Shown piece after piece: positions 1-64,000 of a stretch of DNA of 64,000 nt. The stretch is taken from the NCBI RefSeq assembly GCF_022829285.1, contig NZ_JAKSYI010000057.1, positions 26,033-90,032 of the forward strand. Reading direction: 5' to 3'. Position 1 is the stretch's first letter. The number at the start of each line of letters is the position of its first letter. Origin of the DNA: Methylobacterium sp. J-078 (GTDB taxonomy: Bacteria; Pseudomonadota; Alphaproteobacteria; Rhizobiales; Beijerinckiaceae). The notes below the pieces were generated by a model that was given only the letters and a program-made list of their open reading frames with translations, ran no database searches and was not told the DNA's origin. Position numbers and translations under genes: made by a program.

Positions 1-793
1 CGCCCGTCCAGGTCGCGCCCGCGCGGCCGACCGCGACGCGGTAGCGGATGGCCTTGCCGTTCGCCTGGACGAGATAGAGCGCGCGCTCCCGCGTGCTGAC
101 CACGATCGTGCCCGCCTCCTGGCTGCCCGCGTAGTCCACGAGCTGTCCGCGCCAGACCGGGCGCTCGGTCTGGCGTCGGGTCGGGTCGGGCAGCGGGGTG
201 GCCGGCAGGGCAAGGCGGGTCGACGTTTCCGGTGGCGGTGCGACTGGCGACGGCGCGTCCGGATCATGTCCCTGTGCGATCGAGGCCTGCGGCGAAGGCG
301 CGTCCGTCGCGGGCGAGGCCGAGGCGGAGGCGGAGGATTCCGTCCTCGGCGCGTCGGGCGGTGAGGCCGGGCCCGGTACGACGGGCGCGGGGATCGGCGC
401 GGCGGCCACGCGGGCTGACCCGGCGCAGCGATACACGCGGCGCCCATCCGTCCGCATGGTCACGGGTCCGATCGCATCGACCACGATCTGCCGGGTGCTG
501 GCGTCCCGGTCCGCGGCCTGATCCTCGGCCGAACCGTAGCATCGCAGGGCGAGGCGATAGCCGATTGCCGTGTCGGAGACCCGCGTGATCCGGCAGAGGT
601 TTCCGGCGCCTTCCAGGGCAGGGCCGGCCTGTGCCTTCAGGCGCACCTCGAACACGCCGCTGCCCTCCGGGTCCCGGCACGCCTTGAGCGTCGGCGCCCA
701 CCGGCCCTCGGGGGATTCGTCCGCGCTGATCGCCAGGGCGGGGCTCGCGCCGCAGAGGAGGATGAGGGGCAGGAGGCGAGCGAGGGACGTCAT
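1..793 (-). CDS. secreted L,D-transpeptidase (YkuD family), C-terminus cut by window edge
   Basis: The frame opens with ATG at 793 and runs off the left edge. The first 21 residues (MTSLARLLPLILLCGASPALA) are a clear Sec signal peptide. About 110 residues without a recognised domain follow, then a Pro/Ala/Ser-rich linker, and at about residue 225 the characteristic start of a YkuD domain (GTIVVSTRERALYLVQ, then RVAVGRAGATWTG). The catalytic HGT and SxGCR segments lie outside the window. YkuD enzymes form 3-3 peptidoglycan cross-links or attach proteins to peptidoglycan in the periplasm. The family call is firm; the role of the N-terminal domain is unknown. Confidence 0.85.
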   Translation of the reverse strand, partial: MTSLARLLPLILLCGASPALAISADESPEGRWAPTLKACRDPEGSGVFEVRLKAQAGPALEGAGNLCRITRVSDTAIGYRLALRCYGSAEDQAADRDASTRQIVVDAIGPVTMRTDGRRVYRCAGSARVAAAPIPAPVVPGPASPPDAPRTESSASASASPATDAPSPQASIAQGHDPDAPSPVAPPPETSTRLALPATPLPDPTRRQTERPVWRGQLVDYAGSQEAGTIVVSTRERALYLVQANGKAIRYRVAVGRAGATWTG

Positions 794-918
794 GCGCAAG
801 TCTCGTCGGCGAGGGGAGGGGGCCGCCGCGTCGGCGGCCGGATCTGTCTCGAGGGGTTCTCTGGGTCCGATGCCGCGCGATCAGCAGGCCTGTGGCTGCG
901 GCATGGGCCGCGCCCGGC

Positions 919-2145
919 TCAGCGGCGCAGCCGGATCTCCTGGAAGCCGGCACCCTGGCCGGTCAGCAGGCTCACCGAAACGAAGCCGGCGTGATCGGTC
1001 TCCCGCGCCCGGGTCGCGGCTGCGGGCTGCGCCGCCTGGCGTTCCCCAGCGGGACGGTTCGGCGCGGCGAGGGCCGGGCGCACCGGAGCCGTCGACGATG
1101 CGGACGGAGCCTCGGCCCGCGCCACCGCAGCGGGTGCCGGCGGGTGCACCGGATCGACCCAGGCATGTCCCGTGGGGGTGGGCGTGATGGAATCCGGCAG
1201 GGCGGGCCGCAGCGCCAGGGCTTCGTCGCCGGCCGAGGCGACGCGCACGACCTGTGCGGGCGCCGTCGTGACCGGGACGAAGCTGCCGCCGGCCGAGGCC
1301 ACGCGCTGGAATTCGCGCGTCTCCAGGCGGTCGAGGGCGAGCCGGATGCGCCGGGCGCGGGGCTCTTCGACGGCGTCGAGGGCGAGGCGGGTGTCGCCCG
1401 CCGCCGGCACCACGTGAACGATGCGGTAGCCCTTGGCCTTCAGCCGGCGCAGGAGCTCCGGCAGGATCGCGACGGTGCGCGGCTGGATGTCGTGCAGCAG
1501 GACGATGCCTCTGCCGCGGGCATCGAGGCGGGCGAGTACGCGCTCCACCACCTGTTCGGGGGTGATCCGCCGCCAGTCGTCGCCATCGACGTCGATGCTG
1601 AAGGGAATCAGGCGCTGGGCGGCGACGTAGCCGTCGAGGGCGCGGGTGTGCCCGAGGCCGGGATAGCGGAAGAACGGCGAGAGCGCGGGGTCGGTCCGGC
1701 CCAGCACCGTGCGGGCGGCCACGAGGCCGCCATTGATCTGGTCGCGCTGGACGTTCCGGCTCCGCTGCCGGTTCAGGTAGGCGTGCGACCAGGTATGGGT
1801 CGCGATCGTGTGCCCCTCGGCGGCCGTCCGGCGCAGGATGTCCGGAAACTCGGCCACCATCGTGCCGACGACGAAGAAGGTCGCCTTCACGCATTCGGCC
1901 CGCAGCGCCTCCAGCACGGCGGGGGTCCGCCGGGGCATCGGCCCGTCGTCGAAGGTGAGTACCACCTCGCCCGGCTCCAGGGGCAGCGTCTGCCGGTAGC
2001 TGGCGCGCCCGACCGGGCCTTGCGTGAAGGGGACCTCCATCACCCGGGAGGTGCCGAGCCGATCAGGCGTGCAGTCCTGGGAATAGGCCAGGCCCGATGG
2101 AAAAATGAGTGCGCCGGCGAGCACAAGATCTCTGAGATGACGCAC
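919..2145 (-). CDS. secreted polysaccharide deacetylase (CE4/NodB family)
   Basis: Carbohydrate esterase family 4 motifs are present in order: TFDDGP (metal and base aspartates), HTWSH (H-x3-H zinc ligands), RYPGLGH, DVDGDDW and LLHD. Such enzymes remove acetyl groups from GlcNAc polymers (peptidoglycan, chitin-like or surface polysaccharide). The GTG at 2145 gives a clean signal peptide ending AYS before QDC; a longer GTG start at 2196 is possible. The roughly 190 residues after the catalytic domain are Ala/Pro-rich and look disordered. It lies downstream of nothing obviously co-transcribed. Substrate unknown. Confidence 0.85.
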   Translation of the reverse strand: MRHLRDLVLAGALIFPSGLAYSQDCTPDRLGTSRVMEVPFTQGPVGRASYRQTLPLEPGEVVLTFDDGPMPRRTPAVLEALRAECVKATFFVVGTMVAEFPDILRRTAAEGHTIATHTWSHAYLNRQRSRNVQRDQINGGLVAARTVLGRTDPALSPFFRYPGLGHTRALDGYVAAQRLIPFSIDVDGDDWRRITPEQVVERVLARLDARGRGIVLLHDIQPRTVAILPELLRRLKAKGYRIVHVVPAAGDTRLALDAVEEPRARRIRLALDRLETREFQRVASAGGSFVPVTTAPAQVVRVASAGDEALALRPALPDSITPTPTGHAWVDPVHPPAPAAVARAEAPSASSTAPVRPALAAPNRPAGERQAAQPAAATRARETDHAGFVSVSLLTGQGAGFQEIRLRR

Positions 2146-2413
2146 GCACAGCTCTCGAAACGCAAGCAGGGGCCAGTGCTCCCTGATACGATACACTTCT
2201 TAGCTGCGGCTTAAGAAGCATTGGTCTGTGCGGTTGATCCTGTGTGAAAGCTTAGTTTCTGTGTGCGTCGTCGATCTATTGGTGATTTCTTTACCGTGTT
2301 CGGAGGGGTTTCGTTAAAGAACGCCCTCCGGCTCCGTGGTGCCGGACGGATTTCGGCGCGCGGATGAATGGATCGGCGGCGGCCGTCGCTCCCGAGCGCG
2401 CGCCGGTCTGCGG

Positions 2414-2878
2414 TCAGCGCGCCGGGAGGCAGGCCGCCTGATCCGTGTAGAGCACGACGTCGCCCGGCTTCGGATTGTTCAGGGTGAAGGGCTTGGTCCC
2501 GTCGTAGGGCAGGAAGCCGCGCCCGAGCTCGTTGGCGTAGAAGTCGTGCCCGAACTCGAAGTAGCAGCGGTCCAGCACCGCCTGGTAGCCGAAGGATTCC
2601 TGCACCACGGGCGGGCCGAAGGCGGCCGGGTCGCCGTAGAGGCCGCGCGGCGCGCAGTAGCCGGAAAGCGTCAGGGTTCCGGGGCGCGCGAGCCGGATCG
2701 CCCGGGAGGTGCCTGGCCGGAGCGTGATGGCGGGGCCGCCGTCCTGGGAGGCGACCAGCACCAGGGGCGAGCGGTTGTAGACGTGCCGCACGCAATCGGC
2801 CGAAGCGCTCCCGATCCCGAGGAGCATCGAGGCCGCGGACAGCGCGCCTCCGCAAAGCAACCGCGTCGAACCGCGCAT
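2414..2878 (-). CDS. secreted hypothetical protein, about 130 aa mature
   Basis: ATG at 2878 has GGAG six bases upstream and gives a signal peptide ending in SASA before DCVRH. The mature part has five cysteines (DCV, GYCAP, DRCYFEFG, AACLP) suggesting disulfides, and motifs FGHDFYANELG and LPYDGTKPF. I do not recognise the family. Codon use is typical of the flanking genome and the ribosome binding site is good, so it is likely a real periplasmic or secreted protein. A start 12 bases earlier at 2890 is in frame. Confidence 0.65.
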   Translation of the reverse strand: MRGSTRLLCGGALSAASMLLGIGSASADCVRHVYNRSPLVLVASQDGGPAITLRPGTSRAIRLARPGTLTLSGYCAPRGLYGDPAAFGPPVVQESFGYQAVLDRCYFEFGHDFYANELGRGFLPYDGTKPFTLNNPKPGDVVLYTDQAACLPAR

Positions 2879-2968
2879 GACGTTCTCCAATACCTGACTG
2901 GAGATGTAGCTAGAGCATTGACTGATCCGCGACCAGCCGCGCCCGTCCCGCCGGTCAGGCTCCGCGCC

Positions 2969-3655
2969 TCAGGCTTCGTCCGCCAAGCAGAAGGCGACCC
3001 CCTGCGCCACGACCGCCGGGTCGTAGGCGTGCGGCCCGTCATACTCGACGGCGGTGACGTCGTAGCCGGCTTCCCGCAGCTTCGCGACGTGGACCCGGGC
3101 GCTGCGATCGATGGGGATCTGCTCGTCGCGGGTGCCGTGCGAGAGGAAGATGCGTGGCGCCCCCGATTGCAGGTGGACGGAGAGGAAGCCCGCCGAGGAG
3201 ACGAGGAGGTGGGTCACGACGTGACCGTTCGCGAGTCCCAATGAAAGGGTGTAGCTGCCGCCGTCCGAGTGTCCCGCGAAGGCGAGGTGGCCGGGATCGA
3301 GGAGGAAGCGGGTGCCGACCGCGGCGAGGGCCAGGTCGACGCGCTCGCGGTCGGGGCCGTGGCCGCCGATCACGAGGTCCCAGGTCGGGAACACGGATTG
3401 GGGAGCGAGCAGCAGGAAGCCGCGCGCCTCCGCGTGGGCGCGCAGCATCGGCAGGATTTTTTCCGCGCTGCCGCCGCCCCCGTGGAAGAGCACGACCAGC
3501 GGCGTCGGTCGGCGCGGATCGATGCCCTCCGGCACCACCAGCATGGCGTCGCGCTCGGCAAACAGCCCGAGGGCGTGGAGCCCGGGGGGCAGGGGGGGCT
3601 GCGTGGGCAGCCGGTGCGCGAAGGCGAGCCGCCCGGCGAGGTGGGGGTCGATCAT
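2969..3655 (-). CDS. alpha/beta hydrolase (esterase / depolymerase-like)
   Basis: A 228-aa cytoplasmic alpha/beta hydrolase. The oxyanion region VVLFHGGGGSAEKI is near residue 55, the nucleophile elbow AGHSDGG near residue 128 (Ser between His and Asp), and the acid and histidine are probably in SHGTRDEQIPID and the C-terminal GPHAYDP. The layout (compact, no lid domain) matches PHB-depolymerase and phospholipase/carboxylesterase relatives. There is no signal peptide. Substrate cannot be told. It is followed at about 90 bp by a SnoaL-like gene on the same strand, so the two may share a transcript. Confidence 0.8.
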   Translation of the reverse strand: MIDPHLAGRLAFAHRLPTQPPLPPGLHALGLFAERDAMLVVPEGIDPRRPTPLVVLFHGGGGSAEKILPMLRAHAEARGFLLLAPQSVFPTWDLVIGGHGPDRERVDLALAAVGTRFLLDPGHLAFAGHSDGGSYTLSLGLANGHVVTHLLVSSAGFLSVHLQSGAPRIFLSHGTRDEQIPIDRSARVHVAKLREAGYDVTAVEYDGPHAYDPAVVAQGVAFCLADEA

Positions 3656-3741
3656 GCGGGAAAACCCTTCGGGTGGGGGGCAGCGCTCCGACGCGCGCCC
3701 GTGTGGTGGGGATCATCACCCCACCGGCCAATGGGAAGGCG

Positions 3742-4140
3742 TCAGCCGGCCTTGTCCGCGGTTGCGGGCTTGATCTTGAGCTGGTCGATCAGCCAGAGCC
3801 AGCCGCCCTGGCTCTGGCGCCGGGCGGTCTCGGCAGAGATCGTGCCGTTGGGCAGGCGCGCGAAGGTCATGGCGAGATCGCCGTTCACGATCGCCGGCAG
3901 GGTCTCGGCGGCGGGGAAGTCGGAGCGGCGGCCGAGGAGGTCGGTGTAGAAGGCGCGGATCTCGGCGTGGCCCGTGGCCACCACCTTGCCGGCGGCCAGC
4001 ACCGCGCCGGGCTCGTAGAGCGCCACCAGGCCCTCCACGTCGCCCGCATTGGCGCGTTCGTTGAACAGGCGGGCGAGGTCCTCCGGTGTCTCGGCCAGGG
4101 AGCGGTCGTTCGCGGATGTCGTCTTTGCTGATGTTGTCAT
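3742..4140 (-). CDS. SnoaL-like / NTF2-fold protein
   Basis: A 132-aa protein with an excellent AGGAGG just ahead of ATG 4140. The sequence pattern (LARLFNERANAGDVEGLVALYEPGAVL, GHAEIRAFYTDLL) is typical of the NTF2-like superfamily (SnoaL/DUF4440 type): one alpha+beta barrel, usually a small-molecule pocket. It lies 34 bp downstream of the OsmC gene on the same strand, so the pair is likely an operon, perhaps stress-related. Function of this member unknown. Confidence 0.75.
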   Translation of the reverse strand: MTTSAKTTSANDRSLAETPEDLARLFNERANAGDVEGLVALYEPGAVLAAGKVVATGHAEIRAFYTDLLGRRSDFPAAETLPAIVNGDLAMTFARLPNGTISAETARRQSQGGWLWLIDQLKIKPATADKAG

Positions 4141-4174
4141 GGCGTGTCCTCCTGATGTTCGGGTGATGGAGCCC

Positions 4175-4618
4175 TCAGCCCAGCAGCGTGCCGGTGCCGT
4201 CCCGGACGGTGACGGCGACGGGAATCCCGGCCTGGACGCTCTCGGAGACGGTGCAGAAGCGCTGGAACTGCTCCAGCACCCGGTCGATGCGCGGGACGGC
4301 CTCGGCGTGCGCGGCCAGCGAGATGGAGACCGTGATGCCGGTGATGCGCAGGCGGTTCTCGGCGTTGCGGGTCACCGCGCAGTGGGCCTCGGCCCGGATG
4401 CCGCCGGCCTCCTGCTTGAACTTGGCCAGCGCGAAGACGAAGCTGGCGCACAGGCAGTTGGCGACAGCGGTGACGAGGAGCTGCTCGGGGAACGGACCCG
4501 TGCCCTCGCCGATCGGCACGGCCTCGTCGACGACGAGCTGTGGCAGGACGCTCCCGAAATCGACCGCGAACTTGTAGCCCTCGATCTGCGTGATCGTGAT
4601 GCTCGGACCCGGGCCCAT
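4175..4618 (-). CDS. OsmC-family protein
   Basis: A 147-aa protein of the OsmC/Ohr superfamily: GTGPFPEQLLVTAVANCLCASFVFAL contains the conserved first cysteine(s) after NP-like helix, and a second cysteine occurs in QRFCTVSESV. Family members reduce organic hydroperoxides with two cysteines or bind thiol adducts. ATG 4618 starts the conserved beta strands directly; the frame stays open further upstream but that part has no family match and crosses the divergent promoter region. It is divergent from the PAS/frc operon. Confidence 0.8.
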   Translation of the reverse strand: MGPGPSITITQIEGYKFAVDFGSVLPQLVVDEAVPIGEGTGPFPEQLLVTAVANCLCASFVFALAKFKQEAGGIRAEAHCAVTRNAENRLRITGITVSISLAAHAEAVPRIDRVLEQFQRFCTVSESVQAGIPVAVTVRDGTGTLLG

Positions 4619-4763
4619 GGCGTCTCTCCCTCGACCGTCTTTTTTAGGCGCAGCCGTTCGGGAACGTTCCGCGCCCGCCGCCGCTCCCCTTTGGGAATTG
4701 ACAATCGGGCGCTGTCGTAACCGGGGCGCCGGCGAATCCGGCGATCGGCACGGGTGGCCTCGG

Positions 4764-4800
4764 TTGACACCCTCGGATCGTTGGCATACCAAATACCAAC
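4764..4800 (+). promoter_or_regulatory. promoter with overlapping GntR-type operator upstream of PAS gene and frc
   Basis: A consensus -35 hexamer TTGACA sits at 4764-4769. Seventeen bases further lies a weak -10 (TACCAA), inside the perfect palindrome TTGGCATACCAA (4781-4792), which is followed by a second half-site ATACCAAC. The 18 bases TGGCATACCAAATACCAA (4782-4799) recur exactly at 17520-17537 beside oxc and the GntR gene. FCD-type GntR proteins commonly bind TGGTATxCCA-like palindromes. A repressor here would block RNA polymerase. Regulation by the linked GntR is inference. Confidence 0.65.
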
Positions 4801-4903
4801 GATGGAAGCGCTGAAAAAGCAAGGCCTCACGAAGCCGGCGCCTCCGGAGCAAAGTCCTCGCAACGCCACCGTACGGGCGCTTAGCTCGGCGGAGAACGGA
4901 GGA

Positions 4904-5407
4904 GTGTCCGATGCCACGAAGCCCAAGCATCCCGACGCGACGATGCGGATCGCGAGGCCGGCGGCCCACGGCGTGACCATGGCGCAGGGCATCGATTTCG
5001 CCGCACTGGTCGCGGCCGCCGGGGATGCCGTCGTGGTGTCCGATCCCGATGGGGCGATCACGGTGTGGAATCCGGCCGCGACGCGCATCTTCGGCTATAC
5101 GGCGGAAGAGGCCATCGGCCGGTCTCTCGACCTCATCACCCCGGAGCGCCAGCGCAAGCGCCACTGGGACGGTTACGCCAAGACCATGAAGACCGGTGTG
5201 ACCAAGTACGGCGCCGATGTGCTGCGAGTGCCGGCCATCCACAGGGACGGCCACGCCCTCTCCATCGCTTTCACGGTGGCGATGCTGCACGGCCCCGACG
5301 ACCAGGTCACCGGCATCGCCGCGATCATCCGCGACGAGACCCAGCGCTGGAACGACGAGCGCGAGCTGCGCCGGCGCCTGGCCGACCTCGAATCCCGCGT
5401 CGCCTGA
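4904..5407 (+). CDS. single PAS-domain sensor protein preceding frc
   Basis: One PAS fold fills most of the protein: [21 protein letters not shown], the [20 protein letters not shown] core, and the PAC-like C-terminus ending in [10 protein letters not shown], followed by a short charged helix. No output domain is present. It ends 125 bp before frc on the same strand and is probably co-transcribed. The start is uncertain: GTG 4904 has purine-rich sequence (GGAG) upstream, while ATG 4943 and ATG 4979 are in frame but lack a good ribosome binding site. Starts before 4800 would lie inside the promoter. Ligand unknown; sensing of an oxalate-linked signal is speculation. Confidence 0.75.
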
Positions 5408-5532
5408 GGGCGGCGCGCCGGACCGATGCCGGGACATCCCGCGAGGGGTGCGCGGCCAATTCAGAGCCCGGGCCGACCGGGCCAACCTTTCGACTCAAGA
5501 CCATTATTTCAATCGACAGGGAGAACGCCACG

Positions 5533-6783
5533 ATGAGCAAGCCGCTCGAGGGTACCAAGATCATCGATTTCACCCACGTCCAGGCGGGCCCCGCCTGCAC
5601 GCAGCTCCTCGCCTGGTTCGGCGCCGACGTGATCAAGGTCGAGCGCCCCGGTGCCGGCGACGTGACGCGCACGCAGCTCCGCCACGTGGAGGATGCCGAC
5701 GCGCTCTACTTCACGATGCTCAACTCCAACAAGCGTTCGCTGACGCTGGACACCAAGACCCCCGAGGGCAAGGAAGTCCTCGAGAACATGATCAAGCAAT
5801 CCGACGTGATGGTCGAGAATTTCGGTCCCGGCGCGCTCGATCGCATGGGCTTCTCCTGGGCCCGCATCCAGGAACTCAACCCGGGCATGATCCTCGCCTC
5901 GGTGAAGGGCTTCTCGGACGGCCACCATTACGAGGACCTCAAGGTCTACGAGAACGTCGCCCAGTGCGCGGGCGGTGCTGCCTCCACCACCGGTTTCTGG
6001 GACGGCCCGCCCACCGTGTCGGCCGCCGCGCTCGGTGACTCGAACACCGGCATGCATCTCGCCATCGGCATCCTCACGGCGCTCCACCAGAAGAACAAGA
6101 CCGGCAAGGGCCAGAAGGTCGCCGTGTCGATGCAGGATTCGGTGCTCAACCTCTGCCGCGTCAAGCTGCGCGACCAGCAGCGCCTCGACGCCCTGGGCTA
6201 CCTGGAGGAATACCCGCAATACCCGCACGGCGAGTTCTCGGACGTGGTGCCGCGCGGCGGCAACGCGGGCGGCGGCGGCCAGCCGGGCTGGGTGCTGAAG
6301 TGCAAGGGCTGGGAGACCGACCCGAACGCCTACATCTACTTCACGATCCAGGGCCATGCCTGGGCCCCGATCTGCAAGGCGATCGGCAAGCCGGAATGGG
6401 AGAACGACCCGGCCTACAGCACGGCCCGCGCCCGCCAGGACAAGATCATGGACATCTTCGGCACCATCGAGGAATGGCTCGCCGACAAGACCAAGTTCGA
6501 GGCCGTCGACATCCTGCGCAAGTTCGACATCCCGTGCTCGCCGGTTCTGTCGATGAAGGAACTCTCGGTCGATCCGTCCCTGCGCGCCAGCGGCACGATC
6601 GTCGAGGTCCAGCACCCGAAGCTCGGCTCGTACCTGACGGTCGGAAGCCCGATCAAGTTCTCGGACATGCCGGTCGAGGTGAAGGCCTCGCCGCTGCTCG
6701 GCGAGCACACCGACGAGGTCCTGCTCGACCTCGGCTACACCCAGCAGCAGATCGAGCACCTGCACCAGGCCCGCGCCGTCTGA
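5533..6783 (+). CDS. frc: formyl-CoA:oxalate CoA-transferase
   Basis: A 416-aa class III (CaiB/BaiF) CoA-transferase that swaps CoA from formyl-CoA to oxalate, giving oxalyl-CoA and formate in the cytoplasm. The catalytic aspartate lies in [10 protein letters not shown] at residue 169, the same number as in the characterised Oxalobacter enzyme, and the glycine-rich loop ([11 protein letters not shown]) that closes over the active site is present. Start ATG 5533 begins the family N-terminus directly. It follows the PAS gene and ends at a strong hairpin. With oxc and oxlT in the same window the assignment is very secure. A paralogue lies at 14035-15309. Confidence 0.96.
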
Positions 6784-6824
6784 GGACGGATGGCGGCCCT
6801 CCCGGTGGGGGCCGCAGGTCGACG

Positions 6825-6857
6825 GGACGGCGCGCCGCGAGGCGCGCCGTCCGCGTT
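6825..6857 (+). terminator. hairpin terminator after frc
   Basis: A perfect 12-bp stem, GGACGGCGCGCC at 6825-6836 paired with 6841-6852 around a GCGA tetraloop, lies 41 bp after the frc stop. The T-run behind it is short (GCGTTTGG), as is common in high-GC genomes. Confidence 0.7.
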
Positions 6858-6969
6858 TGGCGCGTGACCGGGCCTGACTCTTCGGCACGCCTGCGCGGCT
6901 CCGGGCTTGCCTGCGGCCTCCGCGGTGCGGCATGGCGAACCCGGTCTTCCCTGTGAGGTCGTACCGCCG

Positions 6970-8202
6970 ATGCGATTGTCCCTCCGCAGCCTCGTCCCCG
7001 AAGCCGCCCCTTTGAGCCTTCGCGAGCGCTTGCGCGCGGCCGGCGGCGCCCTCGTGGGTATCCTGGCCACCGGGCTGATCAGCCAGGCCGCCATCGGCTC
7101 GGGCTCGGGCTCAGGCTCGACCTTGCCGATCCTGATCGCCCCGATGGGCGCCTCGGCGGTGCTGCTCTTCGCGGTGCCGGCGAGCCCGCTGGCGCAGCCC
7201 TGGTCCATCGTCGGCGGCAATGCGGTGGCGGCCCTCGTGGGCGTCAGCGCCGCTCTCATCGTGCAGAACCCCTACGTCGCCGCCGCCCTGGCGATCAGCG
7301 TCGCGATCGCGCTGATGATGGCCCTGCGCTGCCTGCACCCGCCGAGCGGCGCCGTGGCGCTGACGGCGGTGCTCGGCGGCGCGCCGATCCGCGATCTTGG
7401 CTACGGCTTCGCCCTCTGGCCGGTGGCGGCCAACTCGCTCCTGCTGCTCGCCGTGGCGCTCTTGTTCAACAACCTCACGGGCCGCGCCTACCCGCACGTG
7501 CTCCCGAAGGCGCCCGCCGGCCACGGCACGAAGGACCCGCTGCCCTCGGCGCGGGCCGGCATCATCGCCTCCGACCTCGACGCCGTGCTCAGGGACTACG
7601 ACCAGGTTCTCGACGTGCGCCGGACCGACCTCGAGGCGATCATCCTCCAGGCGCAGATCCACGCCTATCGCCGCCGCTCGGGGCAGGCGACCTGCGGCGA
7701 GATCATGTCCCGCGACGTCATCGCCATCGGCCCCGAGGCCCCCCTGCACGAGGCCCGCGACACCCTGCGCCGGCACCACATCAAGGCCCTGCCGGTGACC
7801 GACGAGGGCGCCCGGGTGCTGGGCATCGTCACGCAGACGGATCTCCTCGACAAGACGCGCTGGGACCAGTCGGGCCCGCGCCTCGGCCCGCGCCGCCGCC
7901 TCCGCCTGACACTGACCCGGGGCCGCGCCCCGCATGGCTGCGTCGAGGACATCATGACGGCGCCCGTGACGACGGCGCGGCCGGACACGCCGATCTCCGA
8001 CCTCGTGCTGTGGATGTCGGATGCCGGCCTGCACCATCTGCCGGTGGTCGGTCCCGACGACCGCCTCGTCGGCATCGTCTCGCAGACCGACCTCGTGGCG
8101 GAACTCCTGGCCGACGCCGCCGAGCGCCACGTCCCGTCCGGGGCGGCGTCCGGGATTCACCCGGTCGGCGAGCGCAGTGCGCAGATCCAGCCGGTGGTGT
8201 GA
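6970..8202 (+). CDS. HPP-family membrane protein with two CBS domains
   Basis: 410 aa. The N-terminal part, about residues 15-185, is an HPP transmembrane domain with four hydrophobic helices and the signature CLHPPSGAVALTAVLGG. A cytoplasmic tail carries two CBS domains (EIMSRDVIAIGPEAPLHEA to VLGIVTQTDLL, and DIMTAPVTTARPDTPIS to LVGIVSQTDLV), a Bateman module that usually binds adenylates. HPP proteins act in nitrite transport in chloroplasts and cyanobacteria; here a small-anion role is plausible given the location between frc and oxlT but not shown. ATG 6970 is preferred because the HPP region starts soon after. Confidence 0.85.
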   Translation: MRLSLRSLVPEAAPLSLRERLRAAGGALVGILATGLISQAAIGSGSGSGSTLPILIAPMGASAVLLFAVPASPLAQPWSIVGGNAVAALVGVSAALIVQNPYVAAALAISVAIALMMALRCLHPPSGAVALTAVLGGAPIRDLGYGFALWPVAANSLLLLAVALLFNNLTGRAYPHVLPKAPAGHGTKDPLPSARAGIIASDLDAVLRDYDQVLDVRRTDLEAIILQAQIHAYRRRSGQATCGEIMSRDVIAIGPEAPLHEARDTLRRHHIKALPVTDEGARVLGIVTQTDLLDKTRWDQSGPRLGPRRRLRLTLTRGRAPHGCVEDIMTAPVTTARPDTPISDLVLWMSDAGLHHLPVVGPDDRLVGIVSQTDLVAELLADAAERHVPSGAASGIHPVGERSAQIQPVV

Positions 8203-8533
8203 GCGCGAACGGCGCGGCGGCTCACAGTCGGTCGCGGCCTTGCGTTGCGGCTTCGCCCTTCTGAGGGTCCGGAAACGTTTACCCGATACGGATGCCGCCT
8301 GCCTCCACGCCCGCCTGACTTCGAAGCCTGGGATCGGCCTCGCGGACGCAAAATCGTGGATTGGCCCAGCAAGGTTGCGGGGCTGGGGATGGTCCTTCGG
8401 CGCCGCGATCCGGGTGAAGATCGCCGCCCCGTCGCGCCCTGCATGGCGATAGATCCGTCAGGGCCTCACGACGGGACCGGCACCGGACCCGTAGATCTCG
8501 GCGTGCGAAAATCCGGACCGCGATCCCCATCCG
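8203..8533. other. 331-bp stretch without a supported gene
   Basis: Lies between two convergent genes. No open frame here shows coding-like composition, and I see no hairpin with a T-run or repeat. Confidence 0.5.
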
Positions 8534-8842
8534 TCAGCGGCTCGGCACTGCTTGGGACTGGTATGCCGTTGGACCTGGGACGTGCCGTCCCACCAGGTCC
8601 GGGTCGGTCGCAGGGGCTGTGACGCCCGCCGCGAGGGCTTCGTAGGGCAGCCAGCCGTCGAAGGGCTCCAGGGCGCCGGGCTCGGCCGGCCGGTACCAGC
8701 GCCAGACCTGGCGCGCCGCGCTCGGGGCGTACCAGCGGCCGGGCCGGCCCTCGGCCAGGATCGGCCCCAAGGTCAGGTGGTTCAGCCAGATCTGCGCGAC
8801 GGCCTGCGGGGCCGTGTGCATCGGGCGCCAGGTCGGCGGCAT
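8534..8842 (-). CDS. small DUF551-like protein, 102 aa
   Basis: ATG 8842 is preceded by a good TAGGAG and starts MPPTWRPMHTAPQ, the tryptophan-rich opening (WxPMxTAP) typical of DUF551-type small proteins often found on phages and mobile DNA. The middle is rich in Trp/Tyr (RWYAPSAARQVWRWYRP). The C-terminal 30 residues look low in complexity. Function unknown. Confidence 0.55.
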   Translation of the reverse strand: MPPTWRPMHTAPQAVAQIWLNHLTLGPILAEGRPGRWYAPSAARQVWRWYRPAEPGALEPFDGWLPYEALAAGVTAPATDPDLVGRHVPGPTAYQSQAVPSR

Positions 8843-8880
8843 CGGGTATCTCCTAAGGGGCAGGACGCGGGGCTGAAACG

Positions 8881-8917
8881 GGCGCGGGGGCCGGGACGAA
8901 TCCGTCCGGCCCCCGCG
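8881..8917 (-). terminator. hairpin terminator downstream of oxlT
   Basis: GCGCGGGGGCCGG (8881-8893) pairs perfectly with 8905-8917. It lies between the oxlT stop and the next minus-strand gene. The T-run is weak. Confidence 0.6.
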
Positions 8918-8948
8918 CTCATTCATGTTCGGTCGCTCGGCGTCGGGA

Positions 8949-10265
8949 TCAGGCCGTGACCACCCGGGGAGCCGGCTTCGCCTCGTCGGAGACGGCCAGC
9001 GCCTGGGCCACCACCCGCTTGCGCCAGGGCTTCAGCACCGCGATGGCGAGCAGCGAGGCGAGGATGTTGGCGCCGGCGGCCACCAGGAACACGCCGTCCC
9101 AACTGTTGGTCGCCTGCTGGAGGTAGTTCGCCACCGGGACCAGGAGGGCCGCCGTGCCCTTGGCGGTGTAGAGCAAGCCCGCATTGGTGGCGGCGAACTT
9201 GGTGCCGAAAGTGTCCGTGCAGGTCGAGGGGAAGAGGGAGTAGATCTCGCCCCAGGCGAAGAACACGAACCCTGAGAGTAGCACGAACCACAGCGGGTCA
9301 TGGCCCCAGAGGTAGAGCATGTAGATGCCGAAGCCTTCCATCGCGAAGGCGATGAACATGGTGTTCTCGCGGCCGATCTTGTCCGAGACCCAGCCGAAGA
9401 ACGGGCGGGTCAGGCCGTTAAGCACCCGGTCGATCGTGGCCGCGAAGGTGATCGCCACCATGGTGATGCCCATGATCGTGACGGGGACCTTGTCGACGCC
9501 GATGTCGGAGGCGATGGGCTTGAGGTTGGCGGTGATCATCAGGCCGCCGGCGCCGACGATGACGAACATGAAGTACATCAGCCAGAAGATCGGCTGGCGG
9601 GCGACCTCACCGGGGGTGTAGTTGCGCCGGGTCTGGATGATGTTGGCGTTGGCGACGACCTCCGGAACCTGGCCCTTCTTGGGCGAGGTGAAGAAGAAGG
9701 CGAGCGCGCAGACCACGAGGCCCTGGCCGATGCCGAAGTTGAAGAACGCGGCCTGGAAGCCGTGATCGGCGATCATCCACTGGATCGGCGCGACGGTCAG
9801 CGCCGAGCCGGCGCCGAAGCCGGCCGCGATGATGCCGGCGGCGAGCCCGCGCTTGTCCGGGAACCACTTCAGGGCCGAGCCCACGCAGGTGCCGTAGACC
9901 GCGCCTGCGCCGATGCCGGCGATGACCTGGCCGAGATAGAACATGTTCAGCGAGGTGGCGTAGGAGTTGATCACCCAGCCGATGCCGCAGAGCAGGCCGC
10001 CGAACAGGACGACGACGCGCGGGCCGTACTTGTCCACGAACCAGCCCTCGACCGGCACCAGCCAGGTCTCGAACAGCACGAACAGGGTGAACGCCCACTG
10101 GATCGCGGCGCGATCGAAGCCGAACTTCTTCTGGATGTCGGGGACGAAGAACGTCCAGCCGTATTGCAGGTTGGCGATCATGACCATGCAGATGACGCCG
10201 ATGACGAGCTGGCCCCATCGATAGCCGTCGGACACAGGTTTGATCGTGGTTTCTGCCCTGGACAT
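8949..10265 (-). CDS. oxlT: oxalate/formate antiporter (OxlT-type MFS transporter)
   Basis: 438 aa with twelve predicted membrane segments. The family's two substrate-binding basic residues appear in matching contexts: Arg287 in LNGLTRPFFGW (Arg272 of Oxalobacter OxlT) and Lys369 in LLYTAKGTAALL (Lys355). It would exchange external oxalate for internal formate across the inner membrane. ATG 10265 has a strong GGAGGAAA. An operator-like inverted repeat lies 130-150 bp upstream. It is transcribed away from the CBS gene at 10920. Other MFS members of the NarK/OFA group exist, but the two basic residues and the neighbourhood favour OxlT. Confidence 0.93.
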   Translation of the reverse strand: MSRAETTIKPVSDGYRWGQLVIGVICMVMIANLQYGWTFFVPDIQKKFGFDRAAIQWAFTLFVLFETWLVPVEGWFVDKYGPRVVVLFGGLLCGIGWVINSYATSLNMFYLGQVIAGIGAGAVYGTCVGSALKWFPDKRGLAAGIIAAGFGAGSALTVAPIQWMIADHGFQAAFFNFGIGQGLVVCALAFFFTSPKKGQVPEVVANANIIQTRRNYTPGEVARQPIFWLMYFMFVIVGAGGLMITANLKPIASDIGVDKVPVTIMGITMVAITFAATIDRVLNGLTRPFFGWVSDKIGRENTMFIAFAMEGFGIYMLYLWGHDPLWFVLLSGFVFFAWGEIYSLFPSTCTDTFGTKFAATNAGLLYTAKGTAALLVPVANYLQQATNSWDGVFLVAAGANILASLLAIAVLKPWRKRVVAQALAVSDEAKPAPRVVTA

Positions 10266-10398
10266 GCTTTCCTCCGGTAGGTTCTGGCTGGAACGAGGTG
10301 CGACCGGTTCTTCGACCGTCTGTCGCGGGTAAGGCCGTGCTCGCCGCGCGTATCGTCGGCTTGCGCTGGCGCCGTGCGTCGGCGCCTTGGATCGACGT

Positions 10399-10445
10399 CT
10401 TGGTATGTGGAATACCAGCCTCACTCGCGCAGTGGCGATCGTCAA
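10399..10445 (-). promoter_or_regulatory. putative GntR-type operator and promoter upstream of oxlT
   Basis: TGGTAT (10401-10406) and ATACCA (10412-10417) form an inverted repeat with a 5-bp spacer; the inner TGGAATACCA also resembles the TGGCATACCA palindrome of the frc and oxc sites. Reading toward oxlT, a -35-like TTGACG lies upstream at 10445-10440. The 130-bp leader that follows holds nothing recognisable. Confidence 0.5.
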
Positions 10446-10833
10446 GAGTATTAATCCCGGAAATCGATCCCGCACCGCAGCAGAATGCCGTCCAAATGAA
10501 GACCGGGGCGCGTTGTAGAAGCTCCGAGATGGATCGCCGAAGTAGAAGGATGCGCTGGTTCAGCATCCTCGCACCGGCGCTGAAGGACAGTGCCTGAGCC
10601 CGCTTTGCAGCCGCTAACGCCTTGCGAACACTGGCGGACGATTGCCCCATCGCGCTCGGCGGCCTTGCGGAGCCTGAACGCGGGAGGAAGGATGCTGCGC
10701 TGCAGCATCAAATCGAGATGCAGAGCTGCAAAATTTATCATCGAAAAGGCGGTGGAGGGCGGGGCCTATGGGGTCGCCCCGGACAAAATCCGCCGCATGT
10801 CTCCCATTACGGCAGGATAATTCAGACCCTCCG

Positions 10834-10859
10834 TTGACATCTGAAATTCTGTATACCAG
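10834..10859 (+). promoter_or_regulatory. putative promoter/operator of the CBS gene
   Basis: TTGACATCTG at 10834 is followed 12 bp later by TATACCAG (CTGTATACCAG, 10849-10859), a half-conserved version of the TGGnATACCA site. The string TGACATCTG followed by a GTAT/ATACC core is repeated at 13698 before the 53-aa gene. Confidence 0.45.
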
Positions 10860-10919
10860 CATTGCGGCAACAAGATTTCGCGGGTTCGCAAGATTTCGCG
10901 GATTCGGAGGAGCCGCGCC

Positions 10920-11330
10920 ATGAATGCTCGCCACGAGGCTTGCAGTACCGCCCCCCGTGCGCGCTACATCCGCATGGATCGTTCGGTGCGCGAGGCCGTC
11001 CGGATCCTGTCGGAGCCCGACGTCGACGCCCTCGTCGTGGTGGAAGGACCGAGCGACGACCGGGGGGCCTTCATCGGAATCCTGACGGAACGCGAGATCT
11101 TTAAGGCGATGGCCGAGCGCGGTCTCGACGTTCTCGACCACCTCGTCTGGATGCTGACGACGCAGGATTTCGTCTCCGTGGACGTGCGGACCACCCCCGC
11201 CGACCGTCTCGAGGCCTTCTGCACCCACAAGACCAATCACATCGCGATCATGGACGGTCTCTGCCTGCACTCGGTGCAGAGCATCTGGGATTGCGTGGCC
11301 GCCTCGGCGGATCGTGCCGCCGCGGCCTGA
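10920..11330 (+). CDS. CBS-domain pair protein, 136 aa
   Basis: A stand-alone Bateman module. The first CBS repeat (SVREAVRILSEPDVDALVVVEG to FIGILTEREIFKAM) is well conserved, and the second (TQDFVSVDVRTTPADRL to NHIAIMDG) is degenerate and short. The segment FIGILTERE is the usual end of a CBS repeat. GGAGGAG lies about 10 bp before ATG 10920. Such proteins bind AMP/ATP/SAM and regulate partners. Its place among the oxalate genes and its operator-like upstream site suggest co-regulation. Confidence 0.8.
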   Translation: MNARHEACSTAPRARYIRMDRSVREAVRILSEPDVDALVVVEGPSDDRGAFIGILTEREIFKAMAERGLDVLDHLVWMLTTQDFVSVDVRTTPADRLEAFCTHKTNHIAIMDGLCLHSVQSIWDCVAASADRAAAA

Positions 11331-11582
11331 CCCACCTGCACGGCGTGATTGTGCGGAGCCGGCGAGCGTTATGCGCGCGGTCCTGCAAAGCTGCGCGTCG
11401 AAATCCTGCAGTGCAATCCTGGATTTGTGCTCTGCAAATACTTTTGCCCGGACGGCGATCTTGACGCTGTAGGCTTTTGAATACAAATTTTGTCTGGCGC
11501 AGGTCGGCGCCATTCGACACGATGGTCCCTGCGGCCGCTGCCGCTCCGCCGGCGGGTCCGGGACAGGCAAGGAACGGGACTG

Positions 11583-11861
11583 ATGCGTTATCTGGCGATC
11601 CTCGACTGCCCCGTGATCTTCAGCGGCGAGAACGGCTACGGGATGACGAGCATCGACATGTGCCCGTCGACGGGGATCACGGGGGGGCTCATCAGCCGCC
11701 ACGTCAAGGTGGTCGACGGGCGCCTGATCGCGGTCTGCATCTGGACGAGCGAGTTCTGCGCCAGGGTGTTCTTCGATCCGGCCTGGTATCAGAAGGCGGG
11801 CGAGCTCTGGGGCGACCAGTACCAGCTCCGCCTTGAGGCGATCGACGAACAGGCCGCCTGA
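11583..11861 (+). CDS. orphan 92-aa protein of the oxalate locus
   Basis: ATG 11583 follows AAGGAACGGGAC. The product is soluble, with strands such as RYLAILDCPVIFSG, GGLISRHVKVVDGRLIAVCIW and a helical C-terminus. I recognise no family. It ends 21 bp before the 605-aa gene, so the two are probably co-transcribed. A weak promoter-like TTGACG ... TACAAA (15-bp spacing) lies at 11461-11487. Confidence 0.65.
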   Translation: MRYLAILDCPVIFSGENGYGMTSIDMCPSTGITGGLISRHVKVVDGRLIAVCIWTSEFCARVFFDPAWYQKAGELWGDQYQLRLEAIDEQAA

Positions 11862-11882
11862 TCGCCGGGGCTAAGCGTCCGC

Positions 11883-13700
11883 GTGCCCCGCGCGGCGCAG
11901 CCCGACGGACCGTCGCATCAAGTCTACGGCCCCTGGAACCCCGGCATCGAGTCGAGCCTGCCGCGCGCCGTCCTGCCGCTCGCGACGGTGTTCCGCCCCG
12001 AGCATGTCGAGACGACCCTCGCCGACGCCTCCGAGATGAGCGACGTCAGCGGTCTGCCGTTGACGTCGCTGGTCCGGTTCCGGGCCCGGCGGCTCGTGGT
12101 CCACGAGGTGCTGATCCGCGTGATGGCGGACCTCTCCGTGCCGATGGGCGAGACCTACGGCGATCTCGGGGTTAACTTCCGCGCCATCGTGTCGGCGATC
12201 CTGCGCGGCGGGATCGCGTCGCATGCCGACGCGATCGACGCCCATCTGACCGAGATCCGCGCCCGGGCGGACGCCCTGCTGGAGGCCGAGATCGCCGCGA
12301 TGCTGGGCTTGGGGCGCGCGCCGGCCGCGCCGCCGCCGCGCCGCGCCGACTGGGCCGCCCTGTTCCGTCCCCGTAAGCCGGCGAGCCCCCGGCCCCCGGC
12401 CGATCCCGAGACGCGGGCCGAGGCGCATCTCGCGGAATGGCAGGACCGCGCCGCCGCGTCGGGCGATCCCCTGGCGGTCGCGTCCTGCGTGGCCCTGCGC
12501 AGCGTCGTCGCGTCCCTGGTTGGGCGGCGCGGTTTTCTCATCCGCGATCCGGCGCTTCTGCGGACGCTCGCCGTCACCCTGGTCTCGAACGGCCACGGCA
12601 GCCGCGCCCTCGGTGAGCGCATCGAACCGTGGCTGGAGGCGGTGGTGGCGCGCGAGGGATTCGTGCGCCTCCGCGCCCAGGCCGCGCCGGTCGTCATGAA
12701 CGTGAAAGGCTCCTCCGCCTCCGGCAAGAGCACGATCCGGCCCCACCAGCGCGCGCTGACCGAAGCCCTCGGCCTGCGCTGGTCGGATTTTGCCCTGATC
12801 ACCCCGGATGTCTGGCGCAAGTTCCTGCTCGACTACGACAGTCTCGGCGCGGCGTGGCGCTATGCCGGGCCGCTCACCGGGCACGAGGTCGAGATCGTCG
12901 ACCGCAAGCTCGACGGCTACATGGCCCGCAAGGCCGAGGCGGGACGCATCTCCCACCTCCTCATCGACCGCTTCCGCTTCGACAGCTTCGCGGTCAATCC
13001 CGGCACCGAGACGGGGAGCCAGCTCCTCACCCGCTTCGGCCAGCAGGTCTACATGCAGTTCATGGTGACGCCACCGGACGCCACGGTGGAGCGGGCCTGG
13101 AAGCGGGGCCAGCAATTCGGCCGCTACAAGGCGGTGGAGGACCTCCTCGCCCACAACGTCGAGGCGTTCACGGGCATGCCGCGCCTGTTCTTCACCTGGG
13201 CGCTGCGCGCCGACAAGGCGGTGCATTTCGAGTTCCTGGACAACAGCGTGGCCGAGGGCGAGCGGCCGCGCACCATCGCCTTCGGTACCAACGGCTGCAT
13301 GAACATCCTCGACGCCGGCATCCTGCTCGACATCGACCGCTACCGGGCGATCAACATCCAGGCGCGCGAGCCCGGGGCGGTCTATGCCGGCGTGCCACCC
13401 CGCGCGGAGGTGGACATGCGCTTCCTGCGCGACTGCATCCGGCGGATGACGACGATCCGGTTCGCCGATCACAGGACCGGGCGGGTCCTCGCCCGCCTGG
13501 AGCGCGGGCGCCTGGCGAGCCTCGCCCCGGAGGCGGCGGATGGCGGCGCGATCCGGCGCCTCCTCACCGACCTGCGCGTGCCGCCGGCGGCCGGCACGAT
13601 CCAGGATGACGGCGAGATCCTGGCGGTCGCCGAAGCCCGGACGCTGGGAGCCTGGGGACCAGTCGCCAGCCCGGCAGTCATGCTTTCACGGCAAAGCTGA
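11883..13700 (+). CDS. 605-aa P-loop protein with zeta-toxin-like kinase core
   Basis: Residues 276-284 form a Walker A motif (GSSASGKST) after a hydrophobic strand (APVVMNVK). Next come SDFALITPDVWRKFLLDY (residues 301-318), like the acidic DxxR segment of zeta-toxin/polynucleotide-kinase folds, and ISHLLIDRFRFDSF (356-369), like a second core strand. The roughly 270-residue N-terminal region is alpha-helical with no family I know. No antitoxin is recognisable; the upstream 92-aa gene is the only small partner. Start is uncertain: the first codon here is GTG with poor spacing and internal starts exist. It may be a metabolite kinase rather than a toxin. Substrate unknown. Confidence 0.7.
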   Translation: MPRAAQPDGPSHQVYGPWNPGIESSLPRAVLPLATVFRPEHVETTLADASEMSDVSGLPLTSLVRFRARRLVVHEVLIRVMADLSVPMGETYGDLGVNFRAIVSAILRGGIASHADAIDAHLTEIRARADALLEAEIAAMLGLGRAPAAPPPRRADWAALFRPRKPASPRPPADPETRAEAHLAEWQDRAAASGDPLAVASCVALRSVVASLVGRRGFLIRDPALLRTLAVTLVSNGHGSRALGERIEPWLEAVVAREGFVRLRAQAAPVVMNVKGSSASGKSTIRPHQRALTEALGLRWSDFALITPDVWRKFLLDYDSLGAAWRYAGPLTGHEVEIVDRKLDGYMARKAEAGRISHLLIDRFRFDSFAVNPGTETGSQLLTRFGQQVYMQFMVTPPDATVERAWKRGQQFGRYKAVEDLLAHNVEAFTGMPRLFFTWALRADKAVHFEFLDNSVAEGERPRTIAFGTNGCMNILDAGILLDIDRYRAINIQAREPGAVYAGVPPRAEVDMRFLRDCIRRMTTIRFADHRTGRVLARLERGRLASLAPEAADGGAIRRLLTDLRVPPAAGTIQDDGEILAVAEARTLGAWGPVASPAVMLSRQS

Positions 13701-13722
13701 CATCTGGGATGTGGTATATCTA
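13697..13722 (+). promoter_or_regulatory. putative promoter/operator of the 53-aa gene
   Basis: CTGACATCTG at 13697 is followed by TGGTATATC (13712-13720), sharing the TGACATCTG plus GGTAT/ATACC layout with the site at 10834. It overlaps the end of the preceding coding sequence. Weaker than the other sites. Confidence 0.35.
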
Positions 13723-13776
13723 TTTGCAGCGCACCATGGCACATCTGCGGTGCAATATGTACCGAGGAGGCCCATC

Positions 13777-13938
13777 GTGCTCGCATCCATCATCGTCTCG
13801 ACGCTCTGCCTGATCGCCCTTCAGGTGGTGCTCGTCGTCAAGGTCGCTGACTGGATGTCCCGCGACACCGGAAAGGTCGAGGGCCGCAACGACGTCGTGC
13901 TCGGCAGTGTCAACGGCCGCTTCGCCGGCATCGCCTGA
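13777..13938 (+). CDS. 53-aa single-pass membrane protein
   Basis: GTG 13777 has GAGGAGG seven bases upstream. The product opens with a hydrophobic helix (LASIIVSTLCLIALQVVLVVKVADW), then a short polar tail with RDTGKVEGRNDVVLGS. The good ribosome binding site, an operator-like site upstream and position between the oxalate genes support it. Function unknown; a small regulator or subunit of a membrane protein such as OxlT would fit its size. Confidence 0.55.
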   Translation: MLASIIVSTLCLIALQVVLVVKVADWMSRDTGKVEGRNDVVLGSVNGRFAGIA

Positions 13939-13951
13939 GCCCGCGCGGCCA

Positions 13952-13994
13952 ACAAAAAAAATGGCGCGTCATCGAGGGGATCGATGCCGCGCCA
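13952..13994 (-). terminator. Rho-independent terminator of the oxc - frc-like operon
   Basis: Read on the minus strand, an imperfect inverted repeat (TGGCGCG...CGCGCCA, with inner ATCGA/TCGAT pairing) is followed directly by eight T residues (the A-run at 13953-13961). It sits 40 bp past the stop of the frc-like gene: a textbook intrinsic terminator. Confidence 0.85.
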
Positions 13995-14034
13995 GTCGGG
14001 AGAGAAGACCAGGGTTGGAAGGGGTTGTTGACTC

Positions 14035-15309
14035 CTATTCGGCTGCGATCTTCTGGACGGCGCCGATGGCGCCGGATTCCGAAATCTTGAGGCACTCGGC
14101 GTCGGAGTAGCCGAGCACCGCGCGCAGGATCTCGTCCGTGTGCTCGCCCAGCAGCGGCGAGCGCGTGATCTCGGTCTCGCTGCCCGAGAGCCGGATGGGG
14201 TTGCCCACCGTGAGGTACTTCCCCCGGGTCGGGTGATCGACCTCCACCACCGTGCCGGATTTGCGAAGGGATTCGTCCTCCGCGATCTCCTTCATGGAGA
14301 GGATCGGCCCGCAGGGCACGTGCAGTGCGTTGAGGATCTCCATCGCCTCGAACTTGGTCTTCGACATCGTCCAGGATTCGATGCGGGTGAAGATCTCGTT
14401 GAGGTGCGGCAGGCGGGCCTTCGGCGTGGCGTAGTCCGGGTGCGTCGCCCAGGCGGGCTCGCCGATGACGTCGCAGATCTGCGGCCAGACCGCCCCTTGC
14501 GTGATGAAGTAGATGTAAGCGTTGGGGTCGGTCTCCCAGCCCTTGCACTTCAGGATTCGGCCGGGCTGGCCGCCCCCGGAATCGTTGCCGGCGCGGGGCA
14601 CCGAATCCCCGAAGGGAATTCCTTCCCCGAACTGGCTGTATTCCGGCAGGGGGCCGCGCTCCAGGCGTTGCTGGTCACGCAGCTTCACCCGGCAGAGGTT
14701 GAGCACCCCGTCCTGCATCGCGCAATCGACGCGCTGGCCGAGGCCCGTCTGCGTCCGGTGATAGAGGGCGGTGACGATGCCGAGCGCCAGGTGGAGCCCG
14801 GTGCCCGAATCGCCGATCTGCGCGCCCGTCACCATCGGGATGTCGGTGCGGAACCCCGTGGTGGAGGCCGCCCCGCCGACGCACTGCGCCACGTTCTCGT
14901 AGACCTTGCAGTTCTCGTAGGCGCCGGGTCCGAACCCCTTCACGGACGCGAGGATCATCCTCGGGTTGGCGGCGTGGATGGCCTCCCAGGTCAGGCCCAT
15001 CCGGGCGAGCGCGCCGGGGGCGAAGTTCTCCACGAGCACGTCGCAGGTGTCGATCAGGCGCCAGAGCACCTCGATGCCCTTGAGGTTCTTGGTGTCGAGG
15101 GTGATCGAGCGCTTGTTGTGGTTCAGCATCGTGAAATAGAGGCTGTCCACGTCGGGAATGTCTTGCAGTTGCTGGCGCGTGGCATCGCCCACGCCGGGGC
15201 GCTCGACCTTGATCACGTCGGCGCCGAACCAGGCCAGCAGCTGCGTGCAGGTCGGGCCGGACTGGACATGGGTGAAGTCGAGGATCTTGACGCCTTCGAG
15301 GGCTTTCAT
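14035..15309 (-). CDS. second class III CoA-transferase (frc paralogue)
   Basis: 424 aa, strongly similar along its length to the frc at 5533 (shared [44 protein letters not shown]). The catalytic aspartate is kept in [10 protein letters not shown] (residue 167) and the glycine loop is [10 protein letters not shown]. It is downstream of oxc and probably in its operon (119 bp gap, one terminator after it). It may be a second formyl-CoA:oxalate transferase or use another acceptor such as succinate, as YfdE/UctC-type enzymes do. Sequence alone cannot decide. Confidence 0.88.
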
Positions 15310-15427
15310 GGGGCTCACCCGGGTCTGGGGCGAAAGGGGGCGACGGCCGCCCGCGCGGCCGTCGCGTCCGGCAGGACGGGAGAACCCGGCCTCCCCCGCG
15401 TTCGGGAGGGCCGGGCATCCACGAGGT

Positions 15428-17203
15428 TCAGGCTGGCTTCTTGCGCACCGTGCTGGTCGGGTTGAGGCTGCCGATATTGCCGCTCTCGGTGCCGGCATTC
15501 GGGTCGATCACGGCGTTGATCAGGGTGGGCTTGCCCGAGTCCATCGCGGCGTTGACGGCCTGCGACAGCTCGTCCGGCGTCGTCACGTTGACGCCGACGC
15601 CGCCGAAGGCCTCCATCATCTTGTCGTAGCGCGAGTCCTTGACGAAGACCGTGGTGCCGGGATCGCGCCCGGTCGGGTCGATGTCGGTGCCGCGGTAGAT
15701 GCCGTTGTTGTTGAAGACCACGATGCAGACCGGCAGGTCGTACCGGCAGATGGTCTCGACCTCCATGCCGGAGAAGCCGAAGGCCGAGTCGCCCTCCACC
15801 GCCAGCACCGGCTTACCGGTCTCGACGGCGGCCGCGACAGCAAAGCCCATGCCGATGCCCATGATGCCCCAGGTGCCGACATCGAGGCGCTTGCGCGGCT
15901 GGTACATGTCGATGATGCCGCGGGCGAGATCGAGGGTGTTGGCGCCCTCGTTGACGAGGATCGCGTCCGGCCGCTCCTTGATGATGGTGCGCAGCGCGCC
16001 CAAGGCCCCGTGGAAGTCCATCGGCGCCGAGTTCTTCTTCAGCTTCGAGGCCATCTTGGAGAGGTTCTCCTCCTTCTTGGCCTGGATCGCGTCGGTCCAG
16101 GCGGCCGGCGGCGCCTGCCAGTTCTGGCCCATGCCGTCGAGGAGGGCGGAGACGCAGGAGCCGATATCGCCGACCACCGGGGCCACGATCTCGACGTTGG
16201 AATCCATCTCCTTGGGCTCGATGTCGATCTGGATGAACTTCTTCGAGCCCGGTGCGCCCCAGGTCTTGCCCTTGCCGTGCGAGAGCAGCCAGTTCAGGCG
16301 CGCGCCGACCAGCAGAACGACGTCGGCTTCCTTCAGCACCAGGGAGCGGGCCGCGCCGGCGGACTGGGCGTGGGTGTCGGGCAGGAGGCCCTTGGCCATG
16401 CTCATCGGCACGTAGGGAATGCCGCTGCGCTCGACGAGGTTGCGGATCTCTTCGTCGGCCTGGGCGTAGGCCGCGCCCTTGCCGAGCACGATGAGGGGAC
16501 GCTTGGCGGCTTTCAGGACGTCGAGGGCGCGGGCGATGGCGCTGGGCGCGGGAAGCTGCGCGGGGGCGGCGTCGATCACCTTGACGAGGGACTTCTCGCC
16601 GGCCTCGGCGTCCATCACCTGGGAGAACAGCTTGGCGGGCAGGTCGAGATAGACGCCGCCCGGACGGCCGGAGACGGCGGCCCTGATGGCGCGCGCCACC
16701 GCGATGCCGATATCGGCGGCGTGCAGCACGCGGAAGGCGGCCTTGCACAGGGGCTTGGCGATGGCGAGCTGGTCCATCTCCTCGTAGTCGCCCTGCTGCA
16801 GATCGACGATCTCGCGCTCGGAGGAGCCCGAGATCAGGATCATCGGGAAGCAGTTGGTGGTGGCGTTGGCGAGCGCCGTCAGGCCGTTGAGGAAGCCGGG
16901 CGCCGACACGGTCAGGCAGATGCCGGGCTTCTTGGTGAGGAAGCCCGCGATCGCGGCGGCGTTGCCGGCGTGCTGCTCGTGGCGGAAGGAGATGACGCGC
17001 ATGCCGGCGGCCTGTGCGAGGCGGCCGAGATCGGTGATCGGGATGCCGGGCACGCCGTAGATGTTGGTGATGCCGTTGAGCTTCAGCGCGTCGATGACGA
17101 GGTGGAAGCCGTCGGTCTGCTCGCGCTCGTGAGCCTCGCCGTGGCTACCCGGAAGAGACTCGACGGCGGCGTGCGACTGTTCGGAGACAGCGGTGCGATC
17201 CAT
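15428..17203 (-). CDS. oxc: oxalyl-CoA decarboxylase
   Basis: 591-aa thiamine-diphosphate enzyme converting oxalyl-CoA to formyl-CoA and CO2. The N-terminal Pyr domain has the catalytic glutamate in [10 protein letters not shown] (Glu76). The C-terminal PP domain has the Mg-TPP motif from GDSAFGFSG to [11 protein letters not shown] at about residues 470-500, ending in the family-specific IYRGTD. ATG 17203 has a strong GGAGGAAA. The N-terminal 30 residues before FHLVIDALK are an extension with little conservation. Expressed from the promoter near 17544, opposite gntR. The oxc call rests on close match to the family and the frc neighbours. Confidence 0.95.
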
Positions 17204-17519
17204 GGTGATTTCCTCCGGTTGGGGCGCTTCTTGTTTGTTCGTGCGCCGTTCTTGAAGCGGGTCTTGGGTGGGGACTTGCTGTGCCGGACGGACGGTCCAG
17301 CCGTGTCTGTTCAATTGAGTCTCGCGTGCGCGCTCGCTGGCGAAGCGAGGGGACGCGGAGCGCGCGGCCCGGGTCCCGGCAGGGACCGGAGTCTCGCTGA
17401 AGTCCGGCCGCCGAAGAACCCCCGGCGGTCCTGCGCTTGACCGAGGTTCGACCCCTCGGAACCTGACGATGGAAGTTCTGCTGCCGATTCCGGCTTCTCG
17501 GTTGCCAGTTCGAGAATGG

Positions 17520-17544
17520 TGGCATACCAAATACCAAGTGTCAA
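17520..17544 (-). promoter_or_regulatory. oxc promoter with GntR-type operator (oxc/gntR intergenic region)
   Basis: On the minus strand a consensus -35 TTGACA (17544-17539) is followed by TTGGTATTTGGTATGCCA, the exact reverse complement of TGGCATACCAAATACCAA at 17520-17537, identical to the frc site at 4782-4799. The -10 is unclear. The rest of the 573-bp region (17204-17776) holds the leaders of oxc and the GntR gene and no other gene I can support. Confidence 0.65.
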
Positions 17545-17776
17545 ACCAGATCGGGGCTCCTAGGCCGGTGCGCGCGGCCTGCGCGCCGGGGTTGTGGAGC
17601 CCCGACGCATCACGTCTTCGCGTGCGGCCGCAGCTATGTTGTTGTTGCAGGGGCCCTATTCGGATGTTGTCCCGGGATGGAAGGCTTCGTTTCCTTGTGT
17701 TCCGGAAGCGGGTTCGGCATGCTCCAGACCAAATGTGCGCGGCGTCGGCGTTTGTACGAAGGTTCCAGGTGTAAAG

Positions 17777-18469
17777 ATGGTTGAGTCGACGACCTTTCAA
17801 ATCAAGCCGCTGGCGGCGACGTCCAGCCTACGGGCGCTGGCCTATGATGCGCTGAAAGAAGCCATCACCAACATGAACATCTACAGCCAGCGCGAGGAGG
17901 TGCGGCTCGACGAGCGCAAGCTCTCGCAGGACCTCGGCGTCAGCCGCACGCCGGTGCGCGAGGCCCTGACCGTGCTGGAGCAGGAGGGCTTCGTGCGCTT
18001 CGAGGCGCGGCGCGGCGTCTTCGTGATCAAGAAGTCCAAGAAGGAGATCGTGGCGATGATCCAGGCCTGGTCGGCCCTGGAGAGCATGGCCGCGCGCCTC
18101 GCCTGCCAGCATGCGAGCAACGAGCAGCTCGCCTGCCTGCGCGAGCACTTCCCCGAGTTCTACGAGGGCCGCCCGTCCGACCACATGGACGAGTATTCCG
18201 ACGCCAACATCCGCTTCCACCAGAAGATCATCTCGCTCGGCGGCTGCGAGGTGATCCAGGACATCACCAGCAACCTGCTGATGCATGTCCGCGGCATCCG
18301 AAACACCGCCCTGCGCCAGGGTGACCGCGCGGCGAACTCCATCAAGGAGCACGTCGAGATCATCCAGGCGCTGGAAGCACGCGACGCGGAGCGCGCCGAG
18401 CGCCTCGTGCGCGAGCACGGCCTCGGCCTTGCCCGCCACGTCGAGAAGTACGGCGACTACCTGGATTGA
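17777..18469 (+). CDS. GntR-family regulator with FCD domain, likely regulator of oxalate genes
   Basis: 230 aa. A winged helix-turn-helix ([13 protein letters not shown] to [34 protein letters not shown], about residues 16-85) is followed by an all-helical FCD ligand domain with metal-binding type residues ([10 protein letters not shown] and later [17 protein letters not shown]). FCD regulators usually bind small organic acids. Divergent from oxc with an operator between them, it is likely autoregulated and controls oxc and the genes sharing the site. Ligand could be oxalate, oxalyl-CoA or formyl-CoA. ATG 17777 starts the family N-terminus. Confidence 0.88.
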
Positions 18470-18512
18470 GGCGACCCTGGGCGCGGCGACCCGGATCGCG
18501 GCGCCCGCACAC

Positions 18513-19553
18513 TCAGTAGCTTGGCACCAGGCGCTCGTCCGGCAGCGGCGCATCCATGTGGAAGTGCAGGCCGGCGGCCGCGTAGTCGATCGTGACGGTG
18601 GCGTTGCATTGCTGCGCCAGCACCCGCTGCAGCAGGGTCGAGCCAAAGCCCTTGCGCTGGGGCGCCGTCACGGGCGGGCCGCCCGATTCCCGCCAATCGA
18701 GGCTGAGGCGCCGACCCGAATCACCGGCCGTGACGTCCCAGGCCACGGTGATGCGCCCGCCCGGCTGCGAGAGCGCGCCGTGCTTGGCGGCGTTTGTGGT
18801 CAGTTCGTGGAACGCCATGCCGGTGGGCACCGCGAGGTCGGCCGCGAGCTCGATCGGGGGGCCGTCGAGGTGCACGCGGGCGCCGTCCGCGTCGTTGTAG
18901 GGCCGGAGCTCGTTCTCCAGCAATTCGTGCAGGGGCGCGGTCTGCCAGTAATCCTCGGTGAGCAGGGTGTGGGTCTTGCCAAGGGAAACGATGCGGTTCG
19001 AGAACGACTGGTAGAACGTCTCGACGTCCCGGGTTGAACGGGCGGTGGCCCCCAGCAGCCCCTGCACCGTGGCGAGGGTGTTCTTCACCCGGTGGTGGAG
19101 CTCGCGAATCAGCAGCGCCTGGCGCTCGTGCGTCTTCTGCCGCTCCTCCAGATGGGCCAGCACCTCCCATTGCCGGCGCCGGGCGCGCAGGGCCGAGCGC
19201 ACGGCGTTGGCGAGCACGGCGGGGTGGAACGGCCGCTCGAGCAGGGTCACGTTGCCGAGGAGTCCGGTCAGGCGCTCGTCCGGCGAGGTGCCCCGGTGGC
19301 TGAGCAGGATGAAGGGGAAATCCGACCAGGGCGGCTGGCGCTCGGACCAGTCGGCGAGGGCCCGCCGGTCGGAGCGCAGCAGGGCCTCCTCGGTGATCAC
19401 CGCGCAGGCCGCCGCGTCGAGGTCGGCCACGAGGTCAGCGAGGCTCTCGTGGATCCGCGACGCAATGCCGACCTCGGACAGGATCGCGGCGGCGACCCGC
19501 GCATCCCGTCCCCCCGGCGCGAGGATCAGCGCGACGGGATCAGGCTGCGCCAT
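18513..19553 (-). CDS. HWE/HisKA_2-type sensor histidine kinase with pseudo-receiver N-terminus
   Basis: 346 aa. Residues 1-120 resemble a receiver fold (VALILAPGG, FILLSHRG, LLERPF with the KP-like lysine replaced), without an obvious phospho-acceptor aspartate. A helical linker leads to the dimerisation motif IRELHHRVKNTL (probable phospho-His154) and a short HATPase with FHELTTNAAKHGALS as N box and KGFGSTLL as G box. The start overlaps the end of the KaiC-like gene by 14 bp, so the pair is translationally coupled. Output partner unknown. Confidence 0.85.
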   Translation of the reverse strand: MAQPDPVALILAPGGRDARVAAAILSEVGIASRIHESLADLVADLDAAACAVITEEALLRSDRRALADWSERQPPWSDFPFILLSHRGTSPDERLTGLLGNVTLLERPFHPAVLANAVRSALRARRRQWEVLAHLEERQKTHERQALLIRELHHRVKNTLATVQGLLGATARSTRDVETFYQSFSNRIVSLGKTHTLLTEDYWQTAPLHELLENELRPYNDADGARVHLDGPPIELAADLAVPTGMAFHELTTNAAKHGALSQPGGRITVAWDVTAGDSGRRLSLDWRESGGPPVTAPQRKGFGSTLLQRVLAQQCNATVTIDYAAAGLHFHMDAPLPDERLVPSY

Positions 19554-21087
19554 GGGAGCCGGGTTCGCTGGCGGTAATCCGCGCGGTCTCGGGCGGCCGG
19601 TCGTCCAGAAGGTCGGCGCGGTTGCCCTCGAAGGTCGGCACGCCGGTGAGCACGCCGCGGAAGTTCTCGAGTACCGCCCCGACCCGCAGGCCCTGGGCGT
19701 CGATGCGGAACTCGCGGATGGTGTCCTCGTGGATGCCGGTGCGCTTCTTGAGCACCGAGAGCGCGCGCCGCACCCGCCCGGCCGCCTCGAAGAAGCGCAG
19801 CATCACCACCGTGTCGCTGACGTAGGTCAGGTCCACCGGGGCCTCCATCCGGCCCACCATCCCGTGCTGGGCCAGCACCAGGATCGTCACCACGCCCTGC
19901 TGATTCAGGTAGGTCGTCATCTCGTGCATCTGCAGCACGAGGTGCGGCTGCCCGCTCATGGCGCTCATGTAGCCGGTGAGGCTGTCGATCACGACGACCC
20001 GGGCCCCGTCGGTCTCGACGGCGTCGCGGATGCGCCCGGCGAAGTCGCCCGCCGAGACGTCGGCCGGGTCCATCTGCTCGATGCGCAGGAGGCCCGCTTC
20101 GATGTGCGCATCGATCGGGAGGCCGATTCCGGCGGCGCGCCGCCGCAGGATGCCGAGGGTCTCGTCGAAGCTGATGATCAGCCCGTGCTCGCCCCGCTCC
20201 AGAGCGGCCACGAGGTAGCCCAGCGCCAGGGTGGACTTCCCGGCCCCCGAGGGGCCGATGATGAGGCTGGTGGTGCCCCGGTCGAGACCGCCGCCGAGGG
20301 CCGTGTCGAGTTCGGGCACGCCGCAGGCGATGGTTCCGGCCTCGAACGTGGCGTGGTGGTCGGCCGCCACCAGGCGCGGGAAGATGCGCACGCCGCCGCG
20401 CCGGAGCACGAAGTCGTGATAGCCGCTCTCGTAGGGCGTGCCGCGCATCTTGATGACGTGAAGCCGGCGGCGCCCGGCCCCGTAGGCCGGGGTGATCTGC
20501 TCCAGGCGCAGCACCGCGTGGCTGATGGAATGCAGATTGAGGTCGTCCTCCTCGGAGCTGAGGTCGTCGAGCATCAGCACGGTGGCGTTGTTGAGGAGGA
20601 AGTAGCTCTTGAGCGCCAGCACCTGACGCCGGTAGCGCAGGGAGCCCTGCGAGAGCAGGCGGATCTCCGACAGGCTGTCGAACACCACCCGCACCGGGCT
20701 CACGCGCTCGATCTCGGCCAGCGCCATCCGCACCGTCTCGCCGAGTTCGAGGTCGGAGGAGTGGATCAGGCTCTGCTGCTGCTCGGAATCGAGGCTGAGC
20801 TCCGGGGGCACCAGCTCGTAGATCTCGAGTCCGTCGAGGGACCAGCCGTGGCGCTCGGCCACCGAGAGCAGTTCGCGCCGGCTCTCCGAGAGGGTGATGT
20901 AGAGGCCGCGCTCGCCGCGCCGCACGCCGTCGAGGAGAAACTGCAGCCCGAGCGTGGTCTTGCCGCTGCCGGGGCGTCCCTCGATCAGGTGGGCGCGCTG
21001 GGCCGCGTAGCCGCCGTGGAGGATCTCGTCGAGGCCGGCCACCCCGGTCGGGATCGGCGCGGCGTCGCCTGGGGCGGGACTCTGCAT
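19540..21087 (-). CDS. KaiC-like double RecA-fold ATPase
   Basis: 515 aa with two RecA/KaiC domains. Walker A motifs are GRPGSGKTT (37-45) and GPSGAGKST (about 276-284); Walker B-like strands are RVVFDSLSEI and RVVVIDSLTGY. Both domains have the KaiC pattern (GVxxLDxxLxGG before the P-loop). In cyanobacteria KaiC is the clock phosphoprotein; in alphaproteobacteria homologues act with kinases in stress or phase signalling. No kaiB is nearby, but the overlapping HWE kinase is a natural partner. ATG 21087 gives the family N-terminus; M60 upstream (21141) is an alternative. Confidence 0.88.
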   Translation of the reverse strand: MQSPAPGDAAPIPTGVAGLDEILHGGYAAQRAHLIEGRPGSGKTTLGLQFLLDGVRRGERGLYITLSESRRELLSVAERHGWSLDGLEIYELVPPELSLDSEQQQSLIHSSDLELGETVRMALAEIERVSPVRVVFDSLSEIRLLSQGSLRYRRQVLALKSYFLLNNATVLMLDDLSSEEDDLNLHSISHAVLRLEQITPAYGAGRRRLHVIKMRGTPYESGYHDFVLRRGGVRIFPRLVAADHHATFEAGTIACGVPELDTALGGGLDRGTTSLIIGPSGAGKSTLALGYLVAALERGEHGLIISFDETLGILRRRAAGIGLPIDAHIEAGLLRIEQMDPADVSAGDFAGRIRDAVETDGARVVVIDSLTGYMSAMSGQPHLVLQMHEMTTYLNQQGVVTILVLAQHGMVGRMEAPVDLTYVSDTVVMLRFFEAAGRVRRALSVLKKRTGIHEDTIREFRIDAQGLRVGAVLENFRGVLTGVPTFEGNRADLLDDRPPETARITASEPGSHGAA

Positions 21088-21406
21088 GAGGGCTTCCGAA
21101 ATCCTGGTCAAACGCGGTGTCACCGGGAGAACGCCGTCCATGGCGCTCCGGTTACGGATGCTACAGGGCGGTACGAATGCCGTCACGGTATCGGCGCAGA
21201 CGCTTAAGGGATCGCGCACGCTCTCGGAACCCCCGGCGGAACGGGAATCCGCTCCGCCACGGAGGCGCCAAATCGCACGCCCCGGTTCGGCCGGCCTTTG
21301 CAGATCGGCTGCGCGCACCGTATCAGGGCCGGGCCTCGCCGCGCGGCCGCGTCGTCAGAGCCCGCTCAGCCCCTGTCCCTTCCAAGTGCCGGAGTGCGGA
21401 TTCCCG

Positions 21407-22501
21407 ATGCGCGAACCGAACGCGGTCGATTTCTGGCGTGGGCTCGCCCTCGTCACGATCTTCGTGAACCACATCCCCGGCAACACCTTCGAGCGCTATA
21501 CCTACTCGCAGTACGGCATCTCGGACGCGGCCGAGCTGTTCGTGTTCCTGGCCGGCTGGTCGATCGGCATCGCCACGCGCGAGCGCGACGGCAGCCCCGA
21601 GCCGCGCCTGCGGACCGTGCTGCGCCTCCTGTCCCGCACCATCGAGGTCTACCGCGCGCAGATCACCACGATGGCGCTGGCGCTGGCCATGATCGCCGGC
21701 ACCGCCCTGGTCCTCGACAATCCGCTGCTGCTGGAGTGGCACAATGCCGGCGGCTTCTTCGCCGACCCGATCCAGACCATGGTGGGTTTCGTGCTGCTCA
21801 CCCACCAGCTCGGCTTCTTCAACATCCTGCCCCTCTACGTGGTGCTGCTCGGGATCGCGCCGGTCTTCGTGCTGATCGGTCGCGTGAGCCGGGTCGCCGC
21901 CCTGGCCCTGTCCTTCGGGCTCTACGCGGCGAGCCTCGTCTTCGAGTGGAACCTGCCCTCCTGGCCGGGGGAGGGGGACTGGTTCTTCGATCCGTTCTGC
22001 TGGCAGCTCCTCCTCGTCATGGGCTTCACGGCGCAGGACTGGAGTCGGACCTCGCCCTGGCTGAAGCGCTCGGCCCCCCGCCTGGTGCCCCTGGGCGTGC
22101 TGATCGTCCTCACCGGCATCGTCCTGTCGGTGCTCGAATTGCGGCCCGATCCGCTCCTCGTGCCCGACCCGCGCCTCGTCTTCACCTTCGACAAGACCTA
22201 CCTCTCGCCCGCCCGCGTGATCCATTTCCTCGGCGTGCTCCTCGCCTTCCAGACCCTCTACGCGGTCATCGCGCCGCGCCTGGGCTGGGTGGCGACGTTC
22301 CTCGCCAGCCTCGGGCGCAACTCGCTGGCGGTGTTCTCCATCGGCTCCCTGCTCAGTCTCGCCGCGCAACTTGTGAGGTTCTGGACAGGCGGCGGTGTCG
22401 TCGTCGACGTTTTCGTCGTAGGGTTCGGCCTGTTCGCACTGGGTTTCACCGCATGGTTCGTCGAATGGCGCTCCCGAAAGCCGCGGCTCTCGTCGCCCTG
22501 A
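21407..22501 (+). CDS. OpgC-domain membrane acyltransferase
   Basis: 364-aa multi-pass membrane protein starting REPNAVDFWRGLALVTIFVNHIPGN, the OpgC/acyltransferase-3-like opening with conserved D, R and H. OpgC succinylates osmoregulated periplasmic glucans; relatives modify other surface glycans. About ten hydrophobic segments follow. ATG 21407 has GGAG 12 bp upstream. Its 3' end overlaps the next gene by 49 bp. With the following SGNH hydrolase, flippase and FemAB-like gene it forms a surface-polysaccharide cassette. Confidence 0.85.
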   Translation: MREPNAVDFWRGLALVTIFVNHIPGNTFERYTYSQYGISDAAELFVFLAGWSIGIATRERDGSPEPRLRTVLRLLSRTIEVYRAQITTMALALAMIAGTALVLDNPLLLEWHNAGGFFADPIQTMVGFVLLTHQLGFFNILPLYVVLLGIAPVFVLIGRVSRVAALALSFGLYAASLVFEWNLPSWPGEGDWFFDPFCWQLLLVMGFTAQDWSRTSPWLKRSAPRLVPLGVLIVLTGIVLSVLELRPDPLLVPDPRLVFTFDKTYLSPARVIHFLGVLLAFQTLYAVIAPRLGWVATFLASLGRNSLAVFSIGSLLSLAAQLVRFWTGGGVVVDVFVVGFGLFALGFTAWFVEWRSRKPRLSSP

Positions 22502-23466
22502 GCTTGAGTCTGGCCGGCATGGCGGGCGGCGGGGTGGCATCGGCGCAGGCGCCGACGGCGCATCCCCAGCCCCCGGGGCCGGAGGACTACATGGTCCGGC
22601 CGAGCCCGGCGACGCCGGTTCCGGCATCCCCCACCGTGGTCTCGCCGCCCAGCGTCGCGGCGGCGGGCGCGGGCGTCGACGGGGAAGCGGTCGACGTCAC
22701 CCTGTCCCCGGAATGCCGGGTTCCGGGCTCGAAGCTCTACACCCTGGCCCGCCTCGGCGCCGTGAAGGCCGCCCTCAAGGAGAAGCACCCGGTCCGGGTC
22801 CTCGCCATCGGTGCCTCCACCATGGGGCTCGGGGCCTCGGCCACCTACCCGGTGCGGCTGGAGACGGCGCTGGAGCGCTCGCTGCCCAACGTCGACGTGG
22901 TGGTGGAGAGCCGGGGCCTCCAGGGCGAGATCGCCTCCGGCGCCGGCGAGCGCCTGCGCGGCATGGTGGCGGAGCTGGAGCCCGACCTGGTGATCTGGCA
23001 GGTCGGCTCGCACGATGCCCTGGCCCGCGTCGACCTCGACGCCTTCGGCAGTGCCCTCGATGAGACCGTGCAGTGGATCAAGGGCCACGCGATCGATGTC
23101 GTGCTGGTCAGCCCGGTCTACACCGCGAGCCTCGCGCAGGACGCCTATTACACCAGTCTCGTAGGCAAGGTGCAGGAGGTGGCCCAGCGCGAGGGCGTGC
23201 CCCTGGTGCAGCGCTACGAGGCCATGCGCTACCTGGCGCTGCGCAACGACAAGGGCGAGGGGCACCTCCTCGGCACCCAGTTCCGGCTGAACGACCTCGG
23301 CCTGCGCTGCATGGCCGAGCACGTCACCCGCGCCATCACCCTCTCGCTCCTCCAGCCGGACCCGGTCTCCACGGGCAGCGCCGGGCGCCCCGCCCTGACC
23401 CTGGCGCCCCCGAAGGACTCGGCCGGAGTCAGGGTCGCGCCGCCGCCGGTGTCGACGGGGGATTGA
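22453..23466 (+). CDS. secreted SGNH/GDSL-like hydrolase
   Basis: 337 aa. N-terminal signal peptide (ALVALSLSLAGMAGGGVASAQA) with start at ATG 22453 or 22465, inside the OpgC gene. A Pro-rich linker precedes the SGNH domain: block I VRVLAIGASTMGLGA (Ser in GAS), block III-like IWQVGSHDA, and a C-terminal pair that should supply Asp/His (LLGTQFRLNDLGLRCMAEHVT). Family enzymes remove or transfer acyl groups on periplasmic glycans, matching the OpgC partner upstream. The final 35 residues are Pro/Ser-rich. Confidence 0.78.
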   Translation: MVRRMALPKAAALVALSLSLAGMAGGGVASAQAPTAHPQPPGPEDYMVRPSPATPVPASPTVVSPPSVAAAGAGVDGEAVDVTLSPECRVPGSKLYTLARLGAVKAALKEKHPVRVLAIGASTMGLGASATYPVRLETALERSLPNVDVVVESRGLQGEIASGAGERLRGMVAELEPDLVIWQVGSHDALARVDLDAFGSALDETVQWIKGHAIDVVLVSPVYTASLAQDAYYTSLVGKVQEVAQREGVPLVQRYEAMRYLALRNDKGEGHLLGTQFRLNDLGLRCMAEHVTRAITLSLLQPDPVSTGSAGRPALTLAPPKDSAGVRVAPPPVSTGD

Positions 23467-23544
23467 ACGGCCGCGAGGTCGAGGCGGAGGCTCGCCCAAA
23501 GCCTTAACCCCGCCGCTTAACCGGCCCGCAACGCCGGCCCGGCT

Positions 23545-24933
23545 ATGGCCGATGCGGGGTTGGGGGGCATCGCGTTGGGCATCGCGACGGACAGGATCGG
23601 GGCCGGCGGCCGCTGGGGCGGTCTCGCCCGCCTGCGCGGCGGCGCCGCCGGGGCGGCCATCGACGTCTTCGCCATCCGCATCGCGGCCGCGGGCTTCGCC
23701 TATGTGGCGCAGGTGCTGATGGCGCGCCTGATGGGGGGCACCGAGTACGGCATCTTCGCTGCCATCTGGGTCTGGATCGCGATCCTCGGGCATTCGGCCA
23801 CCCTCGGCCTGTCGCAGGGGGCCTGCCGCTTCCTGCCCGCCGACCAGGCGCGGGGCGATCTCGCCTCCGTGCGCGCCTACCTCGTCGGCGGGCTCGCCGT
23901 CACCCTGGCCTGCGCCGTGGCCGTCGCCCTCGGGGGGCTTGCGTTGGTCTGGGCCGAGGGCTCGCTGCTGGCCGGGCCCTATGCGGCCCCGCTCCTCGTG
24001 GCCGCCCTCGTGCTCCCGCTCTTCGCCCTCCAGGATTACTGCGAGGGCATCGCCCGCAGCCAGAACTGGGCGGTCCTCGCCATCGCGCCGCCCTACCTGC
24101 TGCGCCAGGGCCTGATCATGGCCGCCATGCTGCTCGCGGTCGGCCTCGGTGCCCCGGCGGAGGCGCGCATCGCCGTGCTGTGCACCCTCGTGGCCACGGG
24201 CATCGCCGTGGGCGTCCAGGCCGGCGCCCTGATGCTGCGGCTGCGCCGGAGCCTGCCCGCCGGTCCGCGCCGCTACGCCTGGCGGCGCTGGTTCCGGGCC
24301 TGCCTGCCCATCGCGGCCGGGGATCTGGCCAGCGCCGGATTCAGCTTCGTCGACGTGGTGGTGCTGAGCCTGCTAGCGCCCCCGGCCACGGTGGGGCTCT
24401 ACTTCGCCGCCACCCGGATCCAGCAATTCGTGGTCTTCGTGCATTTCGCCGCCACCGCCGCCACGGCGCAGCGCTTCACCGCCGCCCACGCCGCCGGGGA
24501 CCGGGCCGGCCTCGCCGCCCTGGTGCGGATGCAGGCGCGCCTGGCCCTGGCGGCCACGATCCTGGTCGGCGCGGCGGTGCTGGCCGCCGCGCCCCTGCTC
24601 CTCGGGCTGTTCGGCCCCGAATTCCGGGCGAGCCTGCCGATCCTCGCCGTGCTGGTCGCCGGCAGCGTCGCGGCCGGCCTGTTCGGGCCGGGGGAGGACC
24701 TCCTCAACATGCTGGGGGGCGAGCGGATCGCCGCTCTCGTGACCGTGGGGATGCTGGCCCTGGCCGGGGGCCTCTGCCTCGTCCTCGTGCCGCTCCTCGG
24801 GGTCGTGGGGGCAGCGCTCGCCATGGCGCTCGCCACCACCCTGCGGGCCGGCGCCATGGCGCTGGCCGCCCGGGCCGTGCACGGATTGTCGACGCCGGTC
24901 TGGCCGGGCCCGTCCGGACGGAGCGTCCCATGA
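23545..24933 (+). CDS. Wzx-type lipid-linked oligosaccharide flippase (MATE/MOP superfamily)
   Basis: 462 aa, about 12-14 hydrophobic segments, with the polysaccharide-transporter pattern (RIAAAGFAYVAQVLMARLMGGTEYGIFAAIWVW near the N-terminus, and a second half beginning CLPIAAGDLASAGFSFVDVVVL). Such proteins flip lipid-linked glycans across the inner membrane. It begins 78 bp after the SGNH gene, and its stop overlaps the next start (ATGA), so it is in the same operon. Confidence 0.82.
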   Translation: MADAGLGGIALGIATDRIGAGGRWGGLARLRGGAAGAAIDVFAIRIAAAGFAYVAQVLMARLMGGTEYGIFAAIWVWIAILGHSATLGLSQGACRFLPADQARGDLASVRAYLVGGLAVTLACAVAVALGGLALVWAEGSLLAGPYAAPLLVAALVLPLFALQDYCEGIARSQNWAVLAIAPPYLLRQGLIMAAMLLAVGLGAPAEARIAVLCTLVATGIAVGVQAGALMLRLRRSLPAGPRRYAWRRWFRACLPIAAGDLASAGFSFVDVVVLSLLAPPATVGLYFAATRIQQFVVFVHFAATAATAQRFTAAHAAGDRAGLAALVRMQARLALAATILVGAAVLAAAPLLLGLFGPEFRASLPILAVLVAGSVAAGLFGPGEDLLNMLGGERIAALVTVGMLALAGGLCLVLVPLLGVVGAALAMALATTLRAGAMALAARAVHGLSTPVWPGPSGRSVP

Positions 24934-26153
24934 CCGCCGCGCGCGCCCTCGCGCTGGGCGGGGCCGCCCCGGACCTGGGCGCCCCGGACTTGGCCGCCGC
25001 GGACTTGGCCCACGCCGTCACCACCCTCGGCGCCCTCGGAGCTGAGGCGCAGGCCTGGGACGAGCTCACGGCGCGGGCCGGCGACGCCCATCCCTATTAC
25101 GGTCGACACGTGATGCGGGCGCACGCGGAGAGCGGCCTCGCGAGCCCCGACCTGCCGGTCCTCGTGGTCCGCAGCGGGCGCGGGCTGGAGGCTCTGCTGC
25201 CCTTCCGCATGTCCTACGACATCTGCGGCCTCGGCCGGCCCCTGGCGCTCCCCTTCGTCTCGCCCTTCGTCACCGCGACGGCGCCCCTGGTCGCGGCGGG
25301 ACCGGAGCGCCCGGCCGTCCTCGCGGCCCTGGTGGCGGGCCTGCGGGCCGCGTCCGGCGGACGCCCGTGGCGCTGGCCGCTCCTCGCCGTCGAGGCGCCC
25401 CTCGGCCGCGACCTCTGCGCCGCCCTCGACGCGGCCGGTTGGGCGCGGGGCGAGGTCGGGCGCTTCGCGCGTCCCGTCCTCGACCGGCGCGCCGACCACG
25501 CGGCCTTCCTCGACGGGCATCCCCATCGCGGCCGCCTCAAGGACCTGCGTCGCCGCCAGCGCCGCCTCGCCGAGGCGGGCGCCGTCACCTACGCCTCCGC
25601 CACGGGCGGTGCCGCCCTCGCCGGGGCGGTCGAGGGCTTCTTTGCCCTCGAGGGGTCGGGCTGGAAGGGCGAGGCGGGCAGCGCCATGGCCTGCCGCCCC
25701 GCCCATGCGGCCTTCGCGCGCGCGGTGTTCGGGACGGCGCCGGGACCGGTGCGGGTCCGGGCCGACACCCTCAGCCTCGACGGCCGGGCGCTGGCGATCA
25801 GCCTCGCCCTGATCTCCGGCGGGACCGCCTACCTCCTGAAGACCGCCTACGACGAGGCGGCCCGGAGCCTGGCGCCGGGATTGCTGCTGGAAGCCGAGAT
25901 CGTGCGGGCGCTCCACGACGACGCTTTCGCGGGCCGCCTCGACTCGGCGACGATGGGGGATTCGCCCCTCGAGAGTCTATACCGGGAGCACGAGGCCGTG
26001 GCCGAGATCGTGGCGGTGCCGGGTGAGGTGCGCCGCCTCATCAGCCTGGAGCGGCGCCTGCGCCTCGCCCGCCTGGAGGCGGAGGCCCGCAGCGAGGCCA
26101 AGCGCCTGTTGCGGCGCCGGTCGGGCGGCGGCGCCCGCGGTATCGGGCCCTGA
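24930..26153 (+). CDS. FemAB/GNAT-like acyltransferase
   Basis: 407 aa. ATG 24930 overlaps the flippase stop as ATGA. The sequence has the two-part FemAB/GNAT (BioF2-like, CelD-like) layout: an N-terminal half with [23 protein letters not shown], then [31 protein letters not shown] and [26 protein letters not shown], the usual acetyltransferase segment. FSGWKG-type motifs are common in CelD-like exopolysaccharide enzymes. Likely adds an acyl group to the glycan exported by the neighbours. Confidence 0.8.
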
Positions 26154-26212
26154 CGCGCCGGTTCGTCCGTGCTACTGCGCGGCCTCGGCACGCCAGACAG
26201 GACTTCAGCCCC

Positions 26213-26632
26213 ATGCGCCGTCCGTTCTACGCCCTCACCGGAGCCTTGATCCTCGCCATGACCGCATCCGCATCCGCCGAGACCATCACCACGCCCTCGG
26301 GCCTGCAGTACCGCGACGAGGTCGTGGGCACCGGGCCCGAGCCGAAGGCCGGCCAGAAGGTCAGCGTCCATTACACCGGCTGGCTCGACGAGGGCGGCAA
26401 GCCGGGCAAGAAGTTCGATTCGTCGCGCGACCGCGGCACGCCCTTCACCTTCACCCTCGGCGCCGGCCAGGTCATCGCCGGCTGGGATACGGGCGTCGCC
26501 ACGATGAGGGTCGGCGGCAAGCGCACCCTGATCATCCCGCCGGACCAGGGTTACGGCCCGCGCGGTGCCGGCGGCGTGATCCCGCCCAACGCCACGCTGA
26601 TCTTCGATGTGGAACTGCTCGGCGCCCGCTGA
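26213..26632 (+). CDS. secreted FKBP-type peptidyl-prolyl isomerase
   Basis: 139 aa: signal peptide of about 22 residues ending ASA, then a single FKBP domain ([79 protein letters not shown]). All canonical aromatic pocket segments are present. It catalyses proline cis-trans isomerisation of exported proteins in the periplasm. Convergent with the PAS-HTH gene through a shared hairpin. Confidence 0.93.
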
Positions 26633-26649
26633 GGCCCGCGCGACGGGTT

Positions 26650-26675
26650 CCGGCCGGGTGGCACTACCCGGCCGG
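26650..26675. terminator. bidirectional hairpin between FKBP and PAS-HTH genes
   Basis: CCGGCCGGGT (26650-26659) pairs perfectly with ACCCGGCCGG (26666-26675). It begins 17 bp after the FKBP stop and overlaps the stop codon of the opposite gene. There is no long T-run on either side. Confidence 0.5.
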
Positions 26676-27890
26676 GCTCGGATCCTCCGTCCGCGGCTTG
26701 GTATCGGCGGGCGGTCGGTACACGAGGCCGACCTCGCCGGGGGACGACGTGGTGAAGGTGATGCCGGCCCTCTCCAGGGCGGTGCGGATCGCGGCGCGTG
26801 TCCGGGGGCGCAGGGCACCGCCGCCGCTCTCTTCGAGGCGCTTGACGCTGGAATCCGAGACCCTGGCCGCCGCGGCCAGTTCCGGAATCGACCAATTCAG
26901 CAGCGCCCGCGCTCCGCGCACCAGGGAGCCGGGCAGATCGTCGAGCCGGGCGCCGGCGGGCTGCGCCATCGCGGTGGCCGAACTCGTCAGGTCGAGAATG
27001 AGGCCGATCCACTCGCTCACGGTCCGGTCCGGATTGAGCAGAGGCACGGCGCGGCTGTTCACCCAGCGATAGGTCCCGTCCGCGCAGCGCAGCCGGTAAT
27101 TGGATTCGTAGGTCTCGCCCCGTTCGAACGCCCGATCCCAGGCGTGCAGGGCGCGGGCCTGATCCTCCGGATGGACGGCGTGGATCCAGCCGCCCCGGCG
27201 CCATTCCGCCTCGGATTGTCCCGTCAGCTCGCACCATGCGGGACAGGACCAGTGGGTCCCGTCCCCGTTCGCGATCCAGACCACGGCTGCGATGGCCTGG
27301 ACGAGGCCCTGATAGCGCGCCCGGCTCCGGTCGATCACCTGTGCCGCCTCCCGGCGGCTCGTGATGTCGATGATGATCCCGTCCATGCGGACCGGAGCGC
27401 CGTCGGTCCCCAGCACGACGTCCGCCTTGATCTCGATACAGCGTACGGTCCTGTCGGGCCGGACGATGCGCAACTCGCGATGGACCGACAGGCCCGAGTT
27501 GACGGCCGCCAGGATTTCCTCGCGGATGCCGCAATCCGCCGGATGAACGAGGTCCAGGACGTTGGTGCTACCCGCACGGGACAGTCCGGCGATGCGCAGG
27601 AGGCCGTCCGACATCATCATGGAGAGGTCGCGCAGCTCGATCGACCAGACTCCGATCTGTGCCTGATCCTCGATCAGGCGCAGCATGTGGCTCGCGGACG
27701 TCGCCGAGCGGGAATGAAAGATACGATCCAAAAAGCGATGCTCTGACGGACTTGGGTTTTCGAATGGCACGGTTTCTTTGTTTCCGCGCCGATCGTGAGG
27801 GCCCTTTACTGGCTCACCGGTTAGGCTCGGGTTCGGAGCCTGGCTCCTGGGATCATGATATAACAGAACAGAGCGCCGGATAAAATTCAT
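26664..27890 (-). CDS. tandem PAS protein with C-terminal helix-turn-helix
   Basis: 408 aa from ATG 27890; internal ATG 27687 is also possible, since the first 65 residues match nothing. Two PAS/PAC units follow (IEDQAQIGVWSIELRDLSM to GIIIDITSRREA, and YQGLVQAIAAVVWIANGDG to GLILDLTSSA). The last 80 residues resemble a Cro/XRE-type HTH (LNWSIPELAAAARVSDSSVKRLEE, then RAAIRTALERAGITF). A one-component sensor/DNA-binding regulator is the best reading. Target and ligand unknown. Confidence 0.75.
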   Translation of the reverse strand: MNFIRRSVLLYHDPRSQAPNPSLTGEPVKGPHDRRGNKETVPFENPSPSEHRFLDRIFHSRSATSASHMLRLIEDQAQIGVWSIELRDLSMMMSDGLLRIAGLSRAGSTNVLDLVHPADCGIREEILAAVNSGLSVHRELRIVRPDRTVRCIEIKADVVLGTDGAPVRMDGIIIDITSRREAAQVIDRSRARYQGLVQAIAAVVWIANGDGTHWSCPAWCELTGQSEAEWRRGGWIHAVHPEDQARALHAWDRAFERGETYESNYRLRCADGTYRWVNSRAVPLLNPDRTVSEWIGLILDLTSSATAMAQPAGARLDDLPGSLVRGARALLNWSIPELAAAARVSDSSVKRLEESGGGALRPRTRAAIRTALERAGITFTTSSPGEVGLVYRPPADTKPRTEDPSPAG

Positions 27891-28811
27891 TTCCTTTGAC
27901 GTCCTCCATTTTTGTCAATACAAATCAAACGAAGCAAATTCATAAATCATCCCAGATTTGTCATGCCCGCAGGTAGACTATCTTTCGTCTGAAATTCATG
28001 TCGGAAGGCCTCCGGAATAGGTCGATGCGATCACGCATACGCAATTGTTCGGACCTGCAATTTCTGATGTCGGGCACGTCACGCCAAGCGTTGCGCCCGG
28101 GAATCGGAGGACATTGATCGAAACGGCGCCTGGACATAGCCGGGAAGACTGCGCACGTGTGCCGTCCTCATTGCTTCAATGTCGCGCGGGCGACTGTGCC
28201 GAGGCTGCGTATACGTCGTCGGGGCCGAGTGAACGCGCATCGACCGGGTTCGAAGACACACCGCCCTGCGCCCGCGCCCGGCTTCATCTTTCGCGCAGCA
28301 GGGGTCCCCGTCCGGTCGGGCTCCGTTTGGGAAACCGGAGCCGTACGTTTCGATTGCGGGTCGACTTCAACAATCCGTAATGCCGGCGCGGCCGATCATG
28401 GCCCGCGCCTGCGATTGTTTGCAGAGCCGCCCTGCTTGCGGACGGATGTTGGTGTTCCGTTGATCTCCGGGGCGTCGGGATCGCTTCCCCGCATCCGATG
28501 CCCGGCGTCTCTCGTCGCCGCCGGATCGGAGGACGGCGTGGCTTTACGCGACTGATTCGCCGTGGCGCGACGATCCGGAGAAATCCGCGCGGCGGACAGG
28601 TGAGGCCGGCCCGGTGCGCCCGTCCGGAACGCGATGGAACCCGAAAAGGCTGACACACGCCCCGCGTCGTCGCCGTCCGGGGCGGTTCCGGCGCGGGATC
28701 GATGGAAACCCGTGAGCGCCGATGCTCAAGTGCGGCCGGGCGGAGGCGGCATGTCACATCCCGGTCGGGATGATCGGTCATGCCGGGTCGATCGCAGCGA
28801 GGACAGATCGC
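27891..28811. other. 921-bp intergenic region with no supported gene
   Basis: Bases 27890-28030 are strikingly A/T-rich for this genome and should carry the promoter of the PAS-HTH gene. The remainder is GC-rich with only arginine-rich frames that have no ribosome binding site or recognisable product. The last part is the leader of the glutamate dehydrogenase gene, with GAGGA about 10 bp before its ATG. Confidence 0.5.
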
Positions 28812-31800
28812 ATGGCACTGGAACGGAACGCCGCTCTCTCCAGCCCCGAGGCCCAGGGTGCCCGCAAGGATCTGCTGGGCGCCGCAGCCGACCGGGTCGA
28901 GGCCCTGGGCGGCCCGGGCGGCTTCGTCGCCGACCTGTTCGGACGCGTTCCCCCCGAGGATCTGGCCCCCTACACCCCCCAGGCCCTGGCGGACCTCGCC
29001 CTGGCGGCCCGCGCGCACCTCGCCGGGCATCGGCCGGCGGGCGCCGCCTCCGGCATCGCCGTGAGCGACCGCACCGTCGAGCGCGAGGGGCGGCCGCGCG
29101 ACCTGACCATCGTCGAGATCGTCAACGACAACCGGCCCTTCCTCCTCGATTCCTGCCTCGCCGAACTCACCGAACAAGGGCTGACCCCGCACCTCGTCGC
29201 CCACCCGATCCTGGGCGTCGAGCGGGACGCCGCGGGGGGCCTCGTGCGCGTCGTGGGCGAGACCACCGCCGACGCCAACGCGGCGCTGGCCCGCGAGAGC
29301 TTCATCCACATCCACCTCGACCGCCTCGACGCGGAGGCGGCCCGCAGCCGGCTGATCGACGGCCTGACGGGGGTCTTCCGGGACGTGGCGCTCGCCACCG
29401 ACGATCACGACGCGATGGCCGCCCGCCTCGCACGGCTCGCCCAGGGCTACGCCAGCGCCCCGCCGCCCCTGCCGGAGGGCGAGGTCGCGGAGGCGCGCGC
29501 CTTCCTCGACTGGCTCGGCGCGGGGCACTTCACCCTGCTGGGTCTGCGCGAGCACGGGCTCGCGGGTCACGCGGATGCGCCCGCCGAGCCCACCCTGGTG
29601 GAGGGCTCCGGCCTCGGCCTGCTGCGCGATCCCGGCACGGCGGTGCTGCGGCGCGGGGGCGCCCTCGTCGACATCACGCCCGAGATCCGCGCCTTCCTGG
29701 ACGGGCCCCAGGCCCTCATCATCACCAAGGCCAGCGTGCGGTCGCGGGTCCACCGCTCCGCCTATCTCGACTACATCGCCTGCAAGCTGTTCTCCCCCGA
29801 GGGGGCGCTCAGCGGCGAGGTCGTCATGGTCGGATTGTTCACGGCCAGCGCCTACACCCTGCCCACCCGCGAGATCCCGTATCTGCGCGAGAAGGTCGTG
29901 GGGGTGGCGGCGCGGGCCGGCCTCGACCCGACCAGCCATGCCGGGCGCGGCCTCCTCGACGTGCTGGAGACCTATCCCCGCGACGACCTGTTCCAGATCG
30001 ACGGCGACCGGCTCTACCGCTTCAGCCTCGCCATCGCGCACCTCGCGGACCGGCCGCGCCTGCGCGTGCTCCAGCGGCCCGACCGCTTCGGCCGCTTCGT
30101 CTCGCTCCTCGTCTACGTGCCGAAGGAGCGCTACGATTCCACCGTTCGGGCGCGGATCGGCGCGTATCTCGCCGCCGAGTATGGCGGGCGCGTCTCCGCC
30201 GCCTACCCGTACTTCCCCGAGGGGCCCCTCGCCCGCACGCACTTCATCATCGGCCTGCCCGAGGCCGGCGCCCCCGAGCGCGATCCGGCCGCCCTCGAAT
30301 CGGGCATCGCCGCCCTGGTGCGGACCTGGGGCGACGACCTGCGCCTCGCCCTCGCCGAGACCCTGGACGGCCCCCAGGCCCGGGCCCTCGCGGCCCGCTA
30401 CGGGGAGGCCTTCTCGGCGGCCTATCGCGAGAGCTTTACCCCCCGCGTGGCGCTCGCCGACATTGCCACCCTGGAGCGCCTGAGCCCCGAGCGCCCGCGC
30501 GCGGCCGATATCGGCCGGCGCGCCACCGATCCCGAATCGCAGATCCGCCTCAAGGTGTTTTCGCGGGGGGCCTCGCTCTCCCTGTCGGAGCGGGTGCCGG
30601 TGCTGGAGAACCTCGGCTTCCGCGTCGTCAACGAGCGGACCTACCGCGTCCTGCCCGCCGGCTCCGGCGAGGGCGCCCGGGTCTGGCTGCACGACATGCT
30701 GCTGGAGCGCGCCACGGGGGCGGCCATCGACCTCGCCCGCCTGGAACGCCCGCTCGAGGACGCGCTGCTGGCCCTCGGCGGCGGCCTCGCGGAATCGGAC
30801 GGGTTCAACCGCCTCGTCCTTGAGGCCGAGCTGACCTGGCGCGAGGCCGCGATCCTGCGGGCCTTCGGGCGCTACCTGCGCCAGCTCCGGATCCGCTACG
30901 GCCAGGACTATCTCGCCGCGACGCTCGCCGCCCATCCGGGCCTCGCCCGCGCCCTGGTGGCGCTGTTCCAGGCCCGCTTCGACCCCGCCCTCGACAATGA
31001 GCGCGCGGCGCGCGAGGCCGAGCTCCGGGCCGGCATCGAGACCGATCTCGCCGCCGTCACCAGCCTCGACGAGGACCGCATCCTGCGCCGCTTCGTCAAC
31101 CTGATCGAGGCGGCCGTGCGCACGAACGCCTTTCAGCGCGCGGAGGGGGGCGGCGACCGCGAGACCATCGCGTTCAAGTTCGCCTGCGCGAAGGTCGCCG
31201 GCATGCCGCTGCCGCGCCCGTTCTTCGAGATCTTCGTGTATTCGCCGCGGGTGGAGGGCGTGCATCTGCGCTTCGGCTACGTGGCGCGGGGCGGCCTGCG
31301 CTGGTCGGACCGGCCTGAGGATTTCCGCACCGAGGTGCTCGGCCTCGTGAAGGCCCAGCAGGTGAAGAACGCCGTCATCGTGCCGGTGGGCGCCAAGGGC
31401 GGGTTCTTCCCCAAGCGCCTGCCGCCGGCGTCCGACCGGCAGGCCTGGATGGAGGAGGGCACCGAGAGCTACCGGATCTTCATCCGCACCCTCCTCGAAC
31501 TGACCGACAACATCGTGGACGACGCGATCGTCCCCCCGGCCGACACGGTGCGGCACGACCCCGACGACGCCTACCTGGTGGTGGCCGCCGACAAGGGCAC
31601 CGCCACCTTCTCCGACATCGCCAACGCCCTCTCGGCCGAGCGCGGCCACTGGCTCGGCGACGCCTTCGCCTCCGGCGGCAGCCAGGGCTACGACCACAAG
31701 GGCATGGGCATCACGGCGCGCGGCGCTTGGGAGGCGGTCAAACGCCACTTCCAGGAGGTGGACATCGACACCCAGAGCGACCCGATCACGGTGGCGGGCG

Positions 31801-33692
31801 TGGGCGACATGTCGGGCGACGTCTTCGGCAACGGCATGCTGCTCTCGAGAACCCTGCGCCTCGTCGCCGCCTTCGACCATCGCGACATCTTTCTCGATCC
31901 CAACCCCGATGCGGGCGCGAGCTTCGCCGAGCGCCGGCGCCTGTTCGACCTCGGCCGCTCCTCCTGGCGGGACTACGATCCGGCCCTGATCTCGCCCGGT
32001 GGCGGCGTCTTCGCCCGCAGCCTCAAGACCATCCCGCTCTCGCCCGAGATCCAGGCCGTGCTCGGCGTCGCGCAGGCGCAGGCGACCCCGGCCGAACTGA
32101 TGCAGGCGATCCTCAAGGCGCCGGTGGACCTGCTCTGGTTCGGCGGCATCGGCACCTATATCCGCTCCACCTCCGAATCCGACGACGAGGCGGGCGACCG
32201 GGCCAACGACGCCGTGCGCATCACCGGCGCCATGCTGCGGGCCCGGGTCATCGGCGAGGGCGCCAATCTCGGGGCGACCCAGCGCGGGCGCATCGAGGCG
32301 GCCCGCAACGGGGTTCGCCTGAACAGCGACGCCATCGACAACTCGGCCGGCGTGAACACCTCGGATGTCGAGGTGAACATCAAGATCGCCCTGATGGGCC
32401 CGGAGCGCGACGGCCGCCTCGACGGGCAAGCCCGCAATGCGCTCCTCGTGGCGATGACCGACGAGGTCGCCGCCCTGGTTCTGCGCAACAACCAGCTCCA
32501 GACCCTCGCCCTGTCGCTCGCCCAGCATCGCGGCCTGCCCGAGACTGGATTCGCCATGCGCACGATGCAGGCGCTGGAGGCGGAGGGACGCCTCGACCGC
32601 GTGGTGGAGCTCCTGCCCGACGACGCGGCGATCACCGAGCGGATGCGGAAAGGCGAGGGGCTGACCCGGCCGGAATTCGCGGTCGTCCTGGCCTATGCCA
32701 AACTTTCACTCTACGACGCGCTCCTGGCGAGCGCGGTGCCCAACGACCCCTATTTCGACCGGGAACTGCAGCGCTATTTCCCGGCGGCCCTGCGCCAGCA
32801 ATTCCCCGACGCGGTGAAGGGCCACCGCCTGCGTCGCGAGATCATCAGCACCGCGCTCTCCAACATCATCGTCAACCGTGGCGGCCCTTCCCTGGTCACC
32901 CGCCTCGTCGACGAGACCGGCGCGGATGCCGCCACCATCGCCAAGGCCTACGCCATCACCCGGGACGCCTACGGGCTGATGGAGCTGAACCAGGCCATCG
33001 ACGGTCTCGCGGGTGCGTTGAGCGGCCAGGCGCAGATCGCCCTCTACGCCGAGGTCCAGGATCTGCTGACCGGCCGCATCGTCTGGTTCATCCGCAACCT
33101 CGACCTGTCGGGGCCCATCGCGCCCATCGTCGCGCGCTACCGTGAGGGCATCGCGGCCCTCCAGAGCGTGCTGCCCGCCGTGATGGGCGAGGGGGCGAGC
33201 GCGCCGCTGGCCGCGCGGGAGGCCGAACTGACGGGTCTGGGCATGGCGCCCGCGCAGGCCGCCCGCCTCTCCGCCCTCTCGGCCCTGACCTGTGCGCCCG
33301 ACATCGTGCGCGTCGCCGAGACCGGGGGCGGTACGATTCCCGACATCGCCGCGACCCACTTCGCCCTGGACCGGGACTTCCACCTCTCCGATCTCGCCGC
33401 CGCCGCCAGACAGGTCGCGACGGGCGACACCTTCGACCGCATCGCCCTGGAACGGGCGGTCTCCGATATCGCCACCGCGCACCGTCACCTCACGGCGGAG
33501 ATCATCGGTGCGGTGGGCGCCGGCTCCGAGGCGGTGGCGGCCTGGAGCCGCAGCCGCGGCGCCGCCCTCGACCATACCCGCGCGACCCTCGAATCCGTCA
33601 CCGCCTCGGGGCTGACGGTCTCCAAGGCGACGGTGGCGGCGAGCCTGCTCGCGGATCTGGCGCGGCCGCGCGGGGCGCCGGCCTCGGGTTGA
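28812..33692 (+). CDS. gdhB: large NAD-specific glutamate dehydrogenase (about 180 kDa class)
   Basis: 1626 aa, the usual size of the large NAD-GDH class known from Streptomyces, Pseudomonas and Caulobacter. It oxidises glutamate to 2-oxoglutarate and ammonia with NAD. The N-terminal ~650 residues carry ACT-like regulatory repeats (VEIVNDNRPFLLDS is one start). The catalytic domain contains GYVARGGLRWSDRPEDFRTEV and the lysine motif VPVGAKGGFFPK near residue 858, followed by GGSQGYDHKGMGIT and the Rossmann region (SGDVFGNGMLLS). ATG 28812 has GAGGA at good spacing. Symbol usage varies between species. Confidence 0.95.
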   Translation: MALERNAALSSPEAQGARKDLLGAAADRVEALGGPGGFVADLFGRVPPEDLAPYTPQALADLALAARAHLAGHRPAGAASGIAVSDRTVEREGRPRDLTIVEIVNDNRPFLLDSCLAELTEQGLTPHLVAHPILGVERDAAGGLVRVVGETTADANAALARESFIHIHLDRLDAEAARSRLIDGLTGVFRDVALATDDHDAMAARLARLAQGYASAPPPLPEGEVAEARAFLDWLGAGHFTLLGLREHGLAGHADAPAEPTLVEGSGLGLLRDPGTAVLRRGGALVDITPEIRAFLDGPQALIITKASVRSRVHRSAYLDYIACKLFSPEGALSGEVVMVGLFTASAYTLPTREIPYLREKVVGVAARAGLDPTSHAGRGLLDVLETYPRDDLFQIDGDRLYRFSLAIAHLADRPRLRVLQRPDRFGRFVSLLVYVPKERYDSTVRARIGAYLAAEYGGRVSAAYPYFPEGPLARTHFIIGLPEAGAPERDPAALESGIAALVRTWGDDLRLALAETLDGPQARALAARYGEAFSAAYRESFTPRVALADIATLERLSPERPRAADIGRRATDPESQIRLKVFSRGASLSLSERVPVLENLGFRVVNERTYRVLPAGSGEGARVWLHDMLLERATGAAIDLARLERPLEDALLALGGGLAESDGFNRLVLEAELTWREAAILRAFGRYLRQLRIRYGQDYLAATLAAHPGLARALVALFQARFDPALDNERAAREAELRAGIETDLAAVTSLDEDRILRRFVNLIEAAVRTNAFQRAEGGGDRETIAFKFACAKVAGMPLPRPFFEIFVYSPRVEGVHLRFGYVARGGLRWSDRPEDFRTEVLGLVKAQQVKNAVIVPVGAKGGFFPKRLPPASDRQAWMEEGTESYRIFIRTLLELTDNIVDDAIVPPADTVRHDPDDAYLVVAADKGTATFSDIANALSAERGHWLGDAFASGGSQGYDHKGMGITARGAWEAVKRHFQEVDIDTQSDPITVAGVGDMSGDVFGNGMLLSRTLRLVAAFDHRDIFLDPNPDAGASFAERRRLFDLGRSSWRDYDPALISPGGGVFARSLKTIPLSPEIQAVLGVAQAQATPAELMQAILKAPVDLLWFGGIGTYIRSTSESDDEAGDRANDAVRITGAMLRARVIGEGANLGATQRGRIEAARNGVRLNSDAIDNSAGVNTSDVEVNIKIALMGPERDGRLDGQARNALLVAMTDEVAALVLRNNQLQTLALSLAQHRGLPETGFAMRTMQALEAEGRLDRVVELLPDDAAITERMRKGEGLTRPEFAVVLAYAKLSLYDALLASAVPNDPYFDRELQRYFPAALRQQFPDAVKGHRLRREIISTALSNIIVNRGGPSLVTRLVDETGADAATIAKAYAITRDAYGLMELNQAIDGLAGALSGQAQIALYAEVQDLLTGRIVWFIRNLDLSGPIAPIVARYREGIAALQSVLPAVMGEGASAPLAAREAELTGLGMAPAQAARLSALSALTCAPDIVRVAETGGGTIPDIAATHFALDRDFHLSDLAAAARQVATGDTFDRIALERAVSDIATAHRHLTAEIIGAVGAGSEAVAAWSRSRGAALDHTRATLESVTASGLTVSKATVAASLLADLARPRGAPASG

Positions 33693-33701
33693 CGGCGGCC
33701 G

Positions 33702-35195
33702 TCAGCGGGCCAGCACCCGCGCGGCGTCCTTGGTGGTCTCGACGGCCTGCGCCACGCTGCCGATCGAGCGGGTGATCGTCCCGAGGCTCTGGGAGATCGC
33801 CGCCACCGCGCCCGCCGCGTGCTGCATGTTGCCCGACATGTCCTGGGTGACCACGCTCTGCTCCTCCACCGCGGCGGCCGTACTCGTCACGTAGTCCCGC
33901 ATCTGCGCGACCGAGCCCTGGATGGTGTCCAGGGCCTCCACGACCTGCCGCGAGACGGCCTGCACGTTGTCGATCTCGCCCGTGATCTGGTCGGTGGCGC
34001 GGGCCGCCTGGTTGGCGAGGCTCTTCACCTCCTGCGCCACCACGGCGAAGCCGCGCCCCGCCTCGCCCGCCCGCGCCGACTCGATAGTGGCGTTGAGGGC
34101 GAGCAGGTTGATCTGGCCCGCGATGCTCTGGATCAGCCCGACGATGCCGCTCATCGCGGCCGCCGCCTGGCTCAGGGTCCGGGTGAATTCGGAGGCCGCC
34201 GCGACCTGCCCCTGCGCGGAGTCGGTGGCCGCGCGCGACAGGGCCATGCTCTGCGCGATCTCCGCGACGGAGGCCGCCAGTTCCTCGGAAGCCGCCGCCA
34301 TGGTCTGCACGTTGTTCGCCGTGCTGCCGGCGGCCTCGCTGGCGGCGCGGGCCTGCGCGTCGGAATGGAGCAGGGCGCCGTCGATCTCGCCGAAGTTGCG
34401 GGCGATCAGCCGGCGCAGCTCGTTCAGGAGCGTCACCTGCGCGGTGATGTCGGTGGCGAACTTCACCACCTTGTAGGGACGCCCATTGGCATCCAGGATG
34501 GGGTTGTAGGAGGCCTCGATCCAGATCTCGCGCCCGCCCTTGGCGAGGCGCCGGTACTGCGCCGCCTGGTAGCTGCCGGCGCGGAGCTTCGCCCAGAAGG
34601 CCGCGTAGTCGGCGCTCGCGCGCTCGGCTGCGTCCACAAACATGCGGTGGTGCTGGCCAACGATCTCGGAGCGCGCGTAGCCCATCGCCGCCAGGAAGTT
34701 CGCGTTGGCGTCCAGCACGATGCCGTCGAGGTCGAACGCGATCACGGCCTGCGCCTTGTCGAGGGCGGCGATCTGGCCCTGGAGGTCGGCCTCCGCCGAT
34801 TTCCGGCGGGTGATGTCGGTGGCGAACTTCACCACCTTGTAGGGCTTGCCGCTGCGGTCGAGGAGGGGATTGTAGGACGCCTCGATCCAGACCTCGCGGC
34901 CGCCCTTGGCGAGGCGTCGGTATTGCGCCGCCTGGTAAGAGCCCCGGCGCAGCCCGGCCCAGAAGGCCGCGTAGTCTGGGCTGTCGCGCTCGGCGGCCTC
35001 GACGAAGAGGCTGTGGTGCCGCCCCTGGATCTCGGGAAGCGTGTAGCCGATGACCGAGAGAAAGTTCGAATTGGCTGTGATCACCGTGCCGTCGAGATCG
35101 AACTCGATGATCCCCTGCGACTTGTCCAGGGCCGCGATCTTGGCTTGCGTTTCGACGACCAGCTTGTTGCGTAGACCCAACATCGAACGCCTCAT
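33702..35195 (-). CDS. soluble chemoreceptor with two PAS domains
   Basis: 497 aa without membrane segments. Two nearly duplicate PAS-PAC units (each IxEFDLDG/IAFDLDG, ANxNFLxxxGY, then [16 protein letters not shown] and [11 protein letters not shown]) span residues 15-260. The C-terminal signalling domain has the tip motif region [34 protein letters not shown]. The repeated PAS units differ in only some positions, implying recent duplication. Related cytosolic receptors in rhizobia sense energy or redox state. Starts at ATG 35195 or 35183. Convergent with the GDH gene, 9 bp apart. Confidence 0.9.
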
Positions 35196-35776
35196 GGACG
35201 GAGCCTCGTGAGGCTCGTTCTGCCAGACTTCGAGTGATCGCCAGCGACGTGCGACCGTCTCGATGAATGAATTAACCCGAAAATTGTTAAAAAACCTCAA
35301 TCCGAACGGGTGACTCGCATTCGAATTCGTATCGGATGGCGGGGTATTTCTTCTGACATCATCGATTGGTTGTATCGAATCCTCTGCGGTTTTGAGCCTG
35401 GCCGCATTCGGTTGTAAAATTCCCCATATAGGATCGAGTCGGCTGGGCCCTCCGACTCGCGGCCCCTGTGCCCGACCCCGCGCGGCGCCCACGCAGGACC
35501 GGCCTGTCCGACCGTGGCCGCGCGATTTCGGACGGCGCGATATTGTCACCGGTCGGTGCGAGGCGTGTTGGAACTCGCGGGCGGTTGGTGTATGAGCCTG
35601 CCCCAAGTGCAGTTTCTGCGCCGATTCGAGGCCGTCTGACGGACGTCCCGCCCGGGTGAAATCCCGGGTCCGGGACGTTTTGCAGTTCGCGTCGCGGGGC
35701 TCCGTCGGGGGACTCGGGCGAGGGGACTCGGGGTCGGCGCCGCCCAACAAACCTACGACTCAGAGGATTGAAACCG
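35196..35776. other. 581-bp region between chemoreceptor and rpsU
   Basis: The first 200 bp are A/T-rich and should hold the chemoreceptor promoter. TTGTAAAATTCCCCATATAGGAT at about 35412 looks promoter-like on the plus strand. A terminator-like hairpin at 35641-35682 ends the only plus-strand transcript that could start there. No protein-coding gene is supported. Confidence 0.45.
35641..35682 (+). terminator. orphan terminator or attenuator hairpin upstream of rpsU
   Basis: ACGTCCCG (35643-35650) and CGGGACGT (35671-35678) bracket an inner CCCGGGT...CCCGGG stem, and TTTT follows. The whole is a near-perfect long stem with a 4-base loop, 95 bp before the rpsU start. No gene precedes it on this strand, so it ends a small RNA or attenuates rpsU. 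Confidence 0.6.
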
Positions 35777-36097
35777 TTGCAGGTACTCGTTCGCGACAAC
35801 AACGTCGACCAAGCCCTCCGCGTGCTGAAGAAGAAGATGCAGCGCGAGGGCATCTTCCGCGAGATGAAGCAGCGCAAGGCCTACGAGAAGCCCTCCGTCC
35901 GCAAGGCACGTGAGAAGGCCGAGGCCGTGCGCCGCGCCCGCAAGCAGGCCCGCAAGACCGCGATCCGCGAGGGCCTGATCGCCGCGCCGAAGCCGAAGCC
36001 CCGTTTCGGCGCCGGTGCGCCGCGTCGTCCGGGCGGTTCGCCCTTCGCCCCGTCGGCCCCGTCCGTGCCGCCCGCCGCCGGCCCCGCCAGCGCCTGA
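35777..36097 (+). CDS. rpsU: 30S ribosomal protein S21, TTG start
   Basis: 106 aa. The conserved S21 opening ([31 protein letters not shown]) begins at TTG 35777, which has AGAGGA nine bases upstream; an in-frame TTG at 35768 abuts that site and is unlikely. After the ~65-residue core comes a basic helix and an Ala/Pro-rich tail of about 30 residues, longer than in enterobacteria but usual in alphaproteobacteria. S21 binds the 30S platform near the anti-SD. A rare start codon may limit its synthesis. Confidence 0.95.
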
Positions 36098-36154
36098 GGC
36101 CCCGGGTCCGGGGAGGCCGCGCGCCTCTCCGGTGGTCGGAATACACGATGGGAC

Positions 36155-36184
36155 AGCCCGGTCGCCTTGCGGCCGGGCTTTTCT
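36155..36184 (+). terminator. Rho-independent terminator of rpsU
   Basis: GCCCGG (36156-36161) pairs with CCGGGC (36173-36178), with further inner CGC/GCG pairing, followed by TTTTCTG. It lies about 60 bp after the rpsU stop. Confidence 0.85.
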
Positions 36185-36328
36185 GCTTTGGAATCCGCTT
36201 TTAGTGCCCTGCGCGGGGCGACGGTACGGTCAGGCGGGCCAGCGAGGCGCGGGCCGGGACCTGCCCACGCTCCCAAGCCTGCTCGACGGCTCGGGGGAGC
36301 TCGGGCAGGCCTTGGGATGTGCCGCGGA

Positions 36329-36721
36329 TCAGGCGGCGCGCGCCGCCATCGTGGCGTGCTCGGCCTGGACCAGCACGTCGAGGGCGCGCCAGGGCTTCTG
36401 CATGTAGACGACCTGGGCCGGCAGGCCCGCGACCCCGCGCGCGTCGCCCCCGGAGGTGAGGACCACCCTGACGTCGGGCCAGCGGCGCTCGACCGCCGTC
36501 GCCAGCGCGATGCCGTCCATGCCCGCACCGAGGCGCACGTCCGCGAAGAGCAGGGCGACTTGACCGCCCGCGCGCTCGAGCACCGAGATCGCCGCCTCCG
36601 CGCTATCGCAGGCGATCACGTCGAGATCGGTCTCTTCGAGGACGGCGGTGGCGAGGTTGCGGACCTCGGCATCGTCCTCGACCACGAGGGCGATCGGACA
36701 ATCGGTGTGGGAGCGATCCAT
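36329..36721 (-). CDS. single-domain response regulator
   Basis: 130 aa consisting of one receiver domain: acidic pair in ALVVEDDAEVRNL, phospho-acceptor Asp in LLFADVRLGAGMDG, Thr/Ser in VVLTSGG, and Lys in YMQKPW. There is no output domain, so it probably acts as a phosphorelay shuttle or an HWE-kinase partner (the FADV/QKPW pattern is typical of such alphaproteobacterial regulators). ATG 36721 has GGAG five bases upstream. Confidence 0.88.
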   Translation of the reverse strand: MDRSHTDCPIALVVEDDAEVRNLATAVLEETDLDVIACDSAEAAISVLERAGGQVALLFADVRLGAGMDGIALATAVERRWPDVRVVLTSGGDARGVAGLPAQVVYMQKPWRALDVLVQAEHATMAARAA

Positions 36722-37203
36722 GAAGTCTCCTTTGCGGGCGGGCTCGTGCGACGGGGGTCTTGCGGACGAGGCGGGCCGGCCTCGCGCGCCGGCGGAGGTC
36801 GGGTTGGCTGTGTACGGCCGGGTTGCGTCCAGCGATCCGCGCTGATTCTCTTGTGGTGATGCTGCGCTGCCACGGTGCGGCCGACAAGAGTCCGAATCGA
36901 TGATCCGGCTATGCGGTTCCCGCATCGGCGCGCCCCATTCCCGCCGGGGTCCTGTGATCAGTCGCCGGGGCTCGCGCGGAACCGGTTCGCAGGGTCCGCC
37001 GTCCGAGGCTTTCCAACGCGGTGCGCCTCTTGCATGGCTTGGCCGGTCGGAGGTCGAGCCGGGGCGTCACGTTAACGATCCATTCACCGTGATGGCCCGA
37101 ACCTGATCGGCGCCGATGCCGGAACGGGTGCACGAAGCGGGCGTCGCCATCGGCGGCGAACCGCGATCAGGGCGTTGTCGGGACCAGGGGGTGTTTGCCA
37201 GTC
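36722..37203. other. 482-bp divergent intergenic region
   Basis: Separates the response regulator from the amidotransferase. I see no coding frame, repeat or strong promoter in it. Confidence 0.45.
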
Positions 37204-37995
37204 ATGTGCCGCTTTCTCGCCTATTCCGGTGAGCCGGTCTTCCTGACCGACCTCGTCTGCGCACCGACGCACTCGCTGGTCCACCAGTCGCTCCACGCGG
37301 CCGAGGCGAAGACGGAAACCAACGGCGACGGCTTCGGCATCGGCTGGTACGGCGAGCGGGTCGATCCGGGCCTGTACCGCGACGTCTGCCCGGCCTGGTC
37401 GGACGAGAACCTCGTCAATCTCTGCCAGCAGGTCCGGGCGCGGATGTTCTTCGCCCATGTGCGGGCCTCGACGGGCACCGCGACCACCCGGGCGAACTGC
37501 CATCCCTTCGCCCATGGCCGCCACCTGTTCATGCACAACGGCCAGATCGGCGGCTATCACCGCATCAAGCGGCGCCTCGAGGCGCTGATCCCCGACGCCC
37601 TCTACGACGTCCGGCGCGGCACCACCGATTCCGAGGCGATCTTCCTCCTGGCGCTGGCCAACGGCCTCGCGGAGGACCCGGTCGGCGCCATGGCGCGGAC
37701 GCTCGCCACCGTGCGCGACCTGATGCGGGCGGCCGAGGCTACCGAGCCCCTGCGCTTCACCGCCGTCGTCACCGATGGCGAGACCCTGACGGCCTTTCGC
37801 TGGGCCTGCGACGGCTCCCCCCCGAGCCTGTATTACCGCGAGACCGAGACCGGCCTCGTCGTGGTCTCCGAGCCGATCGACGGCTGCCGCGACGGCTGGA
37901 AGGTCGTGCCCAAGGGGGGCACGCTCCAGGCCCGTCGCGGCGGCCCGGTGATCGTCGGCGGCCCCGAGGCGGTGGCCGAGCGCATCGCCGCCTGA
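37204..37995 (+). CDS. class II glutamine amidotransferase (YafJ/EgtC-like)
   Basis: 263 aa. The start at ATG 37204 puts the catalytic cysteine at position 2 ([13 protein letters not shown]), as in class II (Ntn) amidotransferases. Supporting motifs are [42 protein letters not shown] and TDSEAIF. A longer frame starting at 37195 would bury the cysteine and is rejected. The family includes EgtC (ergothioneine pathway) and YafJ-type proteins; with no egt genes nearby the substrate is unknown. Confidence 0.9.
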
Positions 37996-38098
37996 GCGGA
38001 CGACCCAGCCATCCCGCCAGAAGGGTTGCGGCTCGCGCGGGAAGGGCGGACAACCCGGCTCCATTTCCATGCGGGATTTGGCCATGCGGGAGCCGCCG

Positions 38099-39541
38099 AT
38101 GACGTATCCGAACGTGACGCTGCACATCGCCGGGGCCTGGACCGACGGGTCCGGCTCGCAGACCCTGCCGGTGCTCAACCCGGCCACCGGCGAGACCCTC
38201 GGCACCCTGGCGGTGGCGACCCGCGCCGATCTCGACCGGGCGCTCGCGGCGGCCGAGCGAGGCTTCGCCGCCTGGCGCAAAGTCTCGGCCTACGAGCGCT
38301 CCAAGGTGCTGCGCCGGGCCGCCGACCTCCTGCGCGCGCGGGTGGAGGACATCGCGCGCCTCATGACCCTGGAGCAGGGCAAGCCGCTGGCCGAGGCGCG
38401 GGTGGAGATCCTGGCCGGAGCCGACGTCACTGACTGGTTCGCGGAAGAAGGCCGGCGCGCCTATGGCCGGATCATCCCGGCCCGCGCCGACGGGGTCGTC
38501 CAGATGGTGCTGCGCGAGCCCATCGGCCCCGTGGCGGCGTTCACGCCCTGGAACTTCCCCATCAACCAGGCGGTGCGCAAGGTGGCGGCCGCCCTCTGCG
38601 CCGGCTGCTCGGTGATCCTGAAAGGACCCGAGGACACCCCGGCGAGCTGCGCCGCGATGATCCGCGCCTTCCTCGATGCCGGCGTGCCCGGCGACGTGCT
38701 CTCCCTGGTGTTCGGCGATCCGGCCGCGATCTCCGGCTACCTCATCCCGCACCCCGTCATCGCCAAGATGTCGTTCACGGGCTCGACCCCGGTGGGCAAG
38801 GAACTCGCGGCGCTCGCCGGGCGGCACATGAAGCGGGCGACGATGGAGCTCGGCGGCCACGCCCCCGCGATCGTGTTCGAGGATGCGGACGTGGACACCG
38901 CCGTCGCGGTTCTCGGCGCTAACAAGTTCCGCAATGCCGGCCAGGTCTGCGTCGCCCCGACCCGGATGCTGGTGCACGAGGCCGTCTACGACCGTTTTCG
39001 CGATGGCTTCGTGGCCTTCGCCGAGGGGCGAAAGGTCGGCGACGGGCTCGACCCCGAGACCAATATGGGCCCGCTCATCCATGCCCGCCGGCTGGAGGCG
39101 ATGGAGACGCTTTGCGCCGATGCCGTGGCGCAGGGGGCCGACCTGCGCACCGGCGGCAAGCGCATCGGCAACTGCGGCAACTTCTTCGAGCCGACCGTGC
39201 TGTGCGACGTGCCCGTCACCGCCCGGATCATGAACGAGGAGCCCTTCGGCCCGGTGGCGCTGATCCAGCGCTTCTCCGACGACGCGGACGCCTATGCCGA
39301 GGCCAACCGGCTTCCCTACGGTCTGGCCGCCTATGCCTATACCCGCTCGGCCGCCCGGGCCGTCACGGTCGCCGCCCGGGTCCAGAGCGGCATGGTCGGC
39401 ATCAACCACCACGGTCTCGCCTTCCCGGAGACGCCCTTCGGCGGCGTCAAGGAATCCGGCTACGGCAGCGAGGGCGGCTCGGAGGCGCTGGAAGCGTACC
39501 TGACCACGAAGTTCGTCAGCCAGGCGAGCGTCGGGGGATAG
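38099..39541 (+). CDS. NAD(P)-dependent aldehyde dehydrogenase (succinate-semialdehyde type)
   Basis: 480 aa with full ALDH signatures: [21 protein letters not shown], catalytic Glu in MELGGHAP, nucleophile Cys in [19 protein letters not shown] and the end motif [12 protein letters not shown]. Closest in pattern to the succinate-semialdehyde / glutarate-semialdehyde / alpha-ketoglutarate-semialdehyde group ([26 protein letters not shown]). ATG 38099 has GGGAG upstream. It follows the amidotransferase by about 100 bp, possibly sharing its transcript. Exact substrate cannot be told. Confidence 0.9.
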
Positions 39542-39574
39542 GGGCCCGAAAAGGCTGCCGGGATCGCGGGTCGA

Positions 39575-39684
39575 CCCTCCCCCCTCTGCGGGGGAGGGTG
39601 CCTGCGGGGCAGGCGGGAGAGGGGGCGCCCTCTCCGGATAAGGCGCACCCCCTCACCCGACCCGCTCCCGCAGAGGCGAGAGGG
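39575..39684. repeat. dispersed palindromic intergenic repeat
   Basis: Left arm begins CCCTCCCCCCTCTGCGGGGG (39575 on). The right arm, read in reverse, begins CCCTCTCGCCTCTGCGGGAG (39684 back), so about 20 bp pair well, with further internal G/C palindromes (GGGAGAGGGGGCGCCCTCTCC-like). This kind of 100-bp GC-rich inverted repeat between genes is widespread in alphaproteobacteria. Copy number here cannot be assessed. Confidence 0.65.
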
Positions 39685-39704
39685 ATCGCGCGGCGACCAC
39701 ACCT

Positions 39705-39914
39705 TCAATAATGCGGCGGCGGCGGTTCGGGCGCGCCGGAAGCCGGACGGTGGGATGCCTGCTCCACCTCCTCGACGAGCTTGGCCATCTGGCGGGTCAG
39801 GGCGTCGATCTGGCGCCACTGGGCCGTGATCGTGGCGTTGAGGTCGTCGATCACCACGTCCTGCTCGGTGAGCCGCATCTCGAGGGCGTCGATGCGGGCG
39901 GAGAGATCGGTCAT
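39705..39914 (-). CDS. slyX: SlyX-family protein
   Basis: 69 aa: a single coiled coil (LSARIDALEMRLTEQDVVIDDLNATI, QIDALTRQMAKLVEEV) and a Pro/His/Tyr tail ending in PPPPHY, the hallmark of SlyX. Its ATG overlaps the trhO stop by four bases. Function is unknown in all organisms. Confidence 0.9.
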   Translation of the reverse strand: MTDLSARIDALEMRLTEQDVVIDDLNATITAQWRQIDALTRQMAKLVEEVEQASHRPASGAPEPPPPHY

Positions 39915-40675
39915 CGCGGGATCTCGGACATCAGGGCCTCCGGCGGGTGGTCGGGCCGCTCCACCAGGGCGGGGCCCAGCGCGATGCGGCCGTCGAAGAC
40001 GAAGCAGTCGCCGGCCCAGCGGTTCTCGGCCTCCGGCACCGTCTCCAGATAGCGCAGGATGCCGCCCGCGAGGTGGCGAACGTCGGCAAAGCCCCGGGCG
40101 CGCATGTAGGCGCCCGCCTTCTCGCAGCGGATGCCGCCGGTGCAGAACATCGCAACGGTGGCGTGCGCCGCCGGGTCGAGGCCGTCGGCGTAGGCGCGGA
40201 ACGCGCTGAACCGGGTGATCCCCGGATCGACCGCGCCGGGAAAGCTGCCGAGCGCCACCTCGAAGGCGTTGCGGGTGTCGATCAGGAGGAGGCCCGGCGT
40301 GTCGAGGAGCGCGTTCCAGGCCTCCGGCGGCACGGGGATGCCGGCCGCGGTCGCGTCGGTGGCGCCGTCGTCGAAGGTGACGATCTCGCGCTTCACCCGG
40401 ACCTTGAGCTGCCGGAAGGGCGGCGCCTCGGCCTGCGAGAGCTTGCAGTCGAGGCCGGCCAGACGCCCGCCGAAGAGCGGGCCGGTGCGGAGCGCGGCCA
40501 GGAAGGCGTCCATCGCGGCGGGCGTGCCCGCCACCGTGCCGTTGAGGCCCTCCCGCGCCAGCAGCAGGGTGCCGGTGAGGCCGAGCTCCGCGCAGAGCGC
40601 CTCCAGGGGGGCTCGCAGGGCCTCCGCGTCGGGCAGGGCAACGAACGTGTACAGGGCGGCGACGGTCAGGGGCAT
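39911..40675 (-). CDS. trhO: tRNA uridine(34) hydroxylase TrhO (rhodanese-like)
   Basis: 254 aa. N-terminal ferredoxin-like part (LYTFVALPDAEALRAPLEAL, LLLAREGLNGTVAG) and a rhodanese domain with IDTRNAFEVALGSFPGAVDP and active-site loop MFCTGGIRCEKAGAYM, the pattern of the YceA/TrhO group. TrhO makes 5-hydroxyuridine at the wobble position of tRNA using O2. Overlaps slyX by four bases, so the two are co-translated. Confidence 0.92.
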   Translation of the reverse strand: MPLTVAALYTFVALPDAEALRAPLEALCAELGLTGTLLLAREGLNGTVAGTPAAMDAFLAALRTGPLFGGRLAGLDCKLSQAEAPPFRQLKVRVKREIVTFDDGATDATAAGIPVPPEAWNALLDTPGLLLIDTRNAFEVALGSFPGAVDPGITRFSAFRAYADGLDPAAHATVAMFCTGGIRCEKAGAYMRARGFADVRHLAGGILRYLETVPEAENRWAGDCFVFDGRIALGPALVERPDHPPEALMSEIPR

Positions 40676-40734
40676 CGAGGGCGCGGATCGCGGGGGGAGG
40701 GGGCAGGGCCGGCGGACATCAGGGCGCGAGGGGG

Positions 40735-41589
40735 TCAGGGCGCGTCCACCCGGCGCAGCACGAAGGTGGTGCCGATCTCGGGGTCGCGGCGCCAGCGCCC
40801 GTCCCCCGTGGGCACCAGGGAGACCATGTGCCCGCGCCGGGCTACGAGGGTGAGGCGCCCCTTGTCGAAGCGCCAGGAAACGGGATCGAACACCGCCAGC
40901 CCACTGTCGCGGCAGGCATCCAGGATGCGCACCGGGGCCGGGGCCGGGGCGGCGGTCAATTCGATGCGGCAGACATCCTGCTCGCGGTAGCGGTCGAGCG
41001 CGTAGATGCCGGGCGCCGGCCCGTCGCCGGACGGGGCGGGCTCCCCGCGCGCGGCCGGGCCGACGCGGGTGTCCGGGGCGGCGCTGCCGGCGCCCGGGCT
41101 GGTGGGGACCGCGTCCGAGGGCGGCATCATGGCCACGATCTGGAGCGGCACGAGGCTGTAGCTCTCGCCGGCCTCGCCCGGCGCGCCGAGGCTGCGGGCA
41201 TCCGCACGGCGCGTGAAGGGCAGCACGGGCCGTACGTCCTTGTCGACGAGGCGGATGTTGCCGTCCGCGAACAGCCAGCCGGCGACGCGGTTCAGGATCG
41301 GCAGCGCCCGCCGGCACCCGGCGGGAAAGGAGAGGCGCCGGCCCGCCGGCCCGCTCTCGCCGGACAGGGTCATGACGCAGCGCCGGGTGCCGCCGTCCTG
41401 CGAGAGGTCCCAGGTGCCCGGCACCCCGGCGATGTCGCGCGGCAGGCTCTCGACGAAGGCCGGCGCGGGGGCGGGCGGGATCGCCTCCTGGCCGGAGGCG
41501 GGGGCGGCCAGCTGCGCCGCGCCGAGGGCGAGGCACGCCCCGCCGAGGCCAGAAAGAGCGCGCCTCCGGATCGTGAAGGCCCGGGTCAT
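40735..41589 (-). CDS. secreted protein with AprI/Inh-type protease inhibitor domains
   Basis: 284 aa. The N-terminus (basic RRR, then GGACLALGAAQLAAPASGQEA) is a signal peptide. IAGVPGTWDLSQDGGTRRCVMTLSG matches the start of AprI/Inh metalloprotease-inhibitor barrels; a second diverged copy ends the protein (PGIYALDRYREQDVCRIELTAA to TTFVLRRVDAP). Related alphaproteobacterial proteins such as Omp19 inhibit host or own proteases in the periplasm. It overlaps the 2-hydroxyacid dehydrogenase gene by four bases. Confidence 0.78.
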   Translation of the reverse strand: MTRAFTIRRRALSGLGGACLALGAAQLAAPASGQEAIPPAPAPAFVESLPRDIAGVPGTWDLSQDGGTRRCVMTLSGESGPAGRRLSFPAGCRRALPILNRVAGWLFADGNIRLVDKDVRPVLPFTRRADARSLGAPGEAGESYSLVPLQIVAMMPPSDAVPTSPGAGSAAPDTRVGPAARGEPAPSGDGPAPGIYALDRYREQDVCRIELTAAPAPAPVRILDACRDSGLAVFDPVSWRFDKGRLTLVARRGHMVSLVPTGDGRWRRDPEIGTTFVLRRVDAP

Positions 41590-42581
41590 GCGCGCTCGGA
41601 TCCCGCCGCCGTCCAGGGCGTCTCCGGCACCGGCGTCAGCGGTCCACGGCCGTCGAACCAGGCGATCAGGTTGTCGACCACGAGCCGGCCCATGGCCGCG
41701 CGGGTGTGGACGGAGGCCGAGCCCACATGGGGCAGCAGCACCACGTGGTCCATGGCGACGAGTTCGGGCGGCACGTGCGGCTCGCGGGCGAAGACGTCGA
41801 GCCCGGCGCCCAGGATGGTCCCGGCCTGGAGCGCGGCGATCAGCGCCGCCTCGTCGATGACGCTGCCCCGCGCCACGTTCACGACGAGGCCCTGTGGCCC
41901 GAGGGCCTCCAGCACGGCCGCGTCCACGAGGCCGTTCGTCTCCGGCCCGCCCGGCGCCACCACGAGGAGCACATCGACGGCTTGCGCCATTCCCAGGAGG
42001 ATCGGGTGGTAGGCGTAGGGCACGTCGGCCTGCGGGCGCCGGCCGTGATACGCGATGGCGACGCCGAAGCCCTCCAGGCGCCGCGCGATGGCCCGCCCGA
42101 TCCGCCCGAGGCCGAGGATGCCGACGGTGCGCCCGCGCAGGGTGGGGGTCAGCGGGTAGGTCTGGCGCGGCCAGTGCCCGGCGCGCAGGTAGCGGTCGGC
42201 CTGGGGAATCTGGCGCACCGTCGCCAGCAGCAGGCCGAGGGCGAGGTCGGCGACCTCGTCGGTGAGCACGTCGGGCGTGTTGGTGACGACGACGCCCTGC
42301 GCAGCGGCCGCCGCCGTGTCGATGGTGTCGTAGCCGACGCCGAGGCTCGCCACGATCTCGAGGTTCGGCAGCCGCGTGAGCAGGGCCCGATCCACCGGTG
42401 CCTGGGCGCCCGTGGCGAGGCCGCGCAGGCGCGGGCCGACCGTGCGGAGGAACGCCTCCGGGTCCGGCGCCGTGTCGAGGCGGTGCAGGGTGAAGTGCCG
42501 CTCGACCTCGGCCATCACGTCGGGATGCATCGCCTTGAGCATCAGGATGTCGACGGGCGGCGGAATGTCGACGGCGGGCAT
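41586..42581 (-). CDS. D-isomer 2-hydroxyacid dehydrogenase (glyoxylate/hydroxypyruvate reductase type)
   Basis: 331 aa. NAD(P) Rossmann motif GLGRIGRAIARRLEGFG, substrate Arg in VNVARGSVID, Glu in FAREPHVP and catalytic His in LLPHVGSAS are all present. The cofactor segment YHGRRPQ suggests NADPH preference. Reductases of glyoxylate and hydroxypyruvate belong here, fitting one-carbon or oxalate metabolism. ATG 42581 is used; the frame continues far upstream only as a shadow of leuC. Confidence 0.88.
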   Translation of the reverse strand: MPAVDIPPPVDILMLKAMHPDVMAEVERHFTLHRLDTAPDPEAFLRTVGPRLRGLATGAQAPVDRALLTRLPNLEIVASLGVGYDTIDTAAAAAQGVVVTNTPDVLTDEVADLALGLLLATVRQIPQADRYLRAGHWPRQTYPLTPTLRGRTVGILGLGRIGRAIARRLEGFGVAIAYHGRRPQADVPYAYHPILLGMAQAVDVLLVVAPGGPETNGLVDAAVLEALGPQGLVVNVARGSVIDEAALIAALQAGTILGAGLDVFAREPHVPPELVAMDHVVLLPHVGSASVHTRAAMGRLVVDNLIAWFDGRGPLTPVPETPWTAAGSERA

Positions 42582-42806
42582 GGGGTGGGTCTCGGCGGAG
42601 GTTTGGGCCGGCGCGGCGCCGGCCCCGGCAGCTTTAAGCCGCGGCCTCGAACCGGTCCAGTGAGGGGATTTTTCAGGCGCATGCGGCGGTCTCCGGGCTG
42701 CCCCCCGCCGCGTGCAGCCGGGCCCCCACTTTCGCGCTGCGCCTTGGAACACTACTAAGGGAGAACGAGACCCCGTTTCCCGACGAACAACCAGAACAGC
42801 CACGCC

Positions 42807-44222
42807 ATGACCGCGCCGCGCACCCTCTACGACAAGATCTGGGACGACCACGTCGTCGATGTCGAGCCCGACGGCTCCACGCTCCTCTACATCGACCGCC
42901 ACCTCGTCCACGAGGTCACCAGCCCCCAGGCCTTCGAGGGCCTGCGCGTGGCCGGGCGCCGGGTGCGCCATCCCGAGAAGACCCTCGCGGTGGTCGATCA
43001 CAACGTGCAGACCTCCGACCGCCGCTTCGGCATCGAGGACCCGGAGAGCCGCATCCAGCTGGAGGCGCTGGCCGAGAACGTGCGCGACTTCGGCATCGAG
43101 TTCTACGACGCCCTCGACCGGCGCCAGGGCATCGTCCACGTGATCGGGCCGGAGCAGGGCTTCACCCTGCCGGGCCAGACCATCGTCTGCGGCGACAGCC
43201 ACACCTCGACCCACGGCGCCTTCGGGGCTCTCGCCCACGGCATCGGCACCTCGGAGGTGGAGCACGTGCTCGCCACCCAGACGCTGCTGCAGAAGAAGGC
43301 GAAGAACATGCGCGTCAGCGTCGACGGCACCCTGCCGCCGGGCGTGACGGCCAAGGACATCATCCTGGCGATCATCGGCGAGATCGGCACCGCCGGCGGC
43401 ACCGGCTACGTCATCGAGTATGCCGGCTCGGCCATCCGCGCCCTCTCGATGGAGGGCCGGATGACGATCTGCAACATGTCGATCGAGGGCGGCGCCCGCG
43501 CCGGCCTGGTGGCGCCGGACGCCACCACTTACGCCTATGTCGAGGGCCGGCCAAAGGCCCCGAAGGGTGAGGCCTTCGCCCGCGCCAAGGCTTACTGGGA
43601 GAGCCTCGTCACCGACGAAGGCGCCCATTTCGACCGCGAGGTGCGCCTGGACGCTGCCAACCTGCCGCCCATCGTCAGTTGGGGCACCAGCCCCGAGGAC
43701 GTGGTCTCGATCTCCGGCGCGGTGCCCGACCCGTCGCGGATCGCCGACGAGAACAAGCGCCAGTCGAAGGAGAAGGCCCTGGACTACATGGGCCTGACGC
43801 CGGGCACCAGGATCACCGACATCACCCTCGACCGTGTATTCATCGGCTCCTGCACCAACGGCCGCATCGAGGACCTGCGGGCGGTGGCCAAGATGGTAGA
43901 GGGCCGCAAGGTCCACGCCAACGTCTCGGCCATGGTGGTGCCGGGCTCCGGCCTCGTGAAGCAGCAGGCGGAGGCGGAAGGGCTCGACCGCATCCTCAAG
44001 GCGGCAGGGTTCGACTGGCGCGAGCCGGGCTGCTCCATGTGCCTCGGCATGAACGCGGATCGTCTCAGCCCGAACGAGCGCTGCGCCTCGACCTCGAACC
44101 GCAACTTCGAGGGCCGTCAGGGCCACCGCGGCCGCACCCACCTCGTTTCCCCCGCCATGGCGGCGGCGGCGGCCGTGGCGGGCCGCTTCGTCGACATCCG
44201 CGAGTGGCGCAGCGAGGCTTGA
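42807..44222 (+). CDS. leuC: 3-isopropylmalate dehydratase large subunit
   Basis: 471 aa, standard length. It isomerises 2- to 3-isopropylmalate in leucine synthesis with LeuD and a [4Fe-4S] cluster held by Cys349 (IGSCTNGR), Cys409 and Cys412 ([10 protein letters not shown]). Opening [17 protein letters not shown] is canonical. leuD is not adjacent in the window. It precedes a tRNA-Leu by 107 bp. Confidence 0.96.
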
Positions 44223-44329
44223 GCCACAATCGGGGCGCCGGCCGAAAAATCCCTTCTTGAGCGGATTGACGGCCGGCCCCACCCCGCCTAAACGAAATCC
44301 GCGTCGGCGCCGCACAGCGGCCCCGGCGA

Positions 44330-44414
44330 GCCCAGGTGGCGGAATTGGTAGACGCGCTGGTTTCAGGTACCAGTCTTGCAAGAGGTGAAGGTTCGAGTCC
44401 TTTCCTGGGCACCA
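44330..44414 (+). tRNA. tRNA-Leu(CAG)
   Basis: Acceptor stem GCCCAGG (44330-44336) pairs with CCTGGGC (44404-44410), discriminator A, CCA encoded at 44412-44414. The anticodon stem CTGGT/ACCAG holds loop TTCAGGT, giving anticodon CAG. A long variable arm (class II) and GGTTCGAGTCC T-arm are present. Its 3' end is the likely integration site of the element that begins at 44415. Confidence 0.95.
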
Positions 44415-44498
44415 TCAGCTGGCTAAGCCGCTGATCCGCAGAACGAAATAGCAAAATCAGGGACTTACACTGCCCGGTTGGTACAAGCGGGTGGTACA

Positions 44499-46055
44499 AT
44501 GGCGTTGATGACGACGCGTCCCTGGAAGCATCCCAAGACCGCCTCCTACTACCTACGCCGGGCCGTGCCGCTCGACCTACGCGCGCTCGTTGGCAAGCGC
44601 GAGGAGAAGGTCAGTCTTGGCACCAAGGATCCCGTGGAAGCTAAGCGGCTGCACGCCGTCGCCCTTGTGGAGCTCGAGCAGCGGTGGGCAGCGTTGCGGG
44701 TGGGGCCACGCTACCTGAGCGAGCGCGAGGCGCACGAACTCGCTGCCCCCGTCTACGACCACTGGCTGGGTCTTTATCGCGACGAGCCCAGTCGGCAGAC
44801 CTTTTGGCACATCGAGTTGGGCGACAAGCTCTGGCCGCCGCGGCGTCGGGGCTGGTCGCAGAGGTCCGAGCTGGGCACCGCCCTCATCCGCGATGCGAAG
44901 GGGACCGTCGAGAGCGGTCAATCCGCGATGGAAGAATGGTGCCTTCAGGAAGCGACAGCCCTTCTGAAGCGTCGGGGGCTCATCGTCCAAGAGGCGGATC
45001 ACCTTAATCTCGCCAAAGGCATCGCTGCCGCCGTGCAGCGAGCGAGCTTGACCCTTGCTCGCTACGCGCGAGGTGAGTTCGATGGGCCGACTTTCGGGTC
45101 ACCAGTTGCCATGAACCAAGGCCCGGTGCCAGCGCAGGCCCCAGCTACACGGCCATCCGTGACCATTGATGAACTCGTGACCGGGTGGGCTGCAGAGAGA
45201 AACCCGACCGAAAAGACCCTCTACGAATGGAAGCGTGTGCTCCGGGGTTTTGTGGCTTTCACCGGCCACGACGATGCGGGGCTGGTCACGCCCGAGAACG
45301 TCATCGCTTGGAAGAACGAACTGGTCGCCGCTGGCCTCAAGCCGAAGACGATCAACGATGCCAAGCTCGCGCCGGTGCGTACCATCCTGCAATGGGGTGT
45401 CAGCAACCGGTGGCTACCGGCCAACCCGGCTGCAGGCATCACCATCAGCGCCAAGAAGAAAGCAGGTCAGGGGATCCGCAGCTTCACCGAAGCGGAAGCT
45501 CTTACAATTCTGCAGGCAGCGGCCAGCGAAGCCGATCCGGTGCGGCGGTGGATACCCTGGCTATGCGCTTATACCGGCGCTCGGCTGTCCGAGGTATGCC
45601 AGTTGCGAGTTGAGGACATACGGGAGATCGACGGCGTCCCGACGATGCGGTTTGATGCTGAGGCAGGCTCACTGAAAACCGTCGGCTCGGAACGGACGGT
45701 GCCATTACATTCTGCCCTGATCGCGGCTGGCTTCCTCGACTTCGTCCGCGCGCAGGGCACCGGACCACTGTTCTCCCGCCTGAGACCAGATAAGTTTGGC
45801 AAACGTGGCGGCAACGGCACTAAGACTCTCGGGCGGTGGGTAAGGGATTTGGGCATTACCGACACACGGTTATCTCCGAATCACTCGTGGCGACATCGGT
45901 TTAAAACCTTAGCCCGCAACCACGCCCTCGCGCCCAACATTGCGGATGCGATCACCGGGCACTCTCACAAATCGATTGGCGATCAGTATGGCGAGTACAA
46001 TGTATTGGCAATGAAGAGGGAACTGGAAAAAATACCAGCGATCCTATTAATCTAG
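44499..46055 (+). CDS. tyrosine recombinase / integrase
   Basis: 518 aa. N-terminal DUF6538-like segment (WKHPKTASYYLRRAVPLDLRALVGK), then SAM-like core-binding region (VTIDELVTGWAAERNPTEKT), then the catalytic domain with Arg in TGARLSEVCQLRVEDI, HxxR in NHSWRHRFKTLA, and GHSHKSIGDQYGEY with the nucleophilic tyrosine. It would insert and excise the island at the tRNA. ATG 44499 is chosen over the in-frame TTG 44478; neither has a clear ribosome binding site. The repeated GGTACAA just before the start may be a recombinase arm site. Confidence 0.92.
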   Translation: MALMTTRPWKHPKTASYYLRRAVPLDLRALVGKREEKVSLGTKDPVEAKRLHAVALVELEQRWAALRVGPRYLSEREAHELAAPVYDHWLGLYRDEPSRQTFWHIELGDKLWPPRRRGWSQRSELGTALIRDAKGTVESGQSAMEEWCLQEATALLKRRGLIVQEADHLNLAKGIAAAVQRASLTLARYARGEFDGPTFGSPVAMNQGPVPAQAPATRPSVTIDELVTGWAAERNPTEKTLYEWKRVLRGFVAFTGHDDAGLVTPENVIAWKNELVAAGLKPKTINDAKLAPVRTILQWGVSNRWLPANPAAGITISAKKKAGQGIRSFTEAEALTILQAAASEADPVRRWIPWLCAYTGARLSEVCQLRVEDIREIDGVPTMRFDAEAGSLKTVGSERTVPLHSALIAAGFLDFVRAQGTGPLFSRLRPDKFGKRGGNGTKTLGRWVRDLGITDTRLSPNHSWRHRFKTLARNHALAPNIADAITGHSHKSIGDQYGEYNVLAMKRELEKIPAILLI

Positions 46056-46337
46056 ATGCAGTCAAAAGGATTTTGGATTCCCCGTCCCCGCCATTTGCAT
46101 AAAAATAATGCAATATATTGGTAGGTTGGCGGCTTTTATTTGCCAATAAATCATTTGACCCCGATATGGCCCCGTCCTTGAACCGTATGGGTGTCTGACG
46201 ATGACATCACACGCTTAGTGGTTGCCTCGCAACTCATCTACCCGCGCTGGAGTTGGGTTCGGGGTTCGAGGAATCGCCTCCCACTTGGGCGAGACGTGAC
46301 ACCTATCGGCAATGATTGAACCTGAAAGGCTTCACCG
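46056..46337. other. 282 bp without recognisable feature
   Basis: A/T-rich sequence downstream of the integrase (including TAAAAATAATGCAATATATTG). No gene, repeat or clear hairpin terminator is seen. Confidence 0.4.
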
Positions 46338-46571
46338 ATGACGGACAAGCTCAAGAGGACGATACTCGGGGCGGTCATCGCCATCGCCCTGGCTGCTGCT
46401 GTGTCCTACGGGCTCATCAGCCAGCAGACCGCGGACAACTTTCAGAACAAGGCTGACCAAGCTATCGCAGAGGATCAAGGCGCTTCTCCCCCGGCGAACC
46501 AACAACAGGCCCCTTCGACCAGCGCGTCGGATGAGCGCCAGGCGCCAGCGCCGCAACCGGCCAAGCCATAG
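46338..46571 (+). CDS. small membrane-anchored protein, 77 aa
   Basis: One N-terminal hydrophobic helix (TILGAVIAIALAAAVSYGLI) and a Gln/Pro/Ala-rich soluble tail. AAGGCTTCACCG precedes ATG 46338. No family recognised. Periplasm-facing tail is likely. Confidence 0.5.
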   Translation: MTDKLKRTILGAVIAIALAAAVSYGLISQQTADNFQNKADQAIAEDQGASPPANQQQAPSTSASDERQAPAPQPAKP

Positions 46572-46577
46572 GATTGA

Positions 46578-46790
46578 TCAGGGAAGCTGCTTCTCCCAGC
46601 GACATGTCGCGGTCTCGAAAGCCTCGTAGACCACGTCCTTCCCCTCGTCCCTGACAGTGATGGAGTAGCGACGCGGCTCCCCATCATCTGGAGCGGACTG
46701 AGCAGCTTCGGTCAGGGTACGGATAGCTTCGGAGCGAGCCTTGTTTGTGGCCAGCGCAAGCCGCTTTGTGATGTGGCCCTCAAGTAAGGA
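46578..46790 (-). pseudogene. 5'-truncated small ORF remnant
   Basis: The minus strand reads open from a TAA at 46791-46793 to TGA at 46578 with coding-like sequence (EGHITKRLALATNKARSEAI, RTLTEAAQSAPDDGEPRRYS, ITVRDEGKDVVYEAFETATC). No ATG, GTG or TTG is available before the conserved-looking part, so the 5' end seems lost. Function unknown. Confidence 0.4.
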
Positions 46791-46880
46791 TTAACGCTGC
46801 GTGAGCATCGTTGTGAAGCTGATCGATTAGCCGTTCGGACCAAACGAGTCCGCCCGGTCGCGACAGGAGACAGCCGGTCC

Positions 46881-47327
46881 ATGCCTCGCCTGCTCGAATT
46901 GCTGCGCTGGAAACTCCAGGTGATTTTTGCGTGGAAGCCAACACGTGCTCAATTGCTTCCCCTAGTCCTGGGGGTTTTCGCCATAGCGGGTTGGGGAGCC
47001 TACGCGAACAAAGCGTCAGCCAACCGCAATCTTGCGGCTGAGGTCAGCCTGTTTCAGACGGAAAGAAACGGGTTTGTAAGCCGCCAAAAAGAGCTGGTGC
47101 TGGCAAACATCGACCTTACCCGTGAGTGGCAAGCCAAACTCGCCTCCGCACGCGAGGAGCTCGGCCAAGCGGTTGCGGCCCGCGACACGGTCAAGGGTCA
47201 GCTTGGCATTTCACAGCGCGAGCTTGTCGCCTCGAAGAAGCGCCTCGATCAGGCTCGTGAACGTGTAACGGAGACGGGAAGCATCAAACCCGCTGAGCCT
47301 TCGAAGAAGGCCGTGAGTAAGCCATAG
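46881..47327 (+). CDS. membrane-anchored coiled-coil protein, 148 aa
   Basis: One membrane helix near residues 22-45 (LLPLVLGVFAIAGWGAYA) and then about 85 residues of heptad-rich coiled coil (LTREWQAKLASAREELGQAV, GQLGISQRELVASKKRLDQA). GACAGGAGACAG lies about 12 bp before the ATG. Layout resembles small spanin-like or structural island proteins; no family identified. Confidence 0.55.
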   Translation: MPRLLELLRWKLQVIFAWKPTRAQLLPLVLGVFAIAGWGAYANKASANRNLAAEVSLFQTERNGFVSRQKELVLANIDLTREWQAKLASAREELGQAVAARDTVKGQLGISQRELVASKKRLDQARERVTETGSIKPAEPSKKAVSKP

Positions 47328-47424
47328 AGGCGCCCGGCGGTTCGACCCTCGGTGTCATGAAGCCGAGCTACGCTAGTTTCCTTGGGGACTCAGCTCAAGG
47401 AGGTCTGGCTAGGAGGCCGTGACC

Positions 47425-48396
47425 GTGTCTTGCTCCCTCTACGATTCGCAGCCTCTGATGGTTGAGTGCTGGCGGGGCTTAGGACTGGACGCGACATTAG
47501 TGACCGAAGCTCTCGACAGCATTGCGAGCGTGCTGGAGGGCACCGGTGAGTACCGGGTGCTTCGTCGTGTGCCGCCATTTGCCGAGGGCGTTGATCCGCC
47601 AAACGAGCCGACGTTCATCGGACTGATTCTCGACACGGAGACGACCGGTATCGATCCCGCACGCGACGAAGTGATCGAGCTTGGCATCATCAAGTTCGAG
47701 TACGGCGCAAGCGGCCGCATCTACCGCGTGATCGAAACGCTCAATCAGCTCCATCAGCCGAGCAAACCGATCCCACCCGAGGTTACGCGCCTGACCGGCA
47801 TCACGGATGCCGACGTAGCTGGCCAGCGCATCGATGATGCGGCTGTCAGCGCGATGGCCGCTGATGCCGCAGTGGTGATCGCTCACAATGCCAGCTTCGA
47901 CCGCCAGATGTGCGAAGGCCGTTGGCCGATCTTCATCGAGAAGAACTGGGCTTGTTCCTGCCATCAGGTGCCCTGGCGCGACGAGGGCCACGAAGGCATG
48001 AAGCTCGGCTACCTGCTGACCGATTACGGCTTCTTTCATAACGGTCATCGCGCCCTCGACGATTGCCATGCCCTCCTGGCGCTGTTGGCAGCCCCGCTGA
48101 GGACCTCTGGTCGCCTTGCCCTGTCGTGCCTGCTCGAAACTGCCCGCAGGCCCACGGTGCGCATCTGGGCCGCAGGTTCACCCATCACCACGAAGGACGT
48201 GCTGAAAGCCCGCAGCTATCGCTGGAGCGGTCGGCGTCGGTGCTGGTACATCGATGTTGATGAGGGCCAACTCGAGATCGAGCGCACCTTTCTCAACCAA
48301 GAGATTTTCCAGCGCGAGTTCCAGGACCTGCCGACAGATCGGATCACGGCGCGGGATCGGTTTTCCGCCCGGACGAACCCCGAAGCCTTGGGGTGA
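47425..48396 (+). CDS. DEDD-family 3'-5' exonuclease (DnaQ-like)
   Basis: 323 aa. Exo I LILDTETTGIDP (Asp70, Glu72), Exo II AHNASFDRQ, and Exo III with GHRALDDCHALLALL give a DEDDh exonuclease. About 65 residues precede the domain. A C-terminal module with RSYRWSGRRRCWYIDVDE resembles an add-on found in other stand-alone DnaQ-like proteins. GTG 47425 sits eight bases after AGGAGG; GTG 47419 is too close to it. Role could be DNA repair or phage defence. Confidence 0.85.
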   Translation: MSCSLYDSQPLMVECWRGLGLDATLVTEALDSIASVLEGTGEYRVLRRVPPFAEGVDPPNEPTFIGLILDTETTGIDPARDEVIELGIIKFEYGASGRIYRVIETLNQLHQPSKPIPPEVTRLTGITDADVAGQRIDDAAVSAMAADAAVVIAHNASFDRQMCEGRWPIFIEKNWACSCHQVPWRDEGHEGMKLGYLLTDYGFFHNGHRALDDCHALLALLAAPLRTSGRLALSCLLETARRPTVRIWAAGSPITTKDVLKARSYRWSGRRRCWYIDVDEGQLEIERTFLNQEIFQREFQDLPTDRITARDRFSARTNPEALG

Positions 48397-48445
48397 GATT
48401 CTGAGCTAAGCCTGGGCACATTTAAGCGTCGCAGCGTGCCACCGG

Positions 48446-48898
48446 CTACCGATATGCGATGGAACCGTTGGCGCGTTCCATCTCGAAGCGATGGTGTCGG
48501 CGACCCAAGCTATCGATCTGTGTATCCTCATCGACCACCGAAAAGCCCCGTGCTTTGTAGAATTGCAAAGCTAAAACGTTTTCTGCGAAGACGTGGAGCC
48601 CGAAGCGTTCATGACGATCCTGTGTCGCTTGCAGCAGAGCTGATCCAACACCGATGCCGGTACGACCTACGTACAACGCGGGAATGTAACCCACATCATC
48701 TACGGTGATGAAGCCGATCACCACGCCGTCGAGTTCAGCAAGCAGAGTTTCAGAGTGACCCAGCAGAAGCTTCAGATGCTGACGCCCCTCGGTCTGCTCA
48801 CTGTGTTCTAGGAACGAATGAGAGACGGGGAAGGTCTGGTCGAAGACTGCGAGCACCGAATTTTCGTCAGTTTCGCACCTGTAGGGACGTATGTGCAT
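48446..48898 (-). CDS. GNAT-family N-acetyltransferase
   Basis: 150 aa with acetyl-CoA binding segment YVGRTGIGVGSALLQATQ (R-x-x-G-x-G), preceded by strand DGVVIGFITVDD, and the C-terminal NVLALQFYKARGFSVVDED signature. Cytoplasmic; substrate unknown. ATG 48898 begins the family N-terminus (MHIRPYRCETDEN). Confidence 0.88.
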   Translation of the reverse strand: MHIRPYRCETDENSVLAVFDQTFPVSHSFLEHSEQTEGRQHLKLLLGHSETLLAELDGVVIGFITVDDVGYIPALYVGRTGIGVGSALLQATQDRHERFGLHVFAENVLALQFYKARGFSVVDEDTQIDSLGRRHHRFEMERANGSIAYR

Positions 48899-49062
48899 TG
48901 CCTGTAGGTAGCCTCCTGGATGGACAGCTGTAGCGCCCGGGCCGGCGAAAGTCCGTGCTTCATGCGAGAAACTCGGTACACGATGTATCGGAAAAGGAGC
49001 TACCAGAGGGGTGGACGGCCAAGTACGCCGTTTATGCAGCAGGGAGGCAGGCAAAATTGCCG

Positions 49063-49326
49063 ATGTCAGGGACCAACGATTATCTCCGGGCGCTTCTCGA
49101 TCAGGCGGCTGCAGAGGAAGATTTCCTCCACCGGCTGCGCCGCGCGGAGGTCTTTCCGCCGAGCGATCTCGCTGCCCCAGCTGCGTCATTTCCCGCCTTG
49201 TCGCTGATGATCACGAATCAGCAACGCGCAGAGTTGCGTGAGCTTGGCTTCTCGGATGAAGCCGTTCGGCAGATGACCCCCGCGGAGGCGCACGCGCAGC
49301 TTGGCCTACGCAACTCGAGCTTCTGA
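49063..49326 (+). CDS. small hypothetical protein, 87 aa
   Basis: Begins MSGTNDYLRALLDQAAAEED and ends with QRAELRELGFSDEAVRQMTP and HAQLGLR, a helix pair resembling UBA-like ends seen on many small rhizobial plasmid proteins. An earlier start at 48955 would add 36 residues of less likely sequence. Function unknown. Confidence 0.5.
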   Translation: MSGTNDYLRALLDQAAAEEDFLHRLRRAEVFPPSDLAAPAASFPALSLMITNQQRAELRELGFSDEAVRQMTPAEAHAQLGLRNSSF

Positions 49327-49334
49327 CCACGATT

Positions 49335-49505
49335 TCACCGGTCCATCCTCCTGAGAATGGCTGTCCGGCCGACCATTCGCCGCCGTGCAAGCTTGGCAAG
49401 CGCGGTAGCAATCTCAGCTTCTGTCACGTCGTCGGAGTCATTGTGACCACTATGCCGCGCCAGCATGGCCTTTGCTCGCAATGGCGCAGTTGGGTTGCCG
49501 CCCAC
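49335..49505 (-). CDS. possible 56-aa protein or remnant
   Basis: From GTG 49505 the minus strand reads GGNPTAPLRAKAMLARHSGH, then DVTEAEIATALAKLARRRMV and RTAILRRMDR before TGA. Composition is coding-like and helical. It starts only 25 bp from the palindromic element at 49530, so it may be the 3' part of a gene cut by that element. Convergent with the upstream small gene. Confidence 0.4.
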   Translation of the reverse strand: MGGNPTAPLRAKAMLARHSGHNDSDDVTEAEIATALAKLARRRMVGRTAILRRMDR

Positions 49506-49529
49506 ACGAAATCACCCCAGTCCGGTCTT

Positions 49530-49675
49530 AGTGTCTGTCCGGAAACCTGCCTTTGGAATCATTGTGTTTTTCGGAACGCACAGACGCCGTTTTTAGAATT
49601 CCCCCTGTGAGGCTCCGCAATTCGCTCCGTCTGGAAACGTCGATTCCGCTTTTGAAATGTTTCCGGACAGACACT
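49530..49675. mobile_element. MITE-like element with 17-bp perfect terminal inverted repeats
   Basis: AGTGTCTGTCCGGAAAC at 49530-49546 is exactly inverted at 49659-49675. The 112 bp between have no gene. Size, perfect ends and position between coding regions fit a miniature inverted-repeat element or the footprint of a recombinase. No target duplication is obvious. Confidence 0.6.
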
Positions 49676-49736
49676 TCGGATCGTGGGTAAGTGGCAGCCT
49701 GATGTATCGGCTTAGCGACGAGAAGGGGCTGTGCGG

Positions 49737-50627
49737 ATGCCGATCAGCAGAAAGGACCTCACGGGCGCGAGCTCGCCGGAGGCGCTCGTCAAGCGCATCC
49801 TACAGGCTGAACCCGAACTTACGGTGCCCGTGCCGATCCAGGACCTATGCGAGCGCCTCGGGATCCTCAGAATTGAGGACCTCAGCACTGACGAATTCGA
49901 GGGCGGCCTCGTTACCGACGCGAAGCGGTCAGAAGGCACCATCCAAGCCAAGCGCGGGGGCGAATTGCGTCGCCGCTTCACCATCGCGCACGAACTCGGC
50001 CACTTCCTGATGGCGCACCACGTCCCGGATCAGCCCGGCCAGTTCCTGTGCAAGAGTTCTGACCTACTGCGCGTTACCGCGAAGGACGGCGACAGGCGGC
50101 AGCGCATGGAGGTCGAGGCCAACCGCTTCGCCGGTCTCGTGCTGATGCCCCCGCACCTACTACGTGCGGCTATGTCAGCGTTTCGCGAGCCCGATCTGCA
50201 GCACGTTCTTGCGCTCGCGCGCGACTTCGCGGTCGGTAAGGAGGTGGCGGCTCGGGCCTACGTGCAGTACCACCCCGAGCGGATCGCCATCGTCGTGGCG
50301 GGGAACGGCCGGGTGCAGCGGTGCTACCGCAGCCTCTCCTTTCCGGACATCATCTGCGCGGTCGGCAGCCCGGTCCCGACACGCTCGCGCTATCACAGCA
50401 GTTCGCATCGGCCGAACATTGCCAGCGACATCGCCGCGTGCAGTCCCGATCTCTGGATCGATGTGAAGCGCGACCTTCGCGCGCCGTTTCTCTACGAGCA
50501 GGTGTACCTACAGCAGAACGGTTTCGCGATGATCCTGCTGCGTCTGGAACCTGTCCCGGAGGAAAGCGCGGATGAGCGCAGGCAAGAGGAAGGATGGCGC
50601 TACCGCTTCCACTCCGGGCGACGGTAG
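49737..50627 (+). CDS. ImmA/IrrE-type metallopeptidase
   Basis: 296 aa. Zinc motif HELGH at residues 85-89 in RRFTIAHELGHFLMAHH, third ligand probably Glu127 in MEVEANRFAGLVLMP, all typical of the ImmA/IrrE (M78) family that cleaves HTH repressors. The C-terminal ~120 residues are less conserved and may sense a signal. GAAGGGG lies eight bases before ATG 49737. Usually an HTH repressor gene lies adjacent; none is visible here. Confidence 0.85.
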   Translation: MPISRKDLTGASSPEALVKRILQAEPELTVPVPIQDLCERLGILRIEDLSTDEFEGGLVTDAKRSEGTIQAKRGGELRRRFTIAHELGHFLMAHHVPDQPGQFLCKSSDLLRVTAKDGDRRQRMEVEANRFAGLVLMPPHLLRAAMSAFREPDLQHVLALARDFAVGKEVAARAYVQYHPERIAIVVAGNGRVQRCYRSLSFPDIICAVGSPVPTRSRYHSSSHRPNIASDIAACSPDLWIDVKRDLRAPFLYEQVYLQQNGFAMILLRLEPVPEESADERRQEEGWRYRFHSGRR

Positions 50628-50769
50628 GCAACACTTATGAAGAATTGAGTTGCCGAGTTTAGCTACGATTTTGGCCTCAATAATATTTCGGGATCGAACG
50701 AACCAATGTGCCATGTCAGTATGGCTTGTGCCCCAATGGCACGGGCAGGCAATGGCGCGGACGAAAGTG

Positions 50770-51828
50770 CTAACCGCCTGAAACACCTGGACCGCCCTCT
50801 GGGGCGGTCTTAGCTTGCGCTGCGGCTGTCTGTGCATCAGCCCGCAGCATGTTGCCGAGTTTCTCAACGAGGTCGACGCAGCACCTCACCGCCGCGGCCT
50901 GAATCACCAGGCGCTGACCCTCTCGGTATGAGGCATCCCCACTCTTGACGACGTAATCAGCGTCAACCAGCCCATCTTTGTGCGCCAGCAAGTGCCTCTG
51001 CTGGAAATACCGGCCCAGCTCGGTCAGATCATCGGCGCCGAGATGCTGCTCGTACGTGGTGCCGTAAGCCTGGTGCCAGAGCCGGCTGCCCTCCTCCAAG
51101 TTCTGGAAGGCGTTCCGCCGTGCCTTCGGCGCCGCCGGATTGGCAGTAAACAGAGCTTCGGCGAAACGCTGGAACGCCGTCACCGCGCTCTGCAGGCCGC
51201 CTTCGATTAAAGAACGTGCGGCGTGTTCGGCGGCATCTCGGTCGGGAATAGCTACCTTTAGTGTGGGAACTACATCCAGGGACGCCCGGATCTTGTCGAG
51301 GGACTGGCTGAACATATGGTCGGCAGCGTTATGGCCGCACGATGGGCAGAAGTATGCTGAACCGATCACGCTGTAGCGGCAATTACATTTCTCACAGCTG
51401 ATTTTAAGCCGCATTGGTTCGGTGGCCGTCAACGGCAACTGCACGGGTTCCGGGGTTCCAGCTACCTGCATTGTGATGCTCACTAACTGGTTCGGCCGCT
51501 GCCGCCGGTTCCAGTCGTTAGCGTCCTGACGCATCGCCTGATCGAACCCGTCCGTGAGTTGGTTGAACGCAGCCTGCTTGGCCCATTCCACCTGCTCGGT
51601 TGTCAGCCAGTCCTGCGCCGGTGCTGCATGTCCGCAAGAGGGACAGAAGACTTCCTCGTCGCGGACGATGTCCGACCAATCCTGCTCATGAACCTTGAAG
51701 CCGAACCGGCACGGGTCGTTGGGGCATTCCTTGTCGAGATAGCCGTCCGCGTCAGCCTGGCATTCCAGATTCACGCTGACCTGCTGGCCATCTAACTTGC
51801 CTAGAAACTTCAGAAGCTCATCGAACAT
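50770..51828 (-). CDS. two zinc ribbons plus RxxxxH (HEPN-like) C-terminus
   Basis: 352 aa. Two treble-clef/ribbon-like cysteine sets: C35-x4-C40 with C62-x2-C65 (FCPSCGH) and C145-x2-C148 with C161-x2-C164 (FCPSCGH). After a helical stretch, YFQQRHLLAHKDGLVDADYV contains R278-x4-H283, the HEPN RNase signature, in a helix-rich region. ATG 51828 has GGGAGG upstream. HEPN is inferred from the motif and helices only. It is divergent from the GHKL-nuclease gene, suggesting a functional pair. Confidence 0.6.
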   Translation of the reverse strand: MFDELLKFLGKLDGQQVSVNLECQADADGYLDKECPNDPCRFGFKVHEQDWSDIVRDEEVFCPSCGHAAPAQDWLTTEQVEWAKQAAFNQLTDGFDQAMRQDANDWNRRQRPNQLVSITMQVAGTPEPVQLPLTATEPMRLKISCEKCNCRYSVIGSAYFCPSCGHNAADHMFSQSLDKIRASLDVVPTLKVAIPDRDAAEHAARSLIEGGLQSAVTAFQRFAEALFTANPAAPKARRNAFQNLEEGSRLWHQAYGTTYEQHLGADDLTELGRYFQQRHLLAHKDGLVDADYVVKSGDASYREGQRLVIQAAAVRCCVDLVEKLGNMLRADAQTAAAQAKTAPEGGPGVSGG

Positions 51829-52223
51829 GATGCCTCCCCCCACCGCGAGTCCCGAGCCAAACCTAGCCTCGCGGCGATAGGAACAGACGCCGAACAGGGG
51901 GTTGGGGAGGGGTATCTCTTAGCGTGCTCCTCACGGCTATCAGTGCACGGAAAACTGTGTTTGAAGGGCTATCGGCTTTGCAGTGTTTTGAGGCACTGCT
52001 ACTCAAAGCTCGAACTGTGCGGGCCAATGCCGATATAATTTGCGGAACTATTTGCAGCAAAAATTACCCCGTGCGTTGTCGCACCCGATAAGGCTGATGC
52101 GTCAACCTATTCCCGCAAATCTGAGGTTGGGCGGCATGTAGCCTATCACCCGCACCAGAGCATGCCTATAAAGGCAAGCGTGGCCAATCGAGCATCAGAC
52201 CCGAGCGGCACCGGGGGCAGGAC
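51829..52223. other. 395-bp divergent promoter region
   Basis: A/T-rich sequence (for example GATATAATTTGCGGAACTAT near 52030) likely carries promoters for both flanking genes. A short hairpin GTGCG...CGCAC is at about 52072. No gene seen. Confidence 0.45.
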
Positions 52224-54197
52224 GTGGCAAACCTCGAAAGCGATATCATCGGCCGTGTGAACCGGCTGGCTCTACGGCCAACGGAAAAAAACGCCCTGCT
52301 GCCACTCATGGAAGCGGTCAGCAATTCGGTCCATTCGATCACGGACCTGTACGACGCTGAGGCGCGCACTAAGGGCCGGATTTATTTGCGTGTGGTCAGG
52401 CTGGGGGATGATCCAGCTGGCCGTGTGATCGGCTTCGATATCGAGGATAACGGCATAGGCTTCACGGACGACAATTTCCGCTCGTTCCGAACGCCCGACT
52501 CCCGGTGGAAGGAGACACGTGGCGGCAAAGGCGTTGGTCGCCTGGCCTGGCTAAAGGTGTTCGACCGGATCACCGTTGACAGCACCTTTCAGGGTAAATC
52601 GGGCTGGGAGCGCCGCGCCTTCGATTTCCGGCTATCGGAGCAGGATCAGATCCTTGAGCGGGAAAGCCACACGGTGGAGCCCGCGCATCGGACCATCATC
52701 AGCTTCAGGGGCCTGAAAACGCCTTTTGAGAACCGCTGCCCGGTCAAGCTGGGCGTCATTGAAAACCGGATCGCAGCGCACTTCGTCCCACTGTTCGTTG
52801 CTGGCAATGCGCCCAAGGTGACGGTCGAGGATGACGGCATAACCGAGATTGAGACGGTGTTCAGCGAGAGCATCGTTGACCACGAGACGACGACCATAAC
52901 TATAGGCGAAGGGGACGACGCCTTTCCCCTCACCGTCTGGTCGCTCAAGTGCGACAAGCGCATGCGGTTCGAGCCGCCAGCCTTCAACTTCGCTTTCATC
53001 GCGGGCGATAGCAGGTCGGTCATCGACTATGCCATTGACGAACAGCTGGGCCTCAAGGCGCTCGACCGAGAGCATGTCTACATCGCCTGCGCGTCCAGCC
53101 CGTACCTCGATACGAAGGTCAACAGCGAGCGCACCGCGTTCACCCTCGATCCATCCGAGGTGGACGAAATCAAGCGCGGGATCGCACAGGCCGCTCGCCA
53201 TTACCTGCGCCCCTACATCGAGGAGGCCATCGCCCGGAAGGTCGAAACGACAAGGGATCTGATTTCGGAAAACCCGCAGTTCCTGTATCTGGCCGACGAC
53301 CTGGAAAATTTCGCTGAGGGCCTGCAGCCTAATTCATATGGGAAGGAGGAAATTTTCCTAGAAATGTCCCGCGCGCGGTTTCGCAGGCAGAAGAAGTTCG
53401 TCGCCGTCGAAAAGTCGATCAAGACCGGCGAGCTACTGAAGGGCCCTCTAACTGAAAAGGTCGAAGAATATACCGGATATATCGCCGACGAAAAGCGGGG
53501 CGCTCTAGCTGAGTATGTAACACGTCGTAAGGCAGTCCTTGATCTGTTTGAAACGCTGCTGGAATACGACGACACGGGCAAGGAGACGTATAGCAAGGAG
53601 GATGCGCTTCACCAGCTGTTCTGCCCTATGCGCATCGACTCTAAGGGCCTGACGATTGACGATCATAATCTGTGGCTGCTGGATGATCGTCTGGCATTTT
53701 TTAACTTCTTCGCTTCCGATGAGCGGCTGTCGAATTATACGACCCTCGATAGCGACGAAAGGCCGGACTTGGCCTTTTTCTACAACTCCTGCGTGGCATG
53801 GAGGGAGCGCGAGGACACCGACACCATCGTGATTGTCGAGTTCAAGCGCCCGATGCGGGAGGACTACAACAAAGGCAAGGACCCGATTCAGCAGGTGCTT
53901 TCGTATGTGAAGCGCCTCAAGGACACATCTGGCGAGGTCGATATCCGCGGGCGGTCGATCCGGGGCATCCGGCCAAGTACGTCGTTCCATTGCTATGTCG
54001 TGGCGGACATCACCCCGCAGTTGGAGGAACGGATTATCGGCCGCTTTGAAAAAACCCCAGATGGCGAGGGTTATTTCGGCTACACGACAAATCCAGCTGC
54101 CTTCGTGGAAATCGTGCCGTTCGGCAAGGTTATGCAGGACGCGCGACTGCGGAACGCGATCTTCTTCCAGAAGCTCGGGATCACGAACACCGGCTGA
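52224..54197 (+). CDS. GHKL (HSP90/MORC-like) ATPase fused to PD-(D/E)xK nuclease
   Basis: 657 aa. The GHKL fold has Glu30/Asn34 (LMEAVSNSVHSI), the DNGIGF box (residues 75-80) and the lid RGGKGVGR (99-106), as in MutL/HSP90/MORC ATPases. The middle is a transducer-like and helical region (about 190-480). Near the C-terminus, ERPDLAFFYN (Asp515) and IVIVEFKRP (Glu539-x-Lys541) form a PD-(D/E)xK nuclease site. ATP-driven clamping coupled to DNA cutting is the likely mode. Paralogous architectures occur in restriction-like and anti-phage systems. Its HEPN-type neighbours support defence. Confidence 0.82.
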   Translation: MANLESDIIGRVNRLALRPTEKNALLPLMEAVSNSVHSITDLYDAEARTKGRIYLRVVRLGDDPAGRVIGFDIEDNGIGFTDDNFRSFRTPDSRWKETRGGKGVGRLAWLKVFDRITVDSTFQGKSGWERRAFDFRLSEQDQILERESHTVEPAHRTIISFRGLKTPFENRCPVKLGVIENRIAAHFVPLFVAGNAPKVTVEDDGITEIETVFSESIVDHETTTITIGEGDDAFPLTVWSLKCDKRMRFEPPAFNFAFIAGDSRSVIDYAIDEQLGLKALDREHVYIACASSPYLDTKVNSERTAFTLDPSEVDEIKRGIAQAARHYLRPYIEEAIARKVETTRDLISENPQFLYLADDLENFAEGLQPNSYGKEEIFLEMSRARFRRQKKFVAVEKSIKTGELLKGPLTEKVEEYTGYIADEKRGALAEYVTRRKAVLDLFETLLEYDDTGKETYSKEDALHQLFCPMRIDSKGLTIDDHNLWLLDDRLAFFNFFASDERLSNYTTLDSDERPDLAFFYNSCVAWREREDTDTIVIVEFKRPMREDYNKGKDPIQQVLSYVKRLKDTSGEVDIRGRSIRGIRPSTSFHCYVVADITPQLEERIIGRFEKTPDGEGYFGYTTNPAAFVEIVPFGKVMQDARLRNAIFFQKLGITNTG

Positions 54198-54240
54198 TGG
54201 CTGCTCAGGTGACGGTGATTTCGCCTCTGGCGGCCTTATC

Positions 54241-54408
54241 TTACAGGGCATGGACCATAAAGCTGCAGACCGATAAATAGATCTCCAGCCGCTCCAGCGG
54301 CTCCATCCGCTGCCGCTCCGAGCGGATCGAATAGAACGATTGCCACAGATCGTCCGCAGCAGCATCTCGTGCGAGATAGACGGGCAAACGATCCGGGGCT
54401 AAATTCAT
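54241..54408 (-). CDS. small protein, 55 aa, convergent with GHKL gene
   Basis: ATG 54408 to TAA 54241 encodes MNLAPDRLPVYLARDAAADD, then LWQSFYSIRSERQRMEPLER and LEIYLSVCSFMVHAL. Composition is protein-like and amphipathic helices are evident. No clear ribosome binding site. It lies 43 bp from the GHKL stop, on the opposite strand. Function unknown. Confidence 0.5.
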   Translation of the reverse strand: MNLAPDRLPVYLARDAAADDLWQSFYSIRSERQRMEPLERLEIYLSVCSFMVHAL

Positions 54409-54560
54409 GGTTAATGAATCATTTTAATCCTAGGCCGTCCTCATTCAGGTCGGCTTAGCAGAGGGGGGGGCGTCTCGGTTCGGGCGCCAGCGGCACGAAA
54501 CTGCTAATAACGAACTTTGGTCGGCGAGTATGGCCGCCCAGATGCAGCGGCCATTAGACC

Positions 54561-55661
54561 ATGGAATCTGGTATCTATCTGCGTGAGCTCAACAGGCAGC
54601 TCACCTACCTCTTTGCCTATGCACGCAAGCTCAACGAGATCGACACGGCAGCCGCTTTGTCGGGCGAGTTTCGCGGCGCGCAGGATGCGGGCTGGACCAC
54701 GACCATCACCGCATATGAGGTTTTCGGCGAGCTCAAGGCCCTTGCTACGAAAGGCGCGCCGCTTACGCGCCCGGAGCTCAGGCAGATCCTCTGCCTCTAT
54801 ACGCAGCTCTCCGAAGCTGGCGGGGTATACGAGGGCTTGCTCAACACCATGCACGTCGCGCAGTTAAAGGGCTACAATCTCTGGCCATTCCAGGATCTGG
54901 TAAGGGTTCGGAGGCAGCCCCACGCCATCGTCGGTCCAAACGCCAATGCGATGTTCCGAAGACTGGCACAGGTCGCCACCGAGATCGGAATGACTGGGCT
55001 TGCGCACCTCTTCGAAATCACCTTCCGCGACGACATCCGCAACGGCATCGCCCATGCCGATTACATCCTCGGTCCGGACGGCCTTCGTCTGCGAAGGAGG
55101 AATGGCGGTAACGCGATGGTGCTGCCATTCGAGGAGGTTCAAAACGCCCTGCAGATCGGCTTGTACTTTTTCGAGCTGCTCGGGCTCCAACAGCAGACAG
55201 TGGCCGAGTCGTTTCGGCCGGCCCGAAAGATTGTTGGTCGGTTCAGCGCCAACCCTCCCATGTCCTGGACGATTGAGCTGACCGAGGATGGACGTTTCTC
55301 AATCTCCAGCAACGCCCTCGCGCCTCAGGTCGACGATGCCTATGAGCGGCAGCGCCGGATCACCGACCGCCTAGGAGGCTGGATGGTCGCTGCCTACGTC
55401 ACGCAGGCCAGGCCTGTCTCTCCGATACTCATGAGCGACATTTACGCGGCGGGGTTCGACGTCCTCGTGGTCGACCTCAAGGACACGCAGCGGTTCGAAG
55501 ATCTGCTCGCTGAGGTCGAAGAGCACGGCCTATGGGATCCGCCCGCAGGCGCCGGCGAAGCGGCCTGTCTGGTGGTGACGCCGATGGGCTTCCGATGGAT
55601 CGCCACAGGTGCGGAGTTTCAAGCTTGGCTCCCCATCGTCGAGGAGATCGAAGTCGCCTAA
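54561..55661 (+). CDS. HEPN-like protein with RxxxxH motif, 366 aa
   Basis: Helix-rich N-terminal ~200 residues hold FRDDIRNGIAHADYIL, with R160-N-x3-H165, a strong form of the HEPN ribonuclease signature (the RN dipeptide is typical). The C-terminal half (about 210-366) has alternating strands and helices including ITDRLGGWMVAAYVTQARPV and IYAAGFDVLVVDLKD, family unknown. ATG 54561 is used; SD is weak. Lying after the GHKL-nuclease gene, it could be the RNase effector of the same system. Confidence 0.6.
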   Translation: MESGIYLRELNRQLTYLFAYARKLNEIDTAAALSGEFRGAQDAGWTTTITAYEVFGELKALATKGAPLTRPELRQILCLYTQLSEAGGVYEGLLNTMHVAQLKGYNLWPFQDLVRVRRQPHAIVGPNANAMFRRLAQVATEIGMTGLAHLFEITFRDDIRNGIAHADYILGPDGLRLRRRNGGNAMVLPFEEVQNALQIGLYFFELLGLQQQTVAESFRPARKIVGRFSANPPMSWTIELTEDGRFSISSNALAPQVDDAYERQRRITDRLGGWMVAAYVTQARPVSPILMSDIYAAGFDVLVVDLKDTQRFEDLLAEVEEHGLWDPPAGAGEAACLVVTPMGFRWIATGAEFQAWLPIVEEIEVA

Positions 55662-55693
55662 TCGCAGCCTGAAGCGTAGCCCTTTGCATTCAT

Positions 55694-56092
55694 CACAACG
55701 GCAGGTCATCGTCGAGATCATAGGTCGGTCGTCCGGCCATTCTGCGCGCCGTGGCTTCTTCGCGCGGCGGCAGGGCACTGCCCGCGACCTCCCTGGAACA
55801 TATCGTTGCGATCTTTGTCCGCTGTTCGATGCAATCATTCAAGATTGCATCGGCCAAACGCTGGCGATCATCACTTGCGACATATAGGATGGAGATCGCG
55901 GCGCACGATGACGGTAGCCGCGTTCACCCCGAAGGCGGCTGCCGTGCCGGCTCGCGAGAAATCCTGGAGCGGCATCGAGAGCGGCCTTGTCGAGATCAGG
56001 CTCAATTCCCTCGCGCAGGTCGATCAGCTTCGGCCGCCACCGAGCAACGTAGTGTCCGACCCGCTACGCGCCCTCCACCCATGATTATGTTC
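55694..56092 (-). pseudogene. frameshifted remnant of an unknown gene
   Basis: Coding-like sequence occurs on the minus strand in more than one frame: GHYVARWRPKLIDLREGIEP and DLDKAAL at about 56040-55975, then RQRLADAILNDCIEQRTKIA and, before TGA 55694, EATARRMAGRPTYDLDDDLP. Stops and frame changes separate them, and an in-frame TAG precedes the first piece. Parent family not recognised. Reading is tentative. Confidence 0.3.
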
Positions 56093-56708
56093 GGCCTATC
56101 ACCGCCCATAGCGGATCGCCGAAGCCGCCCTCAGGCACCACTGCATAAGCCTCGATGGCCGAGAACCCGGCGTGCCGTAAGTAGACGTCGATGAGCCGCC
56201 CTTGATCGTCCCCGTGCAAGGCGCGCCAGATGGCCACCGCCTTCGTCGGAAACCACCGATTCGAAAATGAAATGATCATGGGGGCGTCCGGCACCAGCAC
56301 GCGGGCCACCTCGCGCAGCACAGCTACAGGGTCCTGCAGGTACTGCACCCCGACGCAGATGAGAGCGGCGTCGATGCTGTCGGTCTCGAGTGGCAGGATC
56401 GGATCGGCGTTGAGGTCCTGCACGAAACGCTGCGTCAGACGCGGGTTGGCGGCCAACTCGCGGTCGTTCAGGCCATGCCCGATCACAGCGGCGTAGGCGG
56501 CCTCCGCAGGCAAGTGGCTGACCCAGCTCGACATCAAGTCGAGGATGCGTCCGCCGGGCGGCAGATGAGTGCGGTATAGATCGGTAACGGCTTCGACGGC
56601 CGCGTCGTCGATATGCGTGACGAAGCGCGGTTGGTCGTAGAACAGGGCGTCCGGCGTCTCGTCCTCCTTGGCGAAGGCTTCGGGGGGCAATCCGGGAAGG
56701 GTGATCAT
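56085..56708 (-). CDS. class I SAM-dependent methyltransferase
   Basis: 207 aa. SAM-binding region GGRILDLMSSWVSHLP, acidic loop strand, DSIDAALICVGVQYLQDPVAVLREVARVLVPDAPMIISFSNRWFP is the usual Methyltransf_11 motif IV-VI. Its N-terminus LFYDQPRFVTHIDDAAVEAV is shared by small uncharacterised methyltransferases of proteobacteria. Substrate unknown. Confidence 0.85.
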   Translation of the reverse strand: MITLPGLPPEAFAKEDETPDALFYDQPRFVTHIDDAAVEAVTDLYRTHLPPGGRILDLMSSWVSHLPAEAAYAAVIGHGLNDRELAANPRLTQRFVQDLNADPILPLETDSIDAALICVGVQYLQDPVAVLREVARVLVPDAPMIISFSNRWFPTKAVAIWRALHGDDQGRLIDVYLRHAGFSAIEAYAVVPEGGFGDPLWAVIGRT

Positions 56709-56902
56709 GGTCGTCCCCGTTTGCCTATCTCACCGCCAGGCGCAACGACTTCGAATGTAGCAAAGCACAATCAGGCGTACTGTCTCCATATCTTGGCCGT
56801 CATCCTGACCTTTGTCCTGAGGGTGATCGTCGCGCCCTGCTGCAGGACGCGGCCGGCCGGACCGTGAGCGACACGAGGGTTATTGGGGTACGCCGCCCGC
56901 CC

Positions 56903-58078
56903 TCACTGCGTCTTAGTCACGATCCAGTCGATGATCGCGTTGGCAACCGCGCCATTGTTCATTTCCAGCATCATCATGTGCCCATTGCCGTGGATCCCAT
57001 GCTCAGCAAGCGCAAGGCGATCTGGCTTTGCGCCGGCTTGGGCCAGAAAAGCACCCGTGCAGTCGTCCATCGTCGCCCGGAACGATGCTTCGCCGGTGAC
57101 GATGACCGATGGCACTTTCGCGAGGTTCGGGAGCTGCCGGGCAGGCTCGGCCTGCAACCAGCAGCGGATCTGACCCGGCCGGGTTGGTTGGTCGGTTTGC
57201 ACGACCGTCAGATCGCTCGGGGAGCTCACAGGCGGCTCAAAGCGGAGCGGCACGCGGGTAATGCCGTAGGGTCGAGCACGCGCCTCGCCGACGCGCTCGT
57301 ACCACTCTGCACCGCCCTTGAACTTAATGTCGAAGAAGGTTGGGCCGTTCGGCTCAACGGCGACGTGCGCCTTCACGAGATCAGGCCGTTGATCCGAGAC
57401 TGCCCAGCCGAACACCCCGGCTTGCGAGTGGGTCAGCACGACCGACGGGCCGATCTTCTCTAGCAGCGCGATGAGAGCCGGGTTGACCAGCTCCTCACTC
57501 TTCAGCCCATTCGCGATGTAAGGCACTTGGGAGAGGTAGAACTGGTCGAAAGCGGCGTTGCCCTTCACGCCGGGGCCGCCCGGCCACTGGGTGTGGAGCT
57601 TAGCCTGCGGGAAGAGGCCGAACTTCTCTTGGCCTGTGAAGATGCTCTCCAGATCGCCGGGCGCAAGCCGGGCATAGGGGCCGTAGACCTCCGGGTTGTC
57701 GCCGGATCGGCCACGGCCGACCTGATCGACGACGTAGACGGCAAAGCCGCGCTCGACGAAATGATCTACCCATCCGCGCCGGCCATCGGGAGTGCCGAGG
57801 AAATTAACGCCGGTCTGTGCCGTGCCGTGCACCAGCAGGACCGGATAGGGCTGGGTGACCTCGGCCGGGGCGTGGAACTGGACGAACATCTGCCCGGTGG
57901 CGAGTTCCTTTCCGCCAACTGCTTCATAGCGGCCACCAACGAAGAAATAGCCCTCACGCTGCGCCGGTTTGAAGACCGCTGGCACGTCACGGGGGGCGGG
58001 AGCAGGCTCGGCAAGTGCCGTCGCCGTGAACCCGAACAGGGCGCAAGCCCCAAGCAGCGCCAACTTCCGCATCGACAT
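56903..58078 (-). CDS. secreted alpha/beta hydrolase
   Basis: 391 aa with signal peptide KLALLGACALFGFTATALAEP. The oxyanion segment VLLVHGTAQTGVNF, nucleophile elbow THSQAGVFG (Ser in HSQAG) and a late histidine in LAEHGIHGNGHMMMLE give an active hydrolase, related to periplasmic esterases and to plant RXW8-like ABhydrolases. Substrate unknown. ATG 58078 with AGGATGTCG upstream; a second ATG two codons later also fits. Confidence 0.85.
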   Translation of the reverse strand: MSMRKLALLGACALFGFTATALAEPAPAPRDVPAVFKPAQREGYFFVGGRYEAVGGKELATGQMFVQFHAPAEVTQPYPVLLVHGTAQTGVNFLGTPDGRRGWVDHFVERGFAVYVVDQVGRGRSGDNPEVYGPYARLAPGDLESIFTGQEKFGLFPQAKLHTQWPGGPGVKGNAAFDQFYLSQVPYIANGLKSEELVNPALIALLEKIGPSVVLTHSQAGVFGWAVSDQRPDLVKAHVAVEPNGPTFFDIKFKGGAEWYERVGEARARPYGITRVPLRFEPPVSSPSDLTVVQTDQPTRPGQIRCWLQAEPARQLPNLAKVPSVIVTGEASFRATMDDCTGAFLAQAGAKPDRLALAEHGIHGNGHMMMLEMNNGAVANAIIDWIVTKTQ

Positions 58079-58430
58079 CCTCCCACGGACGTCTGCTGCG
58101 TCCTGTCTGGTATATCGGCGCGGAACAGGTTGCCTGTCTATGCGCGATCAGACGTGCGGCTCTACCGTGCCCTCAAGCGACCGCGACCTTCTGCAACAGG
58201 AAGGCTGCACCGTCCCTTCGCGTTGGAGGTCGCGAGCTTCCCGAACGGCAGATCGCTCGCTTGAAGTGACCGGGTCCGGTCGCAACAGCGACGCGAGGTC
58301 ATGGGACCGCCCTTTAGTCATCGTCGTTTCCGGCATCGTGATGGGCTGCCATGACAAGCTGGTCGCGCCAAACAAGAATGGCATCTGGATGCAATAAGAG
58401 GAGGACGGCCATCCGCAAGAGCATGATCCC
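58079..58430. other. 352 bp without supported gene
   Basis: No convincing frame on either strand and no repeat detected. Confidence 0.4.
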
Positions 58431-58709
58431 TCACTCGGACGCTTTCGCTGGCCTGCCTGCCATTTCGTAAACAGCCTCAAGCTCTTGCTCTAACTCGACA
58501 ACGCGCTGATAGGCCTCCTTGGAGAGAGATACCAGCTCGCGTATGCGGTCCTGGTTCGGCGTCCCAGCCCGTTCGGCATGTTCCGTCTCGTGTAGCAGTG
58601 CAATCAAGCTGTCGCGTCTTTGACGAGCGATCACCAGCTTGCTTTCCAGAGAGTCGATCCGGATCTCGTCTTCCTCAATCGTCACGTCGCTCTCCGGTTT
58701 GTGGCACAC
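58431..58709 (-). CDS. small coiled-coil protein, about 92 aa
   Basis: Mostly one or two coiled helices (RIDSLESKLVIARQRRDSLI, RIRELVSLSKEAYQRVVELE). Start is GTG 58709; no strong ribosome binding site. Unknown family, common type on mobile elements. Confidence 0.5.
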   Translation of the reverse strand: MCHKPESDVTIEEDEIRIDSLESKLVIARQRRDSLIALLHETEHAERAGTPNQDRIRELVSLSKEAYQRVVELEQELEAVYEMAGRPAKASE

Positions 58710-59052
58710 TTGCGTAAGACTTTACACTTTGTATGCGATAGTTTTTGTCAGACATAAATGACATTATGGAAGATCCTATCGTTAGATGACGCTTGCATGC
58801 GAGGAAGAAAACTCAATATAGGATTTAAATTTTTACATTTACAAGATTTTTGCTATGCTGACGGTGTTGGCTGGTGAACCGGTGCGCCGCATCGGTAGCG
58901 GCCGACGCTGAATGGGGAGAAGCGTCATGCATCAGCGATCACGACCGCAGTGGCACCGGCCGCCATCGTGTCCATCGCGGCGCACTCTCCTCAGCAGCAC
59001 CTCCACGGAAGGCCCCCATCACGGGGGCCTTCGTCGTTTCAGGAGCACCCGC
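58710..59052. promoter_or_regulatory. A/T-rich promoter region and leader hairpin
   Basis: 58730-58860 is the most A/T-rich segment of the window and likely holds promoters. Downstream, GAAGGCCCCC (59008-59017) pairs with GGGGGCCTTC (59023-59032), a strong hairpin 20 bp before the next ATG. It may act as a terminator or attenuator in the leader. Confidence 0.5.
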
Positions 59053-59796
59053 ATGACCGCTCGAACGAACCTGCCCGCTCTCGTTGTCGAAGCACCCCTC
59101 ACACCGCAGCCGCCCGTTCTCGTGCTGTTTGGGCGCGACCGGGGCGGCAAGCCCCGCGCCGCCTGGTTCGATGGCAACCAGGCCGAAGCTGCCAAAGCCG
59201 CCGCCGACACCATGAAGCTGCGCGCCTTGCCCATCGAAGGCGAGGAGCCGTGCGCGCTGGCCATTCAACTTGCCCACGGCCGTATCCTGCCCAGCGGCAA
59301 GGCGCACGTACCGGGAGCCCGGCCCGACCTCTACGGGCGTCTTGTTGCACTGGCAGGGGAATGCGCTGGCCTAAGCCTTGCCGAAGCAGGACCTGATGCT
59401 GGCAGCGCACCAGACCCCACCACGCCCAAGGTGATCGCGCCGGGCGGCCTTGATCAACCCGCACCGACGGTAGCCCCGGTCGCCCCTGTCGCGCCGCCTC
59501 GGCCCTCCTCAGAGGCGGATAAGCCCATCGCGGCGAGCCTCGGGGTGGACAGCGCGCCAAAGCCGCGCCCTGGTGACCGCAACTTCGTTGGCACCCCCAA
59601 GCCTCGCGAGCGTGACGAGATCGGCCTCGGCAGCCTCGTTCTGGCTCACGAGGGCCCCGAGGACGGCTGGTGGGAGGCGGAGGTGATCGGCATCAACGGC
59701 CAGGTCTTCTCCTTGCGCTGGAGGGACTACCCGCTGCAGGCGACCATCCTGCGCAAAGCCGGAGAACTCGCCATGCTGCCCCCTGGCGGGGCCTGA
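59053..59796 (+). CDS. hypothetical protein, 247 aa, Pro-rich middle
   Basis: ATG 59053 follows AGGAG. An N-terminal domain (LVVEAPLTPQPPVLVLFGRDRGGKPRAAWF) of about 110 residues, a Pro/Ala-rich linker, and a C-terminal SH3-like strand region (GLGSLVLAHEGPEDGWWEAE to FSLRWRDYP). Such layouts occur in rhizobial plasmid genes of unknown function. Confidence 0.6.
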   Translation: MTARTNLPALVVEAPLTPQPPVLVLFGRDRGGKPRAAWFDGNQAEAAKAAADTMKLRALPIEGEEPCALAIQLAHGRILPSGKAHVPGARPDLYGRLVALAGECAGLSLAEAGPDAGSAPDPTTPKVIAPGGLDQPAPTVAPVAPVAPPRPSSEADKPIAASLGVDSAPKPRPGDRNFVGTPKPRERDEIGLGSLVLAHEGPEDGWWEAEVIGINGQVFSLRWRDYPLQATILRKAGELAMLPPGGA

Positions 59797-59813
59797 GCGG
59801 CAGCGGCAATCCC

Positions 59814-59849
59814 GGGCGCCCAGGACGGCTGTGATCGGGCTGGGCGCCC
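59814..59849 (+). other. inverted repeat between two plasmid-type genes
   Basis: GGGCGCCCAG (59814-59823) pairs exactly with CTGGGCGCCC (59840-59849), loop 16 bases. It lies 18 bp after a stop and may terminate transcription, though no T-run follows. Confidence 0.45.
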
Positions 59850-59916
59850 CCTCTCGCGAGCCACCAAGGCCGCCGAGCGGCTGAGCTCCCCCCTTTCCCG
59901 GATCCCGAGGCTTCCC

Positions 59917-60255
59917 ATGACCACCGACATCCTCGATGTGGGTCGCGTTCGCGCGCTCAACGATGAGCTACGACGCTCGCTCACCGGCGGCACCCTGATG
60001 CTGACCGCGGGCATCATCGCGCTCGGCCGTGAGCGCCAGCAGGTGATCCTGTCCGCGGTGGCAGCCTTCGACCGCTTCGATGCCGACAACGATCCCTACG
60101 GCGAAGGCGATTTCGGCGCGCTCGAAGCCGCCGGCGAGCGCGTCTTCTGGAAGATCGACTACTTCGACCGCACCCTGGCCCGTGCCTCTCGAGACCCTGC
60201 GGATGCCAGCGTCACCGCCCGCGTGCTCACCGTGATGCTGGCGGCCGAGTACTAG
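59917..60255 (+). CDS. DUF3768 protein
   Basis: 112 aa. GRVRALNDELRRSLTGGTLM and LTAGIIALG, NDPYGEGDFGALEAAGERVF then WKIDYFDRTL, and the end VTARVLTVMLAAEY are the DUF3768 pattern, a small family of alphaproteobacterial plasmids and integrative elements. Function unknown. Typical cargo of conjugative DNA. Confidence 0.88.
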   Translation: MTTDILDVGRVRALNDELRRSLTGGTLMLTAGIIALGRERQQVILSAVAAFDRFDADNDPYGEGDFGALEAAGERVFWKIDYFDRTLARASRDPADASVTARVLTVMLAAEY

Positions 60256-60353
60256 CCGGCGCGATCAGCCCGCGGGCCCCTCCCATCCCCCTCCGCGATG
60301 CCGGCAGCGCCTTTCCCAGCGCCACGGCATCGCTATGCCGAAAGACATACCAC

Positions 60354-60791
60354 ATGGACGCGGATCGTTTCGCCAAGCTCGCCGAGCTACGCCAGAAAGG
60401 CCTCATCACGGAGGCCGAGTACGAGGAACAGAAAGCTCGCCTCTTCAAACCGGCTCGGCCACCATCTCGCTGGCAGCGATGGGTTGGCCTCATCCTCGCC
60501 TTCCTATTCCTGGTTTGGCTCGGGACGCCTCGGGGGCCGCTAGGTTTCCCCGTCTGCGATGCGGTTGCAACACGGGAGCTCGTGCGCCAGGCCATCGAGG
60601 GCGCCGACGACAACAGGCAAGTCACGCGGCGTCTGCTCGCCCTCGACCAGATCCGTGAACTCAGCTTCGATGCCGAGAAGCAGGATCGCACTTGCGTTGG
60701 TTCGGCGGTGCTGAATGCGGGCGAACGGCGGATCATGTGGCGGCTCTACGTGCGCGGTGACCGCATCCTCGTGAACGTGTCCGGCTTCTGA
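60354..60791 (+). CDS. SHOCT-domain membrane protein, 145 aa
   Basis: Residues 1-31 (DRFAKLAELRQKGLITEAEY plus EEQKARLF) are a SHOCT oligomerisation helix pair. One membrane helix (WVGLILAFLFLVWLGT) follows, and about 80 residues outside the membrane with two cysteines (FPVCDAV, DRTCVGS). Function unknown. Confidence 0.75.
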   Translation: MDADRFAKLAELRQKGLITEAEYEEQKARLFKPARPPSRWQRWVGLILAFLFLVWLGTPRGPLGFPVCDAVATRELVRQAIEGADDNRQVTRRLLALDQIRELSFDAEKQDRTCVGSAVLNAGERRIMWRLYVRGDRILVNVSGF

Positions 60792-60863
60792 GCTGTGAGG
60801 GACTCGCCCGTCGAAAGGGGCTTCAAGGGAGTATGCTGATGCAAGTGTTGAGAGGACCGCCGA

Positions 60864-61862
60864 ATGGACTGGTTTAAGCGGCTGACCGGCTTTCGGGAGA
60901 CGACTTACGAGCAAACACAGGGCCGGCTTCGTGTCGTCGACGGACATCTCGTTCGACAGGACACCGGCGAAGGCTTCGCGGTTGGGACACTGACGATGCC
61001 GTCCCTTTCAGAACTGCGTACCGCCGCCGCGCATGTTCACCGCCCAGGCCGATTGCGGTTGAGCATCGTCGAAGGCGATGTGCGCGCCATGCACAGGCTG
61101 CCAGAGAACCGCAGCGCGCTGTTCCAGGTCGCATCGCAGTTCAACATGCTGGAGATGGTCGGGCCGGACGTTGCGCCGGAGGACGGCGTCGCCCGTTACG
61201 CGTATGACCGCACGCAAGGGCCCGCCTGCGCCATGGCAGCGGGCGCCGCCACGATTTACCGCAACTACCTCGTGCCCGTGGCAGGCGGCATTGGGCAAAC
61301 AGCGGAGCGCCAGCTCGACGGCCTCGCCGACCTCGGCGATGTCCTCGCGCAGCGTCTCGGCACCGACCGTGAGGCGTTGTGGACGATGCGCAACGGCTAC
61401 GCGCTGTCGACGCAGGCGAGTCTTACGGCCATCGCCGAGTACCTGAGCGCGGAGGACGAAGGAGGCCTCGACGATCTGCGCAGCCAGTTACGGCTTGGCT
61501 TACATGTGGATGTCGAGGTCACCGACGGGCCGACTCCGCGCCCGCTGGTCAGTCAGATCTTCTGCTCGGCGCTGCCGGTCGCTTATTCGCGCGTGCCAGC
61601 CTCGTACTGGGAGCCGCTTGCCCGCCTCGTGCTGGAAGCGGCCTATGAAGGGACGCTGTTGGCCGGGCTTCTGAACGCAGCGCGTGGCGGCTCGAACCGC
61701 GTGCTGCTGACACGGCTAGGCGGTGGTGCTTTCGGGAACGCGGATAATTGGATCGACGCGGCCATGCGGCGAGCACTGCAACTGGCCGGTGAGTACGACC
61801 TCGACGTCGCGGTCGTTAGCTACGAGCAACCGTCGCCGGGGCTACGCGAGCTAGTGCGCTGA
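60864..61862 (+). CDS. 332-aa macrodomain-like protein of unknown function
   Basis: The central FQVASQFNMLEMVGPDVAPE and the late VLLTRLGGGAFGNADNWIDA resemble the Appr/ADP-ribose-binding loops of macrodomain and PARG-like folds (second loop GGGxFxN). GPACAMAAGAATIYRNYLVP is another conserved-looking segment. Macrodomains bind or hydrolyse ADP-ribose. The assignment is motif-based inference. No ART partner is visible. ATG 60864 starts the protein; upstream GGACCGCCGA is a poor SD. Confidence 0.55.
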   Translation: MDWFKRLTGFRETTYEQTQGRLRVVDGHLVRQDTGEGFAVGTLTMPSLSELRTAAAHVHRPGRLRLSIVEGDVRAMHRLPENRSALFQVASQFNMLEMVGPDVAPEDGVARYAYDRTQGPACAMAAGAATIYRNYLVPVAGGIGQTAERQLDGLADLGDVLAQRLGTDREALWTMRNGYALSTQASLTAIAEYLSAEDEGGLDDLRSQLRLGLHVDVEVTDGPTPRPLVSQIFCSALPVAYSRVPASYWEPLARLVLEAAYEGTLLAGLLNAARGGSNRVLLTRLGGGAFGNADNWIDAAMRRALQLAGEYDLDVAVVSYEQPSPGLRELVR

Positions 61863-62328
61863 CGCATTCATATGGTGCACGTTGAGAACTGAAAAGCGTT
61901 AACAAATCAGTGAGTTAGCGATGTTCCCATCGAGAGCCTGTCCGCGTCAGTGCACTAGTTCGCTGCTATGACGATGCGAATGGCAACTGGCGATCACAGC
62001 TTTGACCATGTGGCCGGGCATCAAGTTAAGTTTGATAATGTGCACGTCGAGGTCGAATTAGCTTCGCCGTTTGAAGGACTGCTCTTGGTTGGCAGCGGGA
62101 TCCTAACTCTTCGCCCTGAAGGGGACGTTCTGTCTCCGACCCGACCCAGCCGCCCGGGCCGCTATAAGCGCTTCTCCACAGCGGCCATTCGCCACCCGTC
62201 CGAGAATTTCGGTTCGACGTAGGTACCTGAACTCGGCCATCTTGCCCAAAGGCTGAAATCGGAGTTCGCAATCTATGGCGCTCTGACGAGCCGCTAACGC
62301 CCAGCAGCCTTAAGGTGCGTGGTTCTTG
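61863..62328. other. 466 bp without confident gene; contains IS-end-like repeat
   Basis: CCGCGTCAGTGCACTAG at 61942-61958 is the exact inverse of 63862-63878. An 84-codon plus-strand frame at 61968-62222 exists but has no ribosome binding site, homology signal or long good composition, so it is not called. Confidence 0.4.
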
Positions 62329-63783
62329 CTATGGGTCTATAGGCTGAGTAGTAAGAGAACCGTTGAAGATCGTAGCACCTGCTTGTCCATCTAGGCGCAG
62401 CTCCCTAATCCAGAGATCTATATTGGCCGACTTAAGCTGAAAGAGACAATAGGTGTTGCGTTCTCCTGCGGGGAGCCGAGCGTTCTTAGCTCCCGCGCTA
62501 CCATTCGATACCACGTAGATTGGCCCGTTGGTCTGCTCACCGTTGAGCCCGAGGCTCTGATACATGGCAACTTTCGGCTTGTGCTGGTGGCCATGGAGCG
62601 CAACATGAACTCCTGACATTTGACAGGCGGTTAGGATGTCAGCCGCGTCTATCGTCAATGTTACTCCCTTTGACTTTAGTGCTTCTACGTTAACTACGGG
62701 CAGAAGATGATGATGTAGAGCCAGAAACCTAAATGTCGGCCGGTCAACTGCCTGCTCGCCAAGTTCGATGATAGCGTCAAGCCCGTTTCGTCCGACGTAG
62801 CCATACTCTGTCCATTCGGTCGGGGCGATCGTGCAAGAATTTACGACACAAACGTCCAAGTCCGTTTCGCCCAGTCGTATACGGCGGGTGTAGTTGAGCG
62901 ATGCCTTCCAATCTCGACCAGTCAGTTCGTCAACGAAGGTCCTAAAAGGCGTCTCGTGGTCGTATCTAACTTGTACTTCAACAGCGTTCTCACGCACGTT
63001 TATTTTAGTTCCCTCGGGGTAGCGAACAACGTCGTGATTGCCAGGAAGTGGAATGATCTGCTCAGGACTGAGCTCAAGCCGCTCTCGCAGAGCCTCGAAC
63101 TCCGCAAGCGCAGCTTTCCTATGCTGTTCGTCGAACTTACCATGAGTCATGAAATCGCCTGTTACGATCATCGCGGCGATACTTTTTGTCAAACCTAACC
63201 TTTCGAGGTCTGACATGAGACAGTCGGTTAATGTTTTGCGCGGATCGCCAAGATCTACATCTTCTTTCTGACGACGAAAACCGTAGTCACCCCCGAAGTG
63301 AAGATCGGAGAGGTGAAGCACGCACGAGCGACCCGGCGCGTCCGCCGGTACCTCTATATGCCCATGGGTCGAATCAGCTTTGGAGTTAATCCAGAGAAAT
63401 GTTTCATCACCAATCGAATTGCCAAGCGTAATATCGAATGGCATATCATCGATAGTGAGAAGCGAAAATACGCCAGCGGTTAAACCTAAATGATCCTTGT
63501 AGTACGCAGGAACCGCTGATGCATCTGCTTCAGATGGCTTATTGAAAGCAATGCAACAGCAGTAAAATGCGCGCTCTGTCGTGCGGTCCATGATTATAAT
63601 GTCGATCTTGCCAGAGGTGGCAAGCAGTTGCATTATGCCATCACATTGATCAGTTTCGAATGTTTTCTTCCACCAGCCCCAACCCACCAAGCCATTCCGT
63701 GCAAGAACTGCCCTGTGTTCGGTAATTGTATCGACTCCCGGTGTCGTGTCGCGGAATCTAAGAGCTATTGCCGGTGTTGCCAT
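62329..63783 (-). CDS. calcineurin-like metallophosphoesterase with novel N-terminal domain
   Basis: 484 aa. Phosphoesterase motifs: HLSDLHFGG (Asp160, His162), IVTGDFMTHG (Asp209), PGNHDVV (Asn248, His249), LALHHHLLP and LHGHQHKPK. Residues 1-150 form a separate domain (NGLVGWGWWKK, GKIDIIIMDRTTERAFYCCC) that I do not recognise. Probably hydrolyses nucleotides, cyclic nucleotides or nucleic acid ends. The DNA is clearly more A/T-rich than its surroundings. ATG 63783 gives AGGAG nine bases away; ATG 63792 abuts that site. Confidence 0.82.
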   Translation of the reverse strand: MATPAIALRFRDTTPGVDTITEHRAVLARNGLVGWGWWKKTFETDQCDGIMQLLATSGKIDIIIMDRTTERAFYCCCIAFNKPSEADASAVPAYYKDHLGLTAGVFSLLTIDDMPFDITLGNSIGDETFLWINSKADSTHGHIEVPADAPGRSCVLHLSDLHFGGDYGFRRQKEDVDLGDPRKTLTDCLMSDLERLGLTKSIAAMIVTGDFMTHGKFDEQHRKAALAEFEALRERLELSPEQIIPLPGNHDVVRYPEGTKINVRENAVEVQVRYDHETPFRTFVDELTGRDWKASLNYTRRIRLGETDLDVCVVNSCTIAPTEWTEYGYVGRNGLDAIIELGEQAVDRPTFRFLALHHHLLPVVNVEALKSKGVTLTIDAADILTACQMSGVHVALHGHQHKPKVAMYQSLGLNGEQTNGPIYVVSNGSAGAKNARLPAGERNTYCLFQLKSANIDLWIRELRLDGQAGATIFNGSLTTQPIDP

Positions 63784-63861
63784 TCCATCCATCTCCTATA
63801 GGGGGGGCGTGGAATGCACCACGAACGAAGCTCAGGTAGTCCAGCGAATGCCGCCTCAAAG

Positions 63862-64000
63862 CTAGTGCACTGACGCGGTCAGAGGATTCACGAGGCGGGC
63901 GATGCATGCGAGTCTGGGCAATGGCTCAGACCGTCTGCGTGCTCCTCGACGCCGCCACCCAGTCAGCGCTTGCCGCGATCGCCGGCGATCGATCCCGCCC
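63862..64000 (+). mobile_element. left end of an IS630-type insertion sequence (cut by window)
   Basis: The end sequence CTAGTGCACTGACGCGG includes a TA dinucleotide, as IS630/mariner elements target TA, and is followed 43 bp later by a transposase start. The same 17 bp occur inverted at 61942-61958. The right end is outside the window. Confidence 0.55.
63921..64000 (+). CDS. IS630-type transposase, N-terminus only
   Basis: The first 26 codons read MAQTVCVLLDAATQSALAAI and continue AGDRSR to the window edge. This matches the usual opening of IS630-family transposases in proteobacteria (an MAQxVxV strand, then AIAADRxRP and an HTH). Only this part is visible; intactness cannot be judged. Confidence 0.55.
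   Translation, partial: MAQTVCVLLDAATQSALAAIAGDRSR

Follow-up and report, generated by a model that had tools for sequence, protein, structure and literature searches.

The stretch of DNA analysed here, which we call the window, is 64,000 nucleotides long and holds three adjacent genes near a tRNA gene and an integrase. Their positions in the window are as follows.

44330..46055, plus strand: island left-edge markers, tRNA-Leu(CAG) and the adjoining tyrosine integrase
44330-44414: tRNA-Leu(CAG)
44478-46055: tyrosine integrase
50770..51828, minus strand: zinc-ribbon HEPN gene from its ATG (352 aa); the ORF extends to a GTG at 51843 (357 aa)
51844..52223: divergent spacer between the zinc-ribbon and GHKL genes, 380 bp
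52224..54197, plus strand: GHKL-nuclease gene, 657 aa
54561..55661, plus strand: HEPN gene with a predicted thioredoxin/glutaredoxin-like C-terminal part

The preliminary description placed three open reading frames on an island, and both points hold. The frames lie at 50770-51843 (minus), 52224-54197 (plus) and 54561-55661 (plus), and the island is marked by the tRNA-Leu, the tyrosine integrase and a drop in GC content from about 0.70 to 0.57-0.62 across roughly 45-57 kb of the window. Window and contig end together, which leaves the island's other end out of view; no repeat of the tRNA end of at least 16 bp occurs in the 64 kb. The ORF list holds no convincing further gene between the three adjacent genes, the tRNA was the only Rfam element in 44000-64000, and a search of 51800-54700, which includes the spacer where the preliminary description put a shared promoter region, turned up 0 sigma-70-like sites (1.4 expected). 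Elsewhere on the island, inspection by eye of ORFs of at least 40 aa in 49150-49800 showed no CapH partner for a CapP-like gene.

The central gene encodes an N-terminal GHKL ATPase, a presumed S5-like middle domain and a C-terminal PD-(D/E)xK nuclease. The GHKL motifs are E30/N34, D75-G77-G79 and G100-G105, and the nuclease motif is E459-D515-E539xK541-Q557. In all 83 aligned sequences, the window's included, E30, N34, D75, G77, G79, R264 and R303 are identical, as are E459, D487, D515, E539, K541, Q557 and D595 in the C-terminal part. The ATPase-nuclease fusion of the preliminary description is real. Pfam matches to the window's protein (PF13589, 2.5e-4; PF02518, 6.7e-4) both fall below the curated cut-offs, and HATPase_c matches 32/32 members of a diverse GHKL alignment at E <= 1. 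A sequence search of the PDB with the GHKL profile returned weak matches to histidine-kinase and MutL-type (PMS2) GHKL domains, the best with an E of 4.7e-4. The alignment A3 was thinned from the best 120 of 712 matches together with genome and plasmid loci; neither it nor the second alignment, A4, includes L010, L011, L012 (an in-frame stop) or the fragments L014-L018. The closest named protein, from Methylobacterium sp. E-066, is 95% identical over its full length, which makes a Methylobacterium the probable host. The family is patchy, occurring in 18/397 genomes of the order and 11/111 of the genus, and its neighbours vary among the plasmid and genus loci opened; restriction-modification genes stand near it in L025 and an N-6 DNA methylase in L029.

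This architecture has been described before. As set out in parts of the 2008 account by Iyer, Abhiman and Aravind (PMC2292703), paraMORC3 proteins join a GHKL domain to a restriction-endonuclease-fold nuclease with an E-D-ExK motif, carry an S5 domain with a conserved basic residue after the GHKL domain, are prevalent in proteobacteria, and are laterally mobile, a subset being standalone and others associated with restriction-modification. Likened by that description, the window's protein shares the N-terminal GHKL ATP motifs, the C-terminal E-D-ExK nuclease and the patchy, mobile spread; its S5-like domain is presumed from the invariant R264 and R303. A second likeness, again to a published description (PMC12137116), is to VcSduA, a type I-D Shedu protein that also combines a GHKL N-terminus and a PD-(D/E)xK C-terminus in one protein on a genomic island. 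There, phage protection was shown in 2025, the substitutions E27A and K557A abolished defence, and the protein was proposed to cut phage DNA with survival of the host. The catalytic E27 and K557 of VcSduA would correspond to E30 and K541 here. Judged by architecture and motifs, the GHKL gene is a paraMORC3-type, VcSduA-like protein, and by analogy it is likely to be a single-gene restriction-type defence. The word 'undescribed' in the preliminary description is therefore too strong for this part of the locus, the architecture being that of paraMORC3 (PMC2292703) and a protein of this layout, VcSduA, having been shown to defend (PMC12137116).

The relation to Shedu appears only on profile comparison of the cut-out C-terminal domain. 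With Shedu as the sole PD-(D/E)xK family compared, hhalign aligned the isolated domain (residues 440-657) to 8 Shedu proteins at 92.7% (E 4.4e-7, score 51.6), with the ExK motif in register. Controls gave 0.2% for the GHKL N-terminal part, 0.3-0.4% for the two HEPN families, 0.2% for a reversed target, and at most 3.4% (score 23.3) against 100 column-shuffled Shedu alignments. Other routes did not recover the likeness: no Shedu model was seen among the single-HMM matches of the window's GHKL protein, the Shedu Pfam model (DUF4263 / SduA_C) matches 0/32 GHKL members at E <= 1, PADLOC SduA matches 1/32 weakly (0.0032), and no NCBIfam Shedu model stands among the matches listed (the first 25 of 32 families). 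The full-length alignment A4 scored 0.6% against one Shedu protein, over a different stretch, and with the A3 profile hmmsearch brought none of the 8 Shedu proteins past the inclusion threshold. The DUF4263 signature of the window's protein is visible by profile-profile comparison only. A 689-aa protein named Shedu (L063) was considered as a possible GHKL-Shedu fusion and rejected; it consists of AbiJ_NTD3 and SduA_C.

The divergent gene encodes a protein with zinc ribbons at about residues 40-70 and 150-169 and an HEPN domain at about 172-346, numbered from the GTG. Its motif, R283-H284-x3-H288 in the 357-aa GTG frame, is the R278/H283 of the preliminary description, counted there from an ATG five codons in (M6). 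R283 is kept in 96/97 relatives and H284 and H288 in 97/97, as is an upstream acidic residue, E214; seven of the eight zinc-ribbon cysteines are invariant and the eighth, C153, is cysteine in 95/97. The 152-position PADLOC model of the candidate PDC-M14A (PADLOC-DB 2.0.0) matches all 97 aligned members, and in the window's protein it covers residues 22-172 only (4.6e-17). What we see here beyond that model is a C-terminal HEPN domain and varied neighbours. Further PDC-M14 models were absent from the matches listed for the other window genes and the scanned neighbour proteins, we found no paper naming PDC-M14, and the family is not named in the parts of PMC3710099 and PMC11090510 available to us.

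The third protein, encoded at 54561-55661, has an HEPN-like region at residues ~33-217 with the motif R160-N161-x3-H165 and, at ~260-362, a predicted thioredoxin/glutaredoxin-like fold that has no conserved cysteine. R160, N161 and H165, the motif residues of the preliminary description, are present in 78/78 aligned relatives, and E85 and E91 are invariant in the same alignment. Our literature search for HEPN together with a thioredoxin fold and phage found nothing.

Both proteins carry the arrangement Rx4-6H with a polar residue after the arginine, which is given as the RNase signature of HEPN domains in the sections of PMC3710099 consulted, and in both structure models the R-x4-H motif lies at a helix end, as described there. 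That HEPN folds would be found at both motifs is borne out unevenly by the predicted structures: the helical bundle is predicted firmly for the zinc-ribbon protein and moderately for the 54561 protein. The closest known counterparts of the HEPN parts are the HEPN domains of Csm6 and the HEPN toxins of MNT-HEPN pairs (8xeh, 7bxo); after re-alignment with VIA, these toxins rank near the top of the solved structures matched by either model. Unlike the MNT-HEPN toxins, the proteins here have no recognised MNT partner gene and carry zinc-ribbon or thioredoxin-like companion domains instead. A sequence search of the PDB with profiles of the two HEPN families (A1 and A2, the best 120 of 343 and the best 120 of 1220 matches, thinned by length and redundancy) returned nothing below an E of 0.2.

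The preliminary description had proposed that the three genes form one undescribed system, and had itself named a lack of co-occurrence elsewhere as evidence against that proposal. In single-protein searches of 397 genomes of the order, GHKL was found in 18 and each of the HEPN and zinc-ribbon families in 2. These counts include the window's own genome, and no other genome is shared among the three families. In the genus, the 10 other GHKL-bearing genomes hold the zinc-ribbon family in 0/10 and HEPN in 0/10 genome-wide (E <= 1e-5). Taken alone, empty results of this kind, with no positive genome in the set, carry no weight; in other searches the same zinc-ribbon profile recovered the window's own genome, and so did the single HEPN protein, though not the HEPN profile. 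These partnerless genomes include GHKL relatives that are 94, 82 and 79% identical. Seven genus GHKL loci, opened over 15-20 kb, have neither partner and have other neighbours. From the HEPN side, 22 loci from the genome scan (three of them, L049, L053 and L054, pieces of one draft genome) have no GHKL or zinc-ribbon gene within flanks of up to 10 kb. Whole-genome searches covered 18 HEPN-bearing genomes, a set without L033 (which shares its contig with G296 from the order search), L049, L053 and L054. Three of the 18 have GHKL and one has a zinc-ribbon fragment, all on contigs that differ in length from that of the HEPN gene, and no genome had a partner near its HEPN gene. Each of the 20 IMG/VR GHKL loci, the five IMG/VR zinc-ribbon loci and the scanned plasmid loci has one family only, and viral scans with the three single proteins gave 0, 2 and 0 loci. 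Across the pooled loci (28 HEPN, 15 zinc-ribbon and 47 GHKL, repeat copies of the window counted; the L024 HEPN frame, which reaches its contig end, was absent from the ORF sets compared here and in the flank comparison), the window's own sequence is the only place that brings any two of the families together. In the genomes and loci searched, no two of the families stand side by side outside that sequence, and we reject the trio as one system.

We therefore consider it probable that the trio represents three independently inherited, likely anti-phage cargo genes beside a tRNA-Leu integrase, each of them defence-like individually. The folds are predicted, and we infer the activities, triggers and targets of the three proteins. 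The GHKL domains may dimerise on ATP and clamp onto invading DNA or a phage product; by analogy with what is proposed for VcSduA, the closed clamp would switch on the C-terminal PD-(D/E)xK nuclease, so that phage DNA is cut and the host survives. In the zinc-ribbon protein, the ribbons may recognise either a partner or a nucleic acid, while RNA cleavage at the R-H-x3-H site of the HEPN domain would stop growth. This protein would most likely be a second-line RNase that attacks RNA once the first line has gone into action or has failed. The 54561 protein would act alone, most likely as an RNase toxin needing no partner or as an effector of abortive infection, with its C-terminal thioredoxin-like domain perhaps sensing the trigger.

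The setting of zinc-ribbon relatives bears directly on the role of that protein. Besides the window we examined 12 loci (three plasmid, four genome and five IMG/VR). This count leaves aside a 24% identical fragment (L071), a locus arranged as L030 (L099), fragments L103 and L126, three further S. meliloti records, one S. medicae fragment and distant relatives L093-L098 (~23-28% identical). Among the neighbours scanned, which do not include, for example, the ORF just before the L070 gene, 8/12 loci have a PADLOC defence-family match in a neighbouring gene or gene group, a raw count to be read knowing that defence genes cluster anyway. The eight are as follows.

L065: type ISP restriction-modification enzyme (E=0), 15 nt upstream, same strand
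L030: PifA (6.9e-258), 27 nt upstream, same strand
L100: Gabija GajA/GajB (1.8e-287 and 1.1e-256), 36 nt upstream, same strand, with PDC-S53 behind
L032: PLD (MkoB) (3.9e-8), 44 nt upstream, same strand
L070: MmeI-type enzyme (1.8e-165), separated from the zinc-ribbon gene by a helicase and another ORF
L067: OLD-like ATPase (4.6e-22), convergent, with a 101-aa ORF between
L064: ThsB-like TIR (2.1e-60), convergent
L104: HerA-like ATPase (1.2e-23), divergent, with a 71-aa ORF between

In four of these (L065, L030, L100 and L032) the defence gene thus lies 15-44 nt upstream on the same strand. No such neighbour stands in the remaining 4/12. In L031 the neighbour is a 1371-aa protein with weak AAA matches only; the others are L068, L069 (prophage tail genes) and L105, where inspection by eye showed genes of household type.

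These neighbourhoods lend something to the idea that the zinc-ribbon HEPN RNase is wired as a back-up to the divergent GHKL nuclease, much as its relatives may be to restriction-modification, Gabija, PifA or TIR proteins, the third gene being unrelated. A defence-family neighbour in 8/12 other loci, four of them closely spaced on the same strand, speaks for such a two-gene unit. However, the general clustering of defence genes could explain the neighbours, a third of the loci (4/12) lack one, the pair in the window is divergent rather than one operon, and no other GHKL locus compared has the zinc-ribbon gene, so we regard this unit as unlikely. The coupling of a DNA-cutting enzyme to an RNase in the preliminary description stands to the extent that zinc-ribbon relatives often adjoin defence genes, but no other locus compared has one beside this GHKL family.

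It is also conceivable that both HEPN genes encode the toxin half of toxin-antitoxin pairs that have gone unrecognised, and that addiction rather than defence maintains them. The high rank of MNT-HEPN toxins among the solved structures matched would fit such a role, but no antitoxin candidate recurs by the HEPN gene, where no neighbour cluster spans more than 3 of 24 loci. Among ten zinc-ribbon loci clustered (L100, L104 and L105 not included), the zinc-ribbon gene aside, the sole shared cluster is that of an integrase present in two loci. We think this explanation improbable.

A single three-gene system, in which the GHKL nuclease would sense DNA and, on encountering that of a phage or on failing, release two HEPN RNases to arrest growth, is very improbable: adjacency with no convincing gene between, the divergent pair across 380 bp and the backing of DNA-restriction enzymes by HEPN RNases, known in principle (PMC3710099, in the part consulted), speak for it, but no second locus among those compared has any two of the families, the closest GHKL relatives stand without both partners, and HEPN genomes have no partner nearby.

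The reading of three independently inherited cargo genes has consequences of its own. Treating the trio as ordinary island cargo guards against an erroneous model of three genes in one system. With the GHKL gene, the paraMORC3/VcSduA-type proteins gain a group that has near kin within its own genus and whose nuclease domain is missed by the Shedu models tried (Pfam 0/32, PADLOC 1/32 weakly). We find the zinc-ribbon HEPN the most interesting of the three genes. Since its relatives often adjoin unrelated defence enzymes, it is probably a plug-in module that is not tied to one system. PrrC is an HEPN RNase that backs type I restriction-modification. The zinc-ribbon protein resembles PrrC/RloC-type proteins in being an HEPN RNase candidate beside DNA-restriction enzymes, but those are ABC-ATPase fusions, often in restriction-modification operons, as described in part of PMC3710099, whereas the zinc-ribbon HEPN lacks an ATPase domain and stands beside many kinds of system. 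The pattern hints at an accessory RNase that is promiscuous in its partners, along the lines of PrrC but more loosely linked; since defence genes cluster anyway, we give this view a low probability. It is tempting to speculate further, with equal reserve, that it is a universal plug-in suicide RNase, one mobile gene that attaches to immune systems of unrelated kinds (type ISP and MmeI-type restriction-modification, Gabija, PifA, ThsB-like TIR, OLD-like, HerA-like, PLD and, here, paraMORC3/Shedu-like) and fires once its host system goes into action or is blocked by an inhibitor from the phage. If this were true, a single RNase back-up would be common to many unrelated immune systems, protecting many different first lines of defence. 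The paraMORC3 neighbour in the window is the ninth kind found beside the zinc-ribbon family.

Part of the cargo surrounding the GHKL ATPase-nuclease gene recurs beside a relative of that gene in a second genome of the same genus (G953, locus L118).

L118:1938-10960, G953: GHKL relative (79% identical) and its neighbours
Window 49731-50627, + strand: M78 metallopeptidase (PADLOC capP match, 1.3e-47)

Within 10 kb of the GHKL relative at L118 lie homologues of two other window genes, the M78 peptidase (87% identical) and the GNAT gene (70% identical), so the GHKL, M78 peptidase and GNAT cargo genes may draw on one island pool, although L118 has neither the zinc-ribbon nor the HEPN gene. Inspection by eye revealed no recognisable HTH (CapH-like) gene directly upstream of the window's M78 gene.

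The island also encodes an exonuclease, and a phosphoesterase gene lies near the contig end.

Window 47419-48396, + strand, within the island: DEDD 3'-5' exonuclease, PRK09182 subfamily (NCBIfam, 368.7 bits)
Window 62329-63792, - strand: Pua-like and metallophosphoesterase protein, near NCBIfam NF053862 ('DS9_1 anti-phage phosphoesterase')

The exonuclease is matched by PADLOC DEDDh as well (3.4e-29). Against NF053862 the phosphoesterase scores 398.6 bits, below the cut-off of 420. Published DS-9 also includes a HAD phosphatase gene (PMC13092281). Among the window ORFs downstream of the phosphoesterase gene none was recognised by eye; the upstream side of the gene reaches the contig end.

Elsewhere, relatives of the HEPN-thioredoxin-like gene keep other company.

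L034:10001-12145, Stutzerimonas stutzeri TS44: HEPN-thioredoxin-like gene and AbiJ_NTD4 gene
L038 and L040, 8564-11143 (two genomes): tyrosine integrase gene and HEPN gene

At L034 the AbiJ_NTD4 protein gene (Pfam, 7.7e-11) follows about 36 nt downstream, and a TrwC relaxase lies upstream. At L038 and L040 the integrase gene comes first and the HEPN gene sits about 27 nt behind it as island cargo; the integrase was identified by Pfam for L038 and by membership of the same BLAST cluster for L040.

Shedu-type nucleases were encountered on plasmids.

L025:4625-8019, Vibrio fluvialis plasmid: paraMORC3 relative (homologue of the GHKL gene) and Shedu nuclease gene
L063:25-2091, Streptomyces microflavus plasmid: AbiJ N-terminal domain 3 and Shedu nuclease domain in one fused protein

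At L025 the Shedu nuclease gene is bona fide (SduA_C, 1.3e-25), and the paraMORC3 relative overlaps its end by 4 nt. Two nucleases, possibly of related kind, are thus adjacent, and a type I R-M gene group precedes the pair.
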